A stretch of 64,000 nucleotides of DNA, from the NCBI GenBank assembly GCA_002205965.3, contig NADL03000476.1:124001-188000 (forward strand), read 5' to 3'. The position numbers and the translations under genes are program-made. This stretch comes from Kappaphycus alvarezii (taxonomy: Eukaryota > Rhodophyta > Florideophyceae > Gigartinales > Solieriaceae). The notes below the pieces were generated by a model that saw only the letters and a program-made list of their open reading frames with translations, did no database searches and was not told the DNA's origin. Below, piece after piece: positions 1-64,000 of this stretch. The first letter of the stretch is position 1, and each line of letters starts with the position of its first letter.

Positions 1-452
1 AGCTGTTTCCCACGGATTTAATGGATCGGATATTAAAATCAGTGGATGACCCGATTCAGAGTCACCACTACATATGGTACAACGCAAATTTGAGGAGCTC
101 GTTTTCGAGAAAGAAATTCGCGACCACTAGCATGTTCAACTAATAAACAACTGCCTCTCAGGAATTGGTAACGAATATTTTTATTCATGTATCAGAAATC
201 ATTTCAATTCAAAGGACGAAGCATTTGATTTACTGAACTAGCGATTTAACTCTAACTAACACCATTCACAGGCATTATCGTACCTCAAGAGACTCACCTT
301 TGCTGCAATCAAGTCCAAGAAACAATGCACGGACATAGAGGCACTAACCACAGCCCATGCACGTATTTTAGAATATATCCCACATTGCGGCCCGTCTTAT
401 CAAGGTGAGCATCAAGATGGTCACATGTCCTCCTTCCTGACCGATACAGTGG

Positions 453-1102
453 ATGGATAAGCATGGTCTGAACAAATCCTCACCGCACTTTCAACCTCTC
501 AGGGTACAAAAAATGGAATGGATGGTATGCTTGTGTCAGCTTTATTACTTCGTGAGAATAGAAAGGCCCAGGGTATTGACAACTTGTACTATGGAGAAAA
601 ATACAGTAACCCCGCCAAGCTGCAGAAACGAAATTGTTTTCCTCGTTATCACAAGCTTAACAGGAATACTGCGCATGTGCCGCGGCCTCGCCGCACCGCA
701 GCAGAATTGATCACACTAAAGGGTAAGGCCAAGTGCCTGCGATGCGGGAAGACTGGGCATTGGAGAAACGAGTATACTGAAAAAGCACAGTATATGACCG
801 AAATTATCTAGTCCAGAGTCCGGGAGCGTGGCGGCTATAAAAAGGCTGCCTCCGAAGTATTATTTACTTTAGCTAACGGTGACGATACATATGCGGAATA
901 AATAGAAGTGGTTGGCAGAAATGACTCCCAGGACTCCGATGAGAATACGTTTGAATATATGATGGTACATGAATATGGAGACTCAGAAGCTATCGAGGAC
1001 ATTAAAAACACTTTCGAACAGTTGATTGTAGCCACTGACCCGAACTTGGATGAGAAATATGACGCTGAAGCTGAGGAAAATAACAAACCGTCGGACTTTT
1101 AA
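453..1102 (+). pseudogene. Copia gag remnant with zinc knuckle
   Basis: Near 733-775 the + strand encodes a zinc-knuckle-like motif, Cys-Leu-Arg-Cys followed four residues later by Gly-His-Trp, but the final Cys is replaced. This is the nucleic-acid-binding motif of retroelement Gag. An acidic segment follows (908-1102). The frame is interrupted by stops on both sides. Assigned to element 1 because integrase and reverse transcriptase of the same lineage follow in order. Confidence 0.55.
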
Positions 1103-2107
1103 GTGCTGATGTGTTCCTCGTGGGAAATACAATTGCAAGTGATGCTTATCGCATACCACGACAAACTTTTTTTGACAAAAGCCGCCCATGAATATACATT
1201 GCCGATCTCAGACGTAAGATCTCACGTTACAAATACTGCATAGTGACTACTGATTTTATTGTGCGTACTATTAGATATTTGGGTAACCGTCTACGTCACT
1301 CAAAGGGACAAAGACCTAGCCGACTTCCGGACTTTTAAGGCGCCTGCATGGACATTGGAGCACCGCGATGCATTATTGGATTGCCCAGAGCCAAGGAATA
1401 TTGTCGAGAAGAAAGAATCAAACTGAAGACGTCTTCGTCTAAAAACTGCTATTCATTTGGACCTCATCGTAACCTTTGATGCCCGTTGGGGAGTGATATA
1501 CAATTACGTGTGCCAATTCTCGTTAATCACGTGAATTATGTGACTCCACATGGGTTATGATCATTTCTCGTAAGACTTTAACGATCTTACTTAATCTGTT
1601 GATATGTTTTTTTCCGGACATCCAGTTTTGGTGTCCACACTTCTACTTGCTACCTATAGGATCATGCTTTTATCCCAACTTTGAGGCTCTGAGGGCCGTT
1701 CTGGTTCTGACTTGATGGTACTGTGTGGTTTGTGATCGTCCGCGTTGACTTCATGGCTGAGATTGTCTCCTACCACTCCGTGGCAAACTCACCAAGTTGA
1801 ACAATAGTCTGAGTTTAGGTAGGTTTGTCGGAATACTCTACTAGGTACTTAAGCTGAGTAAAGATGAGAACTGAAATAAGGAGGTTATAACTCAATCAGA
1901 CAGAAATCGCATCCACCTGCTCGCAGACTCTTGGTCTATTAAAGGTACCAAAGCAATTGGGCGAATGCCAATCATTCTACACCCCCAGAACAGCTCTTTG
2001 ACTATCACTGTTGACATTATCCCTGAGAACATACCTCTCTTCACTGGCTTAGACACCATGGAAACTCACCATATTCAGCCAAAGCAGTAGGAAAAGTTTC
2101 CGAGAAC

Positions 2108-3260
2108 GTGAATGATGGATGTAAAATGACCCTTACAAAGAAAAATGGACATCTATATCTATGTTTGTCGCCCTCTATCCTCAAGGTATTTAATACTAGA
2201 CCGCAACTTGAACGAATACATGGCCACCTACTACGTCCATCCGCACGGAAACTTTATGAACTACCCAGGCGTGCCAAAACAAAGAATCTTACTCCTGATA
2301 CGTTTTATTTATTGAAGGAAATATCCAAGTCATGTGAAACATGTACAATCTACTCACACCGCCAAATAACCTTTCAGATTCGTGATGTTGACAATGTGAT
2401 ATTCAATCATCGAATAATTCTCGATATAATGTACCTTAAGAGTCACCAACGTGGAAAAACGAAAAGATCCGTCCTCCACAACATTGATTCAGGTACCCGT
2501 TTCAGTGCCGCTACATTTTGTCATGCATATGACACAAACGAAGTATGTAATTACTTTATCAAGACTTGCCGCTACATTTTGTCATGCATATGACACAAAC
2601 GAAGTATGTAATTACTTTATCAAGACTTGGTCGTCAACCTACATTTGCTACCCAGAATCCATGCTAACAGATTAAGGTTCTTTTCTCTTATCCAAAGAAT
2701 TTGATTTCAACAGCGAGCAAGCTGGTATATCTTTAATAACTACTGGCACATAAAGTCACAACTCATTGAGTATTGGAGAGAAATATCACTCTACTCTGCG
2801 CACAAATTATGAAAAAGTTCCTTGTAATCAACGTTGTATACCTCAAGACATCGCATTGGCCAAATCTGTTCAAGCGATGAATAAAACAGTTCGTCCGCAT
2901 GGACTTGTCCCATCTTTACTTGTATTTGGGGTACTGTCAAAACTGCGACATGTATCTCTAAAGGACTTTCCCAATCAGAAGCCACGGATGCGTGCAACAC
3001 AACCAGCTCAGGATTAGTATGAATACCTGGTTCCTAAGTCTTTAGTCCAATGCGGACTCCGTTCTATAAAACCTCCCTCTGCTGATCATTTCTACAGTCC
3101 GGGCGATTTTTTTTATGTCTATAGAGAAGGTTTGAAGTACTACAATGGCCCGCATTTAGTTGCCTCTGTTGATAAGATGTGTGTTCGCCTACACCTTGGT
3201 GAACGAACTGGCTCTCGCCCATTCAATATCGCACAATTACGACCAGTACCAGTAAAAAGG
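2108..3260 (+). pseudogene. Copia integrase remnant
   Basis: The first part shows a pre-integrase His/Cys pattern (HGHL followed by a Cys-Glu-Thr-Cys pair) and then the start of the integrase core, with an Asp in LDIMYL and an IDSGTRFSAA segment typical of one copia lineage. A 61-bp tandem duplication at 2507-2628 shifts the frame. The core resumes at 2766-3017 with a region ending in LVPSLLVFG, then a C-terminal segment up to about 3260. It could have integrated element cDNA in the ancestor but is now dead. Confidence 0.7.
2507..2628 (+). repeat. 61-bp tandem duplication inside copia integrase
   Basis: Two adjacent copies, 2507-2567 and 2568-2628, appear identical. Sixty-one is not a multiple of three, so the duplication alone shifts the integrase frame. 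The identity of the copies indicates a recent event in an otherwise old element. Confidence 0.9.
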
Positions 3261-3350
3261 TATCCAACCTAAGACGATCAATTATCAGAAGGAAACGAAA
3301 TACCTACTATTTTACATGCTGAAATAGTCCATCCTGGAGACCCCCGTGAG

Positions 3351-3900
3351 TGTCAATTTGATAAGGCTAAACGGAAGGAAATCCTTGCATTAGCTGAGCG
3401 AGGCACTTTTCGTATTGTTCTGACTGAGGAAGCGGGTGAGCACCCCAACATACTCCCCTCCAGATTTGTACGGAGCATCAAACCAGATGATAAAGGGCCT
3501 CCTATGTTTAAGGCAAGACTTGTACTTGGGGTAAACAGGGATAAGGACAAACATTCTATTATGCACAACACGTACAATGTACGTCAGTCGTCTATTCGCC
3601 TTTTGTTGGGATTGGCCACTATCATTGGATTTGATGTTTGGTCTTTCGACGTTAAGCATGCCTACTTGCAATCTGCTTTTGGTCTGAAACGCAAGCTTTT
3701 TGTCAGGCACGAATGTATTGAGCTTGAGTCTCACGAGCTTCTATGAGTAATCCGACCTTTATATGCACTGACTGACAGTGGTGACTACTTGTGTGAGACC
3801 AATACCATATTTCACACCGACAAGCTCCGTATGCAACAAAGTACTGGTGATTTTGCACTATTTTTTACAAGAGACTTTGCAACCGACTCGTCGCTCTATC
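3351..3900 (+). pseudogene. Copia reverse transcriptase remnant
   Basis: The translation contains the copia reverse-transcriptase signature KARLVLG, then a segment ending in SFDVKHAYLQS, the region holding the first catalytic Asp. The downstream active-site box is not readable in a continuous frame. Copia RT copies genomic RNA into cDNA in the virus-like particle; this copy cannot. Same strand and lineage as the integrase remnant upstream. Confidence 0.7.
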
Positions 3901-4319
3901 TGGCTCATACTTAGACTAAATTTTACAAGGTGGCACCGCAGACCAAAGTAACGTATAAAAGAGAATTTTACAAAATAATTCGATGTGAAGCTATCCGCTG
4001 CACAGAAGCCCACTTACCTTGGCATGCACTGTGATGTTTCCGAAAAGATCGAAAGGCGGCTGTCCCAGTCACAGTATATCAGGAATCTACGTTAATTGCC
4101 TACGGATGCTATGTTAACAGCATTTCGGTTAATTCGAGCCAAACTGGCCTTTGTGATACACAAGAGGTCGGACATAGCATGTGCTGTTTCTTTCGCTGCT
4201 CAAGCTACTGAAACTTCACATTCATCAGACTAAAATCACAAAGTGAACTCCATCATGAGATAATTGCAGAGAACAGTACATTTTCAGCTTCTTTTTCTAA
4301 AGCTGGATCAAGAATCACT

Positions 4320-4814
4320 CCGAATTTAGTTTTACGCTGACTCTTCCCATAATAATCACCCTGATGGCAATGCTCAACTCGTTTATTTATACTGCTAGCT
4401 GATACATCTAATCATTTTTCTGTTATTCAGTTCTCTTCCTCCAAGTCATGGCGAATCCCAATATCAAGCAAGAACAAAGGAGAGACCCTCTCCTTTGTTG
4501 ATGGTTTTGATTCTGCATTTTTGATACGACACGATCTAGAGAGAATGTTGGGTACTAGCATTCCTTTATTAATGTTTAAAGACGGCAAAAGGGTTTTTAA
4601 TGTATTCACCAGATCTGGATACACATCAGAAGGTCGACTCATAGTCGACGTTGCAGCTGAAAGAGAAGCGTATCATGAACGAGAAATTTCCAACGTGGCC
4701 TCATTCTGTCTAAGTTCAACATCGCTGATTCCCTTACAAAATTCAGAGGCAACAATGCTCTTCGAAAGCTTTTCAAAACTAATGAAGTCAATCAAGATGT
4801 TGGGCAATGGGTAA
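4320..4814 (+). pseudogene. Copia RNase H remnant
   Basis: Residues resembling YADSS, then SFVDGFDSAF, RHDLERMLG, MFKDGKRVFNVFTRSG and REAYHEREISNVAS follow the layout of the copia C-terminal RNase H in fungal-like lineages (catalytic Asp, Asp near KRVFNV, and a terminal segment). The frame is broken around 4440-4520 and again near 4700. It ends where the solo LTR has inserted. Confidence 0.7.
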
Positions 4815-5436
4815 TGGCTCCTGACGAGAACTGGATTTTTATACGAGTGCACTCAGACATGAAAATTGTAGGTTTGTTAGCAGAAAGTCGCGGTAAGAGA
4901 GATATCCGACGCCCTCTATCCAAAAAGAGGGGGTGTTTCGAGCGAAAAAAGTGCTATAGTAAGGTATTCGTGGGAACAAAATGTGCTGTATACGGACGAG
5001 AGACCTAGGACAACCGACTTTGTCCGAAAGGGGCAGGCTGTACCTTCGCCTTGCGAACAACAGATCTTCTTCCGCGTACGTTGCAAGGCAAATGCAATGG
5101 GCTGAAATGGAAGAGGGCTCGGTGTTTCTCCCAACAATCATAAAGGGACAGGCTCTTCCACCTAGCTTCGAGGCTTGAGAGCCGTTTATAAGTTTTGGGC
5201 CCGAAGATGACTACCAATTTCGTTATTACTGGAGTATCTCCTTTAAAGTTGTCTGCCAACTTGCTTGACCTCTCCATGAGGAAGCAGTTTACTCAGCTTA
5301 TTTAGACTTTTGGCTACCCCTGAAGTCCGAACAAAACTACAGAGGATACCAGTAAATGCATAAAAACACTTTGTATAGATGATATACTCTAAAAAAAGAT
5401 ACTTATGAAAACGAACAGTCGATCTGGTCCTCTTAT

Positions 5437-5969
5437 TTCGCATTCTCTAGATCAGACCCAAACAACTCCTCTAAAACATCCATGCTGCCCAAGCAGTCCC
5501 CACAAATATCTGCGAGCGGCTTATAACTCTCTATTTCCTCCTGGGAGATATGTAAACGACTAAAAAAACTCCTATCCGGGTCCAGCGTCGGCACCACTTG
5601 GTCATTGCCGTCCAGTCCCGGCCACACCATTCCAACACTTCCCATGCATCCCTTTCCTTATCCTCCTTGTCCTCATCCTCATCCTCGTCCTCATACTCCC
5701 CATCGTTAACCTCGTGGACCAATTCCGGGGCTGCCCACTCCTCGAAGGTCTCCCCAGATCAATCCTCCACTTCCCACTCCCGCCCCTCAGGTACCTCCTC
5801 CGCCTCCTCCTAGACGAACAAGCGACGCACGAATTCGATCAACTTTTTTTGTTTGTCGGCGTAGGTAGTCTTCACGGTCAGTAGGTCCAAAAGGGAGTAG
5901 GGGAATTGAATTTAGGGGGCGGGGGTGGTGGTTTTTGGTAATGGAGGGGGAGGGGCGAAGGTTGTCCAT
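5437..5969 (-). pseudogene. Acidic LTR-encoded ORF, decayed copy
   Basis: On the - strand it starts MDNLRPSPSITKN, then a basic stretch around DDYLRRQTKK (here EDYLRRQTKK), a Glu/Asp-rich middle (5650-5722) and a C-terminal block with SMDVLEELFGSDLE. These parts lie in different frames, so the copy is frameshifted. The same order of parts occurs in the two LTRs of element E. I do not recognise the family; no membrane segment or known catalytic motif is visible. Confidence 0.6.
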
Positions 5970-6322
5970 TTTGGTTGAAAATGGAGTGGGGCGACTGTGG
6001 ATGGAGGGTAGATGGTGCAAGGGGGACGGTAGTGTGTGTAGGGGTTGGTGGATCTCAAAAAAGTTGGGTAAAATGGGTTTAAGTACACCTTAGAGGCAGA
6101 CTGGAGTCGGTACTAAAAAGTTAAAATCGAAATTGCAGTAGCGCATTTGCGTGAAATTTCTACATAAGGAGTGAATTTGATGAAGAATGTAGATTATAAA
6201 AGACGTAAAACGCTGATTTGGAGGAGAGAATACAGTATTAGAATATCTATAGAGGATAGTAGACAGATTTGGAAAGGGCGGTAAGCGGAGTCAGGGGAGG
6301 GATCGTTGTAAGTTGCTGGTCC

Positions 6323-6406
6323 CTTTGTTAGGATCATTTCCTGTATTAAACGAGGGGAGTACCATTTCCTGTGTTACACGAGGGGAGGACCATCTCCTGT
6401 GTTACA
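6323..6406 (-). repeat. 28-bp tandem repeats at the LTR start
   Basis: About three imperfect 28-bp units, each containing ACAGGAAATGGT-like sequence on the - strand, sit at the upstream edge of the solo LTR. Matching units occur at 35016-35111 in the 5' LTR of element E. The position in U3 suggests enhancer or upstream-activator repeats; that role is inference. Confidence 0.7.
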
Positions 6407-6469
6407 AGGTGTATTGCGAATTCTAGACATATATAGTGACATCGTCAACGTGCCAAGGCTAATACAAAT

Positions 6470-6553
6470 GGGAGAAATGGAGGGTTAATTTACTGTGGTA
6501 GATATGTGGGTTGGAACCTAGTAAATTTGTACCGGAGCGTAGATACCGTATAT
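6470..6553 (-). mobile_element. LINE 3' tail, heavily 5'-truncated
   Basis: About 84 bp closely match the 3' end of the LINE at 15506-16273 (compare 15511-15592). Only the tail is present, as expected for 5' truncation during target-primed reverse transcription. The rest of 6407-6767 shows no recognisable gene. Confidence 0.65.
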
Positions 6554-6767
6554 GTGTATATATATGTATTACATATGCGTCATGTTATGCGTGAACTCGA
6601 ATTATCTCACTGTCTTGTTTAGTTCAAGACTTTACTCAACTCAAAACATGTCCTCTATTCTTCTAATTTTGTTATTCAATTTTATCTTTTACTCTAAATT
6701 GAACAAGAAAGTCGATATCAAGTTGAAGTTCATAGGCAGTTTAAGTCTTGAGCTCAAAATGAAGGAG

Positions 6768-7192
6768 TGTAACAATGTCTCTGTTACACCACTGTGTAAT
6801 AGAAACTTGTTCGCTGTCGCTATTCCAGTTCTCTATTACACAGTGGTGTAACAGAGAAACTGTACAGTCTTGAATGATTTTAGAAATTTGATTTTCCTTC
6901 AATGTTTTTATTTGACGTGGAGCCCCACATTATCGTTTTATTTACGTAGTTATACTCTAGATAGTACAATTCTGTAGTTACACCTCTACTTTCTAGTAAG
7001 TTCTACTGAGCTAACAAAGTATAGAATTTCTAGAGTAGAGCTACCGTACTGTCTATAAAAGGGGGACTCATCTGGATTCTTGTGGGAATCCAGGTACACT
7101 CCAAACACCCTTTGCCCCAACTTTCTGAAACCCTTTACCATCGCCTCTACTGTTCCTTTAGCAGCGCCCCTGCTGCATCCCTCTTTGTTTCA
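6768..7192 (+). repeat. 5' LTR of element G
   Basis: A 425-bp LTR pairing with 12517-12941. Near its start it holds a strong inverted repeat built around TGTAACA...CTGTTACACCACTGTG and its complement (about 6768-6860), which would fold into a hairpin. The sequence CTATAAAAGGGGGA at about 7052 is a plausible TATA box for the element promoter. The leader just after the LTR starts CTGGTAGCATCGC, a TGG-type primer-binding site for an unidentified tRNA. Confidence 0.9.
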
Positions 7193-8046
7193 CTGGTAGC
7201 ATCGCTTTTGCCGGTTCCGCTGCTTTTTGCTTCCGTCTTGCTCTAGTTCGAGGTTTTTTTACTCGTGTATTTTTTTGTGTGAGTTGTTGAATTTTGGAAA
7301 ACTTTTGCTGACAGGTGTTACTGTAATCAATATCATATACTGTACTTGTGGGCTGGAGTGCCAAGTACAGGAAAGTACCTGTGGGCTGGAGTGCCAGGTA
7401 CTCTAAACCCCATTGTTCCACGCAGGTCGCGGTTACTAATAGGGGAGCTAAGTAACCGGGAACTTGGGGTGCAGCACAGTCTGAGTTCTCTAGGTTATTC
7501 TGTTCAGGTAGCGTGCAGGCATCACGAAGCTGCATGATCCTGTTCAGAATACCTAGACTGGACAGTTAGGCTTAGCTAAGTTGCCTTAGTAAAGCCGTAA
7601 TTCTGACCAAGTCCCCATTTGAGGGTCCCTCACAGTACTCCTATACAATCCTATTGCACTCGCTGGCTGTTAGCTAGGTGCACCGACTGGGTCACGGGTT
7701 CAGGTAACGCTCCATAGGGTTGACTTGGACTGGACTTGGACTAGGGGGTACGTGCTCAGAACGAGTATTCTTTGGTTATTCGCTAGCTTGAAGTCGGCTT
7801 GAGAGGCCTTCCTATATGGTAAGGACACCGATCGCGGTCTACGTAGTGGACTGGTGGGGATATCCCGAACGGATTGCTAGTCACACCGGAGTGTAGGTCT
7901 GATCAAAGCTGCTGGTGAGTCACTCTCTCCGCGGGTAGGGAGCCAACCCGTCGTCCAGGGACGAATCCCTCGCATATTTCAACTTCAAGTGCTTGTAATC
8001 AAGTCTAGGTGTTGGTGTAAGGCTTTAAGTAAGAGGTTTGTTGAAC
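7193..8046 (+). other. Long untranslated leader of element G
   Basis: About 850 bp between the 5' LTR and the first gag ATG at 8047. No convincing ORF is present on the + strand. It would hold the primer-binding site and packaging signals. A short direct repeat, GTGGGCTGGAGTGCCA, occurs at about 7349 and 7381. Confidence 0.6.
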
Positions 8047-8842
8047 ATGTCTTTCTTCAAACCAAATAAGCCTTTGTTGTTCGATGTGACTCGAGATGCG
8101 TTGACGGTTCGGTCATGGTTGCATTCAGTCGAAAAGTACCTGAGACTTATTCAGGTGGGCCATGAAAAAGTCATCAGTGCCCAGAATGCTATCGACTTTG
8201 CTTCGACATTCATGACCGGAACTGCCGCAAACTGGTGGTATACAGTTGTGTCCGAGAATGCTGTTCCCCCTACATGGGAAGCTTCCAAACTCCTTGTTGA
8301 GGCAGAGTTTGTCCCCCAGGACAGTGTCATTCGAGCTCGCGACAAGCTTACCAAGATCCGCCAGAAAACAAGTGTAGCAGGGTACCTCTCGGAGTTCAGG
8401 AATTTTTTCTATCAATATTCCCGGTATCAGTGAGTCGGAAAAATTGGCGCGGTTCTGTGAAGGCCTCAAACCCCACATTCTGTTGGAGGTTTCTAAAGGG
8501 AACCCATCCAAGTTTGAAGCTGCGACTACCATTGCTCTTAACTTTTATGGAGCATTTTACAGTGCAGGGTTCTTCACTGGCAGAGTCTCATTTCACAACA
8601 ATCGAAATGCCTCAGGTCCTATGCCGATGGAGATCGGAAACCTAGAACGTAAAAACGATGGGCAGCGTCAGGAAGACTTGATGGAGAACCGATGCTTTAC
8701 GTGCCATAAGGTGGGATGTAGACCTTGGAAACACAGAAAAGGAAACGGGAATAAAGGTAACAGGAGTGGTGCTCGCATAGTAGCGAACAATACAGAGGCA
8801 GGCCACAGTAATTATTTGAATGGTTCTGACTCGGGAAACTAG
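8047..8842 (+). pseudogene. Element G gag
   Basis: Starts MSFFKPNKPLLFD at 8047. It has the capsid-like retrotransposon gag layout: a W-rich helix region with TGTAANWWYTVV, then a segment containing SGYLSEFRN-like sequence. The frame shifts at a run of six T near 8405 and continues as the frame holding ARFCEGLKPHILLEV. A Cys-rich segment near 8690-8740 (RCFTCHKVG) resembles a damaged zinc knuckle. Gag packages element RNA into virus-like particles. Confidence 0.75.
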
Positions 8843-8856
8843 TTGGTCCACCATAC

Positions 8857-9561
8857 TTGGTGAACGCTCAGGTGAGACCAGTAGTGAGTGTGAACAGATG
8901 TCCCAATGAGCAGAGTGAAACTATTGTGGACATCACCGGAGCTAAATTCTCAGAGGACAGGGAAAAGTCGAGAATCTCTGAAGCCGAATCTAATGGAATC
9001 ACGTCTAGTCATGATGACAGCATCCCCACTGATGGACCTATACCAGTGGAGCCTTTGTTAGTAATTGAAGGTAGACTGAATGGAATAGCAATAAAAGTAC
9101 TAAAAGACGATGGATGCAATACAAACGTGGTTTCAGCCGAGTTCCTGAAGCGAAATAGGAACTTGTTTGAGAATCGGCGTGAACGAGTCATTGTTTGCCA
9201 TTCACAGAAGGAAGTTACTGAGGAAGTTTCTGAGATCATTTCCAACGGAACTATTACGTTAGGCGAGCATACATATACTTCTAGTTGGGCTGTGTCCCAA
9301 ACCAGGTATGATGTTCTATTGGGAATGCCGTGGCATGTTGCCCACAATCCACGTGTCGACTATCGGAAACGGATTGTAATGGTGAAAGATGCTTCCATTC
9401 CAGTGATTGATCCAGATAACGAAAACCGTTCTGATGTGTCCAATTTGGGAGTGAAGAAATTTAGACGAATGCTGAGGCATGGGGGTGACTTCGAAGTATG
9501 TCAGTTACTTGAAGTTCACAGTATGAGAGGAGTGAAGATTCAAAGTTCGATGGAAGACTGA
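8857..9561 (+). pseudogene. Element G protease region
   Basis: An open frame of about 234 codons. Around 9090-9150 it reads LKDDGCNTNVVS, matching the position of the aspartic protease motif (normally D-S/T-G-A). The residue after Gly is Cys, so activity is doubtful. YDVLLGMPWH further on corresponds to the second conserved protease segment (ILGMPWL-like). The protease would cleave the Gag-Pol precursor. Confidence 0.7.
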
Positions 9562-9639
9562 GCAGATTACTGGATAATTTTAAAGAGGTCATTCAGGATG
9601 AATTAGCAAGAGGGCTTCCTCCGATTCGATCAGTTGATC

Positions 9640-10325
9640 ATGAGATTAAAGTGGAAGAAGGAGCAAAGGCACCTCATCGACCTTTATTCAGTTGTCCCCA
9701 TCCGAACTTAGGGCAGCAAAAGAGTACGTCGAGTCTCTTTTGAGGAAAGGAAAGATCAGATCCAGTAAATCGCCATATGGAGCACCACTTTTCTTTGTGA
9801 AAGGAAAGGATGGAAAACTTAGAGGTGTTGTCGATTATTGCACTTTGAATCGCATCACCAAAAAGAATAATGCTCCACTCCCTTGTTCTGATGAAATGTT
9901 CGATCGACTTGGAGATGCGAGATTTTTCTCCAAGCTTGATCTGAAAACGGGATTCCATCAGGTAAGGGTGAAACCGAAGGACATCGAAAAGACTGCGTTC
10001 AATACAAGTATGGGCAATTTGAATATCTTGTTATGCCAATGGGACTTTGCAACGCTCCTGCTACGTTCCAAACTTTGATGAACCAGATCTTCTATGATTG
10101 CATCGATGTCTTCTTGGTTGTCTATATGGATGATATTCTTATATTCAGTAAGAATGAGGAAGAACATTACGAACATCTGGAAATTGTATTAAAAAGAGAC
10201 TTAAGGATCACAAGGTGTACATTTCCAAAGAAATGCTCTTTCTTTCAGACTGAGCTGGAGTTTTTGGGTTTAATGTCGGGAAGGACGGCATTCGTGTCAA
10301 TCCTGAGAAGGCCGAAGTGCTAAAA
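9640..10325 (+). pseudogene. Element G reverse transcriptase
   Basis: Contains SPYGAPLFFVKGKDGKLR, FFSKLDLKTGFHQVRV (first catalytic Asp) and, after a one-base deletion near 10005, MPMGLCNAPATFQ and VVYMDDILIFS. The YMDD catalytic box is intact. Another frameshift follows near 10180-10230. A standard Ty3/gypsy RT except for the frame breaks. Confidence 0.85.
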
Positions 10326-10329
10326 CTTG

Positions 10330-10925
10330 GCCGAAACCTGAATCTCTAACGGAGTTGAGAAGTTTCTTAGGTCTTATACAGTTTTTCCGTAGGTTCATTC
10401 CGAAGTTCTCTGCAATTGCTGCACCTCTCACAGATCTGACAAAGAAAGGTCGAGGTACAGAGAAATGGGATCAGCATGTGATAAAGCTTTCCAGAAGCTA
10501 AAGGAAGCGATGACATTGGCTCCAATTTTAGTTGCTCCTAATTGAAAAAGCCATTTCGTGGTCATGTAGATGCTTCACAGCTTGCTATCGGTGGAACTCT
10601 AACACAGTTGGATGAGAATGGAAGGGATCGTGTAATTTCTTTCTATTCAAAGAAACTTTCACCAACTGAGTCGGACTACACTGCAAATGACAGAGAGCTT
10701 CTGGCTTTGATTAATTTTCTGGGAAGATTCAGGTGCTATCTTGAAGGTTCTGAGTTTGAGATTTTCACAGACAACCAGGTGCTTAAGAGCTTCTTCACAA
10801 AACCGAAACTGAGTCGGAAAGAAGCTCGTTGGTTGGAAACTCTCGGTAACTTCGGAATCTTTCCCATCACACTGAAGCCTGGAAGAATTCACGTCTTAAG
10901 ACGCATTATCCCGAGCTCCGCACGT
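10330..10925 (+). pseudogene. Element G RNase H
   Basis: HVDASQLAIGGTLTQ (first Asp), DYTANDRELLALI (Glu region) and EIFTDNQVLKSFF (next Asp) match the Ty3/gypsy RNase H that degrades RNA in the RNA-DNA hybrid. The connection to RT is broken by a stop near 10321 and frame changes before 10530. Confidence 0.8.
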
Positions 10926-10949
10926 GGCGAGAGGAGATCGTGACGTCTC

Positions 10950-12130
10950 AGTGAATGACGTTGAAGTTCCCTACCTTGATGTTGATCAGATCATTCCTCG
11001 ATATGATGACGACCAGTTCTTTGGTCCAGTCGTAAAAGCCATGGAAGGAGAGTGGCCTGAGGATACGTTCAGAAGCAGAAACTTGAAAGAATTCTGCCGA
11101 TGTTCCGAAAAGATGGTTCGAGGCTGTTTTACAATGGAAAGTTGTGCGTACCAAGAAGGTCAGTTTCGGATATTTTGCAAATTGCTCACGACTCGAAAGT
11201 TGGTGGACATTTTAAATTTGCAAAGACACTGTCCAGATTGGATAACTTCCATTGGAAACATAAGAGCCGGGATGTTCGAAAGTATTGTGAAGGATGTCTC
11301 ACGTGTCAGCAGTATAAGGACTCTAATCAAAAAAGTTGACTGATCCAATGTCACTGGAATTGCCTGACCGCAGATGGGGATCATTAGCTACAGATTTCAT
11401 TGTGAGGCTACCCCTGACGAGGAGCGGTCATGATGCGATCACGACTTGGGTTGATCGACTTACTCGTCGAGTCCATTTTCTGAAATCTAAAACATCAGAT
11501 ACTGCTGAGGACACGGCTAGAGATTCTTCGCGAACATCTTCAAGAACCACGGGTTGCCGGATGATGTGACTTCAGATAGGGACAGCAAGTTCATTTCAAA
11601 GTTTTGGAAGACACTGATGAATCTTTGTGGGGTAAAATTAAGAATGTCTACAAGTAGACACCCACAAACAGATGGTGCTTCCGAGATTATGAATAGGATG
11701 ATCGAGAACTATCTCCGTTGCTATTGCTCGTATCATCAGGATGACCGGGATGAACTGCTTCCTTCTGCGGAATTTGTGTACAACTCGGCTATGAGCGATG
11801 ATCTGGGTATGTCACCATTTGAGCTTGACTTAGGATGGACACCTAAATCGCCATTGGACTTCTTGGCTAGCAGCAGCATGCCTCTTCAGAGTTAGGACCA
11901 ATTTCGTGCCAAGCTCAAGTTTTCTTGAGGATGCGCAATTTGCCTACAAAGTGGCAAAAGCTCGGCAAGCTGCATATGCTTCAAGGCGATACAAGGTTGC
12001 AGATTATAAAGTCGGTTCAAAGCTATATATCAATCGTTCGTTGTTAACGGATGTTTATTCTAGTTCCCAGGATTCTAAAAAGCTTAGTGCGCCGCAGATA
12101 TGGGCCATTTGTGGTTAAGGAAATAATTGG
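10950..12130 (+). pseudogene. Element G integrase
   Basis: The zinc-binding region (HDSKVGGHFKFAKT, then CEGCLTCQQYK) lies at 11190-11330. The catalytic core follows: Asp in SLATDFIVRLPLT, Asp in TSDRDSKF, Glu in TDGASEIMNRM. These give an apparent intact D,D,E triad across two frames, with a frameshift near 11540. The C-terminal part ends near a tail with YKVGSKLYI. Confidence 0.82.
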
Positions 12131-12273
12131 TAAGAATGCTGTTCGACTGGATCTCCTGCTCATTTTAGAATCCATCCAGTCATTCACATCATTCACACCA
12201 CACCACATTTGGAGCAGCCCGATGACATTTCTTTGCCCATTCCTCCTGCACCTGCACCGCTTGAATCGCCTGT

Positions 12274-12520
12274 GGACCAGAACAGGAGTTGAGGTTATAT
12301 TGGATCACAAAAAGGTTGGACGCGGTTTCAAGTTCTTGGTTTTCATGCGTGGTGTGCCACGTCATGAGGCGGAGTAGCAACCAACAAAGGACTTTGTTGG
12401 CGTTACGGAAGATGTATCTGCTGTATTAACAGAAGCTTTCCAAGAGTATATTCGGAAACACAATATACCCCGCAGTATCATTGACGAGGACGTCAACAGT
12501 CCGGGGGAGGGAATAGTGTA
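12274..12520 (+). pseudogene. Element G chromodomain-like tail
   Basis: EVILDHKKVGRGFKFLV, then a segment ending HEAE and, beyond an in-frame TAG, PTKDFVG, match the layout of chromodomains at the end of chromovirus integrases, though the Trp of the aromatic cage region is missing. Such domains steer integration to marked chromatin. The frame ends at the 3' LTR. Confidence 0.6.
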
Positions 12521-12941
12521 ACAATGTCTCTGTTACACCACTGTGTAATAGAAACCTGTTCGCTGTCGCTATTCCAGTTCTCTATTACACAGTGGTGTAA
12601 CAGAGAAACTGTACAGTCTTGAATGATTTTAGAAATTTGATTTTCCTTCAATGTTTTTATTTGACGTGGAGCCCCACGTTATCGTTTTATTTACGTAGTT
12701 ATACTCTAGATAGTACAATTCTGTAGTTACACCTCTACTTTCTAGTAAGTTCTACTGAGCTAACAAAGTATAGAATTTCTAGAGTAGAGCTACCGTACTG
12801 TCTATAAAAGGGGGCTCATCTGGATTCTTGTGGGAATCCAGGTACACTCCAAACACCCTTTGCCCCCAACTTTCTGAAACCCTTTACCATCGCCTCTACT
12901 GTTCCTTTAGCAGCGCCCCGGCTGCATCCCTCTTTGTTTCA
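12517..12941 (+). repeat. 3' LTR of element G
   Basis: Pairs with 6768-7192, same length, differing at roughly half a dozen positions. Followed at once by the target duplication AGGAG. The segment 12947-13287 beyond it shows no recognisable gene. Confidence 0.92.
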
Positions 12942-13287
12942 AGGAGCAACTAACAACTTTATCAAACTTGCTTGTCAAAACACCGCGATCGTTCGCACTG
13001 ACGTGTACTCGTCCCAAACCAGTGCGTATTCGCTCTTTCCTTTTTAATTTCTTTGTTCTGTTACATCAACTGGAGAAATCATTTCTCCCTCCTAAGTTTT
13101 TCAACAGGGGGGTGGCATTTGGCCGCCAGACGGCACACTTTTCCGTTCAAATGGCTTTGTGGTGCCAACTATATACCCATCTTCCAAGTATCACAGCTGA
13201 AGGAGTAGAGAAGCCCTTTCTGTGGTTTCGCACACATTTTCCAGGTGGTTTTTTGAATTCCCGCCTCACATTTTGCGAGTTTTGTAC

Positions 13288-13487
13288 GGAGCGTAGTTCC
13301 TTCCCCATTAATGTGTCGGTATACCCTTTTCGAGTCGATTGTGGTTGTCTGGAAAACCATGGGATAGATCATATATATCTTCCAAGAGTGAAACACCCAA
13401 AACTTTCCCCTTTTGCGGTTTTCTGGAAAATCATGTGATAGATCGGATGTATATTCCATGAGTAAAACACCCAAACCTCTCCCCTTT
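13288..13487 (+). mobile_element. Short fixed-end retroposon, two copies in tandem
   Basis: The first copy (about 13288-13412) reads from GCGTAGTTCCTTCCCC through TGTCTGGAAAACCATGGG to a constant end CACCCAAAACTTTCCCC. A second, 5'-truncated copy follows directly (about 13421-13487) and ends CACCCAAACCTCTCCCC. Both share the constant 3' end seen in the other copies in this window. Each is followed by a TTTTGC-like stretch that also occurs upstream (13271), fitting short target duplications. It interrupts the old LINE RT that continues at 13488. Confidence 0.75.
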
Positions 13488-13699
13488 TTTGCAGCACAAG
13501 GAAGAATAAATTTGGACCGAGAGGATCCCCCTTCTGCACCTGTACCATATCATCCCCGCCCCACAGATGACCCGGGTTTACCGCGTAAGTGTAATGGACC
13601 CTAGGTAAGAGCTCTGGGAACTTCTGCTTGATTCTTCAAAAACGCACTGCGGCTCCATGTTTAAGGCATTTTGCAGGTCAACGATTAGCAGTGCATGCT
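13488..13699 (-). pseudogene. Old LINE reverse transcriptase, downstream part
   Basis: The - strand encodes LLIVDLQNALNM, the RT segment with the first catalytic Asp, then a frame with VQKGDPLGPNLFFLVL, the LINE QGDPLGP box. It is the continuation of 32370-33560: the two halves meet in frame across element B, whose 5-bp target duplication ATGCT lies at 13695-13699 and 32365-32369. The - strand end is cut by retroposon copies. Confidence 0.75.
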
Positions 13700-14083
13700 G
13701 TGGCCAGCCACGGGCACGCAACTCAATGGCGATGCTTCCGAGTTGGGAGTCAGTAGTCGGATCCTTGATCGGATGCCTTTCTTTATTGAATTGCCCCATG
13801 TCTGTCCATTAAATAAACGGAGACAGTGGGGGAGAACGGAAGCAGTTCGGTCTCGACTTGAACCCTAAACTGCTTTGCACAGCAGGTACTACCAAGAAGC
13901 ATTAAAATACAGTTAAAAATCGAACGGAAACGGTAGTGTAACCCACAGTTTACAGGACAGCCACAACTCAGAAAGTGTCATCCAGAAGGGATCAGCAGTA
14001 CCACAATCTGGGGTAACGAACTCGTACTATCTATCAGTAAAGCTATCGTACCGAACGGATCTCGATCAAGCCAGCGGACCACA
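13700..14083 (-). repeat. 3' LTR of element B
   Basis: Direct repeat of 31789-32364 apart from the retroposon in the other copy, with scattered mismatches. This copy provides the empty site that defines the retroposon insertion at 32064-32249. On the - strand it starts TGTGGTCC. Confidence 0.88.
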
Positions 14084-14124
14084 CTGCCCCCTTGAGTTCT
14101 TTCCGGTTAAAAGGTGGATAGTTC

Positions 14125-15495
14125 TCAGGAGACGTTCAGCTGGCGTTTGATTTTTCTGACGACAGCCTTCTTAGACTTACAGCGGCGAAGGTATTGGATG
14201 TTAATATCGGGGATGTCAGCGTAGAGTTCATCGGCGAACTGCCAGGTCCAGTCCCGTTTGTCGGGGAGGGCCTCCCATTTCACGCGAAAGAATAGACCGT
14301 CGGGTGCTTCTCCTATATCCATGATCTGGTCGACAACTTCGTAGCAGGAAGCGGTGCGTTCGGCTAGGTCCAGCATTTGGGGCGGTACGGTTTTGCCGAG
14401 TAGGGAGTCTTTATACTTGATGAGACGCGAGAAATTTACTCGTTCGGTCTTGCCTCAACGAAGTGATACGATCCCATAAACTAAGGGGCTGTAGACGGCA
14501 TTGATGCGACAAGGACCGAACCAACGGAAGCGAAGCTTGTGTCCACGATCGTTTGCTCTTCGAACCCGGACGAAGTCACCCACTGTAAACGAGGGATTGA
14601 TGATGTTTGTCGACTTCTTGTGTGCTGCAATGGCACGTTCGCGTCGGAGACTCACTGAATGTTCGACTGATTTGTGCATCATATCCAATGTCTGTTGTAA
14701 GGCTGCGATTTCGATGACTTGCTCAGCACGAGCTCGTAAGACAAGCTTTTCGTTCGTGAGGCGGGGCGGGTTAGGTAGGATGTGCAGCACGGAGCGCTTA
14801 GGTAAAATACCAGTCATGACTTCTAGCGGTGTACGAGCAATTCCATTGGGTCGGCGGCCAAGTCTGTCTATAATTGCTTCATTGAGAGCGGATGAGATGG
14901 CGGGAATTACTTGATACCAGTCTTGAGGAGCAAGCTTGAGCTCAGCGAGCATTAATCGTGTAGCAGAGAGCACGGAGCGCATCAGGGACTCCACAGTACC
15001 ATTTGACCAGGGCGAATAGGCTACAGTAAAGTGATGCTTGATTCTATGCGTGCGGGAGAGATGTTCAAGTACTTCATTCTTAAAATGTAAGCCCTGGTCA
15101 GAGACCCAAACCTTAGGGTAAGTGAATACACGAATCCATCGGGCAAGAACTTCGGCGGTATGCTCTGCGTTCGCTGCGGATGTGGCATCGAGCCAGAAGT
15201 AGCCGTTGCGGTCGTCCTTGACAACGAGCACGTACTTGCTGTCATCTTCACTCTCACCTAGAAAGAGGTAGTCGAAATTTAGTACCTCGTTGGGTTTTGA
15301 TGCGTGAGTAGTCGAGGCAAGAGGGCGGGAACTTTGTTACCACTCTAGGATAGGACACAGAGGAGACATGCTGAAACAAATGAGCGTGTATCATCTCGCA
15401 TATCAGTCTCTATGAAACATTCCCTGAGGGCGTGCCAAGTAGTGTCAGCCCCACGATGTCGAAATGGGCCAGGATGGGCAATAGTTAACAGTCTT
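14125..15495 (-). pseudogene. Element B integrase core and chromodomain-like tail
   Basis: On the - strand: CLLCVLS end of the zinc-binding region near 15350, DATSAANAEHTAEVL, VWVSDQGLHFKNEV (Asp) and YSPWSNGTVESLMRSV (Glu) form the core. Then a long C-terminal domain with VGDFVRVRRANDRG. A TGA stop near 14452 breaks an otherwise continuous frame into a tail holding FFRVKWEALPDKRDWTW, which resembles a chromodomain. The N-terminal integrase part lies beyond the LINE at 16284-16538. Confidence 0.8.
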
Positions 15496-15505
15496 AGTTT
15501 CAGAT

Positions 15506-16273
15506 AGAGAGAAAATGGGGGGTTAATTTACTGTGGTAGATATGTGGGTTGGTACCCAGTAAATTTGTACCGGAGCGTAGATACCGTATATTGGCCAAGC
15601 CATTTGCGAAACCGTACAATGCATCGAAAACTGTAGATGGCACTCCAATCTACCAGAAGGTGGAGGGGAGGCCAGCCAGCAAACAAGCGGCATTGGAGGT
15701 TACTGTCAATGCGGAGTGCCGCTGTAAAAGAATGCATCTAACCTTCGAAAACCGTTCCATTGCGCGAGTGGCAACAGTTCTCGCGAGTTCCTTGACGACG
15801 GAGAACGCCGCCGGATGCCATCCTCCAAGCGTTGAGATGGGAACAGGAACCAGCCTGTTTCTCCCAGGCAGTTCAGCAAGGAACCCTTGGTATTTCCGCT
15901 GCTTCTGTGCGTGGGCTGCGTTGAGGCTTGTGAGTGGGTTGAAAGCCCCGGCTCTTGCGTGGGACGGAGCGAGCGGGTTGACAAAGGTTACGTCGAAATA
16001 ATCCGTGCCACCGAAGGCTCCCATCGCCCTGATCCGGCCTTGTCCTGTTTTGGAAGTGTAAACGAGATTCAATGGAAGGACGTCGGGCGGCTCTTGCGAG
16101 ATCGTTCCCCAGTAAAGTCACCTGGTTGTTGTGGCGAGTATTCCGCTCGCAGCCAAAGCGACAATGTAGCAAGTGGTCCCCGTAGATATCCAGCATTTCA
16201 GGACACCCTGCTTTTGGGCAAGGGGTACCTGGGGCGAATAAAGGGGTTTGGCAAAAGTACTGGAACCACACGG
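15506..16273 (-). mobile_element. 5'-truncated LINE in element B
   Basis: A 768-bp insert flanked by a perfect 10-bp duplication AGTTTCAGAT (15496-15505 and 16274-16283). On the - strand it encodes only the LINE C-terminus: a zinc-finger pattern (CPKAGCPEMLDIYGDHLLHC, then RHNNQ) and, in another frame, TDYFDVTFVNPL and a tail ending with STLGGWHPAAFSV. The zinc finger followed by an Asp-containing DVT segment fits a restriction-like endonuclease domain. One frameshift separates the two parts. Confidence 0.85.
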
Positions 16274-16283
16274 AGTTTCAGAT

Positions 16284-16543
16284 CAACGAATACATCTAGT
16301 ATCCACGCTGCCCCCTTGACTTCCAACAGCCCAGAATCGTCTACAGTAGCGTCCTTTGGTGCTTCGTTGTTGTGTTCCTTCTGCGCTGATGCGATTTCGG
16401 GTGCAGAAGGCCAAACGAAGTCAGGGGAGTCAGGCGGGATTGTAACTCCAATAAACGGCAAAGCGAAAGTCACTCGTCGGGCGGAGGTGGTGGAAGATCG
16501 GCGGTATCCACGCATCCACCTAGTCATGATGTCAGGCCATGTG
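16284..16543 (-). pseudogene. Element B RNase H-integrase junction
   Basis: Encodes MTRWMRGYRR near 16520, the connector after RNase H in this gypsy group, and VKGAAWILDVFVDLKLR just before the LINE. The frame continues on the far side of the LINE with AHPGPFRHRGADTTWHALRE, part of the integrase zinc-binding region. Copia C has inserted directly upstream on the - strand (TSD ATGTG at 16539-16543). Confidence 0.75.
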
Positions 16544-17086
16544 TGTGAAATTGACCAAATATTTTAATCTCTATCCCGGTGTCCTACATTGATGCTGAAT
16601 TGTGGAGCAATATTTTTGTTGAGGCCCACAATTTATATTTATTATGAATCATCAAGGAATAATTTTATCTATTTTACACTGGCACTATTTTATGCTGAAT
16701 TCAGTGTGAAATAATTTTTATGCCTACAGTTGGGTTTTTATATTATATAGGCTATAATTACTACATTTATGCTACCAACAATTATTATCTGGATGATTGC
16801 TTACCTGGAAAATACTGCAATAATTATTGCTGAGCCTAAATTATGTCTACCAAAATTATTGAACGGCTCACCTGATTTTTGTAGCAGGTTCACCCTGGCG
16901 TAGAGTATAAGTAGTCTAGGTTGTTAGAAATATTTTTACTTCCTATCGAAATATCCCCTCGATCAGATATTATTAAATTTGGTTTTCTATTCATTATTCA
17001 TTCTAAGTCCGATTGTGGCATTTATTTATTTATTCAAGTTGGAACTATTTTTATTATTTGGATCTACCTATCCCAATTATTTTGCA
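16544..17086 (+). repeat. 5' LTR of copia C
   Basis: AT-rich LTR, pair of 21538-22085. It ends TTTTGCA, followed after three bases by the gag ATG. Confidence 0.93.
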
Positions 17087-17105
17087 GTTATGGGCCCAGA
17101 TCGCC
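17087..17105 (+). promoter_or_regulatory. Copia C primer-binding site overlapping the gag start codon
   Basis: GTTATGGGCCCAGAT follows the LTR directly. It resembles the Drosophila copia site, which pairs with the anticodon stem-loop of initiator tRNA-Met (a half-tRNA primer) and not with a tRNA 3' end. The ATG at 17090 that opens gag is therefore the complement of the CAU anticodon. Half-tRNA priming is known for copia and Ty5; its use here is inferred from sequence. Confidence 0.75.
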
Positions 17106-19417
17106 CCGAAATTCCTTCAAGGCCGAAATTTTCATGGGATCTTCGCACGGCTCCTTGGACGGATGGTAAAGGACCTCAAGAAAAATATTTTGATGCTGTT
17201 CAAAAATGGAAATCTGTTCATGATTTATTACCAGCATCAAATTCTAATAAGGTTCCTAAGGCAGTACAAGGTCTTGTCTTACAATCACAATTATTTGGAC
17301 GAGCTCTTGATATTTGTAAGAAAATTCCAGACACAGAAATTCAGTCTGAAAATGGTGCATTAGCGATTGCTAACGCTATTCATAAGGTGGATCCTCTATC
17401 ATCTATATCAGATACATTTCAAAAATTCTTAGATCTATTGCACACTACTCGTGGTGATAGTGAGTCTTTCAAAAATTTTGAATCACGGTTTGATGCTCAA
17501 ATTGCCCGATTTCATTCATCTACTGGTACTTCGAAATTACCTGAAGCACTGGTATCATTTTTGCTCCTGGCTAATTCCAAAATTGATTCAAACCAGCGAG
17601 TATCTATTTTGGCTGCTGCTTCTCCGAAGCATGAAGAAGCCGATTTGGAAAAAGGAAAAATCCTAGAATTAATCAAATATTCAGAAATATCATCTATTAT
17701 TCGTGCATGTGATAAACCAAAAAATACAAATCAAATATATGGAAATGCTCAAAAATATATCTCTTCAAATCAATCAAATATTTCATACGGAGAAAAGAAA
17801 AATTTCAAGAAAAATAATAAGCAAAGATTATCTCCTGAAGACTTTGCTGCGCTCAAGGCAAAATCAACTTGTGACCGATGTGGAGAAATTGGCCATTGGG
17901 CCTATGAAAAAGATAAATGCAAGAGTGCTAAAAATTATCATAAAGGTTCATCATCTAGAATGGGAAATGCAGAAAATATCAAAGACAAAAATGATTCTGG
18001 TTCCGTAACATTTCATATGGTAAAAACGGTGCTTGATTCTCCGTCAAATACGTTATACCCAGGTCCGTTACTTGATGATGGAGCACCGTATAGTGGAATG
18101 GGTATTGTTGAATTACGAGCACTTTCGAAATTTATTTTACCGAAATGGAATGGAATTCTTGATGAACTTCCTGAATGTATCAAGGACACGCCCTTCTGGC
18201 AATACGGAAATGGCGACCACTCAAGCGAAAAAAGAAAAATGATCGGTTCAATATTTTTATCAGCTATTTCAGACAATGGAAATCAGGTTAAAATAAGGCA
18301 TCTAATAATCAGTGGATCATCTCAATGGGTTATTGGAAGAAATATCACAAGAAAATCAAATATTATTCATATGACGGACAATCGCATCGAGTTCGAGTCC
18401 GCAAATAATTCAATCGATTCTATAACATTGGTGGATCATGGTCATCATTGTTATGTACCTGGAAATATATTTATACAATCATCCGAACCTATTGAAAACT
18501 CATTTCTATCAGCAATTTGTTCCAACAATATCAATACATCAAAAAATATATCTTGGGCTGAAAAGAAGAAAATAATTAATAAGGTTCACAAACATGTATG
18601 TGGTCACTCAAATTATGATGATATAAAACTATTGTTACAAAGAAATTTTATATGGGACGATGAATGCAAAAAATATTTATCAAGCATAATTGACTCCTGC
18701 AAATTTTGTGATGTCACAAAAAAACCATCTCATCCTCGTGCAGTATCTTTAAGCTCTATATCTCGCGGATTTAATGAATTGGTTTGTGTGGATCATTTTT
18801 TTGTGGAAAACTTGGATATTTTTCACATTATGGACTCAGTTACCAGGTATTCAACTGGTTCAATAGTGCCCTCTTTAAGGATGGAAAATTGCGTTGATTG
18901 TATTGAGACTCTCTGGTTAACACCATTTTGGGACCCTAACTATTTAATGGGAGATCAGGCGTTTGACAATGATAATTTTAGAAGCTATCTTGAGGAAAGA
19001 GGAATTTCGTTTTGTCCTATTGGTTCCCGCCGCCATAACAAAAATTATATTGAGTCAAAACATAAAATATTGAGAGACATTTATATCCGTTTAAAAATAT
19101 CCGATTCTTCTGCAAGTAATACGGTTCGTATTGCTCGAATGTTTCAAATATCGAATGATTTATATGGAAATGATGTTGTTTCTTCATACGAGCTTGCCAC
19201 TGGTCACACTCGACCCATCGATAATTCTGGTCCTCGAAGTCTACCAAATGATTTAAGAGAAGCTCATAATGAGCTAATAGCCAAGAGGAAATTAAATCTT
19301 ATTCTAAAATCAAAGTCTGTGACCGATATCCAATTAATGTTGGCGATATTGTGGAAATTTTTATTCATCTACCAAATCAGAAAAGAGGATCTTGGTCATC
19401 GCCCAAACCAGTATTGA
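17090..19417 (+). CDS. Copia C Gag-protease-integrase
   Basis: An open frame of 775 codons starting MGPDRPEIPSRP. Gag occupies roughly residues 1-300, with a zinc-knuckle-like motif CDRCGEIGHWAYEKDKC near 262-278 whose spacing is longer than the usual C-X2-C-X4-H-X4-C. A protease-like LLDDGAPYSGMG lies near 325. The integrase has a His/Cys region (HKHVCGHSN ... CKFCDV), then core Asp residues in CVDHFFV/HIMDSVTRYS and GDQAFDND, and a Glu in NYIESKHK. The frame ends near the integrase C-terminus and continues in another frame from about 19351. Confidence 0.85.
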   Translation: MGPDRPEIPSRPKFSWDLRTAPWTDGKGPQEKYFDAVQKWKSVHDLLPASNSNKVPKAVQGLVLQSQLFGRALDICKKIPDTEIQSENGALAIANAIHKVDPLSSISDTFQKFLDLLHTTRGDSESFKNFESRFDAQIARFHSSTGTSKLPEALVSFLLLANSKIDSNQRVSILAAASPKHEEADLEKGKILELIKYSEISSIIRACDKPKNTNQIYGNAQKYISSNQSNISYGEKKNFKKNNKQRLSPEDFAALKAKSTCDRCGEIGHWAYEKDKCKSAKNYHKGSSSRMGNAENIKDKNDSGSVTFHMVKTVLDSPSNTLYPGPLLDDGAPYSGMGIVELRALSKFILPKWNGILDELPECIKDTPFWQYGNGDHSSEKRKMIGSIFLSAISDNGNQVKIRHLIISGSSQWVIGRNITRKSNIIHMTDNRIEFESANNSIDSITLVDHGHHCYVPGNIFIQSSEPIENSFLSAICSNNINTSKNISWAEKKKIINKVHKHVCGHSNYDDIKLLLQRNFIWDDECKKYLSSIIDSCKFCDVTKKPSHPRAVSLSSISRGFNELVCVDHFFVENLDIFHIMDSVTRYSTGSIVPSLRMENCVDCIETLWLTPFWDPNYLMGDQAFDNDNFRSYLEERGISFCPIGSRRHNKNYIESKHKILRDIYIRLKISDSSASNTVRIARMFQISNDLYGNDVVSSYELATGHTRPIDNSGPRSLPNDLREAHNELIAKRKLNLILKSKSVTDIQLMLAILWKFLFIYQIRKEDLGHRPNQY

Positions 19418-20546
19418 AATTCGACAAAAAATCTCTTATCGTCACAGTACCTGGATCCAATGGAAAATTTATACATGCTGCAATTGAAGATGTCCGACAT
19501 TCCGTTTCATCTAATGAACTAGCATACCAAATTCAAAAGGCAAATGATTTATTGAATCAGTCTATTGAATATTCTGTGGAAGATATTTCTGATGAAAAAA
19601 TATTACCGAAGTGAAGAATGTGGGCGAAAACAATTTTGACGATCATTCTGATGATGGTAATTTTAACCCAAATATGAATACTGATGTCGAAAAATATAAT
19701 GAATCAGAAATTGATGGAACTTTATCAGAATCTAAAAACATATTATCTCTCGAACATGTTCCGATTGAATCTGAACTTAGTTCCCTGCACCCTGAAAATT
19801 TAATTCATATCCCTATTGATGAAAACGATGGAATTGATGCGCATGAAATTGAGTTGTTACCTGGAACGGAATTGAAATCATCTGAACAAAAAGATCTGAG
19901 TTTTTATCATAAAAGGTTTGGATCTAAAGAATTTTTACTTCATCAAGCATCTGGACTTCCATCTCATATTATTTCAAATGCGTACAATACGGAAGAAAAT
20001 AATTTTCTCACTACGTGTTCAAAAATTCATGTTTCAAAAATTCCTCCCGACTCGAATGTAATATCCAGTCACGTTTTATACAAAATAAAAATTTTGGATG
20101 ATGGAAAATATTATTGCAAGGCTCGAATTGCTCCGCATGGAAATGAGGACAAGGAGAAAAATAATTTGAGAACTGATTCGGAATCTTGTTCTCCGATGGC
20201 AATTAGAATTCTCTTATCAATTGCTACAATTTTTAAATGGAATTTATCAAAGGTTGATGTGAAGTCTGCATTTTTACAATCTGGATCAGCATTACGAGAT
20301 GTTTATGTGAGACCTCCTCGGGAATGCTCCGAAAAATCCTTCTATTGGTTATTACTGTCTGCTTCATATGGGTTAGTCAACGCGAATGCAAAATGGCAAA
20401 TACACTCTGATAATACTTTCTTTGACCTCGGATTGAAATCAGTCGTTTATATACCCCAATTATTTTTCATGAGTTTAAAAGGATCCTTAATTCTGCTTGT
20501 TGTTAAATTGGTCGATGATATACTTATTACTGGACAAAAAAATTAA
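19351..20546 (+). pseudogene. Copia C integrase C-terminus and reverse transcriptase
   Basis: Two consecutive frames, 19351-19614 and 19611-20546. The second holds a long acidic linker, then KARIAPHGNEDKEKN, LSKVDVKSAFLQSG (catalytic Asp) and VKLVDDILITG, where the active-site box reads LVDD. The frame changes may reflect one-base indels. RT makes element cDNA. Confidence 0.82.
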
Positions 20547-21507
20547 GAAGCAATTTATCCAAGATCTTGGGAAAGTATATAAGCTTGGTACAATCGTACA
20601 TAGTCCTGGATCTTTTTATTTCAATGGAGTTAAAATCATGCAGTTTGATGACTATAAAATTAATGTCTCAGCTGATGATAAGCTAAATGGACTGGAACCC
20701 CATTCAATATCAAGAAATCGTCGAAAACAACCTGATGAAGAAATGAACTCATTTGAAAACTTTGCTTTTAATTCGTTAAACGGATCAATTGTCTATTTGG
20801 GTATGGTTGCATCTCCAGTGTCTGCCTTTACAGCAAGTTATTTACAACAGAAAAGGTCAAATCCGTTGGTTCGTGATTTATCTATCCAATCTTCTATGCT
20901 TCGGAATTTAAAATCTTTTGGTTCTACAAGCACGTATCGGCGCCCGGAAGTTTCTGGAAATTTCAATTTATCAGTTGTTGTTTTTTCTGATGCAGGAAAA
21001 CCAGCCGGATCGACAAATGCTCAACTTGGATGTATTGGTGGGTTGCTAATTGGCTCCTTAAATTGTAATTCAATATTTCATACAATTTATTGGCATTCAC
21101 ATCTATCTCGGCGTCCTGTTAAATCTATTGCATCTGGTGAAATATTGGCTGCTGGTGAAGCTATCGAGGAAGGAAAAATTATTGCAGCAGCATACAGTAC
21201 ACTTCTAAATATCAATATTCCTCTTCATGTTGCTGTTGATTCAAAAGATCTATTCAGCTCTCTATCTACTTGTCGTGTGCCTGAAGATAAATCTATTAGA
21301 GCGGATGTTCAATTAATTCGATATAATTTCGAAACGAACAAAATCAAGAAAATGCTATGGATACCTGGTTCAATTAATCCTTCCGACCCGCTCACAAAAA
21401 AGGACAGTCCTGTATCTGACATGCTCAAGCTCCTTTTATTTGATGGATCTATACCTATGGATATGAGTAATATTTTATCTCGGGATTCATCTCAGTCAAC
21501 AGGATAA
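20530..21507 (+). pseudogene. Copia C RT thumb and RNase H
   Basis: Overlaps the previous frame and ends at the stop 21505-21507, just before the purine tract. VVVFSDAGKPAGSTNAQLG carries the first RNase H Asp, SGEILAAGEAI the Glu and VAVDSKDLFSSL the next Asp. The tail with INPSDPLTKK is typical of copia RNase H C-termini (ADxLTK). All the RNase H catalytic positions I can place look intact. Confidence 0.85.
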
Positions 21508-21537
21508 ATTTAATTCAATATTTCAAAGGGGAAGTAG

Positions 21538-22085
21538 TGTGAAAATTGACCAAATATTTTAATCTCTATCCCGGTGTCCTACAGTGATGCTGAATTGTGG
21601 AGCAATATTTTTATTGAGGCCCACAATTTATATTTATTATGAATCATCAAGGAATAATTTTATCTATTTTACACTGGCACTATTTTATGCTGAATTCAGT
21701 GTGAAATAATTTTTATGTCCTACAGTTGGGTTTTTATATTATACAGGCTATAATTACTACATTTATGCTACCAACAAATTATTATCTGGATGATTGCTTA
21801 CCTGGAAAATACTGCAATAATTATTGCTGAGCCTAAATTATGTCTACCAAAATTATTGAACGGCTCACCTGATTTTTGTAGCAGGTTCACCCTGGCGTAG
21901 AGTATAAGTAGTCTAGGTTGTTAGAAATATTTTTACATTCCTATCGAAATATCCCCTCGATCAGATATTATTAAATTTGGTTTTCTATTCATTATTCATT
22001 CTAAGTCCGATTGTGGCATTTATTTATTTATTCAAGTTGGAACTATTTTTTATTATTTGGATCTACCTATCCCAATTATTTTGCA
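21538..22085 (+). repeat. 3' LTR of copia C
   Basis: Pair of 16544-17086, followed by target duplication ATGTG at 22086-22090. Confidence 0.93.
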
Positions 22086-22090
22086 ATGTG

Positions 22091-22253
22091 TTTGAGTTTT
22101 TTGGGACATGCTCAATGCGGTAGGTAAAAGCACTTAGATACAGTGCCCATCGTATGACTTTGAGTACTTTGTGGCGACCGAGTGAGGGTTCCATGGCGAT
22201 GGATTAAACGAAAATAGCGAGTTTCGGTGGTCGGTGTAGATGCGTGTGGAAGA
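22091..22253 (-). pseudogene. Element B RNase H, downstream slice
   Basis: A 160-bp slice of element B trapped between copia C and gypsy A. The - strand encodes RIYTDHRNSLFSFNPS, the RNase H segment with the third catalytic Asp. It continues the RNase H that resumes at 29785 on the other side of gypsy A. Confidence 0.75.
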
Positions 22254-22972
22254 TGATAGGGGTAAATCGCCGGGAGAAGAGATACTTAGAACCAACTACC
22301 CCAAGACGGAGGTGTTGCGAGCGACAAAAGTGCTACCGTGGTATAGTTGAACAAATAAAAAGCAGTGTATATGGGAGAGAGTTGAGAGGGCTACAAGCAA
22401 GTATAAAAGGGGCAGCGTCTACCACTGATGCTCTGCGACCTGCTTAGGAAAAAGTTTTCTTGGGTCTGAAGTTGACTCTCAACTTCCTACTACTCGGAGC
22501 TTGACCTGAAGTTGTCTGCCAACTTGCTTGACCTCCACTAAAGGAAGCAGTTTACTCGGCTTATATAGACTTTGGCTACCCTAAAAGTCTTCAAACAAAC
22601 AGACTAATAACCATAAAATGCATTCACGGGAATCGTGTGAACCAGAGAGACCATTAGAAGATATTTCCTCAAGGTAAATATCTAGGTGCCATACCCATGC
22701 CAGCCACCTATCGGCCAGGGGTGGGAATTGATGTGGCCATTATATAGACCTTTCAGAGTCACTCGTAGTATCACCCACAACCTAGAACTGTACTGACATC
22801 CACTATGACAGTGTGTCCTAAAATAAAAAATCAACCGATGAATTTGCCACACTCACCCAAATTAAAAATATCTTGCAAATTCAAAAACTGTAAAAATATC
22901 TTCCCAGTTCCAATACTGTATACAATTATGGTCCTCATCTAGATTTTTTCGTGTGCGAATTTGCGCACATCA
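22254..22972 (-). repeat. 3' LTR of element A
   Basis: On the - strand it starts TGATGTGCGC and ends CCCCTATCA. Two TATATAA-type boxes occur (about 22741 and 22562 read on the - strand). A purine-rich AGCGGGAGGGCG precedes it on the - strand. Confidence 0.93.
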
Positions 22973-23008
22973 CGCCCTCCCGCTCAAGACGAACGTCCCG
23001 GCTCGTCA

Positions 23009-24230
23009 CTGCTCTTCTTCTGTTTCCGTTAGTGTTCGCTGTCTTATTGATAAAATATATGGTCTCTCAAACGGGTACGGATGCAACTGATTACCAATAT
23101 GATGTTCTAAAAAGTAGGTTCGCATTACTGGTACCTCACTTTGTAGCATAGCCTCATATATTGGTTTGATAACATCGAGATGGGGTTGAATACATTCTTC
23201 TTCCGTGACTCTTCCGAATCTTCCAAGAGTGAAAAAATATATGTGATATGCAAACTCTTCTGGAAGATGCCGGAGGAATGGATGCCGATAAGAAAAGAAG
23301 ACGCGCATCATCAAGAACGAATCTTCGTAAGATAAGTGCGGTCCATGTAGCGCCCTAAAACATAAACAGATGCTTATCATGAAATAAGAAATGACCTGCG
23401 CATCGTTCGCATCCTCGGAGATATTGCGCAGCCAAAAAGATAATCTTCTTCTTCCGACTGTATGCTGTGCATGGTTGTGAAGGAGAGCTAGAGATGAAGT
23501 TGTGGTGGACGGTCCCGATGAATGGCCGCGACCAGCTCCTGACGTACTGGGACCTGCACGAGGTCCTCTCGGGGGACGACCGGAACCTCTTCTGGGCGGG
23601 TTGTTGTCTCCCGAAGGTCCTCCTCTGGTCATCATCACTGCTTCAGGAGGATCCTCGCCGCCTCCAACGTTCCCAATTTGTGGCGGAGAAACGTAAGGTT
23701 CCCATAGAGGATACGGGACCAGTCTGTACTCCATATCCGGGGTAAGGCGTAACCTCTCAGTCGCACGTCTTGGTTGTTCTTGAGAAATACGTAAATTGGA
23801 CGGATAATATTCAGATACGTTTGCGACAAGTCTCCAGCAGCTACCATTCCATATCTTCCTATAGAGTAATGATATATTACCTCCACAAACTCTGGACCTG
23901 CTTCCGTGAACCTTCCGTTTTGGAATGAAAATAGAACTCTTATTAATAGTCGGAAATCTTCTTCAGGTAGCAATGGTCCGTTCAACGTACGAAAACATAG
24001 GCATATATTAATGTAGAAATGGATGATTACGTGGAGTTCGTAGTAGTCCCGCGTAATCGAGATGATCCATTCCCAGGCCCTTTTTCCTCCCATAGGAATC
24101 ATTCTATAGTTAAAGATGAGTATGCCCCGTGGTTGCGCATAGTCCTGTGTGAGAAGGAATTCTTCAGGCCTCTGATGATAAGGGACCAGACGACGTGCAT
24201 GGATAGCCCTCCTTGATCTCTTCCCTGAGC
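23009..24230 (-). pseudogene. Post-integrase extension of element A: tandem pair of an unknown domain
   Basis: Continues the integrase C-terminal frame (HARRLVPYH) into about 350 extra residues. Two related domains follow each other. Domain 1 (about 23700-24086) has INICLCFRTLNGP, EEDFRLLIRVLFSF, GRYGMV and LVPYPLWEPY. Domain 2 (about 23055-23450) has ISICLCFRALHGP, YEDSFLMMRVFFSY, GRFGRV and LHPYPFERPY. A Pro/Arg/Gly/Ser-rich linker joins them. One frameshift at a C run lies near 23740. No signal peptide, membrane segment or known env, chromodomain or protease motif is visible. I do not recognise the family; the same layout occurs in element E. Confidence 0.8.
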
Positions 24231-24335
24231 TTGAACAGAGCTGATAGTGCGGGTGTCTTTCCTCCGTGACGATGCAAGGGTTCGAGTACTTGGTTTGGAA
24301 GGCCGGCCACTTCACAGCCTGCTGCATTGCTTTTC

Positions 24336-25836
24336 CATGTACTACAAGTACTTTAGAGCCAACTGAAAAGGTTCTGACTGCAGTTCTGCATCCTTATTTC
24401 TTGTCTGTGTTAGCGCGCGGTGTGATCTCCAGCCTTCGGTGGCCAGTAGTTCAACTTCCCTACTCTCTTCATCGATAATATTTGTTTCCATGTCTCTCTG
24501 TAACATTCTAGGAGCCCTTCCGTACATTAGCTCGAATGGTGAGCGTCCATTTCTTCCTCTTCTTTGACGATAGCCGTATAACACTTTTGGTAAGGCATCT
24601 TCCCACTGGATTTCATTCTCCGACATAGTTTTCGATATTGCTCGTTTAATGGTTCCAACCATCCTCTCAGCTTTCCGTTGGACATAGGAGCGTATGCGAG
24701 AACGGTCTTCAGCTGAATCCCTTTCTCGTCCAAAAAACGAAGCAGTGAAGTTGCAGTAAAACAAAGGGCGTTATCCGAGATTATCCTTTTTGGAAGACCA
24801 AACGGTTCAATTATTTCTTTTTCGATGAATCTCAGTACCACCTCAGCATTTGCCTCCTCAACTGCAACTGCTATTGGCCATCCAGTAAGATGTTCCACCC
24901 CTATAAGGAGATATTTTTTCCGGAAGAGGTTTCCTTGAACGGGCCCGCAAAGTCAATTGAGAAGGTTTCAAAGAGACCGGAAACTGGAAAACTTAGAGTT
25001 GTCTTATACTTCCGTATTGGAGTGAATTTTTGGCAGTTGTCGCAGCTTTTCACGAAATTATAGACGTCCTTATGGATACCGGGCCACCAGAATCTCTCAG
25101 TTACGAATTTTTTGGTTGTTTCGAGATCCCAATGCCCTAGCTCATCATGGAAAGTCCTCAAGATCTTCATTCTTTCTTTCAAAGGGGCCACTAGTCGGGG
25201 ACCGGCTTTAGTGTGCCGGAAGAGTTTCCCATTCCACAATGTAAAAGCCTTTTGATTCCTGCGTACCCAATTTCTGTGTTCAAGATCAACCTTTCTCATT
25301 TCTAGTCCATCGAGGAATTTGATCAGTCCGTGAATATTAGCTTCGTACTCGTTATCGTTCGGCAACTGCAACTCGGCGACTCCGACGATGTCCTCCGAAG
25401 CTTTTTCATTTGGAATCAGTGCGTCCCTCAAGCGGGATAGGTAATCGGCAGGCTGATTATTGCGTCCGGGTCTATACACAATTTCAAACCGATATTCTGC
25501 GAAAATGTCGAGCCATCGGGCCAAGCGGTGATGTACATCCTTCTTTTGGAATGCTGTCTTAAGTGCCTGGTGATCAGTTATCAAGACAAATTTCTCGAGT
25601 GATAAAAGGTATACGCGAAACTTTTTCAGCGCGAAGACGACAGCTAGCGCTTCTTTCTCGCAGACTGAGTATCTCTTTTCCGCATCATTCAGAGTTCGGC
25701 TTGCGAATTGAACAGGGTGTAGTCTTCCGTTTTCATCTTTTTGGGACAAAACGGCACCCAAAGACCGTTCTGAGGCATCTGTCTCCACAACGAATGGTCT
25801 CTTGAAATCTGGGTACATGAGAACTGGGGGACACAT
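24336..25836 (-). pseudogene. Element A RNase H and integrase
   Basis: RNase H: VETDASERSLGAVLSQ, YSVCEKEALAVVFALKKF and FVLITDHQALKTAF carry its catalytic Asp and Glu positions. The integrase zinc-binding region (HDELGHWDLETTKKF, CDNCQKF) follows, then core Asp in FSIDFAGPF, Asp in RIISDNALCF and, after frame changes near 24700-24900, a stretch ending with VLYGYRQRRGRNGRSPFELMYGRAP. The Glu motif region near 24680 reads PMSNGK in the right frame, with a frame change directly after it. Confidence 0.82.
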
Positions 25837-26660
25837 AGCTTATCTTTAAGCTCCTGAAATGCAGTTTCCATTTCCTTGTTCCAGTAAAATTTTCCGTTCT
25901 TCGTAGTGCTGGCATGTAACGGTGCTGCAGTCTTGGCGAAATCTTTGATAAATCTTCTGTAATATGAGGCCAGTCCTAAGAAGCTTCGGACCTCCGTCTT
26001 TGAAGCGGGCCTTGGTGCCAACTTTATTTTTTTCGTTTTCTCTGGATCCACACTAATTCCCTCTTGGTCGACGATATGACCGAGTAATTGGATAGAAGTT
26101 TTCGCAAAGAAGCATTTGCTCAACTTAATTTTCAAGCTATACTCCGATATCCTCTCCACAACTGTCTTGACGTGCGAGATGTGCTGATCCAATGTTTCTG
26201 AGAATATGACGACATCATCGATATAGACTCTTGCGAATGGAAGTCCTTTCAAAACCTCGTTCATCATTCTTTGGAATGTAGCTGGTGCATTCATGAGACC
26301 AAAAGGCATCACTTCGAACCTGAACGTACCAACTTTGCTGGTAAAGGTTGTTTTTTCCTTACATTTTTCATCCAATGGAATCTGCCAATAGCCAGTGTAA
26401 AGGTCAATTGAGGTGAAATATCTCCCATCCTTCAGGTCCTCGAGGATCTCCTCCATGTTCGGAATCGGAAATCGATCGGGTATCATTCTCTGGTTCAGTT
26501 GTCGGTAATCGACGCAAAAACGCAGCTTTCCATCCTTCTTTGGTGCGACCACAACTGGAAACGACCATGGGGATGAAACTGGTCGAATAATACATTTTTC
26601 AGCATACTTGTAACATTTTCTGAGATAAATTGGTCATATTTTGGCGGTTGACGTCTGGGC
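25689..26660 (-). pseudogene. Element A reverse transcriptase
   Basis: PKKDGKLRFCVDYRQLNQ, YFTSIDLYTGYWQIPL, FEVMPFGLMNAPATFQ and FARVYIDDVVIFS give an intact RT with YIDD active site, then FLGLASYYRRFIKDFAKTAAPL. One frameshift lies upstream near 26550-26600 and one downstream near 25800. Confidence 0.87.
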
Positions 26661-26699
26661 TTGTGGTAAATCGGTTGAGTGTCGGTAAGTTCGAACGAG

Positions 26700-28001
26700 T
26701 GAGTAACCGGTACACTTGCTTGTCTTAAATCTGATACACTCCATGCAATTACTTCGGAAGATGTTAACATGTCGGATATTTTCAGTGAGGCGGCGGCGGG
26801 AAGGTGCTGCACTTTTCCTTGGATTTCTGCATTTGGCGCCCTTTTCTTCTTGATTCCCAACCTCAATATTTTGAAGGACCTCTCCGTCGTGCTCACATCT
26901 TCATGTATGGAATTCGACGTATTCTTATTTTCTTTGCAATTGTAATCTTCTTTCATACTCCGAATTCTGTCCTTTGATTCGATATTATCGCAAAAAGAAA
27001 CACATTCAGGTGTCACACCTACCCTAGAATTCCAGTCGTCATCTGTTTCAAACCCAGAATCATAATCGTCCCATGCCATGTTCATTACCCCCCAAGGGTA
27101 CCCTTTTCCACTTCCGAAAGTGTTCGTTGGTTCCGAATCTTCGCTGTCATAGCTAGAAGTGAAATCTTCACTGTCCGTTTCTTTCAAATCTACCGGATGT
27201 GTGCTTTTGTCGAAATCCAGGGGCATCTTCACGGTTCTGCCGTCAACATTAACTGAAACGATTTGGTTGCCCAAGTCAATGCAGGTCCCTAGTCTTTCCA
27301 TGGTAGGGCAGCCAATGATTGCATCGAAAGGGAGATCAGGCATGACAAGAAAGTCTACATCAACTTTAGAGTCCCAAAGAACACGGAAACCTTGTCAACA
27401 GTGCCCATGCATTTTGATACGGTTCCATCCGCCACAGTTATTCTTCGAGTAATTGGAATAATTTCAAGACCTAGATCTGTCACCAAAGTTTCTGAATAAG
27501 GTTTGGAACAGCGCCCGAATCGAAAAGAGCTTGGTTTTGCATTCCCAATACTTTGACTGGTACTAGTTTAAGACGTCTTGGTGTGTCGAGGCCGATTGAA
27601 GAACAATTTCTTACCCTTAGCGGACTTATTAGACCTGATAATTTTTTTGAGTTCTTTTCTCGCATCCTCTGCGTCGCCCCTCAAAAGTTGACCAAACGTT
27701 ATCCCAGTTGGGGCCGATGCAAGCTCAGCCACCAAATTGTACTTCTTCACATATTCTAGTACGTCCTTCGGGATATTCTTAAATTTCTTACTCTTTTCGT
27801 CTTCTTGGCCGGAGTGACTCCCACTCCTGGAACAACTTGATCAGACCTCTTGGTTCGAGGAGGTACAGGTGCTGGGATATGTTCCAGCATTCCATAATCT
27901 AGCCTAGGTTTCTTCGATAAAATGTTCCCTTCCCCATCCCTTTTTGTCACATTGACTTGACTAATCTCTTCAGCGATGGATACGTTACCGGCATCCGTCA
28001 A
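26700..28001 (-). pseudogene. Element A protease and linker
   Basis: The aspartic protease is recognisable at about 27480-27600 (LVPVKVLGMQNQALFDSGAV, DSGA active site) and continues after a frame change with MPDLPFDAIIGCPTMERLG. A lysine-rich linker with the sequence VPPRTKRSDQVVPG precedes it, and an acidic linker follows towards RT. Element E has the protease part in one unbroken frame. Confidence 0.8.
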
Positions 28002-28011
28002 CTTTGATCCC

Positions 28012-28970
28012 TTCTATTTTGTAAGATTTTCACCTCTGGTCCTGACTCACTCCTTGCTTCCGATAAATTTGCTCTTCTGTTGTCTTTAGACCAGCAGTTA
28101 CTTTCATGATGCCCGTAACGTCCGCACTTTCCACAACGAGTGTTTCTGTGTGGATTATCAGGACACCTATTTGCAAAGTGTCCAGGCTTGTGACAGTAAG
28201 AACAGACTTCTGCGGCCTTAGGGGCCCCAGACTGGTTCTTCTTAATGGTAAGAGTAAGGCTTTCCAACTGCGAGGTTATCATGTCAAGTCGATTATCGAA
28301 TCGGGTTTCCAACCTTACTTCCAAGTTTTTGACATCGCTTCTGACAGATTCCAATGCTGCTGCACTAGTAGCCGGCCTTTGATATTTCTTTTCAGGATGT
28401 AAGATCGGCAAAGATGTACGGGTTTCCCTCGGTACTTCACTTAGTGACTGAAACGTCTCCGAATTTTTGACAAATTCTACTATGGTACCCTTCAGTTCAT
28501 CAAAAGTGTGAGGGCCCTTGATGAGGAGTAAATCGGAGAGCCGCTTATCCCCCATAGCCGCCTTACGCAGCATTCCGTACTTGGCTTGGGCGTTGAACCC
28601 AGCCTTTTCATAAAGATCACACAAGTACACCAATGAGCTTAACAAATCGTCTAAGTTGAGCCGGGCCTCTATGGCGGTACGAATCATCTCATCTGGTTCT
28701 ACCTCCTTAGCATACTCTTTCACAAGCCACTCACATACGTCACCGAAGTTACCTCCATTCCCGTTAAGAGACCACATGTCGATAAACTTGGACTTATATT
28801 TGTGCTTTGCGTCACCATGAAGATAGGCAAAGATACTTGCGGCCTTCTCTTCATCGCCCTTCTCACGCATCACAACGTTGACATATGTATAGAGAAACTC
28901 CTCAACGTCTTCATTCTTGCCCCCTGTGAACGTTATACGAACACGTTATACGAGCAGCGTTGAGATCCAT
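28012..28970 (-). pseudogene. Element A gag with two zinc knuckles
   Basis: The ATG at 28970 opens MDLNAARI, as in copies E and F. A 13-bp duplication just after it shifts the frame relative to F. The main part runs from 28873 with a gag helix region (SIFAYLHGDAKHKYKSKF), FGDVCEWLVKEYAKEVEPD, and ends with two zinc knuckles, CSYCHKPGHFANRC and CGKCGRYGHHESNC. These bind element RNA. Confidence 0.82.
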
Positions 28971-29059
28971 GATTACAGAAAAGAAATCCCCTCGAATGGT
29001 TCCCTAAGACTGCTCAACTCGAATACCTCGGGTGCAACCCCCTCCACAAGGGTACCAAA

Positions 29060-29779
29060 TGATAGGGGTAAATCGTCGGGAGAAGAGATACTTAGAACCA
29101 ACTACCCCAAGACGGAGGTGTTGCGAGCGACAAAAGTGCTACCGTGGTATAGTTGAACAAATAAAAAGCAGTGTATATGGGAGAGAGTTGAGAGGGCTAC
29201 AAGCAAGTATAAAAGGGGCAGCGTCTACCACTGATGCTCTGCGACCTGCTTAGGAAAAAGTTTTCTTGGGTCTGAAGTTGACTCTCAACTTCCTACTACT
29301 CGGAGCTTGACCTGAAGTTGTCTGCCAACTTGCTTGACCTCCACTAAAGGAAGCAGTTTACTCGGCTTATATAGACCTTTGGCTACCCTAAAAGTCTTCA
29401 AACAAACAGACTAATAACCATAAAATGCATTCACGGGAATCGTGTGAACCAGAGAGACCATTAGAAGATATTTCCTCAAGGTAAATATCTAGGTGCCATA
29501 CCCATGCCAGCCACCTATCGGCCAGGGGTGGGAATTGATGTGGCCATTATATAGACCTTTCAGAGTCACTCGTAGTATCACCCACAACCTAGAACTGTAC
29601 TGACATCCACTATGACAGTGTGTCCTAAAATAAAAAATCAACCGATGAATTTGCCACACTCACCCAAATTAAAAATACCTTGCAAATTCAAAAACTGTAA
29701 AAATATCTTCCCAGTTCCAATACTGTATACAATTATGGTCCTCATCTAGATTTTTTCGTGTGCTAATTTGCGCACATCA
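29060..29779 (-). repeat. 5' LTR of element A
   Basis: Pair of 22254-22972. The leader downstream on the - strand starts TTTGGTACCCTTGTGGAGG, with a TGG-type primer-binding site whose tRNA I cannot name. Confidence 0.93.
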
Positions 29780-29784
29780 GAAGA

Positions 29785-31140
29785 ATCGCATGCAAGCAAG
29801 TAATCCAATTTGCGAAAAGCTTGGACAACGGCGAAAGCCTCTCGTTCGTACGTAGACCAGCGCTCGTCACGGTCTGAGAATGTACCGCTGGGAAAGGCCA
29901 AGGGCTGATGAGCTTGATCCTCAACTGGCTTTGCCAGTTCCGATTCATCGCACTGTGTTTCACAGACCGCCAAATGTTTATCGGATGCGTCAGTGTGCAC
30001 GCGAAGGCTCGTAGAAGGACCTAGAAGTGAGAGGCGAACTGCTTCTTGAAGCTGCTCTTGTAGATCCATAAAAGCTGGGGTATGTGAAGTGTCCCAGCCA
30101 AGTTCTTTTAGGGGAACTTCGAGACGGACTTTTCCTTACGGCTGCCACCGGCCTTTGCGTATGCCTTTTCCAATAGCGCGCGCAAAGGCGCGACCTGCTC
30201 AGCAAATCTGGGGATGCTGGTAGAAATCCAAGACACAACATGTACATACTCACATAATCCCCCAGCAGTGCGGGGAGGTTCACAGTCCTGTAAGCCAGAG
30301 AGATTTTTCGAATTAAAACGAACGCCGTCCGAGTCGATGATCCGGCAACTCCAGATAGCTTCGGAAAGATAGAACTTAGACTTAGGAAGTGAAACGATGA
30401 GCCGTCGAGCTCTTCATACTTCGAAAAAACAGCGGAGAAGGCGAAGGAGGTGGTCCTCACCAACGGCAAAAACCATAAAATTGTCTATCCATGCCTTAAA
30501 GTTCCGGCGAAGCTCAGAAAAACAGTCAGCTACTTTCTCTTGAAATATAGCTGCGGAGTTCATTCCACCCTGCGTGGTCCTAGTCGCCATGACCGCACCG
30601 TTCGGAGTCATGAACGCAAAAAAGTGGTTGACTGTCGCCATGTAGCGGAGCTTGCCAGCACCCACTGCAGAACTCAATAGCTGCAAATGCTTTAGCACCT
30701 TTCGCGTCTGCTAGTTCAGATTCGATGTTCGGCATAGGCCAAAAGGTCTCGATGGGAGAACTGTTGACGGGGCGGTAGTCCACTGTTAGACGGTACATAG
30801 CTGGTGGTGGCTTGGGTACAATGCGAGACGAAGAGACCCATTCCGGTACAGTAACTTTCTTTACAAAACCAAGCTTGAGGAGTTGATTAGCGTATCGAAT
30901 CATAAAATACCAGTTGCGAGGCGGGTAGCGACGTTGTTTAGCACGGACTGGAAGAGCGCCGGGCTTCAGATTGACACGAAGCGGTTCTATGTCAGCGGGC
31001 TTTCCGGCGTGGAGCTTAAGCCTGATGAAATCGTCGAATTTGCGAATCATGTTCGGTAGAACTTTTAGTCCTGTTTCAGTCATGCAATTGCTGGCATCCT
31101 CGTTCAGCTTTTGTGCAAGAACAGGTTCCTTTTCGTCCGG
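29785..31140 (-). pseudogene. Element B reverse transcriptase and RNase H
   Basis: RT: ANQLLKLGFVKKV, YRLTVDYRPVNS, then after a frame change FMTPNGAVMATRTTQGG and KAWIDNFMVFAVGEDHL. The catalytic box, expected as WIDDF in this group, reads WIDNF, so the second Asp is lost. RNase H: RVHTDASDKHLA and RWSTYEREAFAVVQAF, cut by element A after YLLACDSS. Several frame changes lie between 30070 and 30700. Confidence 0.8.
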
Positions 31141-31259
31141 ATTTTAAGGTCCGAGGTCTAGCCAGCCGTCTTCATCGTTGAGGTCTGAGCTGCCAGCGCC
31201 TCCGTCAGCATGATACAACGGTTTCTAGACGGTCGAAAAATCGGAGCAGAAATGGGCAA

Positions 31260-31761
31260 CTCTAGCTTCTGAGAATATGTGTCGGCATAGACCATCCATC
31301 AAGAGCTCGCTCGATGAGTGCTGGATCCATAGGGGTTTCGTTTGAGCGGGAGACGATAGACTCTATGTGCGTCTTAATGTGCACATCATTCAGTCCTGTT
31401 ACCTCGGTTGCTCCGGATGCGATAGAGTCGAACTTTCCCATGAAAAAATGTTCTTGAGAAAGGATCGGTCAATACTTGCGGAGTACGGGATCGGTTTGAG
31501 GGAAGGGACTTCATTCTGCTTGGCAGCGATTTCTAATTCATATCTCTCCCGTTCTTTGAAAAAACGTGCGACGTCGACAGGATCGACACTGATCAGCACT
31601 GGGGCAGAGAAAGGGGCCAAAACGGAAACAGTACCTGTATTGTGTGGTGGGGCACTTGGTGCCCCGTTCTCGGTGGAACTAATTCGAACAACGGAACGAC
31701 GAATGGGCGAAAGCATCAGTCGAAGCGGCGAGTCGGTGCGCTTAGTGTGGCCTGTGTTCAT
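31260..31761 (-). pseudogene. Element B gag fragment
   Basis: Begins near MNTGHTKRTDSPLRL at 31761 and includes VDPVDVARFFKERERYELE and PYSASIDRSFLKN, a layout seen in gag of one gypsy lineage. The zinc knuckle and protease that should follow are missing: the sequence passes within about 100 bp to the RT upstream linker, so an internal deletion has occurred near 31140-31260. Confidence 0.7.
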
Positions 31762-31788
31762 CCGCAAAATGATCACGTAGAAATTTCT

Positions 31789-32364
31789 GTGGCAAGCCAC
31801 GAGCACGCAACTCAATGGCGATGCTCCCGAGTTGGGAGTCGGTAGTCGGATCCTTGATCGGATGCCTTTCTTTATTGAATTGCCCATGTCTGTCCATTAA
31901 ATAAACGGAGACAGTGGGGGAGAACGGAAGCAGTTCGGTCTCGACTTGAGCCCTAAACTGCTTTGCACAGCAGGTACTACCCAGAAGCATTAAACTACAG
32001 CTAAAAATCGAACGGAAACGGTAGTGCAACCCACAGTTTGCAGGACAGCCACAACTCAGAAAGGAAGGGGAAAACGTTTGGGTGTTTTACTGTTGGAAGA
32101 TATTTCCGACCTATCCCATGGTTTTCCAGACAACCGCAATCGACTCAAAAAGGGTATACCTACAGCGTAATGGGGAAGGAACTACGCTTCCTAAAATGCT
32201 ACCTTCAGGCCAGCCATCAAGCAGGCCGCATTGGACATGACGGGTGCTGCAGAAAGTGTCACCCAGAAGGGATCAGCGGAACCACAATCTGGATTAACGA
32301 GCTCGTACTGTCTATCAGTAAAGCTATCTTACCGAACGGAGCTTGATCAAGCCAGTGGACCACA
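31789..32364 (-). repeat. 5' LTR of element B, with retroposon inside
   Basis: Pair of 13700-14083. The only large difference is 193 bp extra at 32064-32256. The target duplication ATGCT follows at 32365-32369. Confidence 0.88.
32064..32249 (-). mobile_element. Short fixed-end retroposon in element B LTR
   Basis: The other LTR of B (13960-13980) gives the empty site, so insert and duplication can be read directly: CAGAAAG occurs at 32057-32063 and 32250-32256 but once in the empty LTR. The - strand copy ends in the family's constant 3' end (complement of GGGGAAAACGTTTGGGTG). It extends 5' through the CCATGGTTTTCCAGACAACC core to a segment shared with 55112-55331. Confidence 0.88.
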
Positions 32365-32369
32365 ATGCT

Positions 32370-33560
32370 CCACCGATTCGCAATGCTCTTCATAAAGTCG
32401 CCGTAGAGCGTGGACAACTGCCTTAGGTCCTCCTGAAGTTGCTACTCTCAACTGTAGTGGCTGAAAGTAGTCGGAAACCCTGTCGGAAATGCGAGTCAGC
32501 CAACATCTGCCCACCAAGTGACGCAAGGTCTCAACCATGGCGATCGGTCTGATTACTTCGTCCGGTTTCGGAAGAGCCGTAAGCGGCGCACGTGCGATCT
32601 ATGTTGATATAGCCGCACGGGCCTTCAAGTTGGGTAATAGGTTGACCACACTAGTGTCTATTTGACCGCTGTCCTCATATGAGTTTTACACTTCTTTTTC
32701 AATACAAAATTTCTTTACCTCAGCGCATTTCTTATCCCTCCACATTAGTTCATGAGTGTAGATGGCCGATCAAAACAAACTTTTCAAGATTGTTGACCTC
32801 GGTGAAGGCTAGAGCAGTTTTCCCTCACCAGCTTCCGCTCTTCGCAAGAAGTTGTGAAAACGACTTCATTTTGGAAGGTAAAATAGTTCGTATTATCGTG
32901 GGGGGTTTCAGAAACGAGGGCGCATGTACAGTAAAAATTACTGTACTGTACTGTAACTAAACATCAAAAACCTTTTTTCCAGTAAAAATTTCGAGCTTCC
33001 AAAACATTTACCTTTCCAAAATGTAACGGAAATTGTCCCCATATGAGGACAAAGCGTGCCTCATATGAGGACAGTGCTTGATCGGATAGACACTAGGCAG
33101 AGCAGATAGCAAGCCTCGTCCACCATTGACAATTGGTAGGGCTTGCAAAAGCGCAACGACGTGGTTTGGGAGGGGTCCGGATTGCTCTGCGGCGCTACCC
33201 CTTGGAAAGCTCTGAACGCAATGCAGAACAATTTCTGGAGTAAAGTGGGGACAAGGAGGCAAGGAGTTAGGGGAAGCGGGTTGGTACGACTCCATAGTCG
33301 GAGAGTGCTGTGGGCGTTTCTATCGAGGGAAAGGTTTGGGTGTTTTACTCTTGTGGCTCTCGAAGAATTGAAACTGGGGTTTGGTTTGCTGCGAAAGGTG
33401 TGAAGGCTGAGTCCCCGGTTGAATGAGTCATTTCTTAAGCATGAATACATACTAAGAAGACCCTCATCCACATTATCGGTCTCTATCTCCTCAGTGAAGT
33501 CCAACTATTCTTCTGCACAAGACCCCTAGTCATCCACTGCGTCGCCTTCCTCAGAGTTGT
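32370..33560 (-). pseudogene. Old LINE reverse transcriptase, upstream part
   Basis: On the - strand: TPEIVLHCVQSFPRGSAA near 33200 (N-terminal RT region), then LTALPKPDEVIRPIAMVETL and LVGRCWLTRISDRV near 32480-32600 and VATSGGPKAVVHALRRLYEE near 32400. This is the LINE RT found with restriction-like endonucleases in algae and invertebrates. An inverted-repeat element (32669-33074) and a retroposon scrap near 33325-33350 interrupt it. It continues at 13699 downwards. Confidence 0.75.
32669..33074. mobile_element. Inverted-repeat element (MITE-like), 406 bp
   Basis: Perfect 15-bp terminal inverted repeats CTGTCCTCATATGAG at 32669-32683 and 33060-33074. The interior is AT-rich and non-coding. 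It splits the old LINE RT. No clear target duplication is seen, and no transposase relative is in the window. Confidence 0.65.
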
Positions 33561-33632
33561 CAGACTAGTCGTTCCAACTTTCAGGTAACCACAGCTGTCT
33601 GTCTGATGGCTGGACTCCAGTCCGTTTTCTAG

Positions 33633-33672
33633 GGGAGAGGTTTGGGTGTTTGTACTGTTGGAAGATATATTT
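33633..33672 (-). mobile_element. Short retroposon scrap
   Basis: GGGGAGAGGTTTGGGTGTTT and TGGAAGATAT: the family's constant end in - orientation. It faces the + copy at 33716-33756, forming an inverted pair. Confidence 0.65.
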
Positions 33673-33715
33673 TAGGGTGACGCAGGGACGCCGTTACCCT
33701 GTCACTTTGTAAGCT

Positions 33716-33756
33716 CGGACATATCTTCCAAGAGTAAAACACCCAAACCTTTCCCC
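33716..33756 (+). mobile_element. Minimal 41-bp retroposon copy
   Basis: Ends CACCCAAACCTTTCCCC and begins within the ATATCTTCCAAGAG core. An 11-bp duplication CTTTGTAAGCT flanks it (33705-33715, 33757-33767). This shows how short a truncated copy with target duplication can be. Confidence 0.78.
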
Positions 33757-33767
33757 CTTTGTAAGCT

Positions 33768-34735
33768 TACACCCAGTCGCCTCAATCCCGAATGGAACAC
33801 CTGGCGTCACTTCAGTAACGACTTGCCCCACGGAAGGCACTTCCTGCCCCGTGGATGCAACCGACCACATGTTCCATATATTCAAATAACCCATAATTTC
33901 CCCAAATCAGGGAATTATATTACTTTCCCAGTCATAATCCGGCTTTTTAGGGTAAATTAAGAGGTAATACTAGTCACCTTCTGGGATATTACCGGCCACA
34001 ACCGACTACATCTTTCAAACATTGAAGCACCTCACATTCCGAATATTAAAGGACCTAAATTTCCGTCCAGTATTGTAAATCAAACCCCGAAGCCTATAGT
34101 CGGACTGCCATGGGCTCTATAGAAACCATTCACTGTAAACGAAAGCCTTCCATCTTCGGGACTCTAAAATAGCTGAAGGCTCTTGCAGTGGAATGCTCTA
34201 CCGGAACTGGGCTAGGGGTGGCCAGCGGAGGCTTGGGGATCGACAGAAGGTGCGAGTGTCAAGGAAAGGGAGAACGTATATGGCTAGAGGGGGCGAATTG
34301 AGGGATGGTCAGGCGTTGGGTTGGTTGATACCTTTTACTGTATTGCTACAGCTCTACAGCTAACCTTACATAGAACTCCTGCAACATCTAATGCACAGTA
34401 GTGAGCTTAGAGTAAAGGGATACGGTTACAGCCTCTTCGAGTAAACTCAATAAGTCTCACAACGTCAAATAAAATCAATACAAACCCTAAAAATGCAACA
34501 ACGAAGCATAAAGAACATGATAGCAGTGCCATCTCGACTTACAACTGTTCCAGTATATCTATCTTAGCTTTCACAGTAGTTTTAGTCTAGAGTAACTACC
34601 ATAGAACTACCTAGGAGTAGAATAGAACTCAGTGTAACCGCAGTAGAACACAATAAAGCCATGCAAATCTAGAAAAGAAAGCGCAAAGGCGCTGCGTGTA
34701 GTAATTGATTGTTCCAAATGCTTCTCTAGAACGGA
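33768..34735. other. Region without recognisable gene
   Basis: About 970 bp with no long or conserved reading frame and no family resemblance that I can support. Confidence 0.5.
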
Positions 34736-34777
34736 TATATCTTCCAAGAGTGACACAGCCAGACCTTTTCCCCTTTT
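34736..34777 (+). mobile_element. Diverged retroposon scrap
   Basis: GGATATATCTTCCAAGAGTG followed by a diverged end CCAGACCTTTTCCCC. GAACG occurs on both sides (34731-34735 and about 34789), but the link is weak. Confidence 0.5.
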
Positions 34778-34794
34778 CGCTTTGAACGCTGAGT

Positions 34795-35010
34795 TTAAGA
34801 CCCATTTGCTTGTTCAGTTACATTGGCTTGCTCAACTTGTGAGGCCCTCCCTCTTTCAGCACACTCCGTCAGAAACATTTTCAAGCCCGCAACACACTCC
34901 CCCGTCGGCTCTCCACGATATCTGATGAATAGTTGCTGCAGCGTGGCGATTGTAGGGGGCGTTGAAACGTTTTCGTCTTCAATAATTCCCTGCACAAATT
35001 TCTTCACGAG
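34795..35010 (-). CDS. Unknown C-terminal ORF fragment
   Basis: About 70 codons on the - strand ending at the stop near 34795: VKKFVQGIIEDENVSTPP, then LQQLFIRYRG. It is open up to the edge of element E at 35016, so it looks like the C-terminus of a gene truncated by that insertion. Helical and charged; family not recognised. It may also be a chance frame. Confidence 0.35.
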   Translation of the reverse strand, partial: LVKKFVQGIIEDENVSTPPTIATLQQLFIRYRGEPTGECVAGLKMFLTECAERGRASQVEQANVTEQANGS

Positions 35011-35015
35011 GTCCC

Positions 35016-36417
35016 TGTAATACAGAAAATGGTCCTCCCCTCATGTAATACAGAAAATGGTCCTCCCTTCATGTATCCCTTCATGTAATACAGGAAATGG
35101 TCCTCCCTTCGTGTAATCCAGCAACCTACAACGATCCCGCCCCTAACTCCTCCCACCGTCATTTCCAAATTTACTTCCATTTTATCTAGATATTTTTATA
35201 CTGTATTTAGCCCTCTGAATCGACCCCGAATCAAGTTCCTTTTCCCTTTTAGCTTACTTCCTCCTCCAAATTCACCTTTTTTGAGAAGAAGGGCGCAAAG
35301 GCACTACTGCAAAATCCCTTGCAGATTTATTTTACCTATTCCTAATCTATAGAACCTGCCCCGGGAGCCTATTTAAACCCCTTTATTCCAAGTTCCAAAT
35401 GTCCCCGATCATTTTACTCATCATCCCTCCCCCCAAAACACCCTACATTGCCTCTCATTCCCCACCGTCTATCAGAATGAACAACCTTCGCCCCTCCGCC
35501 CCCATCACCAAAAGCCGCCCCTCTCGCCCCATCAACGGCCTAGCCCTAATGAATAGTGGGCCAACAGACTACGACGACTACTTCAGGAGGATGGACCGTG
35601 AGCGTGTTCGGGAGTGGGTTCGTCGGCACTTCTTGGAGGAGGCGGAGGAGGAGTAGTCAGAGGGGACTGAGTCGGACGTGGAGGGATCCGAGGATGAGGA
35701 AGACTTTGTAGCTCCGTGGGAACCGATGGTGTATAATCGTGGGGAAGTTGCTGTGGGGGATGGAGGGGATAGTGAGGGCGTGATCGTCATCTCGGATTCT
35801 TCGGATGGGGTTGGCGCGGAGGCTGAGGGTCGCGAGGAAGAATTGGAGGATCTTGATATGTCTGATGAGGCCATTTATCATTATGAGCCTTCGAGGGAAT
35901 TTGTAGGGATTGCATTGAGAGTATGGATATTTTGGAGGGGTTATTTGGTTCTGATCTTGAGAAAAACGACTGTGAGGAGTAGATACAGATATTTTCCTTG
36001 ATAATATCTTCCCTCTGGCCAGTGACATCCACAAGATGCCCTTTTTTGCGTTTTATGGTATTTAGTATGTTTGATTGAGACTTTAGGATTAGCCGAAAAG
36101 TCTACATAAGCTGAGTAAAGTGCTTCCTCTTTGAGAGGTCAAGCAAGTTGGCAGACAACTTCAAGCCCAGTCCCAAATAGTTAGGAAGTTGAGAGTCCAC
36201 TTCAGACCCAAGAAACATTTATTTTACCCTAGTCACTAAGCATAGGTGGTAGACCCTGCCCCTTTCATACTTGCTTGTAGCCCATTCAACTGTCTTCCCT
36301 ATCCACTCCTTTACGTTCGTTCAACTATACCGCGGTAGCACTTTTTTCGCTTGCAACACCTCCTTCTTGGGGTAGTTGGTTCTGAATATCTCTTCTCCCG
36401 ACGATTTACCCCTATCA
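35016..36417 (+). repeat. 5' LTR of element E
   Basis: Starts with 28-bp tandem repeats (35016-35043, 35044-35071 and 35084-35111), like the solo LTR at 4875-6406. TATTTAAA near 35370 is a likely TATA box about 100 bp before the acidic ORF. It ends CCCCTATCA, then the leader starts TTTGGTACTCTTGTGGAGG. Confidence 0.8.
35477..35960 (+). pseudogene. Acidic ORF in the 5' LTR of element E
   Basis: Begins MNNLRPSAPITKS at 35477, with DDYFRRMDRERVREWVRRHF, then EEAEEE and an in-frame TAG at 35654-35656. The same frame goes on with EGSEDEEDFVAPWEP, a Val/Ile-Ser-Asp-Ser-Ser patch (VIVISDSSDG) and more Glu/Asp. The tail homologous to SMDILEELFGSDLE of the other copies is in another frame near 35920. 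Basic N-terminus, acidic middle, short conserved end; no known domain. ISDSSD resembles a SUMO-interacting or acidic activation patch, which is speculation. Confidence 0.6.
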
Positions 36418-36505
36418 TTTGGTACTCTTGTGGAGGGGGTTGCACCCGAGGTATCCGAGTTGAGCAGTATTAGGGAACACTTCGGGGGATTTCTTTTCTG
36501 TAATC

Positions 36506-37430
36506 ATGGATCTCAACGCTGCTCGTATAACGTTCACAGGGGCAAGAATGAAGACGTTGAGGAGTTTCCTTGTACATATGTCAACGTTGTGATGCGTGAG
36601 AAGAGCGATGAAGGGAAGGCCGAAAGTATCTTCGCCTATCTTCACGGTAACGCAAAGCACAAATATAAGTCCAAGTTTATCAACGTGTGGTCTCTTAACG
36701 GGAATGGGCGTAACTTCGGTGAGGTATGTGAGTGGCTTGTGAAAGAGTATGCTAAGGAGGTAGAACCAGATGAGATGGTTCGTACCGCCATAGAGGCCCG
36801 GCTCAACTTAGACGATTTTTTAAGCTCATTGGTATACTTGTGTGATCTCTATGAAAAGGCTGGGTTCAACGCCCAAGCCAAGTACGGAATGCTCCGTAAG
36901 GCGGCGATGGGGGATAAGCAGCTATCCGATTTCCTCCTCATCAAGGGCCCTCACACCTTTAATAAACTGAAGGGTACCATAGTAAAATTTGTCAAAAATT
37001 CGGAGACGTTTCAGTCACTAAGTGAAGTACCGAGGGAAACCCGTACATCTTTGCCGATCTTACATCCTGAAAAGAATTATCAAAGGCCGGCTACTAGCGC
37101 AGCAGCATTAGAATCAGGCAGGGGGATGTCAAAATCTTGGAAGAAAGGTTGGAAACCCGATCTGATAATCGACTTGACATGATAGCCTCGCAGTTGGAAA
37201 GCCTTACTCTTATCATTAAGAAGAACCAGTATGGGGCCCCAAGGCTCCAGAAGTCTGTTCCTACTGTCACAAGCCTGGACACTTTGAAAATAGGTGTCCT
37301 GATAATCCACACAGAATCACTCGTTGTGGAAAGTGCGGACGTTACGGGCATCATGAAGGTAACTGCTGGTCTAAAGACAACAGAAGAGCAAATTTATCGG
37401 ACGCACGGAGCGCGTCAGGACCACAGATGA
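36506..37430 (+). pseudogene. Element E gag
   Basis: The ATG at 36506 opens MDLNAARI. One G is missing in a G run near 36540 relative to copy F, shifting the frame. The rest closely matches A: SIFAYLHGNAKHKYKSKF, MVRTAIEARLNLDDFLSS. A second frameshift near 37115 precedes the zinc-knuckle region, which is readable only in pieces (for example CGKCGRYGHHEGNC in an alternative frame). Confidence 0.8.
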
Positions 37431-38332
37431 AAATCTTACAAAACAGAAAGGATCACAAGTTGACGGATGCCGGTAACGTATCCATCGCGGAAGAAATCAG
37501 TCAAGTCAATGTGACAAAAAGGGATGGGGAAGGGAACATTTTATCGAAAAAACCTAGGCTAGATTATGGAATGCTGGAACATATCCCAGCACCTGTACCT
37601 CCTCGAACCAAGAGGTCTGATCAAGTTGTTCCAGGAGTGGGAGTCACTCCGGCCAAGAAGACGAGAAAGAGTAAGAAATTTAAGAATATCCCGAAGGACG
37701 TACTAGAATATGTGAAGAAGTACAATTTGGTGGCTGAGCTTGCATCGGCCCCAACTGGGATAACGTTTGGTCAACTTTTGAGGGGCGACGCAGAGGACGC
37801 GAGAAAAGAACTCAAAAAAATTATCAGGTCTAATAAGTCCGCTAAGGGTAAGAAATTGTTCCTTCAATCGGCCTCGACAACACCCAGACGTCTTAAACTA
37901 GTACCAGTCAAAGTATTGGGAATGCAAAACCAAGCTCTTTTCGATTCGGGCGCTGTTCCAAACCTTATTGCAGAAACTTTGGTGACAGATCTAGGTCTTG
38001 AAATTATTCCAATTACTCGAAGAATAACTGTGGCGGATGGAACCATATCAAAATGCATGGGCACTGTTGACAAGGTTTCCGTGTTCTTTGGGGACTCTAA
38101 AGTTGATGTAGACTTTCTTGTCATGCCTGATCTCCCTTTTGATGCAATCATTGGCTGCCCTACCATGGAAAGATTAGGGACCTGCATTGACCTGGGCAAC
38201 CAAATCGTTTCAGTTAATGTTGACGCCAGAACCGTGAAGATGCCCCTGGATTTCGACAAAAGCACACATCCGGTAGATTTGAAAGAAACGGACAGTGAAG
38301 ATTTCACTTCTAGCTATGACAGCGAAGATTAA
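37427..38332 (+). CDS. Element E protease region
   Basis: An open frame of 301 codons starting MKILQNRKDHKLTDAG. After a basic linker the protease appears with LKLVPVKVLGMQNQALFDSG (DSGA active site near residue 170) and FLVMPDLPFDAIIGCPTMER (second conserved block). It ends with an acidic stretch and a TAA where A has an open frame. This is the cleanest protease of this family in the window. Confidence 0.82.
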   Translation: MKILQNRKDHKLTDAGNVSIAEEISQVNVTKRDGEGNILSKKPRLDYGMLEHIPAPVPPRTKRSDQVVPGVGVTPAKKTRKSKKFKNIPKDVLEYVKKYNLVAELASAPTGITFGQLLRGDAEDARKELKKIIRSNKSAKGKKLFLQSASTTPRRLKLVPVKVLGMQNQALFDSGAVPNLIAETLVTDLGLEIIPITRRITVADGTISKCMGTVDKVSVFFGDSKVDVDFLVMPDLPFDAIIGCPTMERLGTCIDLGNQIVSVNVDARTVKMPLDFDKSTHPVDLKETDSEDFTSSYDSED

Positions 38333-39420
38333 GAACCAACTAACACTTTCGGAAGTGGAGAAGGGTACGCTCGGGGGATACTGAACATGGCATGGGATGA
38401 TTATAATTCTGGGTTTGAAACAGATGACGACTGGAATTCTGGGGTAGGCGTGACACCTGAATGTGTTTCTCTTTGCGATAATATCGAATCAAAGGACGGA
38501 ATTCGGAGCATGAAAGAAGAATAACAATTGCAAGGAAAACAGGAATATATCGGATTCCATATCTGAAGATGTGAGCACGCCGGAAGAAGTCCTTCAAAAT
38601 TTGGAGGGAGAGGCTCGAGAAGAAGACCAGCGCCAAATGGCATAAATTCAAGAAAAAGTACAGCACCTTACAGCCCCCGCCTCAATGAAAATATCCGACA
38701 TTTTAACATCTTCCGAAGTAATTGCATGGAGCGCTTCCGATCTAAGACAAGCAAGTGTACCAGTCACTCACTCATTTGAACTTACCGATACTGAACTAAT
38801 TTACCACAGGCCTGGACGAAAACCGCCAAAATATGACCAATTTATCTCAGAGAATGTTACAAGTATGCTGGAAAATGATATTATACTGCCAGTTTCATCC
38901 CCGTGGTCATTTCCAGTTGTGGTAACACCAAAGAAAGATGAGAAACTTCGCTTTTGCGTCGATTACCGACAACTGAACCAGATAATGATACCCGATCGAT
39001 TTCCGATTCCAAATACGGAGGAAATCCTCGAGGACTTGAAGGACGGGAGATACTTCACCTCAATTGATCTTTACACTGGTTATTGGCAGATTCCATTGGA
39101 TGAAAAGTGTAAGGAAAATACAACCTTTACCTGCAAAGCCGGTACATTCAGGTTCGAAGTGATGCTTTTTTGTCTCAGGAATGCGCCAGCTATGTTCCAA
39201 AGAATGATGAACGAGGTTTTGAAAGGACTTCCATTTGCTAGAGTTTATATCGATGATGTGGTAGTATTCTCAAAAACCTTGGATCAGCACATATCGCATG
39301 TCAAGACTGTGGTGGAGAGGATATCTGCGTACAGCCTGAAAATTAAGCTATGCAAATGCTTCTCTGTGAAAACTTCTATCCAATTACTCGGTCATAACCT
39401 CGATTAAGAGGGAATTAAAG
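38333..39420 (+). pseudogene. Element E linker and reverse transcriptase
   Basis: 38333-38680 is a decayed acidic linker. From 38685: KISDILTSSEVIAWSASDLR, then RFCVDYRQLNQ, YFTSIDLYTGYWQIPL, FARVYIDDVVVFS (YIDD intact). The MPFGLMNAPATF box of A is altered here to MLFCLRNAPAMF. A stop follows LLGHNLD. Confidence 0.83.
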
Positions 39421-39559
39421 TGGATACAGAGAAAACGAAAAAATCAAGTTGGCACCAAGGTCCGCTTCAAAGACGGAGGTCCGAAGCTTCTTAGGACTGG
39501 CCTCATATTACAGAAGATTTATCAAAGATTTCGCCAAGACACTGCAGCACAGTTACATT

Positions 39560-41300
39560 CCAGCACTATGAAGAACGGAAAATTTTACTGGAACAAGGAA
39601 ATGGAAACTGCATTTGAGGAGCTTAAAAATAAGCTATGTGTCACCTCAGTCCTCATGTACCCAGATTTGAAGAGACCATTTGTTGTGGAAACAGATGCAT
39701 CAGAACGGTCTTTGGGTGCCGTTTTGTCCCAAAAAAAGATGAAAACGGAAGACTACACCCTGTTCAATTCGCAGTCGCACTCTGAATGATGCGTAAAAGA
39801 GATACTCAGTCTTCGAGAAAGAAGCGCTAGCTGTCGCCTTCGCACTGAAAAAGTTCCGCGTGTACCTTGTATCACTCGAGAAATTTGTCTTGATAACTGA
39901 TCACCAGGCACTTAACACAGCATTTCAGAAGAAAGATGTACATCACCGCTTAGCTCGATGGCTCGACGTTTTCGCAGAGTACCGGTTTGAAATTGTGTAT
40001 AGGCCCGGACGCAATAATCAGCCTGCCGATTACCTATCCCGCTTGAGGGATGCACTGAGTCCAAATGAAAAAGCTTCCCAGGACGTCGTAGGAGTTGTCG
40101 AGGTGCAAGTTACGAACAAAAAAGAGTACGAATCTTATATTAACGGGCTAATTAAATTCCTGGATGGACTAGAAATGAGAAAGGTTGATTTTGAACACAG
40201 AAATTGGGTACGCAGGAAACAAAAGGCCTTTACATTGTGGAATGAGAAACTCTTCCGACACGCAAAAGCCGGTCCTCGACTAGTGGCCCCTATGAAAGAA
40301 AGAATGAAGATCTTGACGACTTTTCATGATGAGTTAGGGCATTGGGATCTCGAAAAAACCAAAAATTTCATTATGGGGAGATTCTGGTGGCCCAGTATCC
40401 ATAAGAACGTCTATAATTTCGTGAAAAGCTGTGACAACTGTCAAAAATTCACTCCAATACGAAATTATATGACAAATCTAAGCTTTCCAGTTTCCGGTCT
40501 CTTTGAAACCTTCTCAATTGACTTTGCCGGCCCATTCAAGGAAACCTTTCGGAAACAAATCGGGAAACAAATAGCAGTTGCAGTTGAGGAGGCAAATGCT
40601 GAGGTGGTCCTGAGATTCATCGAAAAAGAAATAATTGAACCGTTTGGTCATCCAAAAAGGATCATCCCGGATAACGCCCTTTGTTTTACTGCAACTTCAC
40701 TGCTTCGTTTTTTGGAAGAGGAAGGTATTCAGCTGAAGACAGTTCTCCTTACGCTCCTATGTCAAACGGTAAAGCGGAGAGGATAGTTGGAACGTCAAAC
40801 GATCAATATCGAAAACTATGTCGGAGAATGAAATCCAGTGGGAAGATGCCTTACCAAAAGTGTTATACGGCTATCGTCGAAGAAGAGGAAGAAGTGGACG
40901 TCACCATTCGAGCTAATGTACGGAAGGGCTCCTAGAATGTTACAGAGAGATATGGAAACAAATATATCGATGAAGAGAGTAGAGAAGTCGAACTACTGGC
41001 CACAGAAGGCTGGAGATCACACTGCGCGTAACACAGACAAGAAATGAGGGTGCAGAGCATCCAGTCCAACCTTTACGATCGGCTCTAGAGTACTTGTAAT
41101 ACATGAAAAAGCAATGCAACAGGCTGTGAAGTGGACGGCCGTCCAAACAAAGTACTCGAATCCTTGCGTCGTCACGGAGGAAAGACACCCGCACTATAAG
41201 CTTTGTTCAAGCTCAGGAAGAGATCAAGGAGGGCCATCCATGCACGTCGTCTAGTCCCTTACCATCAGAGATCTGAAGAATTCCTTCTCACACAGGACTA
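39560..41300 (+). pseudogene. Element E RNase H and integrase
   Basis: RNase H parts at 39568-39789 (VVETDASERSLGAVLSQ) and 39860-40060 (FVLITDHQALNTAF). The integrase zinc-binding region has HDELGHWDLEKTKNF and CDNCQKF, then FSIDFAGPF (Asp), RIIPDNALCF (Asp) and, after frame changes near 40750, PMSNGKAERIVG (Glu). All three core residues can be placed but in different frames. Confidence 0.82.
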
Positions 41301-42398
41301 TGCGCAACCACGGGGCATACTCATCTTTAACTATAGAATGATTCCTATGGGAGTAAAAAGGGCCTGGGAATGGATCATCTCGATTACGCGTGACTACTAC
41401 GAACTCCACGTAATCGTCCATTTCTACATTAATATATGCTATGTTTTCGTACGTTGAACGGACCATTGCTACCTCAAGAAGATTTCCGACTATTGATCAG
41501 AATTCTATTCTCATTCCAAAACGGAAGGTTCACGGAAGCAGGTCCAGAGTTTGTGGAAGTCATATATCATTACTCTATAGGAAGGTATGGAATGGTAGCT
41601 ATCGGAGACTTGTCGCAAACATATCTGAACATTATCCGTCCGGTTTACGTATTTCTTAAGAACAACCAAGATGTGCGACTGAGAGGTTACAGCTTGCCCC
41701 CTGATATGGAATATCGACTGGTCCCATATCCTCTATGGGAACCTTACGTTGCTCCGCTCAGAAACACAACCTCAGCCAAAGACCAGGATCCTCCCGAGGC
41801 CGTGATGATGATACGAGCTGGACCATCAAGTGATCGGGGCGGATCATCGAAGAGAGCAAGGCGTCGGGAGCAGCGAGGAAGATCGCCAAGAAGATCGCCT
41901 CAAACACCGCCTAGTCTCCCAGGGGGAAACTATGCATCCTTAATTATTGGACGGCTGCCAATTAGACGTTGGCTTCGCGAAATGACAGAGGACCCACGAG
42001 AAGCAGAAGTAATTTCCTTTTTTGCAATTAGTATTTGCATGTGCTTCCAGACCATTCACGGGGCGCACCTTACTCGTGAGGACTCAGTCCTTATGTTGCG
42101 AGTTTTTTTCTCCTTCAGATACCCGTTTCTGGATCCGTTGCCAGAAAAGTTTGCATACTACGTTTATTACCTCACATTTGGAAGGTTTGGAGAAGTGAAA
42201 CGGGAGGAGCTCATTAGAGAACACTATGAAACCATACGCCGAATCTACGAAACTCTTGACCAAGGAGATGAGCCGGTCATCGCACGATACACACTCTCTC
42301 ATCATATTGGAAATGAGCTACTACCATATCCTTATAGTGAACCCTATACTCTCCCTGATGAATGGATAGAACTCCCACAAGAACAACAAGAGCATTGA
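41300..42398 (+). pseudogene. Post-integrase extension of element E: tandem pair of an unknown domain
   Basis: Follows the integrase tail HARRLVPYHQR. A one-base deletion near 41440 is the only frame break; the frame from there to the TGA at 42396-42398 is open. Domain 1 (about 41353-41753) and domain 2 (about 41963-42353) share CFxxxxGxxLxxED, FSF, GRxGxV, an IR/RIY element and PYPxxEPY. The linker is rich in Arg, Ser and Pro. Conservation with element A while the linker differs suggests that both domains were under constraint. Function unknown; it occupies the env position but has no visible signal peptide or membrane anchor. Confidence 0.82.
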
Positions 42399-42433
42399 GA
42401 ACGAGACGGGACGTTCGACCTAAGTCCGGGGGG

Positions 42434-43916
42434 TGTTAGGCGCAGATTTTTTTTGTCGCCGTCATCTACAGGCCTATAGTTTACTGTACTACCTCTCCTT
42501 GTCCAAATTTTCTTATAGTTCCGGTCCTTCCTCGTCTCCCTGAACCTCGCTTATCATTACCGCGGTCCTCTCCAAATTTACTTCCATTTTATCTAGATAT
42601 TTTATACTGTATCTACCCTCTGAATCGATCCCGAATCAAGTTCTTTTCCCTTTTTGCTTACCTCCTCCTCCAAATTCGTTTTTTTGAGAAAAAGGGCGCA
42701 AATGCACTACTACAAAATCCCTTGCAGATTTATTTCACCTATTCCTAATCGATAGAACCTGCCCCGGGAGCCTATTTAAACCTCTTTATTCCAAGTCTCA
42801 AACGTCCCTGAACATTTTACTCATCACCCTCTCCCCCACACACCCAAAACACCCTCTATCCTCCGTCTACAGTCATTTACAACCAAAATGAAGAACCTTC
42901 GCCCCTCCGCCCCCATCACCAAAAACCGCCCCTCTCGCCCCTTAAACGGCCTTGCGCTCGCAGTATATGGCCCGACGGACGCAGACGACTACCTGCGACG
43001 GCAAACTAAGAAGAAGATAATAGAGTTCGTCCGCAAGCTCTTCGTCGAGGATGAGGCCGAGGAGGTACCGAGGGTCAGGAGTGGGACATCGAGGAGGGAG
43101 CTGGGGAGACCTTTGAGGAGTGGGTAGCCCCTGGATTGGTCTATGAGGTTAATAACGAGGAGGACGGGGAGGATGAGGTTGAAGAGGAGGATGAGGATGA
43201 GGAGGAAGAGGAGGAAGAGGAGGATGACGAGGACGAGGACGAGTTGGATGAGGGAAATGGGGCACGGAAAGTGTTGTACTGGTGGGGCCTGGACTGGAGA
43301 GTATGGATCAAGTGGTGCCGACGCTGGAACCGGATGGATATATCTTTAGTAGTTTAGATATCTCCCAGGAGGGAATAGAGAGCTGTAAGCCATTCGCAGA
43401 TATTCTTGGGGACTGCTTGGACAGCATGGATATTTTAGAGGAGTTGTTTGGATCTGATTTAGAATGGGAAATAAGAGGACCTCATTGATTGTTAGTTTCT
43501 TAAGTATCTTTTGTTTAGAGTATGTCATCCGCACAAATTGTTTCTGCGCATTTTCTGGTACCTTCTGTAGTTTTGTTCGGACTTTAGGGGTAGCCAAAAG
43601 TCTATATAAGCTGAGTAAACCGCTTCTTCATGGAGAGGTCAAGCAAGTTGGCAGGCAGCTTCAAACTCAGTCCCAAATAGTTAGGAAGTTGAGAGTCAAC
43701 TTCAGACCCAAAGAGCATTTATTTTACCCTAGTCACTAAGCATAGGTGGTAGACCCTGCCCTTTCAATACTTGCTTGTAGCCCATTCAACTGTCTTCCCT
43801 ATCCACTCCTTTTCGTTCGTTCAACTATACCACAGTAGCACTTTTGCCGCTTGCAACACCTCCTCCTTGGGGTGGTTGGTTCTGAATATCTCTTCTCCCG
43901 ACGATTTACCCTATCA
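42434..43916 (+). repeat. 3' LTR of element E
   Basis: Starts TGTTAGGCGCAG after a G-rich tract and ends CCCTATCA. It lacks the 28-bp repeats of the 5' LTR but matches it from about CCAAATTTACTTCC on. TATTTAAA lies near 42774. Confidence 0.8.
42888..43490 (+). pseudogene. Acidic ORF in the 3' LTR of element E
   Basis: Begins MKNLRPSAPITKN at 42888, then DDYLRRQTKKKIIEFVRKLF. A frameshift near 43070 separates it from EEWVAPGLVYEVNNEED and a long Glu/Asp run (43180-43260, low-complexity GAG/GAT codons). The conserved end SMDILEELFGSDLE is near 43425-43470 in a further frame. A parental protein of roughly 200 residues is implied. Confidence 0.6.
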
Positions 43917-44420
43917 GAGGCCATGTCACGGCAGTGTTCCCGAGATCCATGATAACTCTCGGGGCCGGAGCCTCAGCCCGACGGAAACCAGTGCCCGGTT
44001 CGATGTGTGTACTCCCCATTCCCGACAAGCCATTGGCACGATGGCAGGCGGTTGTCGTGAAACTTTTGGCAAGTCGTGCATCCTCGTTATCACTTCCTTC
44101 GTTACTTGGTCGGAATGGTTTGTTAGGGTTGATGAAGAGTGGGCGGGAAGATGAGGAGGAGCTCTCAGGGTTAAGGGAAACGGCTGAGTAGTGTAGAATC
44201 GCATCATAAAGCTAAGACACCCCGGCCGGGATGGAAATAACAGAACGTTTTCCAGGAGGTACAGTTGACTGGGAGGAGGGAGAATTATGAGAGAGTACGG
44301 CGGTGCAGACGGGAGCCGAGGTCATGATGGTGGCGAAGTTCTATATTTCAAGAAGGGGTCAATGCCTGTGGGGCTTGTAAAGGGGGAGCGAAGACGGATG
44401 ATGGAGTTATATAGCGTTTG
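43917..44420 (-). other. Possible 5' end of a gene, with TATA-like box
   Basis: On the - strand TATATAACTCC near 44415 is followed about 80 bp later by an ATG in context GCCACCATCATGACC. The ORF begins MTSAPVCTAVLSHN and stops after about 40 codons; other frames continue to the edge of element E. I recognise no family. It could be a host gene start or a retroelement leader. Confidence 0.3.
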
Positions 44421-44671
44421 AGAGAATCACACGTGAAGCTAGATGAAGTTAGATTAGGAACAATGGATATTCTCAAAATCAAAGTGAATACTTTATCTCT
44501 GAATACTCTTCACACACTTTCGTGCCTTAGATCTTGTAAATATATTCTATCCCGTTCCGTGAACATCTGAAACAAAATGTACGTGCATTTGTTAAAAAAC
44601 CTGGCGCCGTGGTGGTTGATTGGCTATCAATGTTCTCCTCTTGCAATTATCTTTACTTCGTGTTTTATAAA

Positions 44672-45266
44672 CAAATACGAAGACGGAATGACTCGTCGTC
44701 ATCACATCCTCCGCAAAGTTCTTGCCCGCTACTGCAAGGAAGTTGGGATCGTCGCCCTCGTCGAACATCCGCTCCTCTACCAGGTTCCCAACTCACTTGG
44801 GCATTCGGGGTCCCCGCGTTACGAATGGGCATTTACATACCCGCTGCATACGGGCTTGACAGTACCGATATCGCCGTCGACGTTACTGTTGCCCACCCCT
44901 CCGCACGCCGCCACATTTCGCCAAGTACGGCTACCGCAGGCGCTGCCGCAACACTCGCAGAGCGCGAGAAACATCGTCATTATGGCTTTTACTGCAACCA
45001 AAACGATATCCTCCTCTCCCCCGTCGGGATTGATATCTATGACGGCAAGGGTTTTTTCCGCCGCCCTGCTTCCTTCGCCGCTTCCCGTCGCGGTTCCTCC
45101 CCTCAACAGGAGCTCCGCGACTTCGTTACCTGTTTTGCATTTAGTCTCCAAATAATGCAGGCGCGACAGTTTTCTACCCGCTGCCCGCATCCGTAGTTAA
45201 TTTATGAATACCCTCCGCACGCTTCTGTGCGACATTGTACAACCAATAAAGATTTACCACCACGAG
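44672..45266 (+). mobile_element. 5'-truncated LINE with restriction-like endonuclease tail
   Basis: A 595-bp insert flanked by GTTTTATAAA (44662-44671, 45267-45276). It encodes only the LINE C-terminus: TRRHHILRKVLARYC, then in another frame YIPAAYGLDSTDIAVDVTVA and a tail ending near 45196. The 3' untranslated tail contains AATAAAGATTTACCACCACGA. It is the same family as the LINE at 55867-57405. One frameshift lies near 44800. Confidence 0.87.
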
Positions 45267-45508
45267 TTTTATAAAAAGCGTACAAGCCTAGCTCTTCCGG
45301 TACGCAAAACTTTTCTAAATTTCTTTTTTTTTTGTAAGCGACTGGGCCATGGTAGTACAGTAGTACGCTGAAACGATGCAGCAATGAACTTTTCATGAAC
45401 CACCTTCGCTAAAATATCGTAGCTCTTTGAAGTTTGTAAAGCTCACTTGAGCGATTCGCTGATTATAGTGCTGGTGTAAATGGGCGACAATGAAGGTCTG
45501 TACTCCGT

Positions 45509-45645
45509 TCACAGGTGCTCCGCGATTTCGTTACCCGTTTAGTCTCCAAATAATGCAGGCGCGACAGGTTTCTACCCGCCGCCCGCATCCGTAGTTGATT
45601 TATGAATACCCTCCGCACGCTTCTGTGCGACATTGTACAACCTGA
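45509..45645 (+). mobile_element. LINE 3' tail, second copy
   Basis: Repeats the end of the preceding LINE (from GCTCCGCGATTTCGTTACC through the 3' UTR to GACATTGTACAACC). Another 5'-truncated copy or a local duplication. Confidence 0.7.
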
Positions 45646-45670
45646 TATAATGTAACTTCTAGATATTAGT

Positions 45671-45736
45671 TGGCATGCTGCGCTGGATGAGCTGGTATGC
45701 TGCGCTAGATGAGCTGGCATGCTGCGCAGGCTGCGC
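45671..45736. repeat. 22-bp minisatellite, three units
   Basis: Units at 45671-45692, 45693-45714 and 45715-45736, each with GGCATGCTGCGC or a one-base variant. Confidence 0.8.
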
Positions 45737-45960
45737 TGTCACTGTTACTACAATTTTATTTTCAATTATTTTTAGAGGGATGCTTTGCAACGTACTGTAG
45801 CGGTGCAGACACGTATGTCACATAGGTACTGTATAGGTGCTACAAATTGTGAGGGTTGAAAACTCTATATAAGGGGCTGTTTGCATGAAATGGTAGGAGT
45901 ACTTGTGAGCCAGCATACCCAAGCGGGGCGCTCAACAAATTAACTCGCACACAAGCATAA

Positions 45961-47108
45961 AGCAAGTTGGCAGACAACTTCAAGCCAAGTCCTGGGTAGT
46001 AGCGAGTTGAGAGTCAACTTTAGACCCAAGAACCCTTTTTCCTACGCTTCTCACAGAGCATCAGTGGTAGACCCTGCCCCTTTCATACATGCTTGTAGAC
46101 CTCTCAACTCTCTTCCATATACACTGGGGTCGTTCAACTATACCACGGTAGCACTTTTGTCGCTTGCAACACCTCCTTCTTGGGGTAGTTGGTTCTGAAT
46201 ATCTCTTCTCCCGACGATTTACCCCTATCATTTGGTACTCTTGTGGAGGGGGTTGCACCCGAGGTATCCGAGTTGAGCAGTATTAGGGAACACTTCGGGG
46301 GATTTCTTTTCTGTAATCATGGATCTCAACGCTGCTCGTATAACGTTCACAGGGGGCAAGAATGAAGACGTTGAGGAGTTTCCTTGTACATATGTCAACA
46401 TTGTGATGCGTGAGAAGAGCGATGAAGGGAAGGCCGAAAGTATCTTCGCCTATCTTCACGGTAACGCAAAGCACAAATATAAGTCCAAGTTTATCAACGG
46501 GTGGTCTCTTAACGGGAATGGGCGTAACTTCGGTGAGGTATGTGAGTGGCTTGTGAAAGAGTATGCTAAGGAGGTAGAACCAGATGAGATGGTTCGTACC
46601 GCCATAGAGGCCCGGCTCAACTCCGACGATTTTTTAAGCTCATTGGTATACTTGTGTGATCTCTATGAAAAGGCTGGGTTCAACGCCCAAGCCAAGTACG
46701 GAATGCTGCGTAAGGCGGCGATGGGGGATAAGCAGCTATCCGATTTCCTCCTCATCAAGGGCCCTCACACCTTTAATAAACTGAAGGGTACCATAGTAAA
46801 ATTTGTCAAAAATTCGGAGACGTTTCAGTCACTAAGTGAAGTACCGAGGGAAACCCGTACATCTTTGCCGATCTTACATCCTGAAAAGAATTATCAAAGG
46901 CCGGCTACTAGTGCAGCAGCATTGGAATCTGTCAGAAGCGATGTCAAAAACTTGGAAGTAAGGTTGGAAACCCGATTCGATAATCGACTTGACATGATAA
47001 CCTCGCAGTTGGAAATCCTTACTCTTACCATTAAGAAGAACCAGTCTGGGGCCCCCAAGGCCGCAGAAGTCTGTTCCTACTATCACAAGCCTGTAAACTT
47101 TGCAAATA
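45961..47108 (+). mobile_element. Fragment F of the A/E gypsy family: LTR end and gag
   Basis: 45961-46230 is the last 270 bp of an LTR ending CCCCTATCA, followed by the same leader as E and a gag ORF from 46319. The gag is open to the break at about 47108, inside the first zinc knuckle, where Cys is replaced by Tyr (SYYHKP). The sequence after 47109 is unrelated to gag although the frame runs on to 47236. Confidence 0.85.
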
Positions 47109-47236
47109 GGTTACTATTTCATCTGTTTGGTCCGGCAGAGGTAAGGAGACACCATATGACCGTATACCGTCGCTCAGATCTTGACGAGAAGCTCAGCAGT
47201 AGTTTGAACATCGATAGTTGGCAGTTCTACATATAA
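46319..47236 (+). pseudogene. Gag of fragment F, with foreign C-terminal residues
   Basis: MDLNAARITFTGGKNEDVEEF opens the longest unbroken gag N-terminus of the family. Residues after about 263 come from the adjoining sequence. It is a useful reference for placing frameshifts in A and E. Confidence 0.75.
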
Positions 47237-47397
47237 GGAGATCCAGCGAATGTGGTGCGTGAGTACCTTCAGATCGCACACGGAGGAACTGTTCTTACTG
47301 AGCAGCAGGAGGAGTTTGGAAAGAGGATGTCGGCTTGTCGTATTGCAGTGTAATTGGCTTTCAAATACATCAACAAGTACTTCAGCCATGTCGATAA
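47109..47397 (+). other. Unknown sequence left of copia D
   Basis: One frame reads with interruptions GDPANVVREYLQIAHGG, QQEEFGKRMSACRIAV and FKYINKYFSHVD. It continues in frame beyond copia D at 51885 (TRKLSLGNTPDGLWYF, up to about 52042). It seems to be one broken coding sequence split by D. Family not recognised. Confidence 0.4.
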
Positions 47398-47605
47398 TAT
47401 TAGATTATTAGATTATAGCTTCCTTTCTTTCGTTGTTGGTTCCTAGTCTAGTATTAGCTCGTATTCTATTCATAACTACTAATGTTGATGTGATCCAACT
47501 CAGTAGATCACCTACAGCTCACACAGTAAATATACAATGATGCATTGCTTGTCCACCTCTAGACTTAATCTGATAATCACATACACTTGTTTTACTCATC
47601 TATCA
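47398..47605 (-). repeat. 3' LTR of copia D
   Basis: On the - strand starts TGATAGATGAG and ends CTAATA. Pair of 51676-51879. Confidence 0.88.
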
Positions 47606-47618
47606 TGCCCCCTCAGAT

Positions 47619-48395
47619 TCATTCTTCATGTTGCACCATTCCCATACCAGAAAAACATCGTTCCAGTTTGACTCGTTCAAGTGGCTTGGTAATGCAATCA
47701 ACTAGCATTGATGATGTGGGGATATAGTTGATCTCAATCTTTCCTTTGCTCACATAGTCTCGAGGAAAATGGTAAAAAGCGTCAATATGCTTACTTCTTT
47801 CCGTAATAGAGGCCTCCTTAGCTAACTTAATAGCCATTTGGTTATCAGCATATATCGTCACTGACTTGATGTCGATCTCAAAAAAATTGCACAAATTCCT
47901 AATCCAGAGTGCTTCTCTTGCTGCTAAAGCCTGTCCGATATACTCTGCTTCAGTGATTGATACAGCGACCACATTCTGCAGCTTAGACTTCCACGTAAAA
48001 GCACACCCTGCTAAACAATATACGCATCCACTTGTAGATTTCCTAGATAGATCCACTGCCCAGTCGGAGTGGGTGTATCCATTGATTACGAGTGCATTAC
48101 TGCCACCATACTTCATAGCGTAACTAATAGTTTTCTTCAAATACCGCAGCACTCTCTTGGCAGCCATCCAATGAGACATTTTAGGATGACTGTAGTGTCT
48201 CGACAAGCAGCCAACTACATCCTTTATACCAGGTCTAGTTGTGACAGCCAGATACATTAGACAGCCCACTAGTACTCTATACGGTGCATTACAGGGAGTT
48301 TCTTCTTCGTTCTTCATACTCCTCAATACTATAGGAGTTACTGACTCCTTTGCGCCGTCCATGTTAAACTTCTTCAGTATCTTACTGATGTATCA
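47619..48395 (-). pseudogene. Copia D RNase H
   Basis: GCLMYLAVTTRPGIKDVVG, then GYTHSDWAVDLSRKSTSG (Asp), SITEAEYIGQALAAREALW (Glu) and IYADNQMAIKLAKE (Asp), ending LVDCITKPL. A textbook copia RNase H in one open frame; a TGA at 48393-48395 separates it from RT. Confidence 0.88.
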
Positions 48396-49190
48396 GTGGT
48401 GATGAATGAGTACCACTTTTGATTCCCTGTATATTTGTATGTTCACTCCAAGGAAATAATTTGCTTCCTTAAGACACCTTACTTCGAAGTTGCCTCGAAT
48501 CACAGACTTCACAACTTCACAAGTTTCCTTGCGTTTGGCGGCGATCAATACATAATCATTATAAAAGACCACAAAACAATTGCATCCCCTGGTGACCTTC
48601 TTATATAAACATGGGTCTGCACCGGACCGCATAAAACCAATACTCTCCATGAACTTAATAAAATTCACGCTCCATGCACGTGATGTCCGCTTTAACCCGT
48701 ATATTGTTTTTAACAATCTCCACACTTTGCCGTGCCATGTCAAAGATTTAAAATCGCTTTGCAAATTCTTTGGTAGTGGTGGTGGTTCGAGGTAGAGCTC
48801 CTCCTCCAGCTCTACATTTTAGAACGCTGTCTTTATGTCGATTTGCTCTAGTTCGAAGTCGCGTGCGGCGACATGCCCCAATAGGAACCTTACCGTAGAT
48901 AACTTGGTAACAGGTGCAAACACTTCATAGTAGTCCACTCCATGAACTTGAGTGAAGCCTTTTGCCACCAGTCTAGCTTTGTGCCTTACTATCTTACCAT
49001 CTGCATCCTTCTTGATACCAAAAATAAACTTCGATTTGATAAGATTCTTTCCCTTAGGAACTTCACTTACTCCGTATACTCCATGTTCTGATATGGATTC
49101 AAGCTCTGTTCTTATGGCTTCTGTCCATTCCTTAGAGTACATGGACGATTCTATTTCTTCTATGGATGTAGGTACATTTTCATTGGACTG
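48393..49190 (-). pseudogene. Copia D reverse transcriptase
   Basis: KARLVAKGFTQVHGVDYYEV, then ELEQIDIKTAF followed by an in-frame stop, and YGLKRTSRAW. The catalytic box, normally YVDD, reads FYNDY: the second Asp is replaced by Tyr, so polymerase activity is lost. Confidence 0.87.
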
Positions 49191-49202
49191 ATCATTAAGC
49201 TG

Positions 49203-50484
49203 CTATACTGTTAAGAATTCCAGCATGCTGTCATATGTGTATCTCTCTTGACGCTTGGTGACACGTTCAAGTCTCTCTGGTACATGAGTAAGCAAGTTTT
49301 CATTCTGCTTAACAAGCTCTTCCAATCCTGGTTCTGTTTCTTCATTCTTTGTACCTGTGGGACCATCTTTATTATTACAAACACCGTTTACATAATCCTG
49401 ACGGCTTGTACTAATAGTCTTAGATTCAGATACAGGCCGTCCTGGATCTTCTTTGATAAATCTTACGTACCTTGACACTGCTACCTTATGCGGATCAGGA
49501 ACAAAAATTCCGTACGCATCTGATTCACTGTATCCCACATGTATGCCGTTCCACGTCAAGGAATCAAATTTTCCTTCTCTGTACTTTGCAGGCTTCTCAA
49601 CTTGAACTGCAGAACCAAATACTCTTGGGTTTTGAAAGGTCAGGTTTTATGCCATGTACAACTTCAAAAGGGGTCTTATTCCCATACGACCCATGAGCAT
49701 ACTTTGTGAGTGCCCTGATTCTCACAAAATTCATTGTAGCGACGGCCTCAGCCCATAGAAACTAATAGTCTTCTACGTTGTTAATTGTCCTTAATTCTGA
49801 CAGCAAACTCCTTGCCCCCTCAACCAAGTTTCTGTTGAAGCGCTCTGCTCTTCCGCTAGACTCAGGGGAATACGGCGGTGTTACTTGTTGTGAGATCTCT
49901 CGCTTTCCGAATTCGTTTTGCAAATCATTGGACAAGTATTCACTCGCCCCATCAGTCCTGATGTGCCTTACCTTCTTCCCAGTTAGGTTCTCTGTCATAT
50001 TAACTAATTGATCAAGTGCCCTTGGAGCACTTGATCGATGCTTTAGAAATCTGATCCAGGACGCCCCACTAGCGTCGTCTAGAAAACATAGGACATACTT
50101 TGATCCACTGATCGAAGCCACTCTCGTAGGTCCTATTATTTCTGAATGTACCAAATCCAGAACGTCACGGGATTTCCTGGCCCTAGATGGATGTGGTGCG
50201 GCAATCTGCTTGCCCTCATTACATTCTCGACAACTATTATCAGCCTTTTTGTTCTTTACTGCATCCGGTCCATGTTCGGCATTCGTTTGGATTATTTCTT
50301 TCAAAACATCTTTGTTGACATGGCCCATTCGCCTGTGCATCAACTGCAAGTCATCACACCCACTTTGAGTTAACAAAACTTCATTGCTTCTATCAAATAT
50401 TAATGCACGCATACCAACCAGATGGTATATACCATGGCCTTCTGTACCCTTCATGATGATCTCGTCTTCTATGAACGCCTTCAT
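49203..50484 (-). pseudogene. Copia D integrase
   Basis: Pre-integrase zinc region (LQLMHRRMGHVNKDVL, CRECNEGKQ), then LVHSEIIGPTR, RHIRTDGASEYLS (Asp) and YSPESSGRAERFNRNL (Glu). The first core residue position reads HSEI where Asp is usual. A TAG lies after NVEDY at about 49770, and further frame breaks follow towards 49203. Confidence 0.85.
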
Positions 50485-50915
50485 CGCATTAGACTTTGCT
50501 AGGCATTCAATCCTTATCCCTGCATTTTATGCCAACGTCTGTGACATTAGACTCGTTCTCATGGTCTGGATATGGGCCACTCTTTTAAGTTTAATCGTTC
50601 TGCAAGTCTCATCTATGTTTAACATTACCGAGCCATATCCTCTAATAGGCATTTTTCCATTTATAGCGGCCGTTTCCAGACCTCGTCGTGTATCTCTCTT
50701 CGTTCATAGTCGAATAGTATGTCACGCCGGTTTGTCATGTGCTATGTAGCACAATTATCAAGGAACCATTCAGATTCCATACCATTCATCCCAGTCGCAA
50801 ATGCCATTCATGCTGAATCCTTCTTTCTATTCTCATTCTTGAACTTACTGTTCAGATTTTGTATTTTCTCTTTAACTTCGTCAGATACCTTCAACTTAGC
50901 ATTATACTGTGGCGA

Positions 50916-51671
50916 CTATGGATTACAGAAACACTGTAAAAATATGTGACCGACTTTTCCACACCCGTAACAGCTTCCTTTAAGCTTCTTGCTGCTTCTA
51001 CTGTTAGCCCTATGCTTCACCTTCTGACCCGTGTAAAAGGCAGCATTGCTCCTTCTTACATTATGTTTCTGTTGCGATTTGAGTTCCTCCTCCCTTCTTT
51101 CTAATCTCGACACAATTTCTTCAAACGTCAAGTCAGCAGTGTTCTGTAGAACCGTTTTCATCATATCGTATTCGGGGCCTAGTCCTTGATATAGAGCGAG
51201 CTTCTTATCTTCTTTCTGGGGCACATAAGTGCTAATCGCGAGGCTATTCTCAATTTGAGATATATCATCAATAAACGAACGTACTGACTGTCCATCCTTC
51301 ATCTTCATTTTAAACAGCTTACTTCTTAAGTTGTACTGACTTGCAGAGGAATTGCTCTTCTGCATGTCCTATAAAGCATTCCACACATCTTTGAGATCGT
51401 CTTTCATTGCTAAGGATGGCAGAAATTTAGCATCGACATTCAAGGGTATTTCAGCTAAGCACTGCTGCTTCAACCTGTACTTTTTCTTGGCTACAACCTC
51501 ACTAGATTCCTTACCTTGACTCTCCATGTCGATAGTGGTACGTCCTTCTACAAACCTCCATAGGTCTCTAGCCCTCAGAAAGAGCTTCATTTGTAATCAC
51601 GAGGCGTAATTACTCTCTTTCAATTTCTCGATGGTATACTTGATATTATTCGTGACGTTCTTTGGGCCCAT
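50916..51671 (-). pseudogene. Copia D gag
   Basis: The ATG at 51671 lies in the primer-binding site and gives MGPKNVTNNIKYTIEKL, then a stop (TGA, probably once Trp) before LQMKLFLRARDLWRFVEG. A second stop at about 51367 separates the helix region from DMQKSNSSASQYNLRSKLF. It ends in a zinc knuckle CYGCGKVGHIFLQC. The layout is that of plant-type copia Gag. Confidence 0.83.
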
Positions 51672-51675
51672 ACCC
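51657..51675 (-). promoter_or_regulatory. Copia D primer-binding site overlapping the gag start
   Basis: On the - strand GGGTATGGGCCCAAAG follows the LTR. TATGGGCCC again matches the complement of the initiator tRNA-Met anticodon loop, and its ATG opens gag with Met-Gly-Pro, as in copia C. Confidence 0.7.
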
Positions 51676-51879
51676 TATTAGATTATTAGATTATAACTTC
51701 CTTTTTTTGTTGGTGCTTAGTCTAGTATTAGCTTATATAGTATTCGTAACTACTAGTGTTGGTGTGATCCAACGCAGTAGATCACGTACAGCTCACACAG
51801 TAAATATACAATGATACATTGGTTGCCCACCTCTAGACTTAATCTGATAATCACATACACTTGTATGACTCATCTATCA
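51676..51879 (-). repeat. 5' LTR of copia D
   Basis: Pair of 47398-47605, followed by target duplication GATAA at 51880-51884. Confidence 0.88.
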
Positions 51880-52259
51880 GATAATACCAGAAAACTCAGC
51901 TTAGGCAACACTCCAGATGGTCTGTGGTACTTTTTGTCAACGATTCCATGGAACATTCGCGCTTGTCTCTACGGCAGCCAAAGCACATCTCTCTTAAAGT
52001 TTGAGGCACCTTCGCTTGAAGAATACCTAAGTACAATGATCTAACGGTAAGGACCTCTACCAGTTTTCACATGCAAACCCCAAGCCCGGGGGCCGGTCGC
52101 AAGCTCCTCGCACGGCGGGGCATTCAAATACTTTGCCCTCGCTCCTCCCCCAATCAATCCTTCTCCTTGAGCTCCTTTATGAGCTCCAACATGCTGATCC
52201 TCACCGACGCCGTCGGCATCTTTCTCGACCTCTGCGAACTCTCGCCGTGAGCAAGACTG

Positions 52260-52850
52260 GGACATAGCCCTATCCCTTACAGTTTTTCCGCGACCAAAAG
52301 CTCTTCTTTTTTCTGCTGCGCTTCCGTTCTTGCGGCTTGCTTTTCGGCCTTGAAGTCGTCGATTTCTGTTACCAAATCTTGACATAGTTGCTGAAACTCA
52401 CCATACTCTTCAGCTTGTCCCGAAGCATTCGTCCTTTCCTCATCTTTGCTACGAAATTTCGTAATCAGAAGTTTAAAACGGTCTTTGCAGTGCTTCCCAT
52501 CCGTTTTATACGCTACCAGTTTGGTGTTGTTGAATCTTTGTGCTACCTCAGTGAATCCTTGTAGCGTCAATCCATGCTTCGGACGGTGCGCATTGGCAAC
52601 TTTCACCTCCTTTCAGAGAGCAACATCGAGGAAGTCGTTGAATTTTAGCCAGGGTGCGGCACGATATGACTGCGGCTGACGCTTCTGTGATTGTTGCTCA
52701 CCTTCGGGTGATATGTTATCCAAATGTGAAGGCACAGAAGGGAATGACTGAGCGGGTGATGGGTGTTGCATTGCTGCATCGTCGATGATGACCTCCGCCC
52801 CAGAAGGAGCTTGAGGTGGAGTCCGACGTGCAATAGGGGAGGTATAGGTT
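52260..52850 (-). pseudogene. SANT/Myb-like protein remnant
   Basis: On the - strand: FNDFLDVAL, in-frame TGA near 52613, then KEVKVANAHRPKHGLTLQGF, TDGKHCKDRFKLLI and a Glu/Lys/Ala-rich helix (DDFKAEKQAARTEAQQKKEE). The helix pattern with KHCKDRFKLLI resembles Myb/SANT-like DNA-binding domains found in expanded families of oomycetes and fungi, some linked to transposons. The stop and lack of a clear N-terminus suggest decay. Family assignment is tentative. Confidence 0.45.
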
Positions 52851-53152
52851 TCAAATGGAATGTTTGGTTTGCTGAGGGAGAGCTAGTACGTGTTCTTCGA
52901 GCGAGGCTGAAGTTGCGGTGTGTGAGCGAAGCGGATTTTCGCGCCAGTTTCCACCGAAAAATGGTTTCGGTACACTGCCCTCAGTACAGAGTATGCGCTA
53001 CCTGCTCTTCGGTCTGATGTACTTAACCCTAAACCCCAACCGAAATGCCAACCGAAAATTTACAGTTCTGTGTTTTCCAAAACCCACTATTTCATCAAAA
53101 ACGATATCGAAATAATAAAGACATAACTTTGGCGGTGCAGACGATCAGTTCA

Positions 53153-54200
53153 TCAGCACTCCTCCTCGATTGCTCCACCAAAGAAAATTTGGTATATAAA
53201 TTTCTTCAAATTTGTTTTTGCGACTGGTTTCGTGGGGAAATCTGCATCATTTTCCTCACTGCGAATGAGTCCTACAGAAACGATATTTCTTCGGATGAGA
53301 TCTCGGGTAAAATGAACCTTCAAGTCAATGCGCTTTGAACGTTTTGATGGTGGTAGCTCTCCGGCTGGCCATTTCATTGCGGATTGGTTTTCTGAATATA
53401 CGATCACAGGCGGATTAGACTCCTTTCCGTAGAGCGATGTACTCAGCAATTCTTGACAGACCTCGTTCGGCACCGGGACCGGCAGACCCGTATATATATC
53501 GAAAGCCATCGGGTGGAAGTCGATACGTAGTTCGGCGCAGAGGTGGCCATAGCGGAGAAATTTTGCGCGTTCAGATGCAGTAAGGGCAGCGAGGGGCGTG
53601 TGAATCCGCTGTTGGGCGTATGGAGCGGAGTGGGGGCTGATGACAGTGACGTCGTAGCCCTGGCGGACGGGAGAGAACTGGACATCATCGATGTAGATGT
53701 CGAGGCGGCGGCGGGAGTTGGAGGGTCGGGGCAAGTCTTGCGGGAAGGTCCATTCCCGGACAGGGCGAATCCCAATTGATAAGCGTGATACCTCGGAAAT
53801 GAGGCGGTCGCGAACACAATTGTGGCGCCGAATGGAGCCGCCGGCGCAGGGACAGACAGAGGCATGATGTCCGTAGGAATCCAGGGTGGGGACAGTGCGG
53901 AAGTGGGCGGCGGCGGAGTGATATCCTTGGCATCCAGATAAAAGCGCTGCGCTTCAGGCCGATCAGATTCTCCGACTCGTTTGACTCGGATTTTGGCAGG
54001 TACACAAGCATGCTGTGCATATCACCAAGGAGATGTGCAATAAACGGCGTCATCAAATGTCCTATTGCCCTGCAAAACTGCGGCGGCGTCATCCAATCCA
54101 TACTCGGCTTAGGGACGCACACATTTGACAACGTGACCAGCCGCATGAAATACTCACAAGAGTTGCGCACTAGTCTCTGCTGGCGATGGGAGGCGCAGTT
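53153..54200 (-). mobile_element. Copia remnant cut by a LINE
   Basis: At 53153-53410 the - strand gives VIVYSENQSAMKWPAGELP, RIDLKVHFTRDLIRR and ENDADFPTKPVAKTNLKKF, the C-terminal end of copia RNase H. Upstream at about 53930-54130 ESENLIGLKRSAFIWMPRIS and AIGHLMTPFIAHLLGD look like its upstream part. A LINE piece fills the gap. Confidence 0.6.
53415..53925 (-). mobile_element. LINE C-terminal fragment
   Basis: Close relative of 62285-62880. It encodes the zinc-finger part (RIVPTLDSYGHH-like, RRHNCVRDRL) and RLDIYIDDVQFSPVRQGYDV, then TVISPH: the restriction-like endonuclease region. The 3' end is CTCTACGGAAAGG on the - strand. Its frame runs on into copia RNase H, producing a chance 193-codon ORF (53153-53734). 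Confidence 0.75.
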
Positions 54201-54215
54201 TGCGTCGAAGGCCAA

Positions 54216-55058
54216 CCCTTACTTCTTTCATCCTCGACACTTGCGCAGTCATCTCCTCGGGCCATCTTTCCTATTCCCCACCCAGAAGCCCGCCTAAACA
54301 GGAACATGCCAAGTTGATATTGAGTATTATTTCGAGATGGGAGCTGATCTGCTCGGGACTTGGATTTGATTTGCTCAAATAACGAATCCATGCCGAAATT
54401 CCTACTTGCACAGCTCTATTGCCAACAGTAGTTGGATGCGAAAAAAAGTGAGAGCCGAGTCGACTCGGTCGCAGCCATCTTCACCGAAGCTTCTAGCGCA
54501 GCGCGGAGTTGTTCACTCAAATGGCCGGATCGTGCAGTCTTAGTAGGATGTGTACTGGGACGGATGCGGCGACCAGGCCTTGATGAGCTAGGCCTTCTCC
54601 GAATGCCTTAGCCTCTTGCGGGAGAACAGTGTATTCAGTACTGATCTCCGCGCTTGAATCAAAGCATGGCAGCAGGATCATCACTGACAAAATCTCCATG
54701 TCGGGTAATTTCGATTGATCCTGACCTGCAAGAGAATTTTAGATCCATTCGCATTGTCTTTCAAATTATGCGCACGACGACAAGTCCAGACTACAAATGA
54801 CCACGTCGGCGGTTGGCGGAACCCTCCTACCATCGAATCTGCGGACACTCAGATGACAAGTTATCTGTCCTGGTGACTCCGTACAAACACTGATGGTTTC
54901 TCCGGGAGAATTGGAACGAAACTGCCTACATACGCAGTCCTGAGTTCTTCTTATAGGATACGCCGTGTAACTGTAATTTGCATCCGGGTAACCCCATGCT
55001 GTTTCATCACAGATGTAACATGTTTGAGCAAAAGAAAGAAAACTTTACTGCATTAATA
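54216..55058. other. Region without recognisable gene
   Basis: Short frames only. It lies downstream of the SAC3-family gene and probably contains its terminator and decayed repeats; I can support no specific feature. Confidence 0.4.
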
Positions 55059-55111
55059 TCAGGGGTTCAGTGCAATGTCCGACTCTGTCCGTATCCTCTT
55101 TACTTTTGAGC

Positions 55112-55331
55112 GGAAAGGTTCGGGGGGTTTTGATGCAAAGGCACGCTGCAGCAGCCGTCATGTCCAATGCGGCCTGCTTGATGGCTGGCCTGAAGGTAGC
55201 ATTTTAGGAAGCGTAGTTCCTTCCCCATTATGCTGTAGGTATACCCTTTTTGAGTCGATTGCGGTTGTCTGGAAAACCATGGGATAGGTCGAAAATATCT
55301 TCCAACAGTAAAACACCCAAACGTTTCCCGC
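55112..55331 (+). mobile_element. Short retroposon in the SAC3-family 3' coding end
   Basis: A 220-bp insert flanked by CTTTTGAGC (55103-55111, 55332-55340). It ends CACCCAAACGTTTCCCGC. Its 5' edge GGAAAGGTTCGGGGGG is an imperfect inverted copy of the 3' end, so it may be a full-length form with inverted ends or two nested copies. Excising it extends the SAC3-family frame to a stop at 55059-55061 after a basic KVKRIRTESD segment. Confidence 0.85.
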
Positions 55332-55866
55332 CTTTTGAGCGATTCTCGGCCTCTTTTAAACGGTCGCCATGCGTCCCTCCATCTTCCTCTCCGGATTTCG
55401 CATGCAGCCGCGCCTCGCTGAACTTTCTTTTTAACCATCCTCCACCTCCGTCCGATTTTGGGAACTTTCGTTGCGGGAAATTCTTCGGGATAGCAATTAC
55501 CACTCCCTTTATTTCCCAGACCTTTTTCCAGACTTTTCGCCCAAAATCAATTAGCATGTCAAGCTCTTTGGTCACATTCTTCTTCAGCTCTTGAGTAGCT
55601 TCAGTCTTGGGCTCGCAATTGTTCAGCTGTGAAAGATGCGTTACAATCTCAAATGACACCACCTCCATCGTTGTCTGCGCTTGTCTGCATTCATCCATGA
55701 TTGTATCGGAGAAGAAGGAGATGCATTTTGCTTGAATTTCCATAGATATCGAGGTGAAACGCCGCTCAACCCTTTCAAGTCTGCGTCTCATGCTCTCCAT
55801 TTCTTTTAAAACATCCCGGATAAGCTTAATAAATGATCCATGAGCCGCTACCGCTTCCTTCTCCTC

Positions 55867-57308
55867 ACGTATACGGCCTCTCCTATAATCCCTCTCCCCT
55901 CACTCTTCCCTGCCCCTTCTCCACACCCGATGGCTTTACCGTTCTCGGCTCTCCCATTGGTTCCGATACCTTCGTCAGCGCCGCATTTCACACCCGTCAA
56001 GCTGAAGTAGATCGCATGTTTTCCTGTCTTCAGTCCTTCGATGACGCCCAGATGGCCTACCACTTGCACCGTTTCTGTGCGAGCGCCTGTAAGGTTGTTT
56101 ATCTGCTGCGGACTCTCTCCCCCCACCAATCTACGGCTTTGGCCGTCAGCTTCGACCGGAAGCAGCGGGAGGCTTTCGCACAGATTCATGGTCCTTGCAC
56201 CGACTCCGAATGGGAGCAAGCCTGCCTTCCTATTTCCTACGGGGGCCTCGGCATTCTTCTCGCTTCTTCAATCCCTGAGTCCGCTTATGCGGCTTCGATG
56301 ATTGATGTTTTCCGCCGTTTCTCAGATCTGCTCTCCTTCTCGGGAGACCTACACCTGGAGGAAGTGCCTCGGGCCGCGATTTCTTTATTATCTACCCGTT
56401 ATCCAGATCTTTCGGCTTCCCTGTCGCCCACTTCCCTGTTTCAGAGGTGTCAAACGCCGGTCCCCGACGAACGGCTCCAGTCTGCTATCTCGTCTGAGCT
56501 TCACAGTTCGACGTTCGATCGGATCTTCCGATCATCCTCTGACCGCGACAGATCTCGCCTCCTATCTGTCCGTGAGTCGTCCGCCTGTTCAGCTTTCTCT
56601 ACTTTACCGCACCCTCACCGCGGCACCTATCTGTCCTCGCAAGCTTGGATAGTCGCTGTATCTATTCGCCTCGGCCGCGCGATTTTCTCTGGTCATGATC
56701 GATGTCCGGTATGTGCTCGCCGTTCCAACGACATCGCCCCGTTGCTCGATCCCCTGGGCAAACATGCCCTCACCTGTAAGTACAACGATGGGCAGACCCG
56801 TCGCCACAATGTCTTGCGTAACGCTCTCCATCGCTACTGTAAGGAGCTTGGAATTTCTGCCTCTCTTGAACATCTGCTTCCTCCCCTTCCCCCTTCGTCC
56901 TCTTCCTCGTCCGCCCTTCGCATAGATCTTTATATCCCTGCTGCATATGGCCTCGACCCGAAGGATATTGCTTTGGATGTCACAGTGGCCCATCCACAGG
57001 TCACTTCTCGCGTTTCCCAGTGTGCCCTATCTGGCGGCGCAGCTGCCTCAATGGCTGAACGTGCGAAACACACGCACTACGGTCTAGTCTGCCACACGAA
57101 CGATATACGGCTTCTTCCTGTTGGTATTGATGTGTTCGGTGCCCTTGGGGCCGACGGTGCGACTTTCTTCCGGCGCCTTTCTACGTTCGCTGCTGCCCGT
57201 CGAGGCACCATTCCCCAATGGGAGCTGCACCTCCTAATCACGCGCTTTGTGTTCTGCTTGCATGGGTTACAAGCTCGTCAAGTTCTTACCAGATGCATTT
57301 CCGATTAG
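55867..57308 (+). CDS. LINE ORF, C-terminal 480 residues
   Basis: Open reading frame inside the LINE insert. The apparent start ATG at 55833 belongs to flanking SAC3-family DNA, so the natural start is lost. Order: RT thumb to about residue 290, CCHC-type zinc finger near 295-330, endonuclease-like core with Asp in ALDVTVAH near 390, conserved tail HLLITRFVFCLHGLQARQVL. Restriction-like endonucleases nick the target for target-primed reverse transcription. Confidence 0.8.
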
Positions 57309-57405
57309 TTTCTCTCTCATCCCCTATGCATGTTAATTTCTCTATAATCCCCCTCAGCATGTTCTCCCACATGCTCTTTCCACAACCCGTAAAGATTACA
57401 CACAC
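55867..57405 (+). mobile_element. LINE (RT thumb plus zinc finger and restriction-like endonuclease), 5'-truncated
   Basis: A 1539-bp insert flanked by TCCTTCTCCTC (55856-55866, 57406-57416). One open frame to TAG at 57306-57308. It begins within the RT thumb (FTVLGSPIGSDTFVSAAF, CKVVYLLRTLSP, LPISYGGLGILLASS), then a zinc finger CPVCARRSND ... HALTC, RRHNVLRNALHRYC and YIPAAYGLDPKDIALDVTV, the putative PD-(D/E)XK endonuclease. The 3' UTR ends CCGTAAAGATTACACACAC. The frame is intact although truncated, so the insertion is young. Confidence 0.9.
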
Positions 57406-57710
57406 TCCTTCTCCTCCATAAGTCGAGCACGTGCCTCTGTGATTTTCCTCTCACGTTCCATGCAGAACGATTTCCGAGTTTCTTCTTCCTTCTTTAGACG
57501 CCGCTGCTGCTCTGCTTCTCGTGCGGCTTTTTCTGCCATTTCCGCCTGAAGCTTTGCTTTCCTATCCGCCTCTGCCTTAGCCCTTTTGCATTCGTTCAAA
57601 GCGGAATTATCTGGCAGCGTGGATAATTGAATATGGCCAGGTTATGCGGATGGCATACCATGCATTGGCCCAGGCGATGGTTGCGGGGCGGCCGAAAAGA
57701 TCAGATTCGC

Positions 57711-57780
57711 AGGCGCTCCATTCGAAGGACTGATGTCAGGCTTTTAGGCGCTCCATTCGAAGGACTGATGTCAGACTTTT
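57711..57780 (-). repeat. 35-bp tandem duplication in SAC3-family gene
   Basis: Units 57711-57745 and 57746-57780 differ at one position. Thirty-five is not a multiple of three, so it shifts the frame near the C-terminal third. Confidence 0.9.
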
Positions 57781-59085
57781 CAGCTTCCAACACTTCCTTG
57801 CTCCCTTGGCTAATATTTGAAGGCGCAGAGACGAGCCGATTGAGGATTGCTGAGGCAGATCGATTTGCACTGGGGCCCTCTTTGACAGGTGCCGGGGTTT
57901 TCTCGGGAAGGGCCTTTGTGACTGGTTTGAGAAGAGCCAAACTAGCAGGAGGTGGAGCCAGACTTGACGATCTTGGTGCTTCCTGCTGAAGCTTGGGACT
58001 GTGCTGCTGCACACGTGTCCCCGTTGCATAGGCACGGAGTCGCGGAGAGCAATCATGTGGTAGCGAAGTCAAGTTATAGACATCATTCAACGAGCCAGCA
58101 ATGAGTTCGGAGGGTTTGCATTGTCCAGACTTTTTCTCAACGAGGGCGCTTGGTCCTTTGGGAAACAATTCATCCCATTTGTCTGTGTCAAGTGTAGATG
58201 TCATTGAAACTGCTTTCAAAGGTTCCTCTGCCCCTCTTGACTCTACATTTCTAATACCGAAGCCGGCTATCGAACAAAACTTAACCGTCTCTTCATCTCC
58301 AACGAAGCATAGCTGCTCTGTTAGTCTCGGGACATTAATGATGTCTCTTGCGCCATGACTCGAGTTAATGATCCTTAAAGCCTGACATTGCATGTAATGG
58401 GATCTTATGTACATCATACATGCTAGTAAGTACGGTGCTGCACGCAAACACTTGAAGAATCCTACGTAGTCCCAAAACGAACGAGAACATGACTTCACGA
58501 CTTGCAGAGCCAACTGAATTGGAAGACTGTTTCGAACATCTGGGCTGAATCCCCTGAGCAATCGGACACAAGTTTGCGGTCCAGACATTTGCAAGAGAAG
58601 GTAATAAGCCTGCATTTCCGGTTCGTTGGGGGATGTCGGCAAATTCTCTTCACGACGCAAGTCGTACATTTCCCGCAGCTATATTAGGCACTTATCTAGC
58701 TGCTCTAGGTTCTGCTTCGAGGAGAACACCGCCGGATCACTGCCTGCCAACCGATGCTCTGAAAGGATATGAAATCGCACACTTTCCTCGTAAACCTTAA
58801 TGCAAGTATCGCCACGCACACCTTGATATGTGAAGTCTTGCCGTAAAGAACGAGTTCTGTCGCGCACGAACTTGTGAATTTCCGTGAATGACTCCTCTTC
58901 TGTGTCACATACAGTCTTGAGGAGTTCCATCGTTTTCAACAAAACGGGCGGGGGACGTATATCCTCGGGTGTAGGCTCCTCGCTAACGGCTGCAGAGCGG
59001 CGATACTTCTTCACTGCTTTTGCGGGATCAGGATCGCTTCCTCTTCCACTTACAGTTTCGAAGACTGATATATCACGCTGTAGGA

Positions 59086-59146
59086 CATCCCTTAGGGAAC
59101 AGCTGACCATATTTTTCATGCATTAAAAACACCCCAAATTTCCCCC
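59086..59146 (+). mobile_element. Diverged short retroposon in the SAC3 domain
   Basis: A 61-bp insert flanked by CGCTGTAGGA (59076-59085, 59147-59156). It ends AACACCCCAAATTTCCCCC, a diverged form of the family's constant 3' end. With the duplication it adds 71 bp and shifts the frame between ERILQR and DISVFE, which are contiguous in the SAC3 domain. I tested splicing: no GT-AG pair in it restores the frame. Confidence 0.75.
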
Positions 59147-59442
59147 CGCTGTAGGATGCGTTCCTCTATCTCCTTGGCGGGGCACATGGTCTGACATGTC
59201 CCAACAAGTTGAACCGCATCCTTAATGTCAATTTTGTTTTTCTTTTGCCAGCCTTCACCAGTGTCGGTGGCTTTTCGAACTACTATTTTTGAAGCTTGGG
59301 ACCTGGCCAGATCCTTGGATAATCTCGGTTGAGCAGGCTGCCTCCGTCCAGACTCAGAGCGCACGTTCCTGCTGTTCCTGTTGGCTTTGGCAGTCCGACT
59401 CCTCTGGAGTTCCCTCTTCTTCATCGGGTGAGATTTAGTCAT

Positions 59443-59830
59443 TGGGGACAGAGGTTGTTGTAAAGAGGAGTGAATGGCTGAGCAGTGGTGAACAATGTTG
59501 AGGAAGATTGGAGTCGCTTGACTTCTTTACTTGGGTGGGTTTGATGGAAAACTACAATACTTATACCAATTGACTCTCATGATTAGAGTTGCAATTCGAA
59601 CAAAGTGACAGTAGGACAAATTCTCCGTTTGCATTAATATCTGCATTCGAATTGTTTGTCAGTACTGACAGAGACTTTCATGACTGATTCAAATGACAGT
59701 GTACTGTGACGCAAGCTCACCATATCATGCATGTTCACTGCTTCCCGAAATTTCGTCATTTGACGAAAATTTGGGTCACTTCATACAAAACCATTTGATC
59801 GCAGCATTAGAGGGTTTTGGCAATCACATC
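59443..59830. other. Upstream region of the SAC3-family gene
   Basis: No gene is visible. It should contain the promoter of the SAC3-family gene (- strand). No clear TATA box could be assigned. Confidence 0.4.
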
Positions 59831-60546
59831 TGATGTGCGCAAAATTTGCAAACGAAAAAAATCTAGAGGAGGACCAAATTTGGATACAGTATCGGGATTT
59901 GCAAGATATTTTTACAGTTCCTGAATTTGCAAGATATCTTTAATTTGGATGAGTGTGGCAAATTCATGAGTTGATTTTTTATTTTAAGACACGCTGTCAT
60001 ACTAGATGTCAGTACAAGTCCAGGTTCTGGGTGATAGTAAGAGTGACTCTGAAAGGTCTATATAATGGTCACATTAATTCCCACCCCTGGCCGATGGGTG
60101 GCTGGCATGGGTATGGCACCTAGATATTTACGTTGAGGAAATATCTTCTAATAGTCTCTCTGGTTCACACGATTCTCTTGAATGTATTTTATGGTTATTA
60201 GTATGTTTGTTTGAGACTTTAGGGGTACCCAAAAGTCTATATAAGCCGAGTAAACTGCTTCCTCTTGTGGAGGTCAAGCAAGTTGGAAGACAACTTCAAG
60301 CCAAGTTCTGAGTAGTAGGGAGTTGAGAGTCAACTTCAGACCCAAGACACCCTTTTCCTACGCTGCTCACAGAGCATCAGTGGTAGACCCTGCCCCTTTC
60401 ATACTTGCTTGCAGACCTCTCAACTCTCTTCCATATACACTGTGTTCGTTCAACTATACCACGGTAGCACTTTTGTCATTTGCGAAACTTCCTTCTTGGG
60501 GTAGTTGGTTCTGAATATCTCTTCTCCCGACGATTTACCCCCATCA
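59831..60546 (+). mobile_element. Solo A-type gypsy LTR
   Basis: A 716-bp LTR like those of element A, from TGATGTGCGC to CCCCATCA, with perfect target duplication ACATC (59826-59830, 60547-60551). No internal sequence. It sits about 390 bp upstream of the SAC3-family start and carries its own TATATAA boxes (about 60057 and 60239). Confidence 0.92.
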
Positions 60547-61206
60547 ACATCATTAGAGGGTTTTGTCAATCACAGTTCGACAGTTCAAATCTCAGGGCGG
60601 TGCAAATTGTTGGAGATCCGCTTATAAGCGGCGCCAGCGTTAAGGAGCAATGGCCCAAAAAGGGCAAGCCGGGTCCGGCTGAAGGGATCATCAAATAATG
60701 TGACTACAGTTCTGGTCTTTTATATTGGGCACTGTGCTGTACTTAGTGATACCCTAGGATCCGCAGGATCTAAGACAGTTGTCCTTGAGTATCTTTCCGC
60801 CGTCGTGTTACTGTACAGTGCACTGGTCGGACGGAGTGTGACCGCTGAGGGTCAATAAATATCGAGCCGCTGAGGGCCGACGGAACAGTGCGAGAGAGGC
60901 ACGACACCGACAATCTTACACAAATTTCGGTATGTATGATAAAGCACAGTTGACAGAACTGCAAGTAAAGAGAACATTCTTTGGCAAACAGCTCAATAAA
61001 TGAGTTCCCGCTATTTGGGAAGACCCTTCCACCCTCGTACTCAGCCTACAGTCCTGTGCCCCTTCCGCACAACCCCAGATGCGGATTCGACACAAGCGCA
61101 TCTCAAAAAGGCATGAAACCGCTACGCTTTCTGTTCTTTGCGTTGCTCGATGCAGAACTGCAGGCACTTCCAACCTACTAACAGCTCACTTCATGAGACA
61201 GTTGCA
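60547..61206. other. Region without recognisable gene
   Basis: Contains two small hairpins near 60645-60685 (GGCCCAAAAAGGGC and AGCCGGGTCCGGCT) and a repeat of CATTAGAGGGTTTTG seen left of the solo LTR. Reading frames are short and unrecognised. Confidence 0.4.
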
Positions 61207-61215
61207 ATACGAATC

Positions 61216-61324
61216 TTCCCCATTACCGTGTCAGTATACCCTTTTGAGTGGATTTTGGTTGTCTGTAAAACCATGGGATAGATCGGATATATCCTCCAAG
61301 AGTAAAACATCCAAGCCTTTCCCC
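61216..61324 (+). mobile_element. Short fixed-end retroposon, 109 bp
   Basis: Flanked by a perfect 9-bp duplication ATACGAATC (61207-61215, 61325-61333). It begins TTCCCCATTACCGTG and ends CATCCAAGCCTTTCCCC. Confidence 0.87.
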
Positions 61325-61476
61325 ATACGAATCAATGGAGGAAGCAGTGCATACTGAGAGGCTTTTCATAATTTCCAACTTGACGTTCTCCTTTGAAAGC
61401 GTTGCTGATAGTGAGTGTCTGAACCGTTCGTTTTACCAAAGACGATATAGTTTGTATCGCACGAACAATGAACTTC

Positions 61477-61912
61477 GATAGGAGTAAATCGTCGAGAGAA
61501 GAGATATTCAGAACCAACTACCACAAGAAGGAAGTTTTGCAAGCGAAAAAAGTGCTACCTTGGTATAGTTGAACGAACGAAAAGGAATGTATATGAAAGA
61601 GAGTTGAGAGGTCCACAAGGAAGTACGGAAGGGGCAGGGTCCACCACTGATGCTCTGTGAGCAGCGTAGGAAAAAGGTTTCTTGGGTCTGAAGTTGAATC
61701 TCAACTCCCTACTACTCAGAACTTGGCTTGAAGTTGTCTTCCAACTTGCTTGACCTCCACAAGAGGAAGCAGGTTACTCAGCTTATATAGACTTTTTGGG
61801 TATCCCTAAAGTCTCAAAGAAACATAATAAGAACCATGCTATGCATTAAATGGAAGTGTGTGAACGAGAAAGACTAACAGCAGGTACTATCAGGACAAAT
61901 ATCTAGATTCTT
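61477..61912 (-). mobile_element. Truncated A-type gypsy LTR
   Basis: On the - strand matches the final 430 bp or so of A-type LTRs, ending near CGATTTACTCCTATCG. No internal element adjoins. Confidence 0.82.
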
Positions 61913-61929
61913 TCCTTAATATCTTAGTA

Positions 61930-61975
61930 CTGTGCAACATTGTACAACACATAAAGATTTAGCACCACTACTCGC
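61930..61975 (+). mobile_element. LINE 3' tail scrap
   Basis: GCAACATTGTACAACA and CATAAAGATTTAGCACCAC match the 3' end of the LINE at 44672-45266. The sequence 61976-62150 beyond it is unassigned. Confidence 0.6.
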
Positions 61976-62159
61976 GGTAAACAAACCATTTTTGCGTTAT
62001 TACGACCACGGGGATAGCCACGAATTTGTCTGTGCAGGGTGCATAGTTCACCTCGCTGATGTTGTAGTGGATGGGTATGAAATAGTGGTGAACGGGTCCT
62101 TTTTCTATAGACCAACCCATATCTGCTCTAGCTCAACAATAGAAATCTCATTCTCCCTT

Positions 62160-62885
62160 TTTGCCCATTGCATGCCATTATACGGTATCGACCTCTCCTC
62201 CCCCGAAGGCTCCCGGCCACTCCGCCGCCTAGCTTCCGCCACTTCTTCCCACGCATCCCGTCCCTTTGACAACCTCCCGTAGAGCCATCTCCGTACCCGG
62301 ACCGCTCCTGAAGTCTGGCGAACCATGGTTTGCCTCCGTCTTGGTGCCCCCATCTTCTCTGGCACACAACCCTGCACCTATTGCGCCGCCGCCCACTTCC
62401 GCATTGTCCCCACCCTGGATTCCTACGGACACCACGCTTCTTTCTGTCCCTGCGCCGACGGCTCCATTCGGCGCCACAACTGTGTTCGCGACCGCCTCAT
62501 TTCCGAGGTATCACGCTTATCAATTGGGATTCGCCCTGTCCGGGAACGGAACTTCCCGCAAGACTTGCCCCGACCCTCCAACTCTCGCCAGCGCCTCGAC
62601 ATCTACATCCAGGATGACCAGTTCTCTCCTGTCCCGCAGGGCTATGACGTCACTGTTATCAGCCCCCACTTCGCTCCATACGCCCAACAGCGGATCCACA
62701 CGCCCCTCGCTGCCCTTACTGCATCTGAGCGCGCGAAATCTCTCCGCTATGGCCACCTCTGCGCCGAACCACGTATCGACTTCCACCCGATGGCTTTCGA
62801 TATATATACGGGTCTACCGGTCCCGGTGCCGAACGAGGTCTGTCCAGAATTGCTGAGTACATCGCTCTACGGAAAGGCAGTAGCC
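62160..62885 (+). mobile_element. LINE C-terminal fragment
   Basis: From about 62285 it encodes PEVWRTMVCLRLGAPIFSG, a zinc finger (CTYCAAAHFRIVPTLDSYGH, then C and RRHNCVRDRL), and DIYIQDDQFSPVPQGYDVTV: restriction-like endonuclease. An in-frame TAG lies near 62281. It ends at CTCTACGGAAAGG, the same 3' end as in 53415-53925. Confidence 0.78.
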
Positions 62886-62976
62886 CTGCCTTCAAGCGCG
62901 ATCGCTTGTTCAAGATTATAAGCTCGCTCATATAGCAACGAACTTCTGTCGCGATCAACCGACGACAACTCAACCG

Positions 62977-63044
62977 GTTGTCTGGAAAACCATGGGATAG
63001 ACCGGATATATCTTCCAAGAGCAAAACACCCAAACCTTTTCCCC
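62977..63044 (+). mobile_element. Short fixed-end retroposon, 68 bp
   Basis: Begins in the GTTGTCTGGAAAACC core and ends CACCCAAACCTTTTCCCC. Flanked by ACAACTCAACCG (62965-62976, 63045-63056). Another 5'-truncated copy. Confidence 0.85.
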
Positions 63045-63056
63045 ACAACTCAACCG

Positions 63057-64000
63057 CTCCTAGCTCAGATGGATTTTTCCCCTTTTGAGGGCGCTAGCCC
63101 CCCTTTCCTGCTTAGTAAAGTCTTCTTCCTCTACGCTTAACAACTCCAAATGGGTTCCAGCCAATCCATACATCTCAATAAAGACACCTCCATTTTTTCC
63201 CCTGTACTGCATGGTGCCCAGTCGGCACCATGCCCGTGTAGCACGAGTCGCCTCTGTACGTGCAAGCTGACAGATGTACCAACCTTCGCACCACTGACAG
63301 TAAATTTCCCAAGCCTTCCCCCCGGCTGTAAGTCATTCCCATTTAACTCCCTGTGCTGTCCGTTTTCGCGAGGGCTTCATCATGTACAGCACCCATAGTT
63401 TTCAAAAGCAATTGCTCCCTGTTCTGCAGCACAATCCCATACAACCCTCCCCGTGCATTTTCGCATGCAAATATCTCAAAACATATGCAAGCTAAATGAA
63501 AGGCGACGTTTCCTCTCGTTGGCAGTTGATATTCTAGGGGCTGACAGTGCGAGATGCATAAAAATTTGATAGCGGACAGTTTGTTGTGCAGAAATTGCGT
63601 GGTGCATTTCTTTTGAAAGTGGATGCCTCTAAAACTCCATATAAAGCACGGGTCTCGCTCCGGAGACATTAGAGGCCGAGGACTCACCACCGCGAGGGGC
63701 CCTACTCAATCTTCCTTTCTCACGCGGATCCGCGTATCTCATCCCTTCCTCACTGCTCGCCCTCAGACACTCAGACAGCTTACGTAGGTCCAACCCAGCC
63801 ACGTTCTCTCTCCAGACTGCTTCCAAGCAGCGTAGGTCCTCACCAGCAATGCGCTGCGAACGCGATCTTGACCAGAAGACTGGCTTGCGCCCATCTTCTG
63901 CAGTTCCACCCCACAAGGTCGGCAAGGGCCCTGTCGACTGAGTGGGGTGTGAAAATGTCCCCCCCTCCATTGGCTCGGTGGGCCCTCGCCGGGCTGATGC
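63057..64000. other. Right edge, no gene recognised
   Basis: Two moderately long frames exist on the - strand (63343-63690 and 63629-63970) without recognisable motifs. Part may be an exon or a decayed repeat extending beyond the window. Confidence 0.35.

What the first reader, a model, noticed from the sequence alone, without database searches (positions are those of the whole stretch)
41300..42398. Gypsy Pol with a C-terminal pair of unknown domains (element E copy)
After the integrase tail the frame runs into about 350 further residues made of two tandem copies of one domain. Both copies share CFxxxxGxxLxxED, an FSF block, GRxGxV, an Ile-Arg/Arg-Ile-Tyr helix and a closing PYPxxEPY. I know of chromodomains, env genes and small accessory ORFs in this position, but not this domain. 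The region is still nearly open in a decayed element, which suggests selection until recently. Duplication inside a retroelement protein is itself unusual.
Basis: partly seen in the sequence, partly recalled or inferred. Interest (0 to 1): 0.88.

Follow-up and report, generated by a model that had tools for sequence, protein, structure and literature searches.

The report
Twin unknown domain on retrotransposon integrase
A highly multiplied jumping gene in a (probably red-algal) genome carries, fused to the end of its DNA-inserting enzyme, two related copies of a protein domain for which no known family was found and which natural selection has kept, suggesting a new way for such elements to steer or assist their insertion.

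Summary
Behind the integrase of a Ty3/gypsy-type element lies a tandem pair of one ~145-residue domain (D1, D2; 36% identical over 126 aa, E=4e-25), joined by a G/P/R/S-rich linker and ending just before the 3' LTR. Both window copies have it. A genome search scored 150 of 5509 candidates, all 99-100% identical to D1. In 12 of 30 D1-selected copies both domains share one open frame, in 9 with the integrase C-terminal domain too. Substitutions shared by copies have omega ~0.23 (D1) and 0.15 (D2), private ones 0.77 and 1.18. No credible match in Pfam, NCBIfam, PHROGs or PDB sequences. One protein of another lineage (P0002, E=9.5e-82) has integrase plus both domains; two other relatives end after the integrase. 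Two element types share D1 (94%) but differ in D2 (50%): a recombinant join. Structure prediction did not complete, so the fold is unknown. Best reading: an accessory integrase-tail module, most likely tethering or assembling the integration complex in place of a chromodomain.

The parts
41048..41319 (+). Copy B: C-terminal domain of the integrase (end of the recognisable integrase)
   Evidence: tblastn of the copy A tail: 76% over its first 58 residues and the next in-frame piece; 96% in the piece 41218-41439; the same tail in P0002-P0004
41320..41750 (+). Copy B: domain D1, with a frame break near 41439
   Evidence: ORF list and alignment; 94% aa identity to copy A D1 over 87 codons
41751..41927 (+). 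Copy B: basic, P/R/S-rich linker
   Evidence: translation; identity to type A falls from 0.89 (41600s) to 0.42 (41900s)
41928..42398 (+). Copy B: domain D2 and stop codon
   Evidence: open frame 41433-42398; homologous to D1; 150 scored places, each at least 99% identical
24121..24393 (-). Copy A: C-terminal domain of the integrase
23690..24120 (-). Copy A: domain D1; frame break near 23740
23486..23689 (-). Copy A: G/P/R/S-rich linker
23006..23485 (-). Copy A: domain D2 and stop codon
24394..28945 (-). Copy A: gag with zinc-knuckle-like motifs, protease region, reverse transcriptase, RNase H, integrase, in several broken frames
   Evidence: Pfam RVT_1, RT_RNaseH and Integrase_H2C2 over their cut-offs in copy A; zinc-knuckle hits are below cut-off; the aspartyl protease hit is in copy B 37220-38332
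36376..41047 (+). Copy B: gag, protease, reverse transcriptase, RNase H, integrase, in several broken frames
22254..22972 (-). Copy A 3' LTR (719 bp, TG...CA), flanked by target duplication TCTTC
   Evidence: 99.4% identical to the other LTR
29060..29779 (-). Copy A 5' LTR
42434..43916 (+). Copy B 3' LTR (longer, contains a short ORF); left end inferred from a TG behind a G run
   Evidence: sequence; matched to the 5' LTR from 42565 on
35158..36417 (+). Copy B 5' LTR, matched part (left end not fixed)
   Evidence: blastn 82-85% to the 3' LTR in two pieces; 91-94% in shorter ungapped pieces

Best explanation
The region is a real C-terminal extension of the integrase of an abundant Ty3/gypsy-type LTR retrotransposon: two divergent copies of one uncharacterised ~145-residue domain, joined by a probably disordered, basic linker. 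Shown here: homology of the two halves; one open frame with the integrase C-terminal domain in 9 of 30 copies chosen by D1; purifying selection; the same integrase-D-D layout in a protein of another lineage (organism unknown); and a 5-bp target duplication at copies that carry it. Inferred: the pair works as part of integrase, binding chromatin, a host protein or a second integrase protomer, so that the integration complex is tethered or assembled. That would be the job of the chromodomain at the same place in chromoviruses. The duplication would give two unlike binding surfaces; D2 evolves and is exchanged separately from D1.
For: Layout: the integrase tail runs straight into D1 in open copies and in P0002 (among PDB sequences Ty3 Gag-Pol 7q5b aligns to P0002 residues 10-242, that is up to just before D1). 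Duplication. Selection: omega shared/private D1 0.23/0.77, D2 0.15/1.18, integrase tail 0.31/0.95, linker 0.39/0.97; Fisher p 0.001 for D1 and 1e-8 for D2; without CpG transitions 0.21/0.85 and 0.15/1.10. Type A vs B: D1 dN 0.037, dS 0.225, omega 0.16; D2 dN 0.456 with dS saturated. Integration: exact 5-bp target duplication in 10 of 18 copies examined; in those 10 a weak symmetric preference, G before it in 8, C after it in 7. Same place as a chromodomain: another integrase-bearing element in the window (14125-15336, minus) has a weak chromodomain match behind its integrase, E=1.1e-4, under Pfam's cut-off.
Against: No structure or binding data; no fold assigned. The 21 downstream flanks examined share no common target (2 alike pairs, one of them the element itself in tandem), so strong targeting to one sequence family is not seen; chromatin state cannot be read here. 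The pair could be cleaved off by the protease and act elsewhere. Two integrase relatives end without it, though their downstream DNA was not seen.
Confidence: 0.42

Rival explanations
1. An accessory protein in the position of env or of small 3' ORFs: the protease frees D1-linker-D2, which acts on its own, for instance in particle structure, RNA packaging or against host silencing.
For: It is the last coding part before the 3' LTR; the linker is basic and G/P/R/S-rich; D2 differs between element types together with much of the LTR. Accessory domains in LTR-element polyproteins are described in print (PMC6338049, first of four parts of the text seen).
Against: It is in one frame with the integrase in open copies; no env, capsid or silencing-suppressor family match; no profile similarity to the element's own Gag.
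Confidence: 0.3
2. A known fold too diverged for sequence methods (for example RNase H-like, chromo/SH3-like or capsid-like), so the 'new domain' is an old one in disguise. This is compatible with either function above.
For: Structure prediction and fold search could not be run; only six domain sequences were available for profiles.
Against: Profiles and single sequences gave nothing credible: best PDB E-values 0.89 and 1.7; best PHROG 0.078; best Pfam on the domain alone 0.077; a ribosomal L22e hit on whole P0002, residues 233-297, E=0.008, is below its cut-off. At ~145 residues the domain is much longer than the Pfam chromodomain model (53 positions).
Confidence: 0.25
3. A chance or passenger open frame without function that rides along in a young family.
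For: The copies are young and near-identical, so open frames alone prove little.
Against: Shared substitutions are strongly biased to synonymous ones while private ones look neutral; D2 of types A and B keep 50% amino-acid identity at saturated dS; the domain pair is conserved in P0002 at 28% identity.
Confidence: 0.03

Closest known systems
Chromoviruses (Ty3/gypsy elements with an integrase C-terminal chromodomain; PMC3605345, PMC2864245, PMC3350952: search listings with the start of each abstract seen)
   Same: Extra domain fused directly behind the integrase C-terminal domain, last coding part before the 3' LTR; same kind of gag-pol element.
   Different: No chromodomain match; a ~145-residue domain, twice, with a long basic linker.
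Ty3 integrase (PDB 7q5b)
   Same: Integrase aligns to P0002 residues 10-242 at E=2.6e-8.
   Different: The match ends just before D1.
Ty3/gypsy elements with an env-like ORF (errantivirus type; recalled)
   Same: Extra coding sequence between integrase and 3' LTR.
   Different: Here it is in frame with the integrase in open copies and has no env family match.
Elements with an additional RNase H after integrase (Tat/Ogre type; recalled)
   Same: A domain gained behind integrase.
   Different: No RNase H match by Pfam for this region; fold not testable here.

Membership tests
Ty3/gypsy LTR retrotransposon | LTRs with a short target duplication | tested here: met
   Copy A LTRs 99.4% identical, duplication TCTTC; exact 5-bp duplication in 10 of 18 copies examined
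Ty3/gypsy LTR retrotransposon | Pol order protease-RT-RNase H-integrase | tested here: met
   Pfam hits in that order, collected from broken ORFs of both window copies; the integrase core hit rve is below its cut-off (20.3 of 32.6 bits), the zinc-binding part is over it
Chromovirus | Chromodomain at the integrase C-terminus | tested here: not met
   No Pfam match for the tail region in either window copy or in an open copy, while a neighbouring element gives PF00385 at E=1.1e-4
Env-bearing gypsy element | Separate env-like ORF or env domain between integrase and 3' LTR | tested here: not met
   D1 and D2 in one frame in 12 of 30 copies, with the integrase tail in 9; no env family match
Element with additional RNase H | RNase H-like domain behind integrase | tested here: inconclusive
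   No sequence or profile match; fold could not be predicted
Any known fold | Structural match in PDB | not testable with these tools
   Structure prediction switched off

The most novel reading that the evidence does not exclude
D1-D2 is a new protein fold family that evolved or was captured inside a gypsy lineage of (probably) red algae. It was duplicated before the lineages of this element and of P0002 split, its two types now stand in opposite order in the two lineages, and it serves as a two-headed tether that replaces the chromodomain. D2 is swapped between elements as a cassette, possibly to change target or partner.
Probability: 0.2. Interest if true: 0.8.

Novelty: new variant of a known kind. 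Interest (0 to 1): 0.6.

Why it matters
For few accessory modules of LTR retroelements is a role in targeting understood, chromodomains above all (general knowledge). A second kind of integrase tail, duplicated and under selection, in an element with thousands of candidate places in one genome (150 scored in each of two searches), offers a natural comparison within one host with chromodomain-bearing elements. It also gives a sequence family that the profile libraries searched here lack, so that other genomes can be searched for it.

Tried and rejected
Programmed frameshifting at the D1/linker junction of copy A was considered because one search listed many copies with the same broken frame. 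Rejected: that query itself spanned the break; 37 of 80 copies have an indel in that zone, at six or more different positions (21 share one position, 9 another, 3 a third), the label needs at least 9 changes on the tree (2 forced by well-supported branches), and 12 of 30 copies picked by D1 alone read through in one frame. D1-D2 as a relic of Gag: no profile similarity. Weak hits taken as chance: PDB Switch-activating protein 1, E=1.7, others from E=0.89; Pfam DUF4886, E=0.28; PHROG 25680, E=0.078; ribosomal L22e on P0002, E=0.008, under its cut-off, and three others on its D1. Viral contigs: two scans found no relative; phage records: none. Two protein searches found nothing before the third, with the integrase tail included, found P0002. 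Swapped order of the two domain types in P0002 is only suggestive: column bootstrap 0.956, tree support 66/71 with long branches. A search of the genome with a P0002 domain for remoter families did not complete. Host: inferred only. A nuclear cox1 fragment reads TGA as W and is closest to the COX1 of PDB entry 7jro (that this entry is a plant's is recalled), which suits a red alga; the 336-Mb size recalls the published Kappaphycus alvarezii assembly, but no listing confirmed it. A piece of the integrase tail alone found nothing credible in PDB. Nine answered literature searches (three of them listed no paper) showed no title or abstract start describing this domain; that is not proof that none exists.

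Full report
What is there. The reported stretch is the 3' end of the Pol region of an LTR retrotransposon. The recognisable integrase ends at about 41319. From 41320 to 41750 lies a first domain (D1), then a basic linker, then a second, homologous domain (D2, 41928-42395), a stop codon, and about 35 bases later what I take for the start of the 3' LTR. The halves are homologous: in the second window copy (copy A, minus strand 23006-24393) D1 and D2 align over 126 residues at 36% identity, E=4e-25; 1000 shuffles reached at most 61 against 214 observed, and 51 against 158 for copy B.

The element. Pfam places protease, reverse transcriptase, RNase H and the integrase zinc-binding part in Ty3/gypsy order in the broken frames of the two window copies; the integrase core hit is below its cut-off. 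Copy A has LTRs of about 720 bp, 99.4% identical to each other, and a 5-bp target duplication. Copy B has longer LTRs (about 1.48 kb at the 3' end, left end inferred), alike at 82-85% in the longer blastn pieces and 91-94% in shorter ungapped pieces. A third, shorter copy with gag at 46277-47236 matches only in its 5' part.

Abundance. The window lies in a genome of 336 Mb in 884 contigs. A search with D1 scored 150 of 5509 candidates; all 150 were 99-100% identical and without stops. A search with the D2 of copy B scored 150 of 4988, all at least 99%. A search with the copy A frame scored 125 of 6663 candidates and gave 148 matches of 82-100% identity. Only the best candidates are scored by that tool, so remoter families remain unseen.

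Reading frame. In 12 of 30 copies picked by D1 (L031-L060), D1 and D2 lie in one open frame (each at 70% or more of the reference score), and in 9 of these the integrase C-terminal domain does too. None of the 50 other copies (L001-L030, L061-L080) does, as expected, since they were chosen with a query that runs across a frame break. Indels near the D1/linker junction sit at several positions (37 of 80 copies: 21 at one position, 9 at a second, 3 at a third, 4 elsewhere), so a programmed shift is unlikely, though some copies may share one event. Scattered single-base breaks in near-identical copies may be decay or assembly error; that cannot be told here.

Selection. For 80 copies compared with one naturally open copy, substitutions were split into those seen in two or more copies and those seen in one (transition weight 3 assumed). 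Omega estimates shared/private were 0.23/0.77 for D1, 0.15/1.18 for D2, 0.31/0.95 for the integrase tail and 0.39/0.97 for the linker. Fisher p: D1 0.0011, D2 1.4e-8, integrase tail 0.0012, linker 0.066. Leaving out CpG transitions changed little: D1 0.21/0.85, D2 0.15/1.10. Shared substitutions may include parallel changes after insertion, which would raise omega, so the estimate is on the safe side. Between types A and B, D1 has dN 0.037, dS 0.225, omega 0.16 (bootstrap 0.03-0.46), like the reverse transcriptase (0.14); D2 has dN 0.456 with saturated dS, so that no point value of omega can be given. Gag omega was higher (0.45 for A against B, bootstrap 0.26-0.88).

Recombination. An open type A copy and window copy B run at 86-99% DNA identity up to about 41700, 72% in the next 100 bases and 42-64% from 41800 to 42500. 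Much of the LTR also differs, but its last ~430 bp is alike at about 80%. The join lies in or just before the linker. D2 with the 3' part thus looks like an exchanged cassette, as by template switching during reverse transcription (inference).

Relatives. Two protein searches found nothing: 1576 candidates and 2151 candidates. With the integrase tail included, 3 of 7684 candidates passed. P0002 (593 aa, 28% identity over 96% of the query, E=9.5e-82; source 'ncbi', no organism given, contig of 1969 bases) has the integrase and both domains. P0003 and P0004 (45% and 43% identity) end just after the integrase tail; what follows them on their contigs was not seen. So at least two lineages have the layout. 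P0002's organism is unknown and could even be this host or a near one. By pairwise scores D1 here is nearest to the second domain of P0002 and D2 scores better with the first. A column bootstrap favours swapped order in 95.6%, but the tree support is weak, 66/71, with long branches.

What it is not, as far as tested. No credible match in Pfam, NCBIfam, PHROGs, or PDB chains by single sequence or profile; no similarity to the element's own Gag. The weak hits listed under Tried and rejected were taken as chance. No request for a structure prediction was accepted (first, last), so a known fold is not excluded.

Integration. Of 18 copies examined at both ends (window copy A and 17 others), 14 showed the LTR start at the expected place and 10 of these an exact 5-bp target duplication; 4 did not match exactly and 4 had no LTR start there. 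In the 10 sites G precedes the duplication in 8 and C follows it in 7, with C two places further in 9: a weak symmetric preference. Among 21 downstream flanks only 2 pairs were alike, one of them the element itself in tandem, so no single repeated target was seen.

Mechanism. Shown: the extension is in frame with integrase, duplicated, selected, and present in copies that integrated with a target duplication. Inferred: it works with integrase. I hold tethering or assembly of the integration complex most likely (0.42), because of the chromodomain-like position and the linker; a freed accessory protein is the main rival (0.30); a known fold in disguise (0.25) is compatible with either.

Host. 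Not named by the tools. A nuclear cox1 fragment reads TGA as tryptophan and matches best the COX1 of entry 7jro (recalled to be a plant complex). One cox-bearing contig looks bacterial.

Literature. Of PMC6338049 I saw the first of four parts of the text; of PMC8282616 passages only; of the other papers cited only search listings with the start of the abstract. Nine answered searches showed no description of this domain.

Noticed in passing
window 35477-35656 (+), about 42888-43127 (+), about 5787-6101 (-): The longer type B LTR holds a short ORF starting MxNLRPSxPITKxRPSRPxNGLAL with a GPTDxxDYxRR stretch; in one copy an acidic tail follows. A diverged piece lies at 5814-6101 (37.5% identity, E=3e-10); no Pfam match. 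Whether it is expressed was not tested.
   Followed up: partly
genome contigs C385, C420, C592, C606, C671, C738; L007 and L013: Copies follow one another head to tail at about 7.5 kb, as one element plus one LTR would: tandem arrays, perhaps circles or assembly artefacts.
   Followed up: no
L061-L080 against the reference copy: Of 420 C-to-T or G-to-A differences 109 lie at CpG, though the 1614-base reference has only 76 CpG dinucleotides; this suggests cytosine methylation of the elements.
   Followed up: partly
window 14125-15336 (-): Another integrase (rve, E=1.1e-9) with a weak chromodomain match behind it (E=1.1e-4, below Pfam's cut-off).
   Followed up: partly
window 16543-22085 (+): A retroelement, copia-like by my reading, with an 829-aa open frame between two 98.5% identical repeats of about 550 bp.
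   Followed up: no
window 57701-58678 (-): Part of a host gene of the SAC3/GANP family (Pfam E=7.5e-23).
   Followed up: no
G000 contig C546 (L081): A bacterial-looking cox operon: the assembly seems to hold at least one bacterial contig, contaminant or symbiont.
   Followed up: no
G000 contigs C508, C519 (L082-L084): Nuclear fragments of mitochondrial cox1 that read TGA as tryptophan; the one compared (L082) is closest to the COX1 of PDB entry 7jro.
   Followed up: partly
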